From Lachnospiraceae bacterium (GTDB lineage Bacteria > Bacillota > Clostridia > Lachnospirales > Lachnospiraceae): a stretch of DNA of 38,697 nucleotides. The notes under the pieces are model-generated. The model was not told where the DNA came from. It ran no database searches and saw only the letters and a list, made by a program, of their open reading frames with translations. Numbering within the stretch: position 1 is the first letter of the stretch; the number at the start of each line of letters is the position of its first letter. Shown here in pieces: positions 1 to 38,697 of this stretch. Both the position numbers and the translations under genes were made by a program. Location of the stretch: contig CAADSM010000139.1 of assembly GCA_900751785.1 (NCBI GenBank), positions 1 through 38,697 of the forward strand, read 5' to 3'.

Positions 1-422
1 ACTAATCTTTATTTTATTGCTATATAGCCTTAAAATCAGGGTTTTTATGAACCCTTATATAGGTGCGTCCAAAAATCTACTTTATTTTTCACTCTTTCCT
101 CCTATCATATTTTTCCATTTTTTGTGCTGTGCCCAGGAAATAATATCTTTTGTCCCTCCTCTCTCTTCCTGGATGATTCTTGCAAAATCAAAACTAGATT
201 TTTAATTCAATGTCTCACCGCTATTATTTTTTCCGATAAATTGCACAATCGCCATTCTTTAATATGAAAATTATATCAGTTTCGCCAAAATATTCGACGA
301 TTCAAAACTACGATTCCGGTACGGGATCCTCCGAATACATATAGACTTTTCCACCCTCAGTGCTTAAAATGAAATAAGATATCCGGGCTCTCTGTTCCGC
401 CCGAAGAGAAAGGACCACTGCC
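1..422. other. AT-rich intergenic region, no gene recognised
   Basis: No convincing gene is visible. A 62-codon open frame at 17-205 has no ribosome binding site and a composition typical of non-coding AT-rich DNA. The last 30 bases hold the ribosome binding site (AGAAAGGA, about 10 bases before the ATG) of the response regulator gene that follows. I could not define a promoter with confidence. Confidence 0.5.
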
Positions 423-1100
423 ATGAATACCATACTTATCTTGGAAGATGACCAGAACTTAAACCGCGGTATCTCGCTGAAGCTCCGCAGAGAGGGCTAC
501 GACGTGCTCTCCGCATTTACAGTCCGGGATGCCCGCAGGCTCTTTGACGAGCATCAGCCGGACCTGATCATCAGCGACATCACCCTTCCCGACGGGAGCG
601 GACTGGACTTCTGTGCGGAGATCCGCAGAAAGAGCAATGTCTTCATCCTCTTCCTGACCGCTATGGATTCGGAGATCGATATGGTAAACGGCTATGACAT
701 CGGAGCCGACGACTATATCACCAAACCCTTCAGCCTGATGGTCCTTGTATCCAAGGTCCACGCCTTTATGCGCAGGGCGGACAGCGCGCCGAAGGCAGTG
801 ATCCGTTCAGGTAATATCGCGGTATCCTACACCGAGATGAAAGCATACAGGACGCCCGGCCAGGAGGAAATCCCGCTGAGCCGGAAGGAGCTCCAGCTCC
901 TCGTATACTTCATGGAGAACGCCCGCCAGATCCTGTCAAAGGAACAGATCCTCGAACATGTATGGGATACAGACGGGCAGTTCGTGGACGACAACACCGT
1001 GCCGGTCAACATCAGCCGGCTGAAAAGTAAACTGGGGGAATCTTATATCCAGAACGTAAGGGGGATCGGTTATATATGGACAGAAGAAAGCTTCCGGTAG
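423..1100 (+). CDS. OmpR/PhoB-family response regulator
   Basis: DNA-binding response regulator of a two-component system, acting in the cytoplasm. An N-terminal receiver domain (residues 1-115) carries the acidic pair E8/D9-D10, phospho-acceptor D52 in the motif SDITLPDGSG, conserved T79 and K101 in TKPFS. A C-terminal winged helix (about 130-222) follows, with the usual SRKELQLL and RGIGY signatures. The length of 225 residues is normal for the family. The gene overlaps the next one, a histidine kinase, by 25 bases, so the two are translationally coupled partners. The ABC transporter downstream is the obvious target, since phased direct repeats lie just before its promoter. The stimulus is unknown; by analogy with similar loci an antimicrobial peptide or envelope stress is plausible, but that is inference. 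Confidence 0.95.
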   Translation: MNTILILEDDQNLNRGISLKLRREGYDVLSAFTVRDARRLFDEHQPDLIISDITLPDGSGLDFCAEIRRKSNVFILFLTAMDSEIDMVNGYDIGADDYITKPFSLMVLVSKVHAFMRRADSAPKAVIRSGNIAVSYTEMKAYRTPGQEEIPLSRKELQLLVYFMENARQILSKEQILEHVWDTDGQFVDDNTVPVNISRLKSKLGESYIQNVRGIGYIWTEESFR

Positions 1101-2338
1101 CAGCTCTTGCAGCAGGGCTGCTCCTTCTTATCCTGGCCCTGAGCGCAGAGCTTCTGAGCCTTTTCTGTAACACTATGTACGAATCCGACGCACGGAAAAT
1201 GGGTGCCCTGACAGAGCTGTATCCCGAAGAGGAGGCAGCCATCGCCGCAATATTCAATGGCAGGAGCTTTGAAGCAGAAGCGGCCTCAGATAAAAACGGC
1301 TCGCAGAGCAGCATATCCCACAGCAGCGATGCACAGATCAATGCTCCGGAGAACAGCGGTCTCGCAGGCAGCAGTCGGTACGAAGCGGAGGGGAAGCGCC
1401 TCTTCGAAAAATACGGCTATACTCTCAGCAGCAGCATCCGCTCTGGAGGCCTGTGGCTCTATACTGCCGCCATGGCAGCCGTCCTCACAGCCGGAGTCTT
1501 TCTCGAGGTTCTCCTTCTCATAAGGATGTCCCGGAGGACGAAGGCCGCTGCAGACCGAGCTGTCTTTCTGGAAGAAAAGCTGCAGGAATCCCATCTCCGT
1601 GCTGAACAAATGGAGGAGCAGCTCCGCCGGGAAGAGCAGGATACCAAGGCGCTTGTCACCGATATCTCCCACCAGCTCAAGACACCCCTGGCTTCTCTGA
1701 AAATGAGCTATGAGCTCGCCGACTCCACCGATCTCTCCGCTGAAGAACGGAGAGAGTTCGCACAGAAGGAACGGGAAGAAGTGGCAAAGCTCGAGTCGCT
1801 TCTTGCCGTCTTTACCCAGCTCACCCGGCTGGAAACCGGCATGATCCGGCTGCGGCCGGAAAACGCCAGCCTAAAGGAAACTCTGACCCGCGCGGTGGGC
1901 AGTATCTATATGAAAGCCTACGACAAGCAGATTGATATTTCCGTGGAAGAGTTTCAGGATATCCGCATTCCTCACGATCCTCGGTGGACCGGCGAAATCT
2001 TTGTGAACATCCTGGACAATGCCGTAAAGTATTCTCCGTCAGGCACCGCCGTCTCTGTCCGCGTCACTGAGCTTGCAAGCTATGTGATGGTCGAGATCAG
2101 AGACCAGGGGATCGGCATCCCGCCCACTCAGATCCAGGACATCTTCAAGCGTTTTTACCGCGGTGACGCCCCGGCGGTCCAGGCTGCGGACGGCTCCGGC
2201 GTGGGACTTTACCTCGCCCGGAAGATCATCGAGCAGCAGGGCGGCACGATCTGCGTGAAACCGGAGAGGGAGAAGGGGAGCAATTTCATCCTCACACTTC
2301 CAAAGCAGCGGACCTCCCCCGTACAGAACGTCCGTTGA
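1076..2338 (+). CDS. Sensor histidine kinase, two-TM type
   Basis: Membrane histidine kinase that would phosphorylate the regulator encoded just upstream. Transmembrane helix 1 is at about residues 7-30, followed by an extracytoplasmic segment of about 95 polar residues rich in Ser and Ala, and helix 2 at about 126-149. A coiled coil (about 155-190) leads to the H box DISHQLKTPL with the phospho-accepting His199. The ATPase domain has an N box (NILDNAVKYS) and a G box (DQGIGIPP) and ends at residue 420. The ATG at 1076 lies inside the 3' end of the regulator gene, preceded by a GGGGG-type ribosome binding site. The extracellular loop argues against the intramembrane-sensing BceS type, where the loop is almost absent. 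The ligand cannot be told from sequence. Confidence 0.95.
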   Translation: MDRRKLPVAALAAGLLLLILALSAELLSLFCNTMYESDARKMGALTELYPEEEAAIAAIFNGRSFEAEAASDKNGSQSSISHSSDAQINAPENSGLAGSSRYEAEGKRLFEKYGYTLSSSIRSGGLWLYTAAMAAVLTAGVFLEVLLLIRMSRRTKAAADRAVFLEEKLQESHLRAEQMEEQLRREEQDTKALVTDISHQLKTPLASLKMSYELADSTDLSAEERREFAQKEREEVAKLESLLAVFTQLTRLETGMIRLRPENASLKETLTRAVGSIYMKAYDKQIDISVEEFQDIRIPHDPRWTGEIFVNILDNAVKYSPSGTAVSVRVTELASYVMVEIRDQGIGIPPTQIQDIFKRFYRGDAPAVQAADGSGVGLYLARKIIEQQGGTICVKPEREKGSNFILTLPKQRTSPVQNVR

Positions 2339-2354
2339 GCTCTCCTGCCCCTCA

Positions 2355-2396
2355 TTCTCTCCCGCCGGTCCCATCCGGCGGGAGAGAACGGTTCAT
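2355..2396 (+). terminator. Inverted repeat after the kinase gene, likely terminator
   Basis: A perfect 14-base inverted repeat (2355-2368 with 2375-2388, GC-rich arms, 6-base loop TCCCAT) starts 17 bases after the kinase stop codon. The following sequence is T-rich but interrupted, so termination may be partial. It separates the two-component genes from the transporter genes, which have their own promoter. Confidence 0.6.
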
Positions 2397-2411
2397 TTTC
2401 CTTTTCTTACA

Positions 2412-2460
2412 ATTCTGTTATCCATTCTGTAAGCATCCTGTAAATGAACAAGGTTATACT
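2412..2460 (+). promoter_or_regulatory. Phased direct repeats and -10 box before the ABC transporter genes
   Basis: Three similar 9-mers, ATTCTGTTA (2412), ATTCTGTAA (2424) and ATCCTGTAA (2435), are spaced 12 and 11 bases apart, about one helical turn. A good -10 box TATACT follows at 2455-2460, with no recognisable -35 box at the usual distance. This arrangement is typical of an activator site for an OmpR-family regulator that replaces the -35 element. The regulator at 423-1100 is the natural candidate. The repeats and -10 are seen directly; the binding partner is inferred. Confidence 0.6.
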
Positions 2461-2527
2461 GACAGCATAAACAAAAGCGGCGGTCAGCACAGTATACTGT
2501 CTCACCGGCGCAAAAGGAGGCTTTTAT

Positions 2528-3199
2528 ATGAGATCAATTCTGGAAACAAAAGACCTGGTGAAATATTACGGATCGGGCGATAATCTGGTCAAAGCCATCG
2601 ATCACACCAGTCTCCGCATAGAGGCAGGGGAATTTACCGCCATCGTGGGGCGTTCCGGCTCGGGCAAGAGCACGCTCCTGCACATGCTGGGCGGACTGGA
2701 CCGCCCGGATTCCGGCAAGGTCTACATCGAGGGAAAGGATATCTTCTGCTTGAAGGATGACCAGCTGGCGGCATTCCGCCGCAGGAAGATCGGATTTATC
2801 TTCCAGAGCTATAACCTGATCCCATCCTTAAATGTGTGGGAGAACATTGTCCTCCCGATCGGTCTGGACGGGCGCCGGCCGGATGAGGAGTATGTCTCCG
2901 GCATAATCCGGCGCATCGGCATGGAAGATAAGATCCACGCTCTTCCCAATACACTCTCCGGCGGCCAGCAGCAGCGTGTCGCCATCGCACGGGCACTTGC
3001 ATCCCGGCCGGCCATCATCCTTGCAGATGAGCCCACAGGCAACCTTGACTCAAAGACAGAGCTTGAGGTGGTCAGCATCCTGAAGAGCTGTGTCACAGAA
3101 TATGGACAAACGCTCGTCATGATCACCCACGATGAGACGATCGCGCAGATGGCGGACCGAATGATCGTCATCGAAGACGGCAAGCTGGTGAGAGAATGA
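2528..3199 (+). CDS. ABC transporter ATP-binding protein (MacB/LolD type)
   Basis: Cytoplasmic ATPase of an ABC transporter, 223 residues, the standard size for LolD/MacB/BceA-like ATPases. Visible motifs are Walker A GRSGSGKST (about 41-49), Q loop in FIFQSYNLIP, signature LSGGQQQR, Walker B AIILADEPTGNLDS and the H-loop histidine in MITHDE. The ATG has a strong ribosome binding site (AAAGGAGG) and overlaps the permease start by ATGA. The family powers FtsX-like permeases that move or expel peptides or lipids, or act in peptide resistance. The linked two-component system suggests induction by an extracellular compound. Confidence 0.95.
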   Translation: MRSILETKDLVKYYGSGDNLVKAIDHTSLRIEAGEFTAIVGRSGSGKSTLLHMLGGLDRPDSGKVYIEGKDIFCLKDDQLAAFRRRKIGFIFQSYNLIPSLNVWENIVLPIGLDGRRPDEEYVSGIIRRIGMEDKIHALPNTLSGGQQQRVAIARALASRPAIILADEPTGNLDSKTELEVVSILKSCVTEYGQTLVMITHDETIAQMADRMIVIEDGKLVRE

Positions 3200-5676
3200 A
3201 TACGATAACCAGAACAGCACTTGCCAACCTAAAACAGAATAAAAGCCGCAACATCTTAAGCGGCATTGCCATACTCCTGACTACCCTTTTAATCTTTCTT
3301 ATACTTACAGTGGGATACGACTCCATCACGGTTCGCTTTGCCGGCGTCAACGCCCACTATCCCACCTACCATGTCATGTTCCGTCAGGTATCCCAGGAAA
3401 ATGCCGACGCTCTGAAGTCTCACGCAGACATCGAGACTGTCGGGCTCCGTGAAGATTTCGGGGAGGTCGTCAGCAGCAGCGATACCGCGATCCCGATGAT
3501 CGCCATGGATGCACAGGCATTGACCCTCAACAAGGTCACCCTGGAGGAGGGCAGTTATCCCACGAAGGACAATGAGATTGCTGTCTACCGCTCCATGCTG
3601 GATGCTCTCAATCTGCAGGCTGAGCTTGGCAGCGAAGTCACGCTTCCATTCCAGCTCTATGAGGACGGCGGTAAGGGATATGCACAGGAGGACACCTTCC
3701 GCATCTCCGGTTTCCTGGACGGCTCAGACACGGCAGAGGAGAATAACAGCTACATTGTCCTCACCTCCATGGAATATATGGAAAATTGTATCCTTGAAAG
3801 CCAGCGCGAATACCGTGTCATGTTCCGTCTGGCAGACGCAGAAGGCATGACTTCCGATGCCATTGAGGAAAGATCTGCAGAAATCGGCGCAGATTTTGGC
3901 GTCAACGAGGAAAACATAGTCTCCAACAACGAATACCTAGCCGCCAACTATGTTGACCCTGCTTTCCTCACGGGCATCACAGCAGTCATCATGATCGTGA
4001 TCCTTGCCGGGATCCTGACCATTTACAGCATCTACTATGTTTCCATGATCCCCAAGGTACAGGAGTATGGAAAGCTGAAAGCAATGGGCGCTGCGAAACG
4101 CCAGATCCGGCAGATCGTCTTCCGGGAGGGCATCCTCGTCACTGCCGCGGCTCTTCCTGCCGGACTGATCCTCGGAAGCCTGATCGCAGCCCCTGCTGTC
4201 CTGGCAATGCATGAGATGGGCGAGGAAATTGAGGGCAGCGGACAGACCTTCAACGCCCTCTGTGTAGAGCTGATCCGCAGCGGAGAAATCACTCTCCTGC
4301 ACTGGTGGATCTATCTGCTCACCGCGGCGGCAGTACTCCTGACCGTATATCTCGCCCTTGTCAAGCCCATGCGGACCGCCGCTAAGATCTCCCCCGTAGA
4401 AGCCATGCGCTATCAGGGAGGACAGGACAGCAGCAAAAAACAGAGGAAAGGCTGCCGCAGCCTGAACGTTTTCCGCCTTACCGAAGCAAATCTCGCCAGA
4501 AATAAAAAGCGCACCGCAATCACCGTAGCCACTTTGAGTGCAGTGGGCGTTCTCTTCATGGTGACCGCCACCGTGATAAGCTGTGCAGATCCGCGGGAGC
4601 TTGCCCGCCAGGAGATTGAATCCGACTATCAGATCTCCCTCGACTCCTGGGAAGGTGACAAGATGAATCCCGACCGTTCCTGGGCTGAAATCATGAAGAA
4701 TAATCCGCTGAGTGACGAGTTTATCCAGGAGATCAAGAGCATTCCCGGCATTGAAGAAGTACGGACAAAAACTTATCTGAACGGCTCCCTCCCGGAGCTT
4801 GACCCCGGGGACGAGATCGGGGGCGCGAATGTGACAGGTCTGGACGCCTCCTATGCAGAAGAATTGGAAAATGTTCTTACAGACGGGCACATCACCTACA
4901 AGGAACTGGAAAAAGGAGACCAGATTGTTATGGACACTGCATTACTCCACTGGTATCCCGATCTGAAGATCGGCGATCCGATCCGGATCTCCTTCGACAC
5001 TGCCGATGGACCAGTAGAGAAGACCTTCCGTCTTGCTGCAATGGCCGAATTTTCAAGGGGATTAGCCTCCGGCAGATTCATCCTTCCAACATCCGTACTG
5101 GAGGACATCTGTCCATATAACCTCACCGACACCTGCGAGATCACAGTAGACCCTGACAGCAGAGATGATGCATACGCCGCCCTGCAGGCGATGGCTGACT
5201 TAAATCCCTATCTGAGTACGAACAGCTATGAGGAATGTCTCAGCTCCTGGGAGAGCTCTATGGCGATCATAAGCTTTGCCGGGTATGCCTTTCTTATCAT
5301 CCTGGGCGCTATCGGCGTTATGAACCTGATCAACACAATGATCAACAGCATCTACACCCGGAAGCATGAGCTGGGCATGATCCAGGCCATCGGAATGTCT
5401 GAAAAACAGCTCGTGCGGATGATGCAGGCAGAAGGACTGTTCTACACGCTGGGCACTCTGGCTGTCTCCCTGGGGCTTGGAAGCCTCGCCGGGTACTGCG
5501 TCTTTCTCTACGCCAAAGCCGAAGGCATGCTGAATATCACAGTCTTCCACTATCCGGTGATACAGGCAGTCATCCTTGCCGCCACCGTGACCGTGGTCCA
5601 GCTGCTTCTCACCTACGGGGTTTCTCGGAGCTTCCGGCGGCTGAGCCTGATCGAGCGGATCCGTTATTCGGAATAA
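3196..5676 (+). CDS. FtsX-like ABC transporter permease, duplicated architecture
   Basis: Membrane partner of the ATPase encoded immediately upstream (4-base ATGA overlap), 826 residues. A first transmembrane helix (about 18-40) is followed by an extracytoplasmic MacB-like region of about 210 residues and an FtsX block with three helices (about 260-290, 310-335, 365-390). The pattern then repeats: a helix at about 440-460, a second extracytoplasmic region, and a final FtsX block (about 695-815). Both FtsX blocks carry the cytoplasmic motif type KLKAMGA/MIQAIGM. The two large external domains differ from BceB, which has one. This fits the SalY/macrolide-export class of permeases. The substrate is unknown. 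Confidence 0.93.
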   Translation: MNTITRTALANLKQNKSRNILSGIAILLTTLLIFLILTVGYDSITVRFAGVNAHYPTYHVMFRQVSQENADALKSHADIETVGLREDFGEVVSSSDTAIPMIAMDAQALTLNKVTLEEGSYPTKDNEIAVYRSMLDALNLQAELGSEVTLPFQLYEDGGKGYAQEDTFRISGFLDGSDTAEENNSYIVLTSMEYMENCILESQREYRVMFRLADAEGMTSDAIEERSAEIGADFGVNEENIVSNNEYLAANYVDPAFLTGITAVIMIVILAGILTIYSIYYVSMIPKVQEYGKLKAMGAAKRQIRQIVFREGILVTAAALPAGLILGSLIAAPAVLAMHEMGEEIEGSGQTFNALCVELIRSGEITLLHWWIYLLTAAAVLLTVYLALVKPMRTAAKISPVEAMRYQGGQDSSKKQRKGCRSLNVFRLTEANLARNKKRTAITVATLSAVGVLFMVTATVISCADPRELARQEIESDYQISLDSWEGDKMNPDRSWAEIMKNNPLSDEFIQEIKSIPGIEEVRTKTYLNGSLPELDPGDEIGGANVTGLDASYAEELENVLTDGHITYKELEKGDQIVMDTALLHWYPDLKIGDPIRISFDTADGPVEKTFRLAAMAEFSRGLASGRFILPTSVLEDICPYNLTDTCEITVDPDSRDDAYAALQAMADLNPYLSTNSYEECLSSWESSMAIISFAGYAFLIILGAIGVMNLINTMINSIYTRKHELGMIQAIGMSEKQLVRMMQAEGLFYTLGTLAVSLGLGSLAGYCVFLYAKAEGMLNITVFHYPVIQAVILAATVTVVQLLLTYGVSRSFRRLSLIERIRYSE

Positions 5677-5684
5677 GGTGGCAG

Positions 5685-5766
5685 AGTCCGGCGGAACTGG
5701 AACGCGCCATTGCAACGAGTACGCGTGCGGGCGGCGGTTAGATGTGTCCGCCCGGACTAACTTTTT
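5685..5766 (+). terminator. Terminator after the ABC permease gene
   Basis: Arms AGTCCGG-CGGA (5685-5695) and TCCGCCCGGACT (5747-5758) pair with a single bulged G and are followed by AACTTTTT. The loop of about 50 bases is GC-rich and can fold further. It lies just after the permease stop codon. Confidence 0.6.
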
Positions 5767-5780
5767 CACACTTTCTTCAG

Positions 5781-5817
5781 ATTTACCCTTGACAAGCGGT
5801 GCTATAATGTATGTGTA
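5781..5817 (+). promoter_or_regulatory. Promoter of the L25/ctc gene
   Basis: A TTGACA (5789-5794) and a TATAAT (5803-5808) are both present but only 8 bases apart, so they cannot form one promoter. Either TATAAT works with ATTTAC (5781-5786, spacer 16), or TTGACA works with TGTGTA (5812-5817, spacer 17). The start site in either case gives a leader of about 100 bases. Confidence 0.5.
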
Positions 5818-5854
5818 ACAAAGAAATACACTTAACAACACCTATTTGTCTTAC

Positions 5855-5870
5855 GTCCACTTCGGTGGAC
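5855..5870 (+). promoter_or_regulatory. UUCG tetraloop hairpin in the L25 leader
   Basis: GTCCAC-TTCG-GTGGAC forms a perfect 6-bp stem closed by a C(UUCG)G loop, one of the most stable RNA tetraloops. It lies in the untranslated leader 57 bases before the L25 start codon. A role in mRNA stability or leader regulation is possible but not shown. Confidence 0.5.
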
Positions 5871-5926
5871 ATAATCGCAAAGTTGAAGGCTGCTAAGCGG
5901 GATTCAGTGATTGGAGGAAAAGATAA

Positions 5927-6514
5927 ATGAATACTTTAAAAGCTGAAAGAAGAGACATGACAATCAAAGCCAAGAAACTTAGACGTGAGGGATTTGTTAC
6001 GGGCAGTATTTTCGGCCGTGAGATGGAAGAGACCATACCTCTCAAGATGGAGAAGGGCGCAGTTGAGCGTCTGCTCAAGGAAGAGGGCAAGGGCGGACAG
6101 GTTATGCTGGAGCTGGAAGGCCGGACATACGACGCACTGATCAAGGAAGTTGATTATAATCCGCTGAAGGGCTGCATCGATGAGATTGATTTCCAGGCGC
6201 TTGTAAAAGGCGAGCAGGTACATTCTACTGCAGAAGTACACCTGGTCAACCTGGAGAAGCTCGCTGCCGGAGTTCCGCAGCAGATGCTGCATGAGATCGC
6301 ATTCAAGGCACTGCCGTCAGCACTGGTAGATAAGGTAGAAGTTGATGTGGGAGACCTGAAGGTTGGAGATACTCTCCGGGTATGTGATCTTCCGATCGCA
6401 CACACTGAAGGGCTGGATCTTACGACTGATCCGAATGCAACTGTAGTAACGATCACAGAAGTACACGCTGCTCCTGCTGCCGACGATGCAGAGGACGGCG
6501 CTGCTGAAGAGTAA
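5927..6514 (+). CDS. rplY: 50S ribosomal protein L25 / general stress protein Ctc
   Basis: Ribosomal protein of the L25/TL5/CTC family, which binds 5S rRNA in the large subunit. At 195 residues it is the two-domain long form. The N-terminal L25 beta-barrel (about 1-90) contains the VDYNPLKG and IDFQAL segments. A C-terminal TL5 domain (about 95-180) has the typical GDLKVGDTLRVCDLP motif, and an acidic, alanine-rich tail ends the protein. The start has the ribosome binding site GGAGG. It is a single-gene unit with its own promoter and a strong terminator. In Bacillus the homologue ctc is stress-induced; regulation here is unknown. Confidence 0.95.
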   Translation: MNTLKAERRDMTIKAKKLRREGFVTGSIFGREMEETIPLKMEKGAVERLLKEEGKGGQVMLELEGRTYDALIKEVDYNPLKGCIDEIDFQALVKGEQVHSTAEVHLVNLEKLAAGVPQQMLHEIAFKALPSALVDKVEVDVGDLKVGDTLRVCDLPIAHTEGLDLTTDPNATVVTITEVHAAPAADDAEDGAAEE

Positions 6515-6522
6515 TTGATCAC

Positions 6523-6557
6523 AAAAATAAGAGGATGTCAGGCATCCTCTTATTTTT
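6523..6557. terminator. Bidirectional intrinsic terminator
   Basis: A perfect 15-base inverted repeat (6523-6537 with 6543-6557, loop TCAGG) has an A-run on the left and a T-run on the right, so it reads as a terminator on both strands. It serves L25 on the + strand and the FIVAR protein gene (ending at 6630) on the - strand. Confidence 0.9.
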
Positions 6558-6629
6558 ATACTTTTATTCTCTTCTTCCTGTTCTTCAGCAGCCCGTCATC
6601 AGACACAGGGCACACAGGCTTTTGCAGGC

Positions 6630-7901
6630 TTATCTCCTGCCTGACGCTTTCTTAGCTGCCGCTGCCGCCGCGATACATGCTGATGCTCCGAGCAGGACTG
6701 TAAGATACATAATGTCTGCCGTATCTCCGGTCTTTACCGCTTTTGCCGTCACAGCCGCTCCTCCGCCTGCTGTCGGAACTTTTGATGTTGTCGTGATTCC
6801 GTCAGATTTTTCAGTTGTCTGCGCTGGTTCAGCTTTCGCGATAACCTTCACATCATCCGTATTCTCTGAAGGCGTATTTCCCGTTGCTGCCGTCTCGTCT
6901 TTTCCGGGTACAGCAGTTTCATTTCCTGCGCTGCCCTTATCCGGCTCTTCCGTCTCTGCCGGGCTGCTTTCAAGCTTCGCCGCCGCGCCTGCAAGTCTCT
7001 CGACAGCGCTGGCTACTTCATCCTCAGTTGCCTGTTCATTCATATAAACCGCTTCTGCCTCTGCATATACAGCCTGGAATGCCGCAAACGCTGCCTGCTC
7101 ATATGACTCTTCCTCTGCCAGATACTTTTCAGCTGTGCGGAGCAGTTCATCCAGGGCGCCCTTATCCGGCTTCAGCCTCAAAGCGCTTCCGGCATCCATA
7201 AGCGCTTTCCACGCTTTGTCTACCTCAGACTGCGGTGACAGAATATTTTCTGCCGTTGCCCTGGCTGCTTCAAGAGCCTCATTAAATTCCTGCTTTCCTT
7301 CTTCCAGATATTTGTCCAGGTCCAGCGTCTCCATCCATGCGATGACACTCTTAAGGTCATCCATATTCGCCATCTTATAGTTTAATTCTGACGCTGCCTT
7401 GATAAGCGCTTTCCATGCGTCTGTGATCTCATCCTGCATTGCATTCTCATCATCGCGTACCTTTTTCGCCGCTTCCAGAGCTTCGAGGAACGCCGTCTTA
7501 TTCTCATTGTCTTCATAATCGCTTAGGATCAGGCTTTCCGCAAACTCGATCGCATCCTCAAGATCAGATTTGTCTCCCTGCTTAAACTCCAGGAAGCTCA
7601 AGATCTCCGTCAGAGACTGCCAGCAGGCATCCACCATTTCCTGCGTGACGCCTTCATCGCCTGCCTGCACTCTTGCAAGAACATTCTCCGCATTCGCAAG
7701 CCTGTCTTCATATTCCTTAACGATAATCGGGATGACTCCCTCCGTATCAGCCTCCTTAGCTAAGGCGATAGTCCTCTCCAGAACAGCTGTCGAAATGATC
7801 TCCTGCTGCACGATCCCTGTCTCCTGCCCGCTTTCCTGTGCAGATACCGTGACCGCCGGCATCTGGACCGCCGCGCTCATCATCATGCACAATGACATCA
7901 C
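6630..7901 (-). CDS. FIVAR-repeat cell-wall-anchored protein with KTGD sorting signal; 5' end doubtful
   Basis: Probable surface protein of about 423 residues. After a short hydrophobic segment ending VSAQ there are about four helical FIVAR-like repeats (roughly 35-320), with recurring cores such as LDLDKYLEEGKQEF and VDKAWKALMDA. A Pro/Thr/Glu-rich spacer follows, then a C-terminal sortase-type signal: VKTGD, a hydrophobic helix, and KKASGRR. Such modules are usually tails of larger carbohydrate-active or adhesive surface proteins. The only in-frame start is GTG at 7901, without a ribosome binding site or a basic n-region. The in-frame codons just upstream do encode a basic stretch (KAGCPKIG) but follow a TAA at 7944-7946. 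The gene may be 5'-truncated or frameshifted. It lies 62 bases downstream of the YfcC gene. Confidence 0.75.
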   Translation of the reverse strand: MMSLCMMMSAAVQMPAVTVSAQESGQETGIVQQEIISTAVLERTIALAKEADTEGVIPIIVKEYEDRLANAENVLARVQAGDEGVTQEMVDACWQSLTEILSFLEFKQGDKSDLEDAIEFAESLILSDYEDNENKTAFLEALEAAKKVRDDENAMQDEITDAWKALIKAASELNYKMANMDDLKSVIAWMETLDLDKYLEEGKQEFNEALEAARATAENILSPQSEVDKAWKALMDAGSALRLKPDKGALDELLRTAEKYLAEEESYEQAAFAAFQAVYAEAEAVYMNEQATEDEVASAVERLAGAAAKLESSPAETEEPDKGSAGNETAVPGKDETAATGNTPSENTDDVKVIAKAEPAQTTEKSDGITTTSKVPTAGGGAAVTAKAVKTGDTADIMYLTVLLGASACIAAAAAAKKASGRR

Positions 7902-7962
7902 CCATACAACATTTGAAATCCCGATCTTTGGACAGCCCGCCTTTTATCCACTGGGACACAGG

Positions 7963-9366
7963 TCAGAACGGTCCGTATCCGATCGCATATGCGATGACGA
8001 CAAGTACAAACGCACTCACGATGAACGAGAGATATGTCTTCCAGCAGAACTTGATCCAGGAGCCATAATCCACACCGCACATCGAGAGCTGTACGAGCGA
8101 ACTGCCCGGCCAGAAGCTGTTGGTGATCCCGTCGCCGTACTGATAAGCCAGCACGAGCACCTGCTGGTTGATGTGCAGGATCTCGCCCAGCGGCTGCAGG
8201 ATCGGCATGACGATGACCGCTTTTCCGCTTCCGGATACGACCAGGAAGTTAAACAGCGTGACAAACACGAAGATGATCAGCAGCGCCAGGATCGCGCTCT
8301 TGTTCTCCAGAAGGACTGCCATGCCGTGTACGATCGTGTCCATGATGCACGCCTGGTTCATGAGGACGACGACCGCCTGCGCCATTCCCACCGCGAATGC
8401 AGCGGCAAACACCCTCACAGCTCCCTGGCAGAACATCTGGCACGCCTCGCTCGGTCCGATGCGGAAGATCAGTGCAAGCAGCATGCCCATGATCACATAG
8501 ATCGCCGCGATCTGCGGGAAGGACCATCCCAGCCTGATGCAGCCGTATCCCTGGATGATGATCGTGCCCAGAAATACGATCAGCCCCAGCGCCCGCGGCA
8601 GGTTCATCTCCCCCATGTCCGCCGTGTGATCCTCTTTTCTCTGATTCAGGTACTCGTCCTTCACCAGGCTCGCTTCCGGGTTCTTCCTGATCTTCCTGCA
8701 ATAGATATAGAGACTGACAAGACCGATCACATAGAACACCACAAGTCCCACCGCGCGGAACCCGATGCCCGAGAACAGCGGCAGCCCCACGATCTGCTGC
8801 GCCACCCCGGTAGTGAATGTGTTCATGAGCCCGGAGGTGAAGCCCACCGTACTTCCGATGATCGCAAGTCCGGTCCCCACCATCCTGTCATATCCCAGGG
8901 CAAATCCGATCGTCACCGCAAGCGGATAGAACGGGTAAGCAGCCTCTCCGTATCCCAGGACGCCGAAGATCACAAAGATCGTATAGAAGATGCAGACGAC
9001 AGAAAACTCTTTTCCTTTCGTCTTCTTCAGGATCGCGCTGATCCCGGCGCCGAACGCGCCGCTCGCTTCCAGGATATAGATCATGCCCGAGCTGATGAAC
9101 AGCGTTCCCATGATCGTTGCGCCGTTTACAAATCCTGTATAGATCGCTTCAAAATAATCCATGAACGTGATCGGCGTCTCGTTTTCCACATAGCTGAATG
9201 TATCCGGATCGATCACTGTCATCCCTGTTGCACTGTCCTCGATCCTCTCATATGATCCGCTCGGGATAAGATAGGACAGGATGACGATCAGGAGCATGAT
9301 CGCCAGCAGTATGATAAACACGTGGGGCATCCGGAACCCCTTCTTCGCCTCTGCCTTCTTACTCAT
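7963..9366 (-). CDS. yfcC: YfcC family transporter (DcuC/COG1288-like)
   Basis: Integral membrane carrier of 467 residues in the YfcC family, which is related to DcuC-type carriers and often proposed to move basic amino acids or peptide-like compounds. A lysine-rich N terminus is followed by about 12 hydrophobic helices from residue 12 on. The family segments IPSGSYER near the N terminus, and FLVVSGSGKA and YGDGITNSFWPG in the second half, are present. The start ATG overlaps the stop of the upstream M20 gene (ATGAGTAA), with a GGAGGAG ribosome binding site inside that gene, so the two proteins are co-translated. The pairing suggests uptake of an amide whose acyl group is removed by the M20 enzyme. 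The substrate is inferred only from context. Confidence 0.9.
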   Translation of the reverse strand: MSKKAEAKKGFRMPHVFIILLAIMLLIVILSYLIPSGSYERIEDSATGMTVIDPDTFSYVENETPITFMDYFEAIYTGFVNGATIMGTLFISSGMIYILEASGAFGAGISAILKKTKGKEFSVVCIFYTIFVIFGVLGYGEAAYPFYPLAVTIGFALGYDRMVGTGLAIIGSTVGFTSGLMNTFTTGVAQQIVGLPLFSGIGFRAVGLVVFYVIGLVSLYIYCRKIRKNPEASLVKDEYLNQRKEDHTADMGEMNLPRALGLIVFLGTIIIQGYGCIRLGWSFPQIAAIYVIMGMLLALIFRIGPSEACQMFCQGAVRVFAAAFAVGMAQAVVVLMNQACIMDTIVHGMAVLLENKSAILALLIIFVFVTLFNFLVVSGSGKAVIVMPILQPLGEILHINQQVLVLAYQYGDGITNSFWPGSSLVQLSMCGVDYGSWIKFCWKTYLSFIVSAFVLVVIAYAIGYGPF

Positions 9367-10615
9367 TTTTTAACTCTCCTCCCTGATTCTGTTCTGCAAG
9401 CCACTGCGCCGCAACGTTCGCATAGATGGCGGTCCCTGTGGGGAGCACCTCCTCATCCAGCGCCATCTGCGGGCTGTGGAGCGGTGCATTCCCCGGTTTT
9501 CCCGCCCCGAGGAAGACAAACATCCCCGGCACTTCCTTCGTGACATATCCAAAGTCTTCCGTCCCCGTCATCGGCGGGATCTGACGGAGGTTCTCACTCC
9601 CTGTCACCTGGCCGATGAACGGGATGAACTCCCTGCAGATTTCTTCATCACTGTATGTATTCGGTGTGTGGAAGACTGTCATGTCATATTCGCCGCGCCA
9701 TGCCTTTACATAGGCGTCAACGATTTCCGGGATCCTCTGCTTTAAATGCTCTGCCGCTTTCACGTCCAGCGTCCGGACGCCGATGTGCAGTTCCGCCTCG
9801 TCTGGTATGATATTTACCGCAGTCCCGCCCTTAGCCACGCCGCAGGTCAGCGCCACCATCGCAGCAGGATCTGCCTCCCTCGTAACCAGAAGATTGACCG
9901 CCTGATAGATCTGATTCATGATCATCAGCGGATCCACGCAGAGATGGGGCTGGGAGCTGTGTCCTCCTTTTCCCCTGATCTTTACGATAAATGTGTCGAG
10001 CGACGCTGAGTTCACGCCCATCGAATAGCCGACTGTCCCCGTCTCCTCGGTCGGCTGCACATGGATGCCGAAGGCAGCGTCCACCTTCGGCTCTTCCAGA
10101 AGCCCGTCTCCGACCATCATACGTGCGCCTGCCCCGGTCTCCTCTCCAGGCTGGAACATCAGCTTCACAGTTCCCGCAAGCTGGTCCTCCATATTCTTTA
10201 AGATCTGCGCCGCACCCAGGAGCATGGCTGCATGGCTGTCATGCCCGCACATATGCCCCATCCCATTGCAGGATCTAAATTCCAGGTCATTCTCCTCCCT
10301 GATCGGAAGTGCGTCCATGTCTGCTCTCAGAAGAATGCACGGGCTTCCCTTCCCGATCACCGCGGTCACGCCTGTCGCTTTCTCCATCCGCGGAAATCCG
10401 GCCTGGATAAAATCCTCCGTCATCTTTTCCGGTACGTCTCCCCCGCACTCCTTCCACGGTATTCCCATCTCATCCAGACGCTTCCTGATATAAGCGCTTG
10501 TCTCCGGCAGATCCATGCCGATCTCCGGTATCTGATGGAGGTATCTCCGATCCTGCACGATCTGCGCTCTGATGCTGTCCGCCATACTCCGTATGCTGTC
10601 CGCAGTCTTGTCCAT
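9359..10615 (-). CDS. M20 family amidohydrolase (N-acyl-amino-acid hydrolase type)
   Basis: Cytoplasmic zinc hydrolase of the M20D group (hippurate, N-acetyl- or IAA-amino acid hydrolases), 418 residues. The metal-site motifs are GHMCGHDSHAAML and QPGEETGAGARMMV, with the catalytic glutamates in GEE. A dimerisation/lid domain spans about 185-300, and the C-terminal GTEDFGY motif completes the metal site. These enzymes release an amino acid from an N-acyl or N-aryl-acyl conjugate. It is the first gene of a two- or three-gene operon with the YfcC carrier. Its leader contains a terminator-like hairpin, which points to attenuation. Confidence 0.93.
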   Translation of the reverse strand: MDKTADSIRSMADSIRAQIVQDRRYLHQIPEIGMDLPETSAYIRKRLDEMGIPWKECGGDVPEKMTEDFIQAGFPRMEKATGVTAVIGKGSPCILLRADMDALPIREENDLEFRSCNGMGHMCGHDSHAAMLLGAAQILKNMEDQLAGTVKLMFQPGEETGAGARMMVGDGLLEEPKVDAAFGIHVQPTEETGTVGYSMGVNSASLDTFIVKIRGKGGHSSQPHLCVDPLMIMNQIYQAVNLLVTREADPAAMVALTCGVAKGGTAVNIIPDEAELHIGVRTLDVKAAEHLKQRIPEIVDAYVKAWRGEYDMTVFHTPNTYSDEEICREFIPFIGQVTGSENLRQIPPMTGTEDFGYVTKEVPGMFVFLGAGKPGNAPLHSPQMALDEEVLPTGTAIYANVAAQWLAEQNQGGELKNE

Positions 10616-10669
10616 TTCTTCCTTCTCCTCTCCGCATATTTCACAAAATTCAGATCCTTCTCTCTATGC

Positions 10670-10710
10670 AAAAAGAAAAACTCCGGCGCAGATGCTTCCA
10701 GCCTCGGAGT
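10670..10710 (-). terminator. Leader terminator (attenuator) before the M20 gene
   Basis: On the - strand, arms ACTCC/GGAGT enclose an inner GGC/GCC helix and are followed by TTTTTCTTTTT. No - strand gene ends upstream, since the neighbour at 10851 is divergent. The structure therefore lies in the 5' leader of the M20-yfcC transcript, about 55 bases before the start codon. No T-box or known riboswitch signature was recognised. Confidence 0.55.
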
Positions 10711-10743
10711 CTCATATTACATAATTATTACAAAGGATGCATA

Positions 10744-10781
10744 ATTATACTAATGCTACCATTTTTCGCCGGATTTTGCAA
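10744..10781 (-). promoter_or_regulatory. Candidate promoter of the M20-yfcC operon
   Basis: On the - strand, TTGCAA (10776-10781) and TAGCAT (10753-10758) are separated by 17 bases, each matching 4 of 6 consensus positions. A perfect TATAAT lies at 10744-10749 but without a good -35 partner. Either gives a leader that includes the attenuator hairpin. Confidence 0.4.
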
Positions 10782-10799
10782 TGTTTTGTGGAAATCTTC

Positions 10800-10828
10800 C
10801 TGACAAATCTTTGCTCTTCTGCTATCAT
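10800..10828 (+). promoter_or_regulatory. Sigma-A-type promoter of the amidohydrolase gene
   Basis: CTGACA (10800-10805), a 17-base spacer and TATCAT (10823-10828) each match 5 of 6 consensus positions. The expected start site near 10835 is only about 16 bases before the ATG, so the ribosome binding site AGAAGGAG would sit almost at the mRNA 5' end. Confidence 0.75.
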
Positions 10829-10850
10829 ATTGTGAGAAGGAGCGTGTATT

Positions 10851-12449
10851 ATGGATATGAAAATATTTATCAACGGAAAAATCTTTACCTCTGACAGTGC
10901 CGCCCCCTACGCCGATTCTATGATCGTACAGGACGGCAGGATCACCTGGATCGGCCAAAAGGCTGATCTCCCGGACACGGAAGGAACCGTGACAGACCTG
11001 GGCGGGAAACGCGTGATCCCCGGATTTGTGGACGCGCACATGCATCCTGTCATGCTGGCTGATTTCAGAAAGCGGATCACTGTCATGCCGCCTGAGATCA
11101 ACTCCATCGAGGAGCTTGTCAGCGCGATCCGGCGCCGCCGGGAAGAGCAGGGACCCGGAGAGTGGATCGAAGGATGGGGCTATGACGAGCAGGGGCTGCT
11201 GGAAAAGCGCTCTCCCACCCGCTACGATCTGGACCGGGGATGCAGCGACGCCCCGGTTTCCATGATGAGGACCTGCGCCCACATCCGCTGCGTCAACAGC
11301 ATGGCGCTGAAGCTCGCCGGGATTGACCGGAACACCCCGGATCCGCCGGGCGGCGAGATCGAGCGCGATGAAAACGGAGAGCCGACCGGCGTCCTGAAGG
11401 AAAACGCCCGGAATCTGCTGACTCCCCTGCTTCCAATAGATTCTGTCGAAAAGAAGACGGAAAATCTTCTGGAGCTGGGCGAACTCCTGACCTCTCAGGG
11501 GATCACGGCGATCTGCGATATGGGCAATCTGGACAGCAGCGATAACTTCCCTATCTATGAGGCAGCTGCCCGCAGAGGCTTCCACCAGCGTGTCGGCATT
11601 TATTATATGTGGGATTACTTCGCGGATGACGATACATTTACGATCCCGGCAGAGCGGCTTGACCGAAGCCGCCAGATCTTCGCAGCCGGGCTTAAGCTGA
11701 TCGGAGACGGAAGTATCTCCGGCAGGACTGCATGGATGGACCGTCCTTATTACGGCAGCACGGATGAATACGGGATCTCCGTATGCAGTGATCACCTGAT
11801 CGAGACCGCAGTTGATTTCTGCCGTAAGACACACTGTCAGCTCTCCATGCACGCCATGGGTACAAGGACCATATCGCGCATGATAGACCGCGCATGCATG
11901 GAAAAAAGCTGGACTCCCGACGGCATTCCATATGTCAGGATCGAGCATGTCACAGATCCTTCGGAGGACAGCATCGAGAAGGCCGCTGCACACGGGATCG
12001 CATTTGTCTCCCAGCCGGTCTTCATGTATGCAGAAAGCGCAAGCTACCTCAAAAATCTTGGTAAAGAGTGGATGAGGAAGTGCTACCCGTACCGCCATAT
12101 GCTGGAGCAGGGCGTACAGCTCGGATTCTCCACCGATGCTCCGGCAACCTTCTGGGCCGTGCCGTCAGATCCCTTCCCGGGACTGAAGCTGGCAGTGACC
12201 CGGACTGCTGCCGACGGGACAGACTGCGGTCAGCAGGAAGCGGTTGACATCGAGACGGCCGTCACGCTCTACACCCGGGGTGCCGCCCTCGCAGCCGGAT
12301 TCCCCGACACCGGAATGCTGGCGCGCGGATATCGGGCTGATTTCGCAGTACTCAGCGATGATCTCCTCTCCGTTCCGTCCGAGGACATCGACAAAGTGCA
12401 TGTCAATGAGACTTACATCGCCGGAGAATGCGTTTACCGCCGCAGCTGA
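10851..12449 (+). CDS. Amidohydrolase family protein (YtcJ-like, Amidohydro_3)
   Basis: Metal-dependent hydrolase of the amidohydrolase superfamily, 532 residues, cytoplasmic. A small beta-sandwich (about 1-55) precedes the TIM-barrel. The family metal motif DAHMHP is at about 61-66. Further histidines appear in LSMHAMG and RIEHV, and the catalytic aspartate in FSTDAPA. YtcJ-like members hydrolyse amide, carbamoyl or aryl-amide bonds, but few substrates are known. The first ATG is chosen because AAGGAG lies 9 bases upstream. The next gene starts 36 bases downstream and has no promoter of its own, so they form an operon. The divergent M20/YfcC genes suggest a shared catabolic role. Confidence 0.9.
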   Translation: MDMKIFINGKIFTSDSAAPYADSMIVQDGRITWIGQKADLPDTEGTVTDLGGKRVIPGFVDAHMHPVMLADFRKRITVMPPEINSIEELVSAIRRRREEQGPGEWIEGWGYDEQGLLEKRSPTRYDLDRGCSDAPVSMMRTCAHIRCVNSMALKLAGIDRNTPDPPGGEIERDENGEPTGVLKENARNLLTPLLPIDSVEKKTENLLELGELLTSQGITAICDMGNLDSSDNFPIYEAAARRGFHQRVGIYYMWDYFADDDTFTIPAERLDRSRQIFAAGLKLIGDGSISGRTAWMDRPYYGSTDEYGISVCSDHLIETAVDFCRKTHCQLSMHAMGTRTISRMIDRACMEKSWTPDGIPYVRIEHVTDPSEDSIEKAAAHGIAFVSQPVFMYAESASYLKNLGKEWMRKCYPYRHMLEQGVQLGFSTDAPATFWAVPSDPFPGLKLAVTRTAADGTDCGQQEAVDIETAVTLYTRGAALAAGFPDTGMLARGYRADFAVLSDDLLSVPSEDIDKVHVNETYIAGECVYRRS

Positions 12450-12485
12450 CGGCAGACAGAAAAATTTATAGAAAAGAGGCTTACT

Positions 12486-13580
12486 ATGTTTGAATTACCA
12501 AAGTACAGAGAACCTGATTTTACAGATAAAAAATTCACCGACTCACCAGATGCAGCCTGGGAGAAGGTAACGATCAAGGGCGTCGCTCCCGAGAACTATC
12601 ACAGCACCTCCATGTATCCCGAGTATTTCAAAGTCAGCGGGAAATGGACTCTGGCTGAGGAAAGCAGGATGGATTCCAGCGTCGTCCTCTGCGATGACGG
12701 CAGCCTTAAGGTTGTCGAGAACCGCAATCTCGAGATTGGAGACAAGGTCATCATCGGCAGGACAGAGAATGCAGAAGAAGGGATCTACCTCCACAGCACG
12801 GGATTCGAGGATCCTGAGGCAGGAAACGGCGACCAGTTCGTCTTCCGTCAGGGAAGAAGCCGCGAGACATCCTACGCCAGAGACTATGACCGCCTCTTCG
12901 AGCTGCTCAAATACGAGAAAGAGCACGGAAACATACTCTGGGTGATGGGTCCCGCCTTCTCCTTTGACGCGGACGCCCGCCGTGCGATGCAGGCGATGGT
13001 CGAGAACGGCTATGTGGACGGTCTCATGGCCGGAAACGCCCTCGCCACCCATGACCTGGAAGGCGCCATGTTCCACACCGCACTCGGTCAGGATATCTAT
13101 ACTCAGCAGTGTCATCCGAACGGACACTACAACCATCTCGATGTCATCAACCGCGTGCGGAAAAGTGGCTCCATCGCGCAGTTCATTGACGACTACAAGA
13201 TTGACAACGGGATCATGTACAGCTGCGTGAAGAATGATGTTCCTTTCGTCCTCACCGGCTCCATCCGTGACGACGGTCCGCTTCCGGAGGTCATCGGGAA
13301 CGCTTACGACGGGCAGACCGCGATGCGGGGGATGGTAAAGAAGGCGACCACAGTCATTTGCCTTGCAACTATGCTCCACACCATTGCTACCGGCAATATG
13401 ACTCCGTCCTACCGCGTCCTCCCCGACGGCACCGTCCGCCCTGTCTTCCTCTACACGGTCGATGCGGATGAGTTTGTCGTAAACAAGCTGCTGGACCGCG
13501 GAAGTCTTGCAGCGACCACGATCGTCACAAACGTACAGGACTTTATCATGATCGTTGTCAAAGGGCTCGGACTCATGTAG
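12486..13580 (+). CDS. TIGR00300 family / archaeal-type ornithine cyclodeaminase-like protein
   Basis: The protein (364 residues) matches, by recall, the family named LOR/SDH bifunctional conserved region or TIGR00300. Members include an archaeal NAD-dependent ornithine cyclodeaminase and the C-terminal part of cyanobacterial ArgZ/AgrE. The N-terminal beta-rich region spans about 25-125. Family signatures then follow in order: AGNALATHDLE (182-192), LTGSIRDDGPLP (256-267) and LHTIATGNMTPS (297-308), ending in VNKLLDRGS. These enzymes turn ornithine into proline plus ammonia. A different lyase or dehydrogenase activity is possible. It is the second gene of the amidohydrolase operon, with AAGAGG before the ATG. 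Co-occurrence with two amidohydrolases and a carrier suggests degradation of an acylated ornithine- or arginine-like compound, which is inference. Confidence 0.8.
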   Translation: MFELPKYREPDFTDKKFTDSPDAAWEKVTIKGVAPENYHSTSMYPEYFKVSGKWTLAEESRMDSSVVLCDDGSLKVVENRNLEIGDKVIIGRTENAEEGIYLHSTGFEDPEAGNGDQFVFRQGRSRETSYARDYDRLFELLKYEKEHGNILWVMGPAFSFDADARRAMQAMVENGYVDGLMAGNALATHDLEGAMFHTALGQDIYTQQCHPNGHYNHLDVINRVRKSGSIAQFIDDYKIDNGIMYSCVKNDVPFVLTGSIRDDGPLPEVIGNAYDGQTAMRGMVKKATTVICLATMLHTIATGNMTPSYRVLPDGTVRPVFLYTVDADEFVVNKLLDRGSLAATTIVTNVQDFIMIVVKGLGLM

Positions 13581-13587
13581 CCCTGCT

Positions 13588-13629
13588 CGGCGGATGCATC
13601 CTGTGGTGCTGCATCCTGCCGGAGTTTTT
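13588..13629 (+). terminator. Terminator of the amidohydrolase operon
   Basis: CGGCGGATGCA (13588-13598) pairs with TGCATCCTGCCG (13610-13621) with one bulge and is followed by GAGTTTTTT. Confidence 0.8.
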
Positions 13630-13658
13630 TCCTATACAAGAAGTCCGAAAGACTTTCC

Positions 13659-13727
13659 AAAAAAGGACCGGTTGCCGCATTCGGGTGTGTGATATGCTCC
13701 CCTTCTATGCGGTTCCGGTCCTTTTTC
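13659..13727. terminator. Terminator of the sulfatase gene, near-symmetric
   Basis: A long stem pairs 13665-13680 with 13706-13721 (GGACCGG and CCGGTCC outer arms, then GCCGCAT/ATGCGG with one mismatch region). It has six A on one flank and five T on the other. On the - strand it terminates the sulfatase gene ending at 13759. It could also back up termination on the + strand. Confidence 0.8.
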
Positions 13728-13758
13728 TTATTATTCACTTTTCCTGCAGATATCCGTT

Positions 13759-15657
13759 CTACTCTTCTACAAGCCCGGTCGCGTTGCCCAGCAGATACTG
13801 CGCGCCTGTGTTGTCGATCAGATAAGCTTCTATATTATACTGTCCCAGCTTGAATCCAAAGTTTGCCACATTAATACTGCACAAATATGTGCCGTCCGCC
13901 TGGAGTTCCGCCTGGATCCACTGCTGATCGCTGCGGTCTTCCTCCGTCCATACTGCAACGTTTATCGTTGAAGTCGTTGTATCCGCATTTGTCAGATCCG
14001 TGATCAGTACAGGAAGCCGTCCGTCCAGATAGTTGTAAGGCTGGACTGTCAGAGCAGCTGTCGGTGCGCGCCCCTCACGTATCTTAAGCTCGGTCGAGTC
14101 CTCGTTGATCGTAGATGTCAGCTCCTGCATCAGCTTTGACTCCTTCTGCAGCTCATCCGACATCCTCTGGATACCGTATGTCTCCGTCAGCGTCAGCGTA
14201 TCCGAGAAAAGATTCGTTCCCAGACCAAGCCGGTCGCCGGCAATCTCAACTCCCAGGCTCGCGAGTGTGGTCGGGAAATTATCAAATGTTGTATAGTTCC
14301 TTGTCATCGCCGCATCATCTGCCTGGACCGCTGAATTGATATATGTTGTATAAACTCTTCGACTATAATCACTCTCAACGTCTTCACAGAAATCGCTGTC
14401 CATGGTCGGATGGTCTCCACTGATCACGATCGTCGTATTTTCATAGAAATCCTGCCGCTGGGTCCACTTCACAAACTCATAGACCTGCCTGTCCGAACAG
14501 GTAAGGACATTTGCATACTGATCATCCCCGTATTCGTCCCCGCACTCCTCACACACGTATCCATCCTCAAAATGCGTATCGACCGTAAGAAGTGTAAGGT
14601 TGAACGGTTCGTCACTCTGGCTCAGCTCTGTCAGCTTTTCTTTTGCAAAATCAAAAAGATAAAGATCCTCAAATCCCCACCATACCCAGCGGTCCGCCGG
14701 AATCTTTCCTATCTCGGTAAAATAATAGTAATCTTCTATATCGTAATTGCCGTGCTCAGTAAAGTACAGTTCTCTTCCACCGAAATTCGCATCTGAACCG
14801 ATCATAAATACCTGCTCATACCCCTGCTGTTCAAGTATATCTCCCAGCGTCACGATTCCCGGGAAAAAGCTCTCCTGAGTGTCCATAGAGTTCCCATCGA
14901 TCGGGATCGAGAGCGGCAGGCCTGATGTCTGTCCAAACAGAGCGCCTGCTGTCCATGTCGTATATGGCATAGCATACCCGCCGTTCAGATCAGTACTGCT
15001 GCCTGAAAAATCCTCATTCTCCTGCGCGAGCTCCGTCAAATTCGGAATATAATTTTCCTCGAATGCTCCTCCATTCTCCGTATCCGCATAGGTTGTCTCC
15101 ACAGATTCCAGGAAAATATAGATCAGATTCCTCTTTGTTTCCGGGAATGTCAGTTCCGTATCCGCCGGATCCATATAGTTCACATCAATGAAATCTGAAT
15201 ATGTACTCTTATTCTCCGCATAATTGCCGATATCAAGCCTGTTCCATGTATACGCCAGATAATATGAGATAATGGCCACGGCACCTGCAAGCAGAATCCC
15301 GATCACAGTCCGGTAAATAACCTTCTTTTTTCTAACTAAAAGAAGAATGATTATTGATACAGCCAGAACAGCCACTGTCAAAGGAATACAGCTCCAGATA
15401 TAATCCATGATCATATTTCTGTTCGTCCCATCCATAGGAGCCCTGAGCTGGTACATCAATTCGTCCATCGTCAGATGGTTCCAGGTCTTAAACATCCATG
15501 TGATACTTGTCGCCAGAAGAACCGATACAGTAATAAAAAATACTGACAGTACCGCTGCCACTCCTGTCAGTATCTTCCTTATTTTTGCCGGCAATCCTCT
15601 CTTTATTTCATTTTCTTCAATCTGATTATCCTTTGGTAATCCCGACTCTTTTTTCAT
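13759..15657 (-). CDS. LTA synthase/MdoB-family sulfatase (phosphoglycerol transferase-like)
   Basis: Membrane-anchored alkaline-phosphatase-superfamily enzyme of 632 residues. Three hydrophobic helices are visible near the N terminus (about 30-53, 86-107, 113-134), fewer than the five of classical LtaS. The extracytoplasmic catalytic domain starts near 175 with IYIFLESVETTY (metal-binding Glu). The nucleophile region is around YTTWTAGALF, and the metal pair is in ISGDHPTMD. A C-terminal beta-rich domain of about 100 residues follows. The family transfers glycerol-phosphate from phosphatidylglycerol onto lipoteichoic acid or glycans. The enzyme could make LTA or decorate another polymer. A Cys pair set (CEECGDE) in the catalytic domain is unusual for the family as far as I recall. 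It has its own promoter and terminator. Confidence 0.88.
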   Translation of the reverse strand: MKKESGLPKDNQIEENEIKRGLPAKIRKILTGVAAVLSVFFITVSVLLATSITWMFKTWNHLTMDELMYQLRAPMDGTNRNMIMDYIWSCIPLTVAVLAVSIIILLLVRKKKVIYRTVIGILLAGAVAIISYYLAYTWNRLDIGNYAENKSTYSDFIDVNYMDPADTELTFPETKRNLIYIFLESVETTYADTENGGAFEENYIPNLTELAQENEDFSGSSTDLNGGYAMPYTTWTAGALFGQTSGLPLSIPIDGNSMDTQESFFPGIVTLGDILEQQGYEQVFMIGSDANFGGRELYFTEHGNYDIEDYYYFTEIGKIPADRWVWWGFEDLYLFDFAKEKLTELSQSDEPFNLTLLTVDTHFEDGYVCEECGDEYGDDQYANVLTCSDRQVYEFVKWTQRQDFYENTTIVISGDHPTMDSDFCEDVESDYSRRVYTTYINSAVQADDAAMTRNYTTFDNFPTTLASLGVEIAGDRLGLGTNLFSDTLTLTETYGIQRMSDELQKESKLMQELTSTINEDSTELKIREGRAPTAALTVQPYNYLDGRLPVLITDLTNADTTTSTINVAVWTEEDRSDQQWIQAELQADGTYLCSINVANFGFKLGQYNIEAYLIDNTGAQYLLGNATGLVEE

Positions 15658-15696
15658 TCGTTAACATTCCCTTAACCTGTTTTTTACTAATAAATA

Positions 15697-15725
15697 ATAT
15701 TACTTTAACAACAGATTTTTTTCAA
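15697..15725 (-). promoter_or_regulatory. Promoter of the sulfatase gene
   Basis: On the - strand, TTGAAA (15720-15725), a 17-base spacer and TAATAT (15697-15702) lie about 40 bases before the start codon in AT-rich DNA. Confidence 0.65.
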
Positions 15726-15839
15726 GTATTGCTGTATTTGTTTTTCTTTTTTCACAGTTTTTTAATAACTTTCATACAGCATATCCCCCTCTGCGGCAGA
15801 ATGTTTTTTATTTCTGTAGAAATTAATAAGCTTCTTTCC

Positions 15840-16526
15840 TCAGTAAAGTGCAGGATTCTCCACTCCGTTCGCCTCAAACGCCCGCTGTCTGTCAATGCAC
15901 GTACCGCACACGCCGCACGGTCTCTCTTTCCCTTCATAGCAGCTCCAGGTATATTCATAAGGCACCTTCAGTCTCAGTCCCTCGGCTACTACCTGCGCCT
16001 TATTCATCGTGATAAACGGAGCCTCAATATGCAGCGCATGTCCGCTGCCTTCAAAAACTGCCGCATCCATATGCTTATAGAAGCTCTCGCTGCAGTCCGG
16101 GTATGCACTGCCCGCAGCGTCATCCCGATGCGCTCCGTAATAGATACAGCTGCAGCCTTTTGAGAGCGCAATACTTGCCGCGCAGGAGAGGAACAGCCCG
16201 TTGCGGAACGGCACATACGTGGAGACCGGCGCGCCCTCCGAACCATTCAGCTGCTCTGCATACGATGCTTCCGGTATCTCTTCGTCCGAATGTTCCAGAA
16301 GAGAACAGCTGCTGAACGCAAAAATATGAGACAGGTCCATCTCTATCCCCTCTATACCGTAGTATTCCAGGATCTTTTCTGCCGCTTCGACCTCCTTGTC
16401 GTGCTTCTGTCCGTAATGGATGGACAGCGGGATCACATTTTCCTCCCCAAATCTTTCAATAGCAAGTCCCAGGCAGGTCGTACTGTCCACACCGCCGCTG
16501 AACAGGACCAGCGCTTTCTCAGCCAT
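15840..16526 (-). CDS. queC: 7-cyano-7-deazaguanine (preQ0) synthase QueC
   Basis: Converts 7-carboxy-7-deazaguanine with ammonia and ATP to preQ0, in the queuosine pathway. The N-terminal PP-loop ATP motif is LFSGGVDSTT, followed by SIHYGQKHDKE. The substrate loop is FRNGLFLSCAA, and the C-terminal zinc site is formed by cysteines in CYEGKERPCGVCGTC. The start is taken as the ATG at 16526 (228 residues) because AGGAGG lies 8 bases before it. A GTG nine bases earlier would abut the ribosome binding site. It is the last gene of queT-queF-queC, 12 bases after queF. Confidence 0.96.
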   Translation of the reverse strand: MAEKALVLFSGGVDSTTCLGLAIERFGEENVIPLSIHYGQKHDKEVEAAEKILEYYGIEGIEMDLSHIFAFSSCSLLEHSDEEIPEASYAEQLNGSEGAPVSTYVPFRNGLFLSCAASIALSKGCSCIYYGAHRDDAAGSAYPDCSESFYKHMDAAVFEGSGHALHIEAPFITMNKAQVVAEGLRLKVPYEYTWSCYEGKERPCGVCGTCIDRQRAFEANGVENPALY

Positions 16527-16538
16527 TTCGCTCACCTC

Positions 16539-17036
16539 CTACCGATTGTCCACTTTCTCCGGGTACAGATCATGATGGGTAAGCCTTTCAAAAGCCACTT
16601 TTTCCCAACATGTCCCCGGCTTCCCGTAATTGCAGTACGGATCAATGGAGATGCCTCCCCTCGGAGTGAACTTTCCCCACACCTCAATGTATTTCGGATC
16701 CATAAGCCGGATCAGATCCTTCATGATAATATTCACACAGTCCTCATGAAAGTCCCCGTGATTTCTGAAGCTGAACAGATACAGCTTCAGAGATTTACTC
16801 TCCACCATCCGTTCACCCGGAACATAGGATATATAGATCGTGGCAAAATCGGGCTGGCCGGTCATAGGACACAGGCTGGTAAATTCCGGGCAGTTAAATT
16901 TTACAAAATAGTCATTCTCCGGATGTTTGTTTGGAAATGTCTCCAGCATTTCCGGTGCATAGTCTGTCGGATAGGATACCTTCTGGCTGCCCAGAAGGGA
17001 AACTCCTTCCAGATCTTCTTTTGATCTTCCACTCAT
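16539..17036 (-). CDS. queF: NADPH-dependent preQ0 reductase QueF
   Basis: Reduces the nitrile of preQ0 to the aminomethyl group of preQ1 with NADPH. At 165 residues it is the short, unimodular (YkvM-like) form. The nucleophile cysteine lies in [12 protein letters not shown]. The QueF motif for NADPH binding follows, with [20 protein letters not shown]. The ribosome binding site AAGGAG precedes the ATG. It is cotranscribed with queT and queC under the preQ1 riboswitch. The ring-forming genes queD and queE are not in the window. Confidence 0.96.
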
Positions 17037-17094
17037 ATTCTGATCTCTCCTTATAATTTTTTGCCGGAGGATATATCATCCCCCGGTCCTCACT

Positions 17095-17622
17095 TTAACT
17101 GTCTGCTCTCCTGCTGTCTGAAACGCGCGCTGTCCCCGCGGGACGCCAGACGCGCTCAAGCGCTTTGACGAGCGCCACCCCCACGATGGCCGGAACGATC
17201 TGTCCGATACACAGGTTCAACGCCATCAGAGGATACGGTATTGCCAGAAAATAAGACAGATATGTCGCTACCCCCAGCCCCGGCACCAGCACGATAGGCA
17301 CCGCGATAAGGATGCGGTTCCACTTTTTTCTCCTGATCAGGACAATGCAGGATGAAGCTGCGATCCCTACAATGCAGCCGCCCAGCATATCCACGATGCC
17401 GAAGCCTCCGAACAGCATATTCGATATAAAATTGGCGAGACCAAGGGGTAAAACCAGGAACGGAAAGAGATAAGAAAGAGCGTACAGAGAAGTCGCGATC
17501 CGGATCTGATACGCTCCGAATGAAAAGCTCTGTGTAAAATAAAGAATGACGATGTAAAGCGCCATGACCATGGCAGAAAATGTCAGCTTCTGCACACGGC
17601 TCATTTTTTCTATATTCTCCAT
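17095..17622 (-). CDS. queT: QueT-type queuosine precursor transporter (ECF S component)
   Basis: Small hydrophobic membrane protein of 175 residues with about five to six helices. The QueT signature region QIRIATSLYALSYLFP and the glycine-rich LFGGFGIVDMLGGCIVG are present. QueT proteins are substrate-binding components of energy-coupling factor transporters and import preQ0, preQ1 or queuine, using ATPases encoded elsewhere. Placement directly after a preQ1-I riboswitch supports that role. The ribosome binding site is GGAGGTG. Confidence 0.93.
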   Translation of the reverse strand: MENIEKMSRVQKLTFSAMVMALYIVILYFTQSFSFGAYQIRIATSLYALSYLFPFLVLPLGLANFISNMLFGGFGIVDMLGGCIVGIAASSCIVLIRRKKWNRILIAVPIVLVPGLGVATYLSYFLAIPYPLMALNLCIGQIVPAIVGVALVKALERVWRPAGTARVSDSRRADS

Positions 17623-17640
17623 ATTCGTTCACCTCCATAA

Positions 17641-17681
17641 CAGAAAAATCCCCGCGGATCACGCTCTGTGAAACCGGGGAT
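17641..17681 (-). terminator. Riboswitch-controlled terminator before queT
   Basis: On the - strand ATCCCC...GGGGAT encloses a second helix (CGG..TCAC/GTGA.CCG) and is followed by TTTTTC. The segment GGGACAAC just after the aptamer can pair with the 5' arm region (GTTGT...TCCC) and so act as an antiterminator. Confidence 0.85.
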
Positions 17682-17710
17682 GTCAACAACTACGATCTAC
17701 AATTTTGTTG

Positions 17711-17750
17711 TCCCTAGTTTTGTTTTATGACAGGATGGTCTCGAACTGTC
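17711..17750 (-). ncRNA. preQ1-I riboswitch aptamer
   Basis: On the - strand stem P1 is GACAG/CTGTC (17746-17750 with 17729-17733), enclosing the loop TTCGAGACCATC. The A-rich tail ATAAAACAAAACTAGGG follows. This is the layout of the class I preQ1 aptamer, where the tail docks into the loop as a pseudoknot. With the terminator downstream and queT-queF-queC behind it, it should switch expression off when preQ1 is plentiful. Confidence 0.88.
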
Positions 17751-17772
17751 AATTCTATATCTGGAAGTAACA

Positions 17773-17791
17773 TCTGTCTGTATCAGACAGA
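17773..17791. repeat. Perfect inverted repeat at the que operon start site
   Basis: TCTGTCTG-TAT-CAGACAGA is a perfect 8-base dyad. It sits immediately downstream of the -10 box, at the expected transcription start. It may be an operator or a 5'-end stabilising hairpin; nothing decides between them. Confidence 0.5.
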
Positions 17792-17796
17792 TAAAT

Positions 17797-17825
17797 ATTA
17801 TAAGCGAAACGGAAAGATTCTGCAA
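17797..17825 (-). promoter_or_regulatory. Sigma-A-type promoter of queT-queF-queC
   Basis: On the - strand TTGCAG (17820-17825), a 17-base spacer and a perfect TATAAT (17797-17802) are present. It lies directly after the end of the upstream peptidase gene, giving a leader of about 170 bases that contains the riboswitch. Confidence 0.8.
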
Positions 17826-17828
17826 CAA

Positions 17829-18311
17829 CTAAAAAAGATGCAGATGCATTTTCTTCAGATGGCTGATCTTCCTCAATACCCGCAGCAGCACGCTCCGCAT
17901 CGGAAAAAGTGTCATCCAGATGGAAAATATCACTTTCCACCCTATTGAACTGCATTCTATCGTTTTCCCCTTCCGGACCAGACGGGTCACCCTCGCTCTG
18001 AGGCAGGAAAACGTAAAATATCCATCCCGAAAACAGTTCCCGTCGCCGGTCGTCTCGAACCTGTCCTCTGCAATCCCGGTCACCCTGTGCAGGAGATAAT
18101 TTCCAAGATATGTCTGGAGCAGGACGATGTCTCCTTTGCGTATCTCGTCCGGCCGACAGGCTTCAACTACCACCTGATCTCTGCCGTGACAGAGAAACGG
18201 CCACATACTCATTCCTGTTACAGTAAAAGCTGCCTGCCGTCCTTCGGCAAGCAGCTCCTCGATCATAGAAAACAGCTCCTTTGATGGAATCTTCTGCATT
18301 TCACTCTTCAT
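17829..18311 (-). CDS. S24/S26-type signal-peptidase-like protein with Ser/His dyad
   Basis: Protein of 160 residues resembling signal peptidases of the SipW/archaeal branch. The catalytic serine is Ser35 in VTGMSMWPFL. Box D aligns with YLLHRVTGI, where His75 replaces the lysine of ordinary signal peptidases, as in SipW. TTGDGNCFRD (about 87-96) follows. A hydrophobic, basic C-terminal segment (about 122-147) may anchor it to the membrane. It is the last gene of the peptide-modification operon, 3 bases after the kinase-like gene. The likely job is removing a leader or processing the peptide encoded two genes upstream. No dedicated exporter gene is present in the operon. Confidence 0.75.
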   Translation of the reverse strand: MKSEMQKIPSKELFSMIEELLAEGRQAAFTVTGMSMWPFLCHGRDQVVVEACRPDEIRKGDIVLLQTYLGNYLLHRVTGIAEDRFETTGDGNCFRDGYFTFSCLRARVTRLVRKGKTIECSSIGWKVIFSIWMTLFPMRSVLLRVLRKISHLKKMHLHLF

Positions 18312-18314
18312 AAC

Positions 18315-19202
18315 CTACAAATCCTCCACTGCTTTCGCAAGCACGTCCACAGACTCCCCATCCGGCCGGCAGCGCAGGCGGATAATCGGGATATTCTGCA
18401 GAAAATCATCCATCAGTCCCAGCATCCGGCCGGTCAGGTCCGCATCCCAGGCAGGACACTGAACATGCGGCAGCACCGCGCCGAAGGCTTCCTGCCCTTT
18501 GATCTGAAATGCACAGTTCTCCTCGCCGCGTTCAAGTACAACAAGCGCCTTGATGGGAACACTCCGGTTGATCTGTTCTCCGCTTGTTCCGGACCACGGA
18601 ATGCCAAATCCAGTCCATATGCCGTCCTTCTTCCGGCAGGCAGCGCGGTCTCCGTTGATGATCAGTGCACGCTTCAAGTCACGCCAGAGCCGGGCATGAG
18701 TCGTCTTGCCCGTCCCGGAGGGGGCTGATATGATCAGGCCGTATCCGTTATGTTCCAGCAGGACGCCGTGGAAGGTAAGCCTATCCAGCGCGAGGCCGCA
18801 TGCAGGAAAAATATGCCCAAGGTATTCAAACGCCATCTGACCGGCAGTCACCGAATGATCCTCCACAAGCACAATCTCAGACCATTTGCAGTCTACAGCA
18901 AATGACAGCATAGTCTCTCCGCTCTTTTTTCTAACATACTGCCACATAGTCCCTCCACCTGACAGAGCAAACACTCTCCTCAGGAAAAAACCGTCCTGCA
19001 TTTCATAAACTTTTCCTTCAATGTCAGGAAGCACTTCCTCTGACCTCCTGTTTCTGAAGGTCACAGCATACTGCCCTGCATCACAATATGTAGATCGATA
19101 GGGATCCAGTTTCCACTTCCAGCTGTCACAGAATGTACCGGGTCCGTAATTTTCGAATCTGCATACGATATCTGCCAGTTCTGTTGTAAAAGATGCAGAC
19201 AT
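18315..19202 (-). CDS. HPr-kinase-like protein of a RiPP operon
   Basis: Protein of 295 residues with a C-terminal P-loop domain like that of HPr kinase/phosphorylase. The P loop is APSGTGKTTH (160-169), a following Asp lies in INGDRAA (185), and GFGIPWSG is at about 198-205. The N-terminal 150 residues are not recognisable as the usual HPrK regulatory domain. Such stand-alone HPrK-like proteins occur in peptide natural-product operons. In the paeninodin lasso-peptide pathway one phosphorylates the C-terminal serine of the precursor. Here it starts 3 bases after a candidate precursor gene whose last residue is serine. A role in peptide phosphorylation is inference, and other phosphotransfer roles are possible. 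Confidence 0.75.
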   Translation of the reverse strand: MSASFTTELADIVCRFENYGPGTFCDSWKWKLDPYRSTYCDAGQYAVTFRNRRSEEVLPDIEGKVYEMQDGFFLRRVFALSGGGTMWQYVRKKSGETMLSFAVDCKWSEIVLVEDHSVTAGQMAFEYLGHIFPACGLALDRLTFHGVLLEHNGYGLIISAPSGTGKTTHARLWRDLKRALIINGDRAACRKKDGIWTGFGIPWSGTSGEQINRSVPIKALVVLERGEENCAFQIKGQEAFGAVLPHVQCPAWDADLTGRMLGLMDDFLQNIPIIRLRCRPDGESVDVLAKAVEDL

Positions 19203-19205
19203 CGA

Positions 19206-19559
19206 TCAGGACCATTCTCCGGGATGGTCGGGAATCACTGTAGAACCTTCACCCTTATATGGATTCCCAGACTCACCTCCTGATTTTTTGAGTATAGAGT
19301 ATAAAATTTCAAACTGCTCAGAGGTAGCTGGTGTAGGATTCTTCTCACTATCATAATATGTAACATTTATGAGGTTCAATGCGCATGGACCAGCTTCTAT
19401 CTGAAATGAACAATATCCTTCTCCCGGGATATCACAGTACAGCAGCGTCTCTGTTCCATGATATCCCCAGCAGGTATTCGCTACTGCCTCTTCACTCCTC
19501 AGCGATATGAATTTCATCGCCGGCTTCTCATATCTTTCCATTGTTTTTACTGCTTCCAT
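19206..19559 (-). CDS. Candidate RiPP precursor peptide, Cys-containing
   Basis: Small protein of 117 residues lying inside the PqqD/radical SAM/kinase/peptidase operon. Its first 32 residues, with the core YEKPAMKFISLRSEE and ending NTCWG, look like a leader of the kind seen on clostridial radical-SAM-modified peptides. The rest has three more cysteines (Cys30, 42, 50 and 59 in total). The tail is polar and rich in Gly, Pro and Ser, ending in GEWS. A strong ribosome binding site (AAGGAGG, 7 bases) supports the ATG at 19559. The gene overlaps the end of the radical SAM gene by 32 bases. No characterised family is recognised; the precursor role rests on size, context and leader-like sequence. 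Confidence 0.65.
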   Translation of the reverse strand: MEAVKTMERYEKPAMKFISLRSEEAVANTCWGYHGTETLLYCDIPGEGYCSFQIEAGPCALNLINVTYYDSEKNPTPATSEQFEILYSILKKSGGESGNPYKGEGSTVIPDHPGEWS

Positions 19560-20655
19560 TTCTATTCCTCCTTAACAATTCACTTACGATTGCTGTATCC
19601 CTGCAGACATACTCCGGACATCCTCCCAGATCTCCGGTTTCCGCATACCGGGACGCGCAACAGCTATTACAAATCTTATGATTCTCGCATTCTCTGCATT
19701 TTTTATTTACATCTGGCAGCCTTACTCCCTTTGGGAAGTCATCCCAAGCTTTTTGAAAGCCTTTTCTGACTGCGTCTTCTGAAAAATTTCCCAGCATCTG
19801 ACAGCCTAAGAGCTGTCCATCCCAGGCTATCGTATAGCTCTGCATCCCCGCATTACATCCGAATAAGGTCACCCGCAGTTTAAGAGTGCTGTCCTGACTC
19901 TTATCCTGATACACGGCATAAAGATTCTTTTCGTCGTAAGAATCCCCGATAAACTCTTTAATAATATTGATTCCTCTATGAAACGCCAGCCTCACATTAT
20001 CTTCCGGCTCCAGCCTGCACGAGCGCACATCTGCGCATGCTCCCCGAACAGACTGCGTGACGATTCTTGTCTGGATCAGTTTGTATTGTGCGCCAAATTC
20101 TTCACGGATCAGATCAGAAATATTATCGAGATCCTCGTAATTATCCTTAATGATCGTTGTTCTAAATTCCATCTTTGACGGAAGCCTCTGCAGACGATGC
20201 ATGCCTTCTATTGCCCTTTGAAACGCATGACCATTGCCGCAGACCTTTTCATAGACCTCCGGTGAGGCGCCATAGATCGTAACGCCAATCTTGTGCGGCG
20301 GATATTTTTCCAAGGTTTCCATGATCTCATCCGTAACAAGTGCAGCGTTTGTATAAAGCGTCAGCAGGAACCCTTTTTGATAAATCCCCTGCCAGATCTC
20401 ACAAAAATCAGACCTGAGCATCGGTTCCCCGCCCGTGATCAGCAGACTGACCGTCCCGGCCTTTGCTGCCTGTTCTGCCATATCGATCCACTGCTCTGTC
20501 GTCAGTTCCTTTGCCGTGATTTCCGGATTTTCAGAATCATCATGTCGGAACAGACACATTTTACAGTGAAGATTGCAGCGGACAGTCAATTCAAATGTGC
20601 CGTCTATCGGACATCGCTCCGGCATCTTATGTATGATATGCGGTATTCCTTCCAT
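19528..20655 (-). CDS. Radical SAM/SPASM peptide-modifying enzyme
   Basis: Iron-sulfur enzyme of about 375 residues. The radical SAM cluster motif CNLHCKMC starts at about 27 and the SAM-binding GGEP is at about 75. The C-terminal SPASM domain has cysteines at about 268, 286, 321, 324, 330, 333, 334, 347 and 352, including CRECENHKIC, enough for two auxiliary clusters. SPASM enzymes in such operons install thioether, C-C or epimer modifications on a ribosomal peptide. The PqqD-like gene ends 13 bases upstream and the candidate substrate gene overlaps its 3' end. The exact chemistry cannot be read from sequence. Confidence 0.92.
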   Translation of the reverse strand: MEGIPHIIHKMPERCPIDGTFELTVRCNLHCKMCLFRHDDSENPEITAKELTTEQWIDMAEQAAKAGTVSLLITGGEPMLRSDFCEIWQGIYQKGFLLTLYTNAALVTDEIMETLEKYPPHKIGVTIYGASPEVYEKVCGNGHAFQRAIEGMHRLQRLPSKMEFRTTIIKDNYEDLDNISDLIREEFGAQYKLIQTRIVTQSVRGACADVRSCRLEPEDNVRLAFHRGINIIKEFIGDSYDEKNLYAVYQDKSQDSTLKLRVTLFGCNAGMQSYTIAWDGQLLGCQMLGNFSEDAVRKGFQKAWDDFPKGVRLPDVNKKCRECENHKICNSCCASRYAETGDLGGCPEYVCRDTAIVSELLRRNRNGSSKNNGKI

Positions 20656-20668
20656 ATTAAACCGCCTT

Positions 20669-21073
20669 TCAGTGTATCTCGATCATGTCATGCGCTTTTA
20701 ATTCCCGAAGGAAATCTCCCACATCCTCCGCAGCCTGTGCATGTGAAACGCCATATTTCTCTTCCAGTACATTCTCTAAACTTTCCGCAGTGCTTGGTTC
20801 AGCAAGCGCCTTCCACAAAGTAAGGGCACTTCCATTTAATTCTATGTAGCCGTTAAAATTGGCTATATTTTCTCCGACAGAGATCAAAACATTCATGCCC
20901 GCCACACTGCGATGAATATAATTTTTATTTGCCTGAAATGTCTTTGTAAACTGATAACCTGATTTTTCCATCTGTTCCTTTACTTCTGCATCATTCACTT
21001 TTACAGAATCCTCAAAGCCATGAACATTACATGGGAAAAGCGCCGCACTAGGCGAATTCCATTTCTTTTTCAT
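20669..21073 (-). CDS. PqqD-like peptide-binding protein with N-terminal extension
   Basis: Protein of 134 residues. The C-terminal part (about 45-134) fits the PqqD fold: IHRSVAGMNVLIS strands, LNGSALTLWKALAEPSTAESLENVL, and a C-terminal helix bundle ending HDMIEIH. PqqD proteins bind leader peptides and present them to radical SAM enzymes. The first 44 residues (KKKWNSPSAALFPCNVHG) are not part of PqqD and resemble the starts of small clostridial peptides. The start at 21073 is chosen because GAGGTG lies about 6 bases before it; an upstream in-frame start at 21103 lacks one. It is the first gene of the five-gene operon. Confidence 0.82.
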   Translation of the reverse strand: MKKKWNSPSAALFPCNVHGFEDSVKVNDAEVKEQMEKSGYQFTKTFQANKNYIHRSVAGMNVLISVGENIANFNGYIELNGSALTLWKALAEPSTAESLENVLEEKYGVSHAQAAEDVGDFLRELKAHDMIEIH

Positions 21074-21133
21074 TGATTCACCTCTTTTGGGATATACTAT
21101 CAAATATCAGACTCTTAGTTTTTGTAACTTATA

Positions 21134-21158
21134 ATCTTAAAGTACTCTACTTTAAGAT
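21134..21158. repeat. Perfect 11-base inverted repeat upstream of the RiPP operon
   Basis: ATCTTAAAGTA-CTC-TACTTTAAGAT lies 61 bases before the PqqD-like start codon. On the - strand it is followed by TATAAG, a possible -10 box, so it would overlap the promoter as an operator would. On the + strand it is followed by AATTTTTC and could terminate. The operator reading fits the - strand gene order better. Confidence 0.5.
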
Positions 21159-21177
21159 AATTTTTCATAATAATCGA

Positions 21178-21202
21178 CCGTTGTCTGTATCACTGACAAC
21201 GG
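21178..21202. repeat. Second inverted repeat upstream of the RiPP operon
   Basis: CCGTTGTC (21178-21185) and GACAACGG (21195-21202) form a perfect 8-base dyad with a 9-base loop. It lies between the sugar-binding protein gene and the RiPP operon. It has TTTTATAT on its right side only, so it is not a good terminator for the - strand genes. Confidence 0.4.
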
Positions 21203-21288
21203 TTTTATATCCACAGAATATTCAATAAAATCCATGCATTTCTGACAACGGACCGCCTTACTAAATGATCTGTCTGCATCCACACAAA

Positions 21289-21313
21289 GAAAAACAGCAG
21301 GCTCCCGCCTGCT
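21289..21313 (-). terminator. Terminator of the sensor operon
   Basis: On the - strand AGCAGGC-GGGA-GCCTGCT (21296-21302 with 21307-21313) has a GNRA-type loop and is followed by GTTTTTC. The hairpin begins inside the TAG stop codon of the sugar-binding protein gene. Confidence 0.8.
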
Positions 21314-22349
21314 ATTCTCCTCCCAGATAATCACCTACATTTTCCTGCGTCACTTTAGAATACGGCACATAGATATATTTACCGTTCTCGAACTCCAGCT
21401 CATCCATGCCCTCTCCTGTGACCAGCGCCTCCGCCAGCTTCGCCATCGCTTCTGCCTGCCCTGCCTTATCATTATAAACAGTTCCGGCAAGGTCTGACTC
21501 CGCAACTGCCTTCAGCCCCACATCCGTGCCGTCGATTCCAAAGAACAGGGGCATTCCGGCCTCGGTGCGGTTCAGCTTCTTATAGGCGTCGACAGCGCCG
21601 AGCGCCATATCATCATTATTCGCCAGGACAAGCTCTATCTCGTTCTGATACTGTCCGATCAGCTGCTGCATCCTGTTCTGCGCCTGCGCGCGGTTCCAGT
21701 TTGCAATGCCATAGCTGAGCTTCTCAAGCTTGATCCCCCTGCTCTTTATCGTGTCGACCGCGTTTTCCGTGCGGATGATCGCGTCCTGATGCCCGGGTTC
21801 CCCTTCCAGCACCACATACTGGATCTTCCCGTCATTATTGCGGTCGATCCGGTCATCCGCAAGTATCACTTCAGCCGCCACTTCTCCCTGCATCACGCCG
21901 GACTCCTTTGCATCTGCGCCCACGTAATACATCTGCTCCCATTGCAGCAGATCCTCTGCCACCGGTTCCCTGTTAAAGAAGATGATCGGGACATCATTTT
22001 CCCAGGCAAGGTCTATAACCTCAGACGGATCCGCCCTGTCTACAAGATTGACGCAGAGTACATTGCATCCCGCATTGATCAGCTCCCGCACCTGATCATT
22101 CTGCGTTCTCTGAGAGCCTGCTGCGTCCCGCACTGTCACGATCGTTTCCAGCTCGTCTGTTTCCAGCTCGTCCATCTGCTCCTTAAAGCAGTCGAGCAGC
22201 TCTCCCAGAAATGTATCGCTCTGGTTATAACATGTCACACCAACATACACTTTATCCGCCATCTCCTGCTGCTGTTCTCCGCAGGCACACAAAACCGATG
22301 CGCTCATACAGAAAAGCAGCCCTGTCGCCACAATTTTTCTGATCTTCAT
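21312..22349 (-). CDS. Galactose/glucose-binding lipoprotein, MglB-like, canonical domain order
   Basis: Extracellular lipoprotein of 345 residues with a lipobox ending LCAC near residue 22-24. The mature part follows the normal order of MglB: first strand VYVGVTCYNQSDTF, then CVNLVD, IIFFNREP, YYVGADAKESG, a calcium loop DRNNDGKIQ, GHQDAIIRT, ANNDDMALG and GIDGTD. Residues equivalent to the sugar-contacting Asp/Phe, Asn, His/Asp/Arg, Trp, Asn and Asp of E. coli MglB are present, so it should bind glucose or galactose. It is encoded with a kinase and regulator rather than with the transporter. A sensing role is therefore likely, and it also serves as an in-window reference for the permuted MglB-like protein at 30287-31567. 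Confidence 0.9.
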   Translation of the reverse strand: MKIRKIVATGLLFCMSASVLCACGEQQQEMADKVYVGVTCYNQSDTFLGELLDCFKEQMDELETDELETIVTVRDAAGSQRTQNDQVRELINAGCNVLCVNLVDRADPSEVIDLAWENDVPIIFFNREPVAEDLLQWEQMYYVGADAKESGVMQGEVAAEVILADDRIDRNNDGKIQYVVLEGEPGHQDAIIRTENAVDTIKSRGIKLEKLSYGIANWNRAQAQNRMQQLIGQYQNEIELVLANNDDMALGAVDAYKKLNRTEAGMPLFFGIDGTDVGLKAVAESDLAGTVYNDKAGQAEAMAKLAEALVTGEGMDELEFENGKYIYVPYSKVTQENVGDYLGGE

Positions 22350-22375
22350 ATATCTACCTCTGATCCACGCCTATC

Positions 22376-23350
22376 CTACTGACTCATCGTAAAAAGGAGT
22401 TCCTGGTTCTCCTTGGAAAACAGATTTTCTTTCCGCAGGACAGTATGAGACACTGTATGGTCTCCCGCCTCATGGAAATAATTCCTCAGATTTTTCGCGA
22501 TCTCTGTCAGGCTCTGATACCCGACATTAAATGCATCCGGGACGACCAGACATTCGACAGCACCGGTATCCACATAGTAGACCGCCTCCGTGGAATTGCC
22601 GATCCCATACACGACCGCTCCGTGCAGATTATTCGCCGCCGCGCTTGCGCCTGCCGCTGTAAGGCTGTTGTCATCTAGAGCGGCTACCAGATCCACCTTC
22701 GGCAGAGTATCCAGAGAAATGTCTTCCTCCTCTCCGAAAGAGCCATCGACTGTCCACGCGGTCACGGCACCGGTATCCTCCATGACGCTTTCAAATCCCT
22801 TTCTGAGATTGACCGCAGCTTCCGACTCCGACGTTTGGGATACGATCCCAAGCCTCTTGCCGTCCAGATTTCCATCATAATCTTTCAGCACTTCCTCCGC
22901 CAGTGTCTGCCCCATCGCATAGTTGTCTGCTTCGGTGACCGGCAGTACGGAAGCCTCTTTCTCAAGAGAGGCTGTTGAGCCTGCGAGCATGACCGGGACG
23001 CCGTTCTCTATCCTTTTCAGCATTGCCTCTGTTTCTGCTCCCGGCACCGGCTGTACAATGACCGCATCAGCCCCGTTGTCGATTTCCTGTTCGATCAAGC
23101 TCTCCTGCTCTTCAACAGACATCACGCCCTCTGTCCCCACGACGAACATCTCGATCTCCTGGTCCTCTGCCGCCATCCGGAGTCCATACTTGAACGCATC
23201 CCATTGATTGTCGTCCGAATCCTGGACGATCACGGAGACCTTATCCAGGTTTCTGCTGGTATTACCCCGCAGCATTACTATAGCCAGTATGAGGACCAGT
23301 AGCCCGAGCGCTCCTTCTATCAGAATAAACATTTTATGATTGTTCTTCAT
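22376..23350 (-). CDS. Membrane-anchored sugar-binding-protein-like sensor component
   Basis: Protein of 324 residues from the ATG at 23350, which has AGAGGA upstream; a TTG nine codons earlier is less likely. A single hydrophobic helix (about 8-28) acts as an uncleaved anchor instead of a lipoprotein signal. The rest is a type 1 periplasmic-binding fold related to RbsB: VSVIVQDSDDNQWDAFKYG, ADAVIVQPVPG, VPVMLAGS and a hinge-crossing GKRLGIVSQT. The gene overlaps the kinase gene by 17 bases, which suggests a stoichiometric partner that presents ligand to the kinase outside the cell. Similar binding-protein/kinase pairs are known, such as xylose sensing by XylFII-LytS. The ligand is not determined. 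Confidence 0.8.
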   Translation of the reverse strand: MKNNHKMFILIEGALGLLVLILAIVMLRGNTSRNLDKVSVIVQDSDDNQWDAFKYGLRMAAEDQEIEMFVVGTEGVMSVEEQESLIEQEIDNGADAVIVQPVPGAETEAMLKRIENGVPVMLAGSTASLEKEASVLPVTEADNYAMGQTLAEEVLKDYDGNLDGKRLGIVSQTSESEAAVNLRKGFESVMEDTGAVTAWTVDGSFGEEEDISLDTLPKVDLVAALDDNSLTAAGASAAANNLHGAVVYGIGNSTEAVYYVDTGAVECLVVPDAFNVGYQSLTEIAKNLRNYFHEAGDHTVSHTVLRKENLFSKENQELLFTMSQ

Positions 23351-25214
23351 CGCTGCTTCCTCTGTTTTCTCTGTCAATCATCTCTTCGCCGCCGAATCCA
23401 TATCCCTGCTCCAGTATCTTCCTGTTCTCTTCCGTGTACGGAACTGCAGGGATACAGATAGAGATCGTCGTTCCTTCATCCGGCTCGCTCTCTGCGATCA
23501 CCCCGTACTCTTTTCCGAAGAGAAGCTGGATACGGTTGTTCACATTTACAAGCCCCACTCCCGAGCCATGCTTGTGTACCCGGCTGCTGTCCGTCAGTAG
23601 AAGGCGTACCTGCTCTTCTGACATCCCGATCCCGTTGTCTTCCACAGAGAGGATCACTCTGCCTTCCTCCATCCTTCCCTTCACTCTGATCTCTCCGCAG
23701 TCATCCATGCCGCTCACCCCGTAGTTGATGGCATTTTCAAGTATGGGCTGCAGGATCAGCTTCACAGTACAGTAGGAACAGATCTCCGGATCCACATCAA
23801 AAGTAACAGAAAATGTATTCTTATACCGCACCTTCTGTATATTCATATAGCTCTGCGCATGCTGCAGCTCATCCTTTATGGTGATCACTGTATTTCCTTT
23901 GGAAAGACTGATCCGGAAAAGCTTGGCAAGCTGAGAGATCATAAAAGCCGCGTCGTCATTTCGCTCACCCTCGATCATCCATGTGATGGACTCCAGCGTA
24001 TTATAAAGGAAATGCGGATTGATCTGGCTCTGCAGGGCGTCGAGCTCACTCTTCCGCCTCTCATTCTGTTCCAGAACGATCTTTTTCATCAAGGAATCGA
24101 TCTGTTCATAAGAGCTCTGTATCGAATGCCCGAGATGCCTGATCTCCAATGATCCTCCGATGTAGATCTCCGGCTTTTCTCCCGCCTCGTACGCCTTGAC
24201 CGACTCATTGAGCTTCAGGATCGGGCTTGAGATCCTCACCGAAACGACCCGGTTGATCACGACGAGCATCATAGCCATCAGGAGCATGAGCATGGCAATG
24301 AAATACCGTATGTTGAGCATTCCCTCGGTGAACGTAGAATACGGGATCACTCCCACCAGCTTCCAGCCTGTGTAGCTGACGGTATTGACGATCACCTTTC
24401 TGTTCTCCCCGTCGAGAGACTCGTCATAGACGCCGTCCTTGTATTTCGCCGCTTCTGCATTGTTCTCCTCCACAATGCCGTCGCTGATCTGTATCTGGCT
24501 CGGATGATAGATGATCTCACCGTTACTGTCACATAAATAGTAATACTGCCCGCTGTTCGATTCATTGATCTGGTTCATCATCCGCGAGATGCTGGAATAA
24601 TCCATATCCACGAGCAGGACTCCCAGCTGGGACTCTCCATTCTCCGTCAGCTCGACAACACGGCTGAGAGAAATGACCCAGTAATAACGCATCGTACCAT
24701 CATCGAACAGGTTTTGGATATGGGGCGTGGAGAAATGCATGTTCTCCATCTCCTCCATCGCCTGCTGAAACCAATCCTGATTGGTGATATCCGGATCCTC
24801 CTTCTGCTGCGCCACCGGTTCCGCCGCCATCAGGCTCCCGAAACTGTTATATATTGCAATACTCCTAAGGCTGTCACTGTTCGCCTCATACAGCAGGTTC
24901 ATCCCCGACTGGATCGCTCTCTCCTGGTCCGGAAATGCTCCCTCTTTTACTACATTATAATAAACGGTATCCGAGATCTGCCTCATGCTCACCAGATAAT
25001 CTTCCAGCGTCTCTCCCGTCTGCTCCATCATTTTTTCTGTCGTCTGGATGATCTCCTGCCGCGACAAGGCAGAGAATCTCATGTACAGCACGATCCCCAG
25101 CGTCAGCATGATCGAGATCGAGATCACTGAGAATGCGATCATGATCGTGGTCTGCATTCCTCTCGGCTGAAGCTTTTTCAACTTTCCTAAATACTTATTT
25201 TTCACTTTCTGCAT
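23334..25214 (-). CDS. YesM-type sensor histidine kinase
   Basis: Membrane kinase of about 626 residues. Transmembrane helix 1 is near residues 22-45, followed by a Cache-like extracellular domain of about 230 residues, helix 2, and a HAMP-like linker (about 320-370). The His_kinase domain has the histidine in INPHFLYNTLES. The ATPase domain carries DNGIGM and GSGVGLVNVNNR. This is the LytS/YesM family that pairs with AraC-type regulators. The start is uncertain: ATG codons at 25286, 25247 and 25214 and a GTG shortly after are all in frame, and none has an ideal ribosome binding site. All overlap the 3' end of the regulator gene. The ATG at 25214 gives the smallest overlap, with CGGAG just before it. 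Confidence 0.9.
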   Translation of the reverse strand: MQKVKNKYLGKLKKLQPRGMQTTIMIAFSVISISIMLTLGIVLYMRFSALSRQEIIQTTEKMMEQTGETLEDYLVSMRQISDTVYYNVVKEGAFPDQERAIQSGMNLLYEANSDSLRSIAIYNSFGSLMAAEPVAQQKEDPDITNQDWFQQAMEEMENMHFSTPHIQNLFDDGTMRYYWVISLSRVVELTENGESQLGVLLVDMDYSSISRMMNQINESNSGQYYYLCDSNGEIIYHPSQIQISDGIVEENNAEAAKYKDGVYDESLDGENRKVIVNTVSYTGWKLVGVIPYSTFTEGMLNIRYFIAMLMLLMAMMLVVINRVVSVRISSPILKLNESVKAYEAGEKPEIYIGGSLEIRHLGHSIQSSYEQIDSLMKKIVLEQNERRKSELDALQSQINPHFLYNTLESITWMIEGERNDDAAFMISQLAKLFRISLSKGNTVITIKDELQHAQSYMNIQKVRYKNTFSVTFDVDPEICSYCTVKLILQPILENAINYGVSGMDDCGEIRVKGRMEEGRVILSVEDNGIGMSEEQVRLLLTDSSRVHKHGSGVGLVNVNNRIQLLFGKEYGVIAESEPDEGTTISICIPAVPYTEENRKILEQGYGFGGEEMIDRENRGSSDEEQS

Positions 25215-26805
25215 GCTCCGCTCTGTATTTTGAAGGTGATACGCCATACTTTCTTTTAAAAACGTAACTGAAATAATTCGGATCACTATAGCCTACGCTC
25301 TTCGCTATGATGTAGCTTTTCTCTTTCGTCTCAAGCAGCAGATGCGATGCTTTATCCATGCGGTAATCCGTCAGATACCCGACAAAAGATTTCCCCGTCT
25401 CCTTTTTGAAGATCGTCGAAAAGTAGGAATTGGATACTCCCAAATTCTCGCAGATGTCATCCAAGGAGAGCTTCTCATCCGAATAATTGTCCCGCACATA
25501 CTCCTCTGCTTTGAGCACAAAGGATTTTGTCGATCTGCTCCGCGCGGTGATCAGCTTATCATGGAACGTAAAGCTGACATCGGCAATCCACTTTCTGAGC
25601 GCGTCCGGCTCCATATTCGGAAGTCTGCCGTACAGCTCGCTCATATCCCCCGAAAAGGGTTCAACAACGATGTCATTATTCGCCGCGAACCTGTACAGGG
25701 CGCTGATCAGTTCCATGACCGCGATGTGATGCTGCGGAAACGACTTGACCGAAGCCGACATATGCTCCATATAGCTGTCAACCTCCTCAGCAATCTCCTC
25801 CCGCGAGCCCATACGGATCTTTTTGAACAGTCCGGACAGCTCCGTATCCGTTATCATACCGGTCTCTCCCATCTCCTGGGGCGCAATTTCCTTGATATTG
25901 ATCGCCCGGGATGCTCCGTAAATTCCCCTGTAGGACACGGCTTCTCTCGCACTGCTGTAAGACTGGGCAAGATCCATCATGCTGTCACAGACCTGACCGA
26001 TCCCCACTGTAACGACAGCGCCGATAATACGCAGGGCATATCTGCAAAATCTGTCGCATTCATCCGTTAATTCAGGAACTTCATTCTCGCCTCGGAGCTG
26101 AGCGAGCATTATTGTGTTTCCAAGATAAGAAAAATATTTCGCCCGCCATTTTTCACCAAGCCGTTCCTCCGCCTGCTTCTGAACAGATGTAGCCAGGAGC
26201 AGTGGATTCATATCCCCCGGTACCTGAGTGGAGGAAGTATGGATGACCAGACAGCAGAAGAAAGGACCCTCAAAAGAAATCTGATAATCCGCCAGGTACC
26301 TCGGGATTTCTTCCTCCCGTATCCTGCCCTCGATCAGCGTAGAATAAAAGTTCGCCTGCAGAAGCGGCAGCGAATCCATATAATACTGCTGCAGCACCGC
26401 CACGCTGCGCTTTTCACTGATCTCCTGATCCAGCTTGATCTTAAGCTGCGTAAACACGTTCGTCAGCTCCACGGAGTTCACCGGCTTCAGAATGTATTCC
26501 TCGACTTCAAGGTGCACGGCTTCTTTTGCATATTCAAACTCATCAAACCCTGTGAACAGAAGGATCTTAGTCGCCGGGTATTCGGTCTTGATACGGCTGG
26601 AGAGCTCCAGGCCGTCCATGTACGGCATCTTGATATCTGTCATGACCACGTCCGGCTGATACTCTTCCACCATCTCCAACGCCTTCACTCCGTTGTTCGC
26701 ATATCCGATGACCGAAAACCCGAGACCCTCCCAATTGATCTTTTTCATGATGACCTGGATCACTTCATCCTCATCATCCACTAAAAGCACTGTATATGTA
26801 TCCAT
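25195..26805 (-). CDS. YesN-type AraC-family response regulator
   Basis: Transcription regulator of 536 residues from the ATG at 26805, preceded by GGAGACG. The receiver domain (1-120) has acidic residues in LLVDDEDE, phospho-Asp in VVMTDIKMPYMDG and Lys in YILKPV. A middle region of about 270 residues is of unknown fold, as is usual in YesN proteins. The AraC DNA-binding domain (about 430-536) shows the two helix-turn-helix segments, with CENLGVSNSYFSTIFKKETG and SVGYSDPNYFSYVFKRKYG. It leads the operon that encodes the kinase and two binding proteins. The adjacent mgl operon is the likely target. Confidence 0.92.
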   Translation of the reverse strand: MDTYTVLLVDDEDEVIQVIMKKINWEGLGFSVIGYANNGVKALEMVEEYQPDVVMTDIKMPYMDGLELSSRIKTEYPATKILLFTGFDEFEYAKEAVHLEVEEYILKPVNSVELTNVFTQLKIKLDQEISEKRSVAVLQQYYMDSLPLLQANFYSTLIEGRIREEEIPRYLADYQISFEGPFFCCLVIHTSSTQVPGDMNPLLLATSVQKQAEERLGEKWRAKYFSYLGNTIMLAQLRGENEVPELTDECDRFCRYALRIIGAVVTVGIGQVCDSMMDLAQSYSSAREAVSYRGIYGASRAINIKEIAPQEMGETGMITDTELSGLFKKIRMGSREEIAEEVDSYMEHMSASVKSFPQHHIAVMELISALYRFAANNDIVVEPFSGDMSELYGRLPNMEPDALRKWIADVSFTFHDKLITARSRSTKSFVLKAEEYVRDNYSDEKLSLDDICENLGVSNSYFSTIFKKETGKSFVGYLTDYRMDKASHLLLETKEKSYIIAKSVGYSDPNYFSYVFKRKYGVSPSKYRAEHAESEK

Positions 26806-26845
26806 ATCTTTTCGTCTCCATGTGCGCATGTTATCACATCGCATT

Positions 26846-26874
26846 ATTATAGCAAAAGCACGCTGAAAAGTAAA
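26846..26874 (-). promoter_or_regulatory. Promoter of the sensor operon
   Basis: On the - strand TTTACT (26869-26874), a 17-base spacer and a perfect TATAAT (26846-26851) lie about 40 bases before the regulator start. The sensor genes therefore have a promoter separate from mglB-mglA-mglC. Confidence 0.8.
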
Positions 26875-26884
26875 CGACGTGCCC

Positions 26885-26919
26885 CTGTACAGAAAAAGGC
26901 TCTGTACAGAAAAAAGGCT
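26885..26919. repeat. Tandem 17/18-base repeat next to the mgl terminator
   Basis: CTGTACAGAAAAAGGCT (26885-26901) is followed directly by CTGTACAGAAAAAAGGCT (26902-26919). The copies differ by one A. The second copy provides the T-run and first arm of the terminator, so the duplication may have arisen by slippage. Each copy also holds the small palindrome CTGTACAG. Confidence 0.7.
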
Positions 26920-26937
26920 GCCGCAGTGCGGCAGCCT
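26909..26937 (-). terminator. Terminator of the mgl operon
   Basis: On the - strand a near-perfect GC-rich stem (AGGCTGCCGC/GCGGCAGCCT, 26915-26937) is followed by TTTTTT. It lies 13 bases after the permease stop codon and before the sensor operon promoter. Confidence 0.9.
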
Positions 26938-26949
26938 GAGAAAAATCCA

Positions 26950-28614
26950 TTATTTCTTCTGAACGTATTTCAGACAGTCAAGTGTTACTGCTACAAGGAT
27001 GATGATACCTGAGAATACGAACTGAAGGTTCGTGTCGATACCAAGAATCGTAAGAGAGTAGGTCAGCGCTGTGAAGATAAGAACACCAACAACGACACCT
27101 GAAATCTTACCGATACCACCGGTGAAGGATACACCACCTACTACGCAGGCTGCGATTGCGTCTGTCTCCCAGCCCTGTCCATAAGCTGCGGATCCGGATC
27201 CAACCATTCTCGCACACTCAAGCCAGGAACCAAATCCATAGAGGATACCAGCCAGAATGAATGCACCGATTGTTACAGCAAATACGGAAATACCTGAAAC
27301 CGATGCTGCTTCCGGGTTACCGCCTACAGCGTACAGGTTCTTACCGAATTTTGTCTTGTTCCAGATAAACCATACGATCACTACTGCTGCTACTGCCCAG
27401 ATGATAATCGTCGGGAAACCGTTGATCTTCGGGATAACCATATTCGGAACCGTCGGCTCGATCGCACCGAATGATACACCCTTTGTTGCATAGGTAACGA
27501 TACCGAAGATCATCAGCATGTTCGCCATCGTAGAGATGAACGGATGCATCTTGAACTTAGCAGTAAAGAAACCTGCGATCGTTGTAAAGAACGTACACAG
27601 TACGATACATACTACCAGGGCCAGGATCATTCTTGCCCCGATCGGCATACCGGTAAAATCGAAAATGTGTCCAAAAACGCCGCCGGTATTGATACCCTGA
27701 TGCATGATAATTGTCGCCGCTGTCATACCCATACCTACCATACGTCCGATGGAGAGGTCGGTACCTGCAAGGAGGATCAGACCAGCAACACCAAGTGCCA
27801 GGAACATTCTCGGCGAAGCCTGCTGAAGAATGTTGAGGACGTTGTTATATGTAAGAAGCGGTGATCCTTTGACGATCGGTGTAATGATACAGAGTGCGAT
27901 GAACACCAGAAGAATGGCGATATACAGACCGTTCTTCAGGAGGAATGCTCTCCGGTTGAATGTATACTTGTAGTTTTCCCAGTTCTGTGAAGCCGTCTCC
28001 GCAAATGTAAACTTTGACATGCGGAGCAGGTCGATCAGATGATACTTGTGTGCAAACGCCGCATGTCTTCTGTCCTTGATCGACTGATAGTCTTTGTCCA
28101 GATCCAGCTTTGCATCGAAGCAGCGGTTTTTATAAACATACTTCTCATCTTTGATCTCCTGATGATCTGAAAGCTTAGCAAGTGCTGCCTTGTGCTCTTT
28201 TTCAAGCTCTGCCAGCTTCTTGGTATATTTCTCTTTTGCAAGGACCTTTTCCTGTGCGCAGCTCGCTTTTACCGGCTCATAGTATTCTTTGTCAAAATGA
28301 GCTTTCAGATATCCCTCTGCATCAGCGATCAGCTTTGAGATCTGATCTTTGTTCTGCGCCTCTACAGCCTTAGCATTGTCAAGCTCCTTTCTGAGCTTGG
28401 TGATCTTTGATTCTTTTTCCTCTTTCGACAGTGTACGGTCTCTTTTGATACCGTCAATCCTGTTCTGAATAGCGACAACCTTGTCTGTACCATCTACTCT
28501 GAGGCTGTCGATCTTATCCTGAATTTTACCGACATATTCATCTATCGGCTGACGCAGCTTCAATTCCTGCTCAGCCGTAAGAATCTTACTGTTTCCATTA
28601 GCCATATCCATCAT
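26950..28614 (-). CDS. mglC: MglC-like sugar ABC permease with long coiled-coil N-terminal extension
   Basis: Membrane permease of the RbsC/MglC family. The transmembrane part begins near residue 228 (LYIAILLVFIALCIITPI) and contains typical blocks such as LALGVAGLILLAGTDLSIGRM and YAVGGNPEAASVSGI, ending at 554. About 220 residues in front are highly charged and helical, rich in Lys, Glu and Asp, with heptad-like segments (KITKLRKELDNAKAVEAQ, KLAELEKEHKAALAKL). E. coli MglC (about 336 residues) has no such part. The extension should be cytoplasmic and might contact the ATPase or a regulator. The start is ambiguous among ATGs at 28614, 28611 and 28605; GGGAG spacing favours 28605. It is the last gene of mglB-mglA-mglC, 10 bases after mglA. 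Confidence 0.9.
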   Translation of the reverse strand: MMDMANGNSKILTAEQELKLRQPIDEYVGKIQDKIDSLRVDGTDKVVAIQNRIDGIKRDRTLSKEEKESKITKLRKELDNAKAVEAQNKDQISKLIADAEGYLKAHFDKEYYEPVKASCAQEKVLAKEKYTKKLAELEKEHKAALAKLSDHQEIKDEKYVYKNRCFDAKLDLDKDYQSIKDRRHAAFAHKYHLIDLLRMSKFTFAETASQNWENYKYTFNRRAFLLKNGLYIAILLVFIALCIITPIVKGSPLLTYNNVLNILQQASPRMFLALGVAGLILLAGTDLSIGRMVGMGMTAATIIMHQGINTGGVFGHIFDFTGMPIGARMILALVVCIVLCTFFTTIAGFFTAKFKMHPFISTMANMLMIFGIVTYATKGVSFGAIEPTVPNMVIPKINGFPTIIIWAVAAVVIVWFIWNKTKFGKNLYAVGGNPEAASVSGISVFAVTIGAFILAGILYGFGSWLECARMVGSGSAAYGQGWETDAIAACVVGGVSFTGGIGKISGVVVGVLIFTALTYSLTILGIDTNLQFVFSGIIILVAVTLDCLKYVQKK

Positions 28615-28624
28615 TCTCCCTCAA

Positions 28625-30133
28625 TTATAGGTATTTTGCACTGAGCCTCAACAGCTCTTCCTGATCTGTATCTTTGGTGTTCACGATTCCGGAAAGATGC
28701 CCGTTTGACATAACGCCGATACGGTTCGTGATTCCGAGAATCTCCGGCATCTCAGAGGAAACAACGATGATCGTCTTTCCCTGTTTTGCCATCTGGATGA
28801 TCAACTCATAGATCTCATATTTCGCTCCTACGTCGATTCCTCGGGTAGGTTCATCCATCATAAATACCTGAGGCTCACGCTCCAGCCATCTTCCGAAGAT
28901 GATCTTCTGCTGGTTTCCTCCTGAAAGGCTGGTGATCATATCATCCGGTCCCATACACTTGGTATGCATGACCTTGATCTCTTTTGCAGTCGCATTCACC
29001 ATCTTCGTATCCGAAAGCGCCACACCGGTCTTATACTGATTCAGGTTCGCAATGGTGGTGTTAAAGGTAAGGTCCGTCTTCATGAACAGACCGTTGGCCT
29101 TTCGCTCCTCAGTGATCATGGCAAAGCCATGCTCCATAGCTTCCCTTGCATTATTAAAGTTCATCAGCTTGTTCTTGAAGTAAACACGTCCCGCTGCTCT
29201 GGTCCGCACACCGAAGATCGTCTCCAGGAGCTCTGTACGCCCTGCACCTACCAGTCCGTACAGACCGAAGATCTCACCTTCTCTTACATCAAATGAAATA
29301 TCCTGCAGATGAGGCTCATACTTTGTAGACAGGTGCTGCACGGACAGGACTACATCCTTCGGTGTATTGTCAACAGGCGGGAACCTGTTTTCGAGGGAAC
29401 GTCCAACCATGGCTGCGATCAGTTCGTTCATATCCGTATCGCTGGCATGTTTTGTCATGACCAGATTACCGTCTCGAAGAACTGATATATCATCGCAGAT
29501 CTCAAAGATCTCATCCATTTTATGAGAGATATAGATCAGCGCGATGCCCTGTTCTTTCAGCATCCTCATCATCTCGAAGAGCTTGTCTACTTCCTGTACT
29601 GTCAGGGAGGATGTCGGCTCATCGAGAACGATCACCTTTGAGTTATAGGAGATTGCTTTTGCAATCTCGCACATCTGTCTCTGTGAAACAGACATATTGC
29701 GCATCGGCTGTGTGAGGTTCACAGTCATGCCCAGCCTTCTGAAAAGCTCAGAAGCTTCTTTCTTCATTCTTCCCTCATCAATCACGCCCAGGGAATTGAC
29801 CGGATAACGTCCAAGGAACAGATTGTCCATTACATTTCTTTCCAGACACTGATTCAGCTCCTGATGAACCATCGCAATTCCGTTTTCAAGAGCATCCTTC
29901 GGTCCGGAGAAGCTTACTTCTTTACCGTCAAGGTAGATGTTTCCCTCGTCCTTCTGATATGTACCGAAAAGACATTTCATCATCGTCGACTTGCCGGCTC
30001 CATTCTCCCCCATAAGACCCATGACAGTTCCGCGCCTCACATCAAGATTGATGTGGTCCAGAACTCTGTTTCGGCCAAAGGACTTGCTCATACCGCGTAT
30101 TGATAAGACGATATCATCTTTCTTATCTGCCAT
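28625..30133 (-). CDS. mglA: Galactose/methyl galactoside ABC transporter ATPase MglA
   Basis: Sugar-import ATPase of 502 residues with two fused nucleotide-binding domains, as usual for MglA/RbsA. The first has Walker A GENGAGKST (about 40-48), VIVLDEPTSSL and a degenerate signature MSVSQRQ. The second has LVGAGRTEL in place of Walker A, the signature LSGGNQQK and MDEPTRGID. Both halves show the family asymmetry. The ribosome binding site AGGAG precedes the ATG. It lies between the binding-protein and permease genes. A perfect hairpin separates it from mglB, so mglB mRNA may be more abundant. Confidence 0.95.
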   Translation of the reverse strand: MADKKDDIVLSIRGMSKSFGRNRVLDHINLDVRRGTVMGLMGENGAGKSTMMKCLFGTYQKDEGNIYLDGKEVSFSGPKDALENGIAMVHQELNQCLERNVMDNLFLGRYPVNSLGVIDEGRMKKEASELFRRLGMTVNLTQPMRNMSVSQRQMCEIAKAISYNSKVIVLDEPTSSLTVQEVDKLFEMMRMLKEQGIALIYISHKMDEIFEICDDISVLRDGNLVMTKHASDTDMNELIAAMVGRSLENRFPPVDNTPKDVVLSVQHLSTKYEPHLQDISFDVREGEIFGLYGLVGAGRTELLETIFGVRTRAAGRVYFKNKLMNFNNAREAMEHGFAMITEERKANGLFMKTDLTFNTTIANLNQYKTGVALSDTKMVNATAKEIKVMHTKCMGPDDMITSLSGGNQQKIIFGRWLEREPQVFMMDEPTRGIDVGAKYEIYELIIQMAKQGKTIIVVSSEMPEILGITNRIGVMSNGHLSGIVNTKDTDQEELLRLSAKYL

Positions 30134-30228
30134 TCTCTTTACTCCTGTACATGTATTTTTCAGTATTTAAAAAACATTTCCTTACTATACTTACATAGTC
30201 ATCTTCCGACACGTTTTGCCTTAAATAA

Positions 30229-30260
30229 ATTATTAGGGAGAATTTCTTCTCCCTAATAAT
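30229..30260 (-). terminator. Perfect 14-base intercistronic hairpin between mglB and mglA
   Basis: ATTATTAGGGAGAA (30229-30242) and its exact complement (30247-30260) flank a 4-base loop. On the - strand the following TTTATTTAAG is T-rich but not a clean T-run. It lies 27 bases after the mglB stop. Such hairpins often act as partial terminators or protect the upstream mRNA, raising binding-protein output over the ATPase. Confidence 0.75.
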
Positions 30261-30286
30261 CTTCTGACATCCTTATTTAATGGATA

Positions 30287-31567
30287 TTACTGACTAAGAA
30301 TAGATGTGTAGGAAGCCGCATTATCTGTCTTAACCATGTTAATAGCAAACGCATCATACTGGCTCGGATTTCCGAGACGGTTTGTAATATTGGACTCTGT
30401 CTGTCCGTCACCGCCGATGTACTCAACATCAAGATTAAGCAGATCATCGTACTTCTCAAGCAGCGGCTGATATGTAGAGCTAAGGAAGTTATCAGCAGCA
30501 TTGTAGATATTCAGCCAAACTGATTTTGTCGGATGCTCGCTTTCATCCAGCTGGTTGGATACAGGCTCCCAAACCACTGTAGAATCTGTAAATTCTGTAT
30601 AGTTAGCAGCTGTAACTGCCACGTTCAATGCATAATAGGAACGTTCCTCTTCTCTATATACATAAACGTCTTCTGACAGTACGTTTCCTGCTTCGTCCGC
30701 TGTACCGATACCTGTATCGATATCTACGCCGTCAAGTGCGTTACGAAGAACACGGAGTGTCAGGTAAGCCTGTACGTCTGCATGCTGGCTGATCGTTCCG
30801 CCGTAGCCCTCTGCGATAGCTGCAACCGCGTCGCTGTTCGCATCATATCCGAATGTCGGAACCTTGTTATCTTTTGACCAAGCATTGAACATTGACATTC
30901 CCATACCATCGTTATTGGAAACAACAACGTCGATCTGATCACCGAAGGATGATGCCCATGTACCGATCGCGTTACCTGCTGTAGCGGCATCCCACGTAGC
31001 ACCTGCGGAGTTCTTCATCTCCTGGGAAGCGAGCTCACGTACTGTGTATGTCTTTCCGTTTGCCTCGATTGTTCCGTCTGTAACAATGCTTGAAGATCCG
31101 TCTGTGTTCGTACCTACTGCCTCGCTGTTGATCGCTCCGTTTGCCTCAACACCTGTTCCAAGTGCTGAACGAACGCCTCTTGTACGAGCGATAGAATCAT
31201 TGTGTCCGATATCGCCGATTGCAAGGACATATCCGATAACGCCGTCGCCGTTGCGGTCGATCGTATCAATATTTTCCTGGATGTACTCCAGAACCATCTG
31301 TCCCTGAAGCTCAGCACCCTGGTTTGCATCGAATCCTACATAATATGTATCATCGTTGAAGTTCAGGGCTGTCGTATCAAGCTCTCCTGTGGAGCTGTTG
31401 GACGGCTGGCGGTTGAACCATACTAACGGCTTGTCCGCATTTGCAACCTCTGATGTAGAGCCTCCGTTGTCTGATGAGCTTCCTGAGCTGGATTCTCCAG
31501 ATCCGCATGCGGTTGCCGATAATGCAAGTACCGCTGCGAGTGTCAATAAAACGATCTTTTTCTTCAT
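30287..31567 (-). CDS. mglB: MglB-like sugar-binding lipoprotein, apparently circularly permuted
   Basis: Binding protein of the mgl transporter, 426 residues from the ATG at 31567 (AAGGAGG upstream). Lipobox Cys is about residue 21, followed by a Ser/Gly linker. The mature chain begins with PLVWFNRQPS (about 47-56), which aligns with the middle of MglB (VPVVFFNKEPS). It continues with YYVGFDANQG, calcium loop DRNGDGVIG, GHNDSIAR, NNDGMG and GYDANSD, plus an insertion of about 45 residues near 137-182. The normal first segment appears last: VWLNIYNAADNFLS (about 350-363) and AFAINMV (406-412), ending at 426. Sugar-contact residues are mostly kept, although the equivalent of Asn256 is His. It should bind glucose or galactose. 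A longer reading from 31711 lacks a signal peptide at its start and is rejected. Confidence 0.88.
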   Translation of the reverse strand: MKKKIVLLTLAAVLALSATACGSGESSSGSSSDNGGSTSEVANADKPLVWFNRQPSNSSTGELDTTALNFNDDTYYVGFDANQGAELQGQMVLEYIQENIDTIDRNGDGVIGYVLAIGDIGHNDSIARTRGVRSALGTGVEANGAINSEAVGTNTDGSSSIVTDGTIEANGKTYTVRELASQEMKNSAGATWDAATAGNAIGTWASSFGDQIDVVVSNNDGMGMSMFNAWSKDNKVPTFGYDANSDAVAAIAEGYGGTISQHADVQAYLTLRVLRNALDGVDIDTGIGTADEAGNVLSEDVYVYREEERSYYALNVAVTAANYTEFTDSTVVWEPVSNQLDESEHPTKSVWLNIYNAADNFLSSTYQPLLEKYDDLLNLDVEYIGGDGQTESNITNRLGNPSQYDAFAINMVKTDNAASYTSILSQ

Positions 31568-31778
31568 ATATACGTTTCCTCCTTCTTTCGGCACACTTTT
31601 GCCGTGCCCTTTATTGATAATGACAGTATACTCCATAAGCCCGAGAGAAAACATAGAATATTTTTTGCACTTTATTGAAATTTTTAAGATTTCATTGGGC
31701 ACATCCGCCAAAATTCGACTGTATTTTTGTTGTCAGTTATTGTTTCGGTACAGTTTTTAGCGGTTTTTTGTATTATCA
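31568..31778. promoter_or_regulatory. Upstream region of mglB (leader and probable promoter)
   Basis: On the - strand a TATACT (31625-31630) could be the mgl -10 box, with only a poor -35 (TGTTTT) 17 bases upstream. That is consistent with activator control, for example by the AraC-type regulator encoded downstream. A small hairpin GGCAC/GTGCC lies in the leader just before the ribosome binding site. No CcpA-type site was convincing. Confidence 0.35.
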
Positions 31779-31815
31779 GGTCAATATTGACCTTTTCTGC
31801 TTCCTCCCCTATAAT
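31779..31815 (+). promoter_or_regulatory. Promoter of the blaR1-like gene with overlapping perfect dyad
   Basis: TTGACC (31787-31792), a 17-base spacer and a perfect TATAAT (31810-31815) form a strong promoter. The 14-base palindrome GGTCAATATTGACC (31779-31792) covers the -35 box exactly, as expected for a repressor operator. The dyad does not match the TACA-N2-TGTA core of BlaI/MecI operators. Confidence 0.8.
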
Positions 31816-31913
31816 TATTACACAAGTAAGAGAAAAATCACGGCGCATATCATCCCTTTTCAGCACAGAAAGGACCGGCGTGCGGTGTTCGGACTCTCCG
31901 GAGGTGAAAGCTT

Positions 31914-33704
31914 TTGGCATTTTCAATCCATTTTTTAATATGTAATATCATTGTCGGGATCCTGCTGGGGATCATACTTTTCTTCAAGAAGATTTTAAAG
32001 AAACAGGTTACCGCCGACGTACAGTATTATATATGGTACATTTTCGCTGCGGCCCTTATTCTTCCGTTTGTGCCGTACACACCATTTGAACCCGGCCGGC
32101 TGCTGTCAAAGATCAGAGACCTGTTTACTCCGGCCGCGTCCCTTTCAACGGGCATCCCCGCCAGACAGTCTGTCGATATGACAGCCCCGGCACAGCTCGG
32201 ACTGTCCGACCTGGCCGCTTCTTTCAGCGGCACGTCGTTCCGTACACTGGGCGTTATCCTCACAGTTATATGGGCGGCCGGATGTTTTGTCACAGCGGGC
32301 TTTTTCCTATATCAAATTTTTAAGATCCGCAGGATCCGAAAAGCCGCTTATCTGATCACGCCAGGAAATGAACCGGAGCTGTATTCATGCTGCCTCTCCT
32401 GCATGCAGGAGCTGAAGATCGGACAGCAGATTTCCCTATATGCCTCCTGCGCGCTCACCAGTCCGGTGTCCTACGGGCTGTTCCGCCCGAAGGTCATCAT
32501 CCCGCAGGATATGGACATCGTCCTTGGAGCCGATGATGTGCGCTTTATTTTTCTTCACGAGCTGCAGCATTTAAAACACAGAGACGCCGCGCTGAATTAT
32601 ATTTCCTGCGTTCTCCAGATTATCTATTGGTTCAACCCGCTGGTATGGTACGGCTTCCGGATCATGCAGAAGGACCGCGAGATCGCCTGCGACCACTCCG
32701 TCATCCGCACGGTCGGCAGAGAGCGCGCCGTCAGCTATGGGCACACACTGATCCGCTATGCAGAAAAGCTGCACCGGAACGCCTTTCTCTCCCCGCTTTC
32801 CAGCCTGGGCGGAGAAAAAAGCGTCATCGTGCAGCGGGTAAAGGAAATCGCAGATTACAAAGCCGAAACGCCGGCGAGAAGGTTCAAGAGCTTCTGTACC
32901 CTGTCGCTTGCCGTCATCCTTGTATATACGGCGAGTCCGTTCCTCACGGCCTATGCCGCGGAGAACTCCCCCTACGAGCTCTCCGGCAGAAATGTGGAGG
33001 AAATAGATCTGTCATCTTATTTCCACGGAAACGACGGCGCTTTTGTACTGTATGACATGACGGAGGACAGCTATCTTATCTATAATGAAGAATTGAGCAC
33101 AAAACGCGTCTCACCGGATTCTACATACAAAATATACAGTGCCCTGTTTGCGCTCGAGGAAGGGATCATCACCCCCGGATCTTCCGAACGGGCATGGGAC
33201 GGCACAGAATATCCCTTTGACTCCTGGAACCAGGATCAGAGCCTTGAGACAGCCATGCAGAACTCTGTGAATTGGTACTTCCAGAATCTGGACGCCCGGA
33301 CCGGATACACCGCTCTTTCTTCTTATTATAGCCGCATCTCCTACGGCAACTGTGACCTGACCGCCGGGATCGGCAGCTACTGGGCCGAGTCTTCTCTGAA
33401 GATCTCGCCGGCAGAACAGACCGACCTCCTGGCCGGTCTCCTGCAGAACAAGTGGGGATTCAGCGTGGAAAACATCCAGGCCGTCAAGAACGCCATGTTT
33501 ATCGGCGACACTCCTGTCGGAAAACTCTACGGCAAGACCGGCACAGGTTCCGACGGCACCCAGAATATAAACGGGTGGTTTGTAGGCTTCCTTGAGGATA
33601 ACGGCCACGTTTACTGCTTTGCGGCCAATCTGCAGAACGGACCGGACGCCTCTGGAAACGCGGCATCCGAGATCGCAATAGATATTCTGAACGATATACT
33701 ATAA
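31914..33704 (+). CDS. blaR1: BlaR1-like beta-lactam sensor/signal transducer (M56 peptidase plus penicillin-binding domain)
   Basis: Membrane receptor of 596 residues starting at TTG 31914, with GGAGG 9 bases upstream. Helices near 5-25, 36-56 and 112-135 lead to a cytoplasmic zinc peptidase of family M56, with HELQH at 215-219 and REIACDHSVI (Glu about 256). A further helix is at about 326-348. The extracellular domain (about 360-596) resembles class D beta-lactamase sensors: STYK (403-406), SVN (451-453) and KTGTG (541-545). Acylation of Ser403 by a beta-lactam would activate the peptidase to inactivate a BlaI repressor. No blaI gene is adjacent, which is unusual. The neighbouring convergent PBP gene has BlaI-like operators and may be the output. 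Confidence 0.9.
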   Translation: MAFSIHFLICNIIVGILLGIILFFKKILKKQVTADVQYYIWYIFAAALILPFVPYTPFEPGRLLSKIRDLFTPAASLSTGIPARQSVDMTAPAQLGLSDLAASFSGTSFRTLGVILTVIWAAGCFVTAGFFLYQIFKIRRIRKAAYLITPGNEPELYSCCLSCMQELKIGQQISLYASCALTSPVSYGLFRPKVIIPQDMDIVLGADDVRFIFLHELQHLKHRDAALNYISCVLQIIYWFNPLVWYGFRIMQKDREIACDHSVIRTVGRERAVSYGHTLIRYAEKLHRNAFLSPLSSLGGEKSVIVQRVKEIADYKAETPARRFKSFCTLSLAVILVYTASPFLTAYAAENSPYELSGRNVEEIDLSSYFHGNDGAFVLYDMTEDSYLIYNEELSTKRVSPDSTYKIYSALFALEEGIITPGSSERAWDGTEYPFDSWNQDQSLETAMQNSVNWYFQNLDARTGYTALSSYYSRISYGNCDLTAGIGSYWAESSLKISPAEQTDLLAGLLQNKWGFSVENIQAVKNAMFIGDTPVGKLYGKTGTGSDGTQNINGWFVGFLEDNGHVYCFAANLQNGPDASGNAASEIAIDILNDIL

Positions 33705-33728
33705 ATCTGTTCCTTTTTTCATTACAGT

Positions 33729-36515
33729 TTATCGCGCAGCATCCGCCTGTTCTGCCTGCTGGCCGACATTAAAATATGACTCAAAGATTTCTCTTCCGCA
33801 TTCCACTGCGCAGCCCGCTTCATATCCGTTAGCGATCCGGACCGCCACCGCGATCTCCGGCTCATCTGCCGGGGCATAGCCGACGAACAGTCCGTGGTCC
33901 GGTCTTGTCCTCGACTCCTGAGCCGTTCCCGATTTGCCCGCGGCAGGGATCGGAAAGCCCTCGAAGATTCCCGTGCTCTGCGCATACTGCTCCATCCCTG
34001 TGTGTACAGCCTCCCATATTTCATCCGGAAGCTCCACCGCGCTTTCCTGCTCCGGCTCCTGCCGGATCCCGTCAATCTGGTCCACAAGAGAGAGGCGGAA
34101 GCTTGTCCCTCTGTTTGCCAGCGTTGTCACATACCTTCCCAGCTGGACCGTCGAGAAGTTGTTCGTCCCCTGACCTATGGCTGAGGGGATAGCATAGCTG
34201 TCTGTCACCTGCGGGCTGCTCTCAGTCAGCTCGATGCCGCTCTTTTTGTCCAGATCAAACATCTCTGCATACTTCTGTATATATTCGAGCGCCTGTCCGT
34301 CAGAAAAAGTCTGCTGACCCTTCATCCCAAGCCGATAAGAGACCTCACACAGGTAATCGTTGCAGGAATGCTGCAGCGCGTCCGCCGCGCCGGCAACATT
34401 TCCATGTCCGGAGTGATTCCAGCAGCGCAGCGGCGGATCGACCTTATCGAAAACGCCGTCGCACATAACCGGGGTTGATACGCCCGTCACACCTTCTGAC
34501 AGACCGGCAATGATGGTGACCGGCTTGAACGTCGAGCCGGGAGCCGAGAGCTGCTGAGTGGCTCTGTTGTACAGCGGAAGGGCGGCGTTGTTATAAATTC
34601 TGTAATAATACGCATCGTCCATCTGATTTGCCAGCCGGTTGTTGTCGTACCCAGGATAGCTGACGCAGGCAAGCACTTTTCCGGTGTCCGCATCTGTGAC
34701 AACGGCCGAGCCGGAGCATAGATCCAGCGCAAGATCTCCCGGAGTGATCTCCAGACGCTGGATCTTCCGAAGGACAAGCTCATAGGAAGATATGCTCCCC
34801 CGCTGCCATTCTGCGAAATCTCCGTCCTGTGTATCGAGCACGCCCTGGTCGTACAGGATCATGCACACCTGATCTGGCGTGATTTCATCCCGAAGTACCA
34901 TATATTTGTAGATCGTCTCCTCGAACTCCGGATTTCCCTGAAGCTCCACCACAATCTCTTCCGTTACCAGGCTATAGATTTCTTCCTGCCGCAGATACCC
35001 ATTTTCTCCGCTTAGAAGATCCGATGAGATCCCCCCTTCTTGGATCGCGCCGTTCAGATATTCATTGACAGAGATGTCGCCACTCGCCCACTTTTCGTAT
35101 AATTCCGTGTTTTTATCCAGGCTGCCGCTGTCAAGGATGCCCAGACTTCCCGCGATGAGGCCGAGATATTCCTGCATCTCCTCATCCAGCCCGGCATACA
35201 CCGCTTCCGGATCATTCAGCACAGCCTGTATCTCCCCGAGTACCTGGTCCCTTCTCTCCGAGAAACGCTGATAAACCTCCCGCTCGGTTTCCGAAGCCCC
35301 GCCTTCCTGAAAATGCGAGGTATCGATCAGTCCGTTTGTCAACAGCGCCGTATATACGTCATACACAGGGATCCGGATCTCAGTCGTATCATTTACAGCC
35401 GTTTTGTCAAACGTCTTTGCATTGATCAGATTTTCCACCAGGATATCTGCGATCTTTCTCTCCAGCGTCTCATATGCTTTCTGCTGAAGGTCCATATCAA
35501 TGCTGAGATATACATCCCTGCCCGCCCGCGGCTCTTCCGTCACTCCCAGGTCCTGGACGGTCCGTCCCATATTGTCAATGTAGACTTCCTGTCTGCCGTT
35601 CTCCCCCTGGAGCACATCATCGAGATACTGCTCCAGCCCTGCCTTGCCGACAATGGACTCCGCGGTATATCCTTCGCCCTTTTCTTCCAGCTCCGCCGCG
35701 GAGATCTTCCCGGTATATCCGAGGATCGATGCAAATGCCTCGCCTCCCTCGTAAACTCTTATGCTTTCTTCCGAGACATCCACGCCCGGGAGCTCTGCCT
35801 CGCTCTCCAGGAGAGCAGCCGCCGTTTCTTCCGAGACATCTCTTGCAACAGTCACAGGAAGATATTTCTGATATTCCTGCAGAGACAGCGCATAGCGCAC
35901 GCTCACAAGCTCCAGGACTTCCTCCTGCTCAAACTGGTCCGGAAGCCCGTACTGTGCTTTTTCCTCATCTGTATAGCTTTTATCATCCTGCGCGTAGATG
36001 CAGAAACGGTCCGAAAGATCGGCGATCACCTGCTCTGCATCCGAGCTTTTCTCTTCCTCGGTCATATCCTCGACACTCCGCCTCCCATAGACGTCCGCCT
36101 TGAATCTGTCGAGTTCAAATCCATCCGCTGTAAACCGAAAGCCGCCGTTCTCGTCCGCCGTGATCTTCAGATTATTTTCCGGAGAATCACCATGCTCTTT
36201 GATAAGACGTATCGCTTTGTAGATCCTGCTGTTCAGATCCAGCTGCCGTTCTCTGTCTGTTTTATAATTCTCTTGATCTTCTATTGTGGCAGAATAAACT
36301 ATTTTATTTCCTGCAAGAAGCTTTCCGTTTTTGTCATAGATATTTCCTCTGGTCCCGGGGAGGGTGATCTCCCTCTTGATCTGCAGCCGAAAGTTCTTTG
36401 CATATTCTTCACCCTTGATGATCTGCAGGTAAAACACCCGGGCAGTCAGTATCAGGAACATAACTGCAAATACCGCGATCAGCACGAAACTCCGCGCCGC
36501 CTTTTTCTTATTCAT
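33729..36515 (-). CDS. Class B penicillin-binding protein (PBP2-like transpeptidase), enlarged
   Basis: Peptidoglycan DD-transpeptidase of 928 residues, longer than typical PBP2 (600-700). An N-terminal membrane anchor (about 9-29) is followed by the dimerisation/pedestal region with RGNIYDKNGKLLA and the PBP2 motif GKAGLEQYLDDVLQG. Active-site motifs are STFK with Ser661, SCN with Ser717 and KSGT with Lys861. Between DVYLSIDMDLQQKAYE and GSAVVTDADTGKVLA lies an extra acidic helical segment of about 250 residues (roughly 355-605). The gene sits behind a promoter with BlaI-like operators and is convergent with blaR1, 24 bases apart. It may be an inducible, beta-lactam-tolerant PBP; resistance itself is not shown by the sequence. 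Confidence 0.92.
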   Translation of the reverse strand: MNKKKAARSFVLIAVFAVMFLILTARVFYLQIIKGEEYAKNFRLQIKREITLPGTRGNIYDKNGKLLAGNKIVYSATIEDQENYKTDRERQLDLNSRIYKAIRLIKEHGDSPENNLKITADENGGFRFTADGFELDRFKADVYGRRSVEDMTEEEKSSDAEQVIADLSDRFCIYAQDDKSYTDEEKAQYGLPDQFEQEEVLELVSVRYALSLQEYQKYLPVTVARDVSEETAAALLESEAELPGVDVSEESIRVYEGGEAFASILGYTGKISAAELEEKGEGYTAESIVGKAGLEQYLDDVLQGENGRQEVYIDNMGRTVQDLGVTEEPRAGRDVYLSIDMDLQQKAYETLERKIADILVENLINAKTFDKTAVNDTTEIRIPVYDVYTALLTNGLIDTSHFQEGGASETEREVYQRFSERRDQVLGEIQAVLNDPEAVYAGLDEEMQEYLGLIAGSLGILDSGSLDKNTELYEKWASGDISVNEYLNGAIQEGGISSDLLSGENGYLRQEEIYSLVTEEIVVELQGNPEFEETIYKYMVLRDEITPDQVCMILYDQGVLDTQDGDFAEWQRGSISSYELVLRKIQRLEITPGDLALDLCSGSAVVTDADTGKVLACVSYPGYDNNRLANQMDDAYYYRIYNNAALPLYNRATQQLSAPGSTFKPVTIIAGLSEGVTGVSTPVMCDGVFDKVDPPLRCWNHSGHGNVAGAADALQHSCNDYLCEVSYRLGMKGQQTFSDGQALEYIQKYAEMFDLDKKSGIELTESSPQVTDSYAIPSAIGQGTNNFSTVQLGRYVTTLANRGTSFRLSLVDQIDGIRQEPEQESAVELPDEIWEAVHTGMEQYAQSTGIFEGFPIPAAGKSGTAQESRTRPDHGLFVGYAPADEPEIAVAVRIANGYEAGCAVECGREIFESYFNVGQQAEQADAAR

Positions 36516-36657
36516 CTGTCCTCACCTTCCATCGGTTGTCCAGCTGTCCATAGAGATAAAACGCATCCAGCACATGATAGGGCTCTGTGCTGTGATTTTC
36601 CTCCGTGCCCGCGGTGACAGCAATGTATTTTTTATTTCTATATTCATTTAAATCTTT
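36508..36657 (-). pseudogene. Short protein-like open frame overlapping the PBP start; possible gene remnant
   Basis: A frame of 49 codons between stops at 36658-36660 and 36508-36510 reads like real protein (segments NKKYIAVTAGTEENHS and HVLDAFYLYGQLDNRWKV). Its TAA overlaps the ATG of the PBP gene (ATGAATAA), as in a translationally coupled gene pair. No ATG, GTG or TTG starts it in frame except an internal GTG. It may be the 3' end of a broken upstream gene or use an unusual start. I recognise no family. It lies within the leader transcribed from the promoter at 36806-36834. Confidence 0.35.
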
Positions 36658-36783
36658 CTAAAAAATTAATTTTACAGCAATATACTCTCCGTTTGATCAC
36701 AGATTAACACTTTTGTTCTCTCACACTCTGAATAAAGATGCTCTCAGAGCAGTGATCCAGATCACATATTCGCAGTCTTTTTT
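36658..36783. other. Untranslated leader between the operator and the PBP gene
   Basis: AT-rich sequence with no recognisable gene. A possible ribosome binding site (CGGAGAG on the - strand, near 36690) precedes no usable start codon in the short frame that follows. The - strand transcript from the promoter near 36806 must cross this stretch. Confidence 0.4.
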
Positions 36784-36834
36784 CCTACACGCGTAATACT
36801 TCTTTATATTACATATGTAGGATTTAAATGTCAA
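36784..36834 (-). promoter_or_regulatory. Strong promoter with paired BlaI/MecI-like operators
   Basis: On the - strand a perfect TTGACA (36829-36834), a 17-base spacer and TAATAT (36806-36811) form a strong promoter directed at the PBP gene. Box B, ATTACATATGTAGG (36808-36821), contains TACA-TA-TGTA, the core of known BlaI/MecI operators, and covers the -10 and spacer. Box A, CCTACACGCGTAAT (36784-36797), matches the reverse complement of box B at 11 of 14 positions and lies at the start site. Two boxes over promoter and start is the classical bla/mec layout. Confidence 0.72.
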
Positions 36835-36905
36835 GGAATTTTTGAAAAGAATATGCTGCAGCCCACACCTGAGTACAGCGTGAATTGCAGCAAAAATATT
36901 TCGTA

Positions 36906-37532
36906 TTAGAAAAGAATGCCGAACATCTTGTCCGCCTGATAGATATCGATACAGTTTACCAGAGCGCCTCCGCCCGCATATGCCGGAAACAGGAAACCGC
37001 ATTCTGGTTTTCCAGCTTCGTAATCACTGTTGATCGGGCAGACCGCGCAGATCAGATATTCAAAAACCCGCTCTGACTCCCCCAGTCTCTCATGGTCCGC
37101 AGCCTTCGCCGGGATGTCATAGCGGTCATGAAAGAAGAATACGCCGTAGTCATGGCCCGGCCGATACCGCGCCGCCGCGACCTCATAGAATATGTCGAGC
37201 AAAGCATCATTCTCCAGCCCCGCCGACCGCGCTCCCATCAGAAGCTGCCACAGAGTTCCCTCTCCCCGCTTTTCCTGCGGTATGACATAACGCTTCAGAC
37301 TGAGATTCGTCTCCGCAAAGGGAATCGCTTTTGCGATCGCCAGATTCCTCGCCCGTTCCTGAGCGGACAGCTTCAAGAATCGGGTATTGAATGTGCCGTC
37401 TACAAATCCCTCCCGGTCGATATATGCGCCCGCGATCCTGGTGATCGAGGTACGCTTTACATTCATGCGTCTGGTGAGAGCGAGCATGTCCTCTCTGTCG
37501 ATCATAATATTTTTAAAGAATGGCTGTATCAT
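36906..37532 (-). CDS. DUF4317-like protein, short (C-terminal half missing)
   Basis: Protein of 208 residues of unknown function. It resembles, by recall, the N-terminal half of DUF4317 proteins of Clostridia, which are usually about 400 residues. The shared pattern includes TSITRIAGAYIDREG near 28-42, a helical middle, FFFHDRYDIPAKAADHE, SERVFEYLICAVCPIN and GFLFPA near the end. After that motif the sequence ends within 27 residues, so the second half is absent. The ATG at 37532 follows a G-run (GGGGGGG) that can serve as ribosome binding site. It could be a natural short form or a truncated remnant. Confidence 0.65.
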   Translation of the reverse strand: MIQPFFKNIMIDREDMLALTRRMNVKRTSITRIAGAYIDREGFVDGTFNTRFLKLSAQERARNLAIAKAIPFAETNLSLKRYVIPQEKRGEGTLWQLLMGARSAGLENDALLDIFYEVAAARYRPGHDYGVFFFHDRYDIPAKAADHERLGESERVFEYLICAVCPINSDYEAGKPECGFLFPAYAGGGALVNCIDIYQADKMFGILF

Positions 37533-37559
37533 TATACTTTATCCCCCCCTGCGAAGGTT

Positions 37560-37594
37560 GAAAAAATTCCGGCACTTTAGAAAAGCGCCGGAAT
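37560..37594 (-). terminator. Intrinsic terminator upstream of the DUF4317-like gene
   Basis: On the - strand ATTCCGGC/GCCGGAAT (37587-37594 with 37566-37573) is followed by TTTTTT. It closes a transcript coming from the right and lies just ahead of the next gene's ribosome binding site. Confidence 0.8.
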
Positions 37595-37867
37595 ATCTGC
37601 AGTTACATTATTCTTATTTGTCCAGGCTCTTCATCGTCGGGACTTTCTCCGACGCAATTCCGAAGCCACTCATATTCCTGAGCAACTCCCTACTTTGCTT
37701 TTTTCAACCAGATAAAACGCCTTGTTTACCTTTAAAATTGATTACTTTCCGCATAAGCAGTTGTATTATTTGATGTATTTGATGTAAATCCTGATTGAGA
37801 GAATGGGGGCTTCAATCGGATTGCTTACTAAATTATAATCTTTATTATTGAATAAGTCAATCAGACC
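37595..37867 (-). other. Structured non-coding stretch or gene remnant
   Basis: No intact gene. On the - strand a frame with the reading MRKVINFKGKQGVLSG is interrupted by one TGA and then resumes as RELLRNMSGFGIASEK and ends at a TAA near 37618. A second frame carries FYLVEKSKVGSC. The stretch also contains the hairpin CGTCGG/CCGACG (37635-37654) and ends in the terminator at 37560-37594, so it could equally be a small structured RNA. The boundary of the mobile element that carries the integrase may lie here. No direct repeat (att site) could be identified from one side only. Confidence 0.3.
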
Positions 37868-37908
37868 CAAAAAAGCAGCGTACCAATTTTTACTTTAAAG
37901 TACGCCAC
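37868..37908 (-). terminator. Terminator of the integrase gene
   Basis: On the - strand GTGGCGTAC/GTACGCTGC encloses an AT-rich loop and is followed by TTTTTT. It is located 7 bases after the integrase stop codon. Confidence 0.75.
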
Positions 37909-37914
37909 TTTTTC

Positions 37915-38697
37915 CTACGCTATTGAATTATTAAAATATTTATCCAGTCCATCAAACTCGGTTCTTTTTAGTTCCTTTGTTACATCAGTATAGATATTTA
38001 AGGTTGTTGTTATATCCTTATGTCCGAGTGTATCCTGAATAACTTTTATATTTACACCTGCTTCACACATTCTTGTTGTAAATGTATGTCTGAGCGAATG
38101 ACAACTAAAATGTGGTAAAAGCACTTCTGGGTTTTCTGTTTTCAAAAACTGCTCATCGTTGCAATCACGGATTATGCGTCGGATTGCCTTATTCAAAGTC
38201 GATTGATGTTGTGGCTGTCCGAAGCGATTAAGAAATATAAAATCCGTATATCCATCTATGGTTGCTTCGCAGTGAACTCCTAGTAATTCCTGTCGCTGCT
38301 TTTCCATAATAAATGCTTCCTTAACAAAATCGAGCATCGGAACTTGTCTATTTCCTGCTTCTGTCTTTGGAGTATTCACATTGAAATAGCAGCCCTTTTT
38401 TCCTTCAGAAGTTCTGTGGTCATAATAAACCAACGTGTGATTAACATCTATAATCCCATCTTCCAAATCAATATCGCACCATCTGAGTCCAGTAACTTCT
38501 CCAACTCTTAACCCCGTTCCAAGCATTACTGCAAACACCGGATACCAATACACTGCTGTATTAGAGTTCTTCAGATAATCCATAAACAATTCCTGCTCAG
38601 GTCTAGTAAGTCCCCTGCGTTTTTCTGTCTTGAAGCAATGAGCTTTTTTCAATTCCCTTAAAACATTATTTGTCGGATTGTTTCTGATATAGTTATC
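37915..38697 (-). CDS. int: Tyrosine recombinase/integrase (Tn916 Int type), 5' part beyond the window
   Basis: Site-specific recombinase of an integrative mobile element; only the C-terminal 260 residues are in the window. The reading frame is open to the right edge, with NYIRNNPTNN upstream of the first in-frame TTG, so the gene continues outside. The catalytic domain shows the first Arg in GTGLRVGEVTGLRW, the HSLRHTFTTR box with His and Arg, and the second His in LGHKDITTTLNIYT, where the tyrosine nucleophile lies. These match the Tn916 Int family. The gene points left, so the left end of the element should be near 37.6-37.9 kb and the element extends right. Cargo is not visible. Confidence 0.92.
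   Translation of the reverse strand, partial: DNYIRNNPTNNVLRELKKAHCFKTEKRRGLTRPEQELFMDYLKNSNTAVYWYPVFAVMLGTGLRVGEVTGLRWCDIDLEDGIIDVNHTLVYYDHRTSEGKKGCYFNVNTPKTEAGNRQVPMLDFVKEAFIMEKQRQELLGVHCEATIDGYTDFIFLNRFGQPQHQSTLNKAIRRIIRDCNDEQFLKTENPEVLLPHFSCHSLRHTFTTRMCEAGVNIKVIQDTLGHKDITTTLNIYTDVTKELKRTEFDGLDKYFNNSIA

Follow-up and report, generated by a model that had tools for sequence, protein, structure and literature searches.

The window analysed here, a 38,697-nucleotide contig from a Lachnospiraceae bacterium, raises the question of whether a sugar-binding lipoprotein can carry the strands of E. coli MglB (EcMglB) in a rotated order. The initial annotation had described the gene at 30287..31567 as encoding a circularly permuted MglB-like protein in an mgl operon. 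It placed the counterpart of the first strand-helix units of EcMglB in the last 80 or so residues, regarded most binding residues as kept, and noted a paralog of normal order at 21312-22349. All of these points were borne out. We conclude that the protein is very probably a genuine circular permutant of MglB from the subclass Type Ic / Cluster Bc, serving as the binding lipoprotein of a glucose/galactose ABC importer of the mgl type.

The gene, mglB-c (30287..31567, minus strand), encodes a putative permuted glucose/galactose-binding lipoprotein of 426 aa, assigned from Pfam and a match to PDB entry 5jx2. It starts with the ATG at 31567, which has AGGAGG upstream, and its stop codon ends at 30287; the TTG at 31711, chosen as start by the ORF caller, is less likely. 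The parts that follow all lie on the minus strand. Residues 1-44 (31436..31567) comprise a signal peptide, the lipobox Cys21 and a Ser/Gly linker, recognised from the sequence, with model pLDDT <50 at residues 1-42. After the linker the protein continues with KPLVWFNRQPS. The body, residues 45-330 (30578..31435), corresponds to the part of canonical MglB that begins at the strand PLVWFN (EcMglB N91) and runs to its C-terminus, and was aligned by hhalign to canonical MglB columns 88-312 with an E of 1e-36. Within it, the calcium loop DRNGDGVIG (residues 104-112, 31232..31258) was mapped from D71/N73/D75/I77 of Treponema pallidum TpMglB-2. A new, poorly conserved connection follows at residues 331-346 (30530..30577), showing 9% identity to the T. 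pallidum protein over 11 aligned residues, compared with 47% before and 45% after. The permuted segment, residues 347-426 (30290..30529), corresponds to canonical strand-helix units 1-3 according to PF18610, profiles and the structure model, and carries D359 and F361, the equivalents of EcMglB D14 and F16.

Pfam searches support this order and its break point. In the protein as it stands, PF13407 covers only profile positions 93-256, and PF18610 (Peripla_BP_7), which models the permuted segment only, occupies residues 347-417 with an E of 8e-43. When the sequence was rotated, the PF13407 match crossed the seam (54-256) and rose from 69.2 to 75.5 bits. The C-terminal segment searched alone, a check proposed in the initial annotation, did not recover PF13407 even at E 1, and returned PF18610 only. 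The canonical-order paralog at 21312-22349 matches PF13407 over positions 1-257. In rotation scans, given as raw scores without a shuffle control, the best score increased from 219 to 253 against EcMglB and from 183 to 226 against the window paralog. TpMglB-2 rose from 279 to 317 against EcMglB but gained less against the paralog (245 to 256). Paralog and EcMglB, paired as a control, peaked near zero rotation (512 unrotated, 518 best). The optimum for the window protein was flat, with several rotations at residues 260-352 nearly tied.

The last 82 residues were compared with the first 77 or so mature residues of canonical MglB, giving a local score of 47, which was reached by 3 and 4 shuffles per 1000. 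A segment profile was built from 198 sequences, four of which were retained by the hhalign filter, and a canonical profile from 53 sequences. Segment positions 5-75 aligned with canonical positions 4-79 with a score of 28.0, an E of 7e-4 and a probability of 26%. None of 500 column shuffles reached 28.0 (mean 13.0, sd 2.5, maximum 23.2), and the reversed profile scored 14.3. Canonical profiles of 60 and 8 sequences placed the segment at the same location, the first scoring 28.9 (maximum of 60 shuffles, 22.6) and the second 24.8 (20.2). Against single proteins, the segment profile gave a z of 3.0 for MglB and, over 16 columns only, 3.2 for the window paralog, and the scores of 18.3 and 20.0 were equalled by the best of 60 shuffles (18.4 and 20.0). 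The window's second binding protein, as a single sequence, gave a z of 1.8. An origin of the segment from the N-termini of RbsB, AlsB, XylF, AraF or YtfQ, each compared as a single sequence, was rejected at z values of 0.2 or less. On the local alignment, the hhalign match and the column shuffles, the reading of the segment as an unrelated domain was rejected.

A predicted structure of the window protein agrees with this assignment. The model, of moderate confidence, would place three strand-helix units at the C-terminus, with strands at residues 348-355, 379-386 and 406-411, and aligns with 6bgc_B over residues 39-426. Within the permuted segment, residues 388-394 and 413-419 have pLDDT <50.

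The permutation itself is not new, because the permutation of TpMglB-2, its glucose binding and its Gram-positive gut relatives were published in 2016 (PMC4990184). The crystal structure of TpMglB-2 was reported there, its topology was described as circularly permuted, and the subclass was named Type Ic / Cluster Bc. Beyond PMC4990184, no natural permuted MglB was found in the literature titles and abstract openings searched, and the portions of PMC3534369 and PMC11214629 available had no bearing on a permuted binding protein. The closest solved structure to the window protein is that of TpMglB-2 (5jx2, E 4.7e-91), residues 45-425 being collinear with 20-385 of 5jx2_A. The window protein thus shows the >90% collinear homology and matching N-termini that PMC4990184 uses as its own criterion. 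It shares with TpMglB-2 (Tp0684; 5jx2, 6bgc, 6bgd) the rotated order, calcium site, sugar contacts, lipoprotein anchor and extra linker, and differs from it in a longer Ser/Gly linker and about 14 extra residues near 141-160. Its identity with the 15 treponemal-type sequences that we aligned is 44-48%. With EcMglB it has in common homology over both lobes, the sugar contacts, the calcium loop and an mglBAC operon, whereas the first three N-lobe strand-helix units are placed differently. Against NF011924, the model for canonical MglB, it scores 90.9 bits, below the cut-off of 420.

Several properties of TpMglB-2 are given in PMC4990184. The chain crosses the hinge a fourth time, and residues 331-346 of the window protein, judging from the sequence, are the probable counterpart of this fourth hinge/extended segment. 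TpMglB-2 binds glucose with a KD of 1.1 uM and galactose with a KD of 33 uM, and it becomes more compact on binding. The variants N19A, D195A and F313A gave no observable heat of glucose binding, F313 lying within the permuted segment. The Type Ic relatives form one Spirochaetes clade and one Gram-positive/gut clade. The gene tp0686 was proposed to encode the cognate permease, and homologues of Tp0686 are similarly distributed.

The binding site appears to be preserved, as judged from aligned residues. Nine of the ten E. coli sugar contacts are identical in the window protein; the tenth, N256 in E. coli, is replaced by Q261, with Gln also present in T. pallidum. The conserved calcium-site residues are D104, N106, D108, D213 and V110, the last equivalent to a main-chain ligand in TpMglB-2. 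We aligned 49 sequences selected from the 80 loci and from 240 database proteins listed; the only variation at the contact positions is a single Asn at position 359, where 48 of the 49 have Asp. This position, equivalent to EcMglB D14, is Asp (D359) in the window protein and Asn in T. pallidum. Sugar specificity and transport in this organism are predictions.

We propose the following working model. The lipid-anchored N-terminus would run directly into strand 4 of the canonical N lobe, and the chain would then build the remainder of both lobes before making a fourth passage of the hinge through the poorly conserved linker. Canonical strand-helix units 1-3 would complete the N lobe at the end of the chain. 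The sugar would be held between the lobes by residues equivalent to those of EcMglB, supplied from both chain ends, and the loaded binding protein would hand it to MglC/MglA.

An incorrect gene order produced by assembly or a frame artefact would account for the rotation without any rearranged protein. Errors do occur in this protein family, as illustrated by P0033, a 525-aa database relative with two internal duplications that is itself probably an assembly error. Against this, the identical order was found in all 80 distinct loci kept from 441 relatives recognised in genome_contigs, as the initial annotation had suggested checking, with each match covering nearly the whole query in one place. 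PF18610 lies in stop-free open frames in 32 of 299 Lachnospiraceae genomes, one locus (L004) comes from a complete genome record, and the treponemal protein has been crystallised. An artefact can for practical purposes be dismissed. The origin of the moved segment is a finer question, since it may have been taken from a different gene and have converged on the same structure, as allowed in PMC4990184, whose authors saw 13% identity between the segments. The hhalign probability of only 26%, and single-sequence scores no higher than the maximum reached in 60 shuffles, are compatible with such an origin. The profile match on canonical positions 4-79, unmatched among the column shuffles, the agreement of two further canonical profiles on the same site, the failure of five other E. 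coli type-I sugar-binding proteins to align there, and the motif IYxxxDNF with both its sugar contacts in common with EcMglB, together with D359 in nearly every sequence, argue against it, and we consider it improbable. We therefore favour a true permutation in which the moved segment is MglB's own N-terminus, on the basis of the profile results, the common IYxxxDNF motif and the kept D14/F16 positions, while noting that the signal is modest.

A separate question is why the chain should be rotated. PMC4990184 proposes that the permutation is adaptive, since tethering these proteins to the membrane by a canonical N-terminus would put strain on the sugar site. The lipoprotein nature of most members fits this proposal: by pattern, a lipobox-like Cys is present in 74 of 79 sequences from fetched loci and in 118 of 119 from a treponemal search. 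However, on inspection by eye, six of seven canonical-order MglBs of the same phylum also have a lipoprotein-type Cys, with a flexible linker ahead of strand 1; tethering therefore does not require permutation, and we regard the adaptive explanation as unlikely. Linker length did not separate permuted from canonical proteins in our comparison, in which the start motif was unreliable for the 13 paralogs scored.

The mgl operon setting was examined next to the permuted gene. Downstream of mglB-c on the minus strand lie mglA (28625..30133), encoding a 502-aa ATPase, and mglC (26950..28614), encoding a 554-aa permease, both assigned from Pfam and NCBIfam. Their best NCBIfam models scored below cut-off (670.6 bits against 828 for MglA, 271.4 against 386 for MglC); in trees, both cluster with canonical MglA and MglC against the Rbs, Als, Xyl and Ara proteins. 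Between mglB-c and mglA, a 16-bp hairpin followed by an AT-rich stretch (30227..30262, minus strand) was identified from its folding energy, -27.7 kcal/mol over 86 nt (z -5.8). It is possibly an attenuator or an mRNA stabiliser that sets the ratio of binding protein to transporter. A terminator-like hairpin follows mglC (26915..26937, minus strand). No repeats of 20 bases or more were found in the operon.

Beyond mglC lies a regulatory module (21312..26844, minus strand) encoding an AraC-type response regulator, a Cache sensor kinase, a TorT-like binding protein and the canonical-order MglB-like lipoprotein. The placement of the two binding proteins beside the sensor kinase (21312-25286, minus strand) suggests what we take to be a three-part sugar-sensing system like XylFII-LytS. 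XylFII-LytSN is present in the fold-comparison list that also holds 6bgc_B. On the other side, divergent from mglB-c, is a gene for a BlaR1-like protein with Peptidase_M56 and transpeptidase domains (31914-33704, plus strand), and the gene after it encodes a penicillin-binding protein (33729-36515, minus strand).

Comparison of the window MglC with canonical MglCs and its structure model reveal a charged, helical N-terminal extension of 215 aa (27970..28614, minus strand). The 554 aa of this MglC compare with 336 for E. coli MglC and 321-393 for RbsC, AlsC, XylH, AraH, YtfT and YjfF. The first 215 or so residues contain no transmembrane-like segment, and 39% of them are D/E/K/R. AlphaFold2 predicts long helices, with mean pLDDT in 10-residue blocks of 80-93 for residues 11-190 and 72 for residues 191-200; the overall model has a pLDDT of 63 and a pTM of 0.40, the membrane part being poorly modelled. 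A heptad-period test gave no peak at 3.5, and the extension is therefore not called a coiled coil on that basis. Searches of the extension against Pfam and the PDB gave no match above cut-off. Given the lack of a transmembrane-like segment, the charge, the helical model and the usual topology of such permeases, the extension is probably cytoplasmic. The initial annotation suggested that the permutation may change docking to the permease; the permease of these operons is indeed unusual, but its added domain would then lie away from the docking face. Its location and helical character suggest that it may regulate or cluster the transporter.

Occurrence of the extension was compared with that of the permuted binding protein. 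MglC is present in 74 of the 80 permuted loci, in three of which it is cut by the contig end. Among the other 71 MglCs, 69 are at least 500 aa long, and in two (L063, L067) the coding sequence is divided between two reading frames. Five of the six loci without MglC end before or within mglA. The sixth is L020, in which mglA stops at residue 346 after the permuted mglB (6192-7229), reflecting a misjoin or a true interruption; no mglC was found within 3.7 kb after the broken mglA. In an extension-only search of 299 Lachnospiraceae genomes (E up to 1e-5), the extension and PF18610 occurred in the same 32 genomes, and the other 267 had neither. The weaker cases among these are G606 and G646, which match only a piece at a contig end, and G404, with a match in two pieces; in G404 and G606 the binding protein and the extension are on different contigs.

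The pairing extends to Treponema. A Treponema saccharophilum plasmid encodes the permuted binding protein, MglA and a 562-aa MglC, whose extension is 30% identical to that of the window over residues 15-96 (E 9e-7 in a two-sequence comparison) and weakly similar over the rest. A search with the treponemal extension gave 78 proteins, all of 500-572 aa and all with a permease domain; this search returned only proteins above about 310 aa, so that a free-standing extension lies outside its range. In canonical-order MglB operons of the same phylum, MglC is 333-353 aa long in all seven loci. Among 11 canonical-order loci of the Lachnospiraceae family, nine have an MglC of 327-343 aa and two have one of 409-410 aa, in which the added part is hydrophobic, unlike the extension. 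No match to the extension was found in the 10 family genomes with these operons, and it is absent from all 19 canonical-order mglBAC operons examined (seven from the phylum, 11 from the family, and E. coli). A single event with later co-inheritance could explain the pairing, which is thus strong evidence of joint inheritance, not of functional need.

To place these operons relative to canonical ones, trees were compared. The MglA and the MglC proteins of permuted operons, Treponema included, each form one clade (100/100). In the MglA tree and in a joined MglA/MglC tree of nine permuted and 19 canonical operons (support 96/90), the permuted operons are nested among canonical ones, next to E. 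coli; the permuted state therefore looks derived. The MglC-core tree recovers permuted and canonical proteins as two sister groups, and this result, the long permuted branch (1.26) and the single outgroup row in the joined tree make the exact place of the permuted clade unsure.

Eight loci from seven genomes (L152-L159) have the gene order of the window with a canonical transporter. As in the window, a binding protein, MglA, MglC, a regulator, a kinase and two binding proteins follow one another. They differ in that MglB is canonical, matching EcMglB from residue 20-26, and in that MglC is 327-410 aa long without the 215-aa extension. A kinase was matched in 61 loci, lying downstream in 50 of them and upstream in the other 11. 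Kinases of the window type are nested among the L155, L157, L158 and L159 kinases (100/99). Among kinases upstream of a permuted cassette, six of ten group with L156 and four stand apart, the eleventh (L063) having been dropped as too short. Because the transporters of L155-L159 fall in a different clade from the permuted ones, an exchange beside the regulators is suggested. The trees point to a single origin of the permuted cassette and to its exchange for the canonical one within regulatory operons, perhaps more than once; as they are midpoint-rooted, the opposite direction of exchange would also fit them.

We tentatively propose, at somewhat less than an even chance, that one event, or several in close succession, in an mgl ancestor produced the permuted MglB together with an MglC with a cytoplasmic helical domain of about 215 aa, forming an inseparable cassette in Lachnospiraceae, neighbouring Clostridia and Treponema that replaced canonical mglBAC in existing two-component-regulated operons, perhaps more than once, and in which the helical domain may have a role in regulating or clustering the transporter. 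The permuted binding protein could then be one half of a jointly remodelled transporter, an idea we hold just as provisionally, and one that falls a little short of probable. Neither the permease extension nor the cassette exchange was found in a literature search covering mainly titles and abstract openings of open-licence papers, and the pairing and exchange are the part worth following. The present analysis confirms and widens the 2016 description, showing natural circular permutation as a stable state in gut Lachnospiraceae, and adds evidence that the segment derives from the N-terminus of MglB itself, as well as a strict pairing, in the genomes sampled, with an enlarged permease. Canonical operons of the same layout in the same bacterial family make it possible to compare how the permutation and the permease domain affect the uptake of sugar.

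The 299 genomes above represent the family of G001, the Claveliimonas bilis genome that holds L004. Among 398 genomes drawn across the phylum, PF18610 occurred in two, one of them G001. It was found once per genome, at 140-150 bits, and no intermediate scores were seen in the genome scans, including the family and phylum sets. No relatives were found in viral_contigs. Two permuted loci, L062 and L066, carry Butyricicoccaceae and Oscillospiraceae labels. The permuted mglBAC cassette of T. saccharophilum lies on plasmid pTS2 (L137, 8926-13414), and a second plasmid-borne copy (L138, 8878-13432) was found on a 252-kb plasmid of Agathobacter rectalis, a few kb from integrase/transposase genes.
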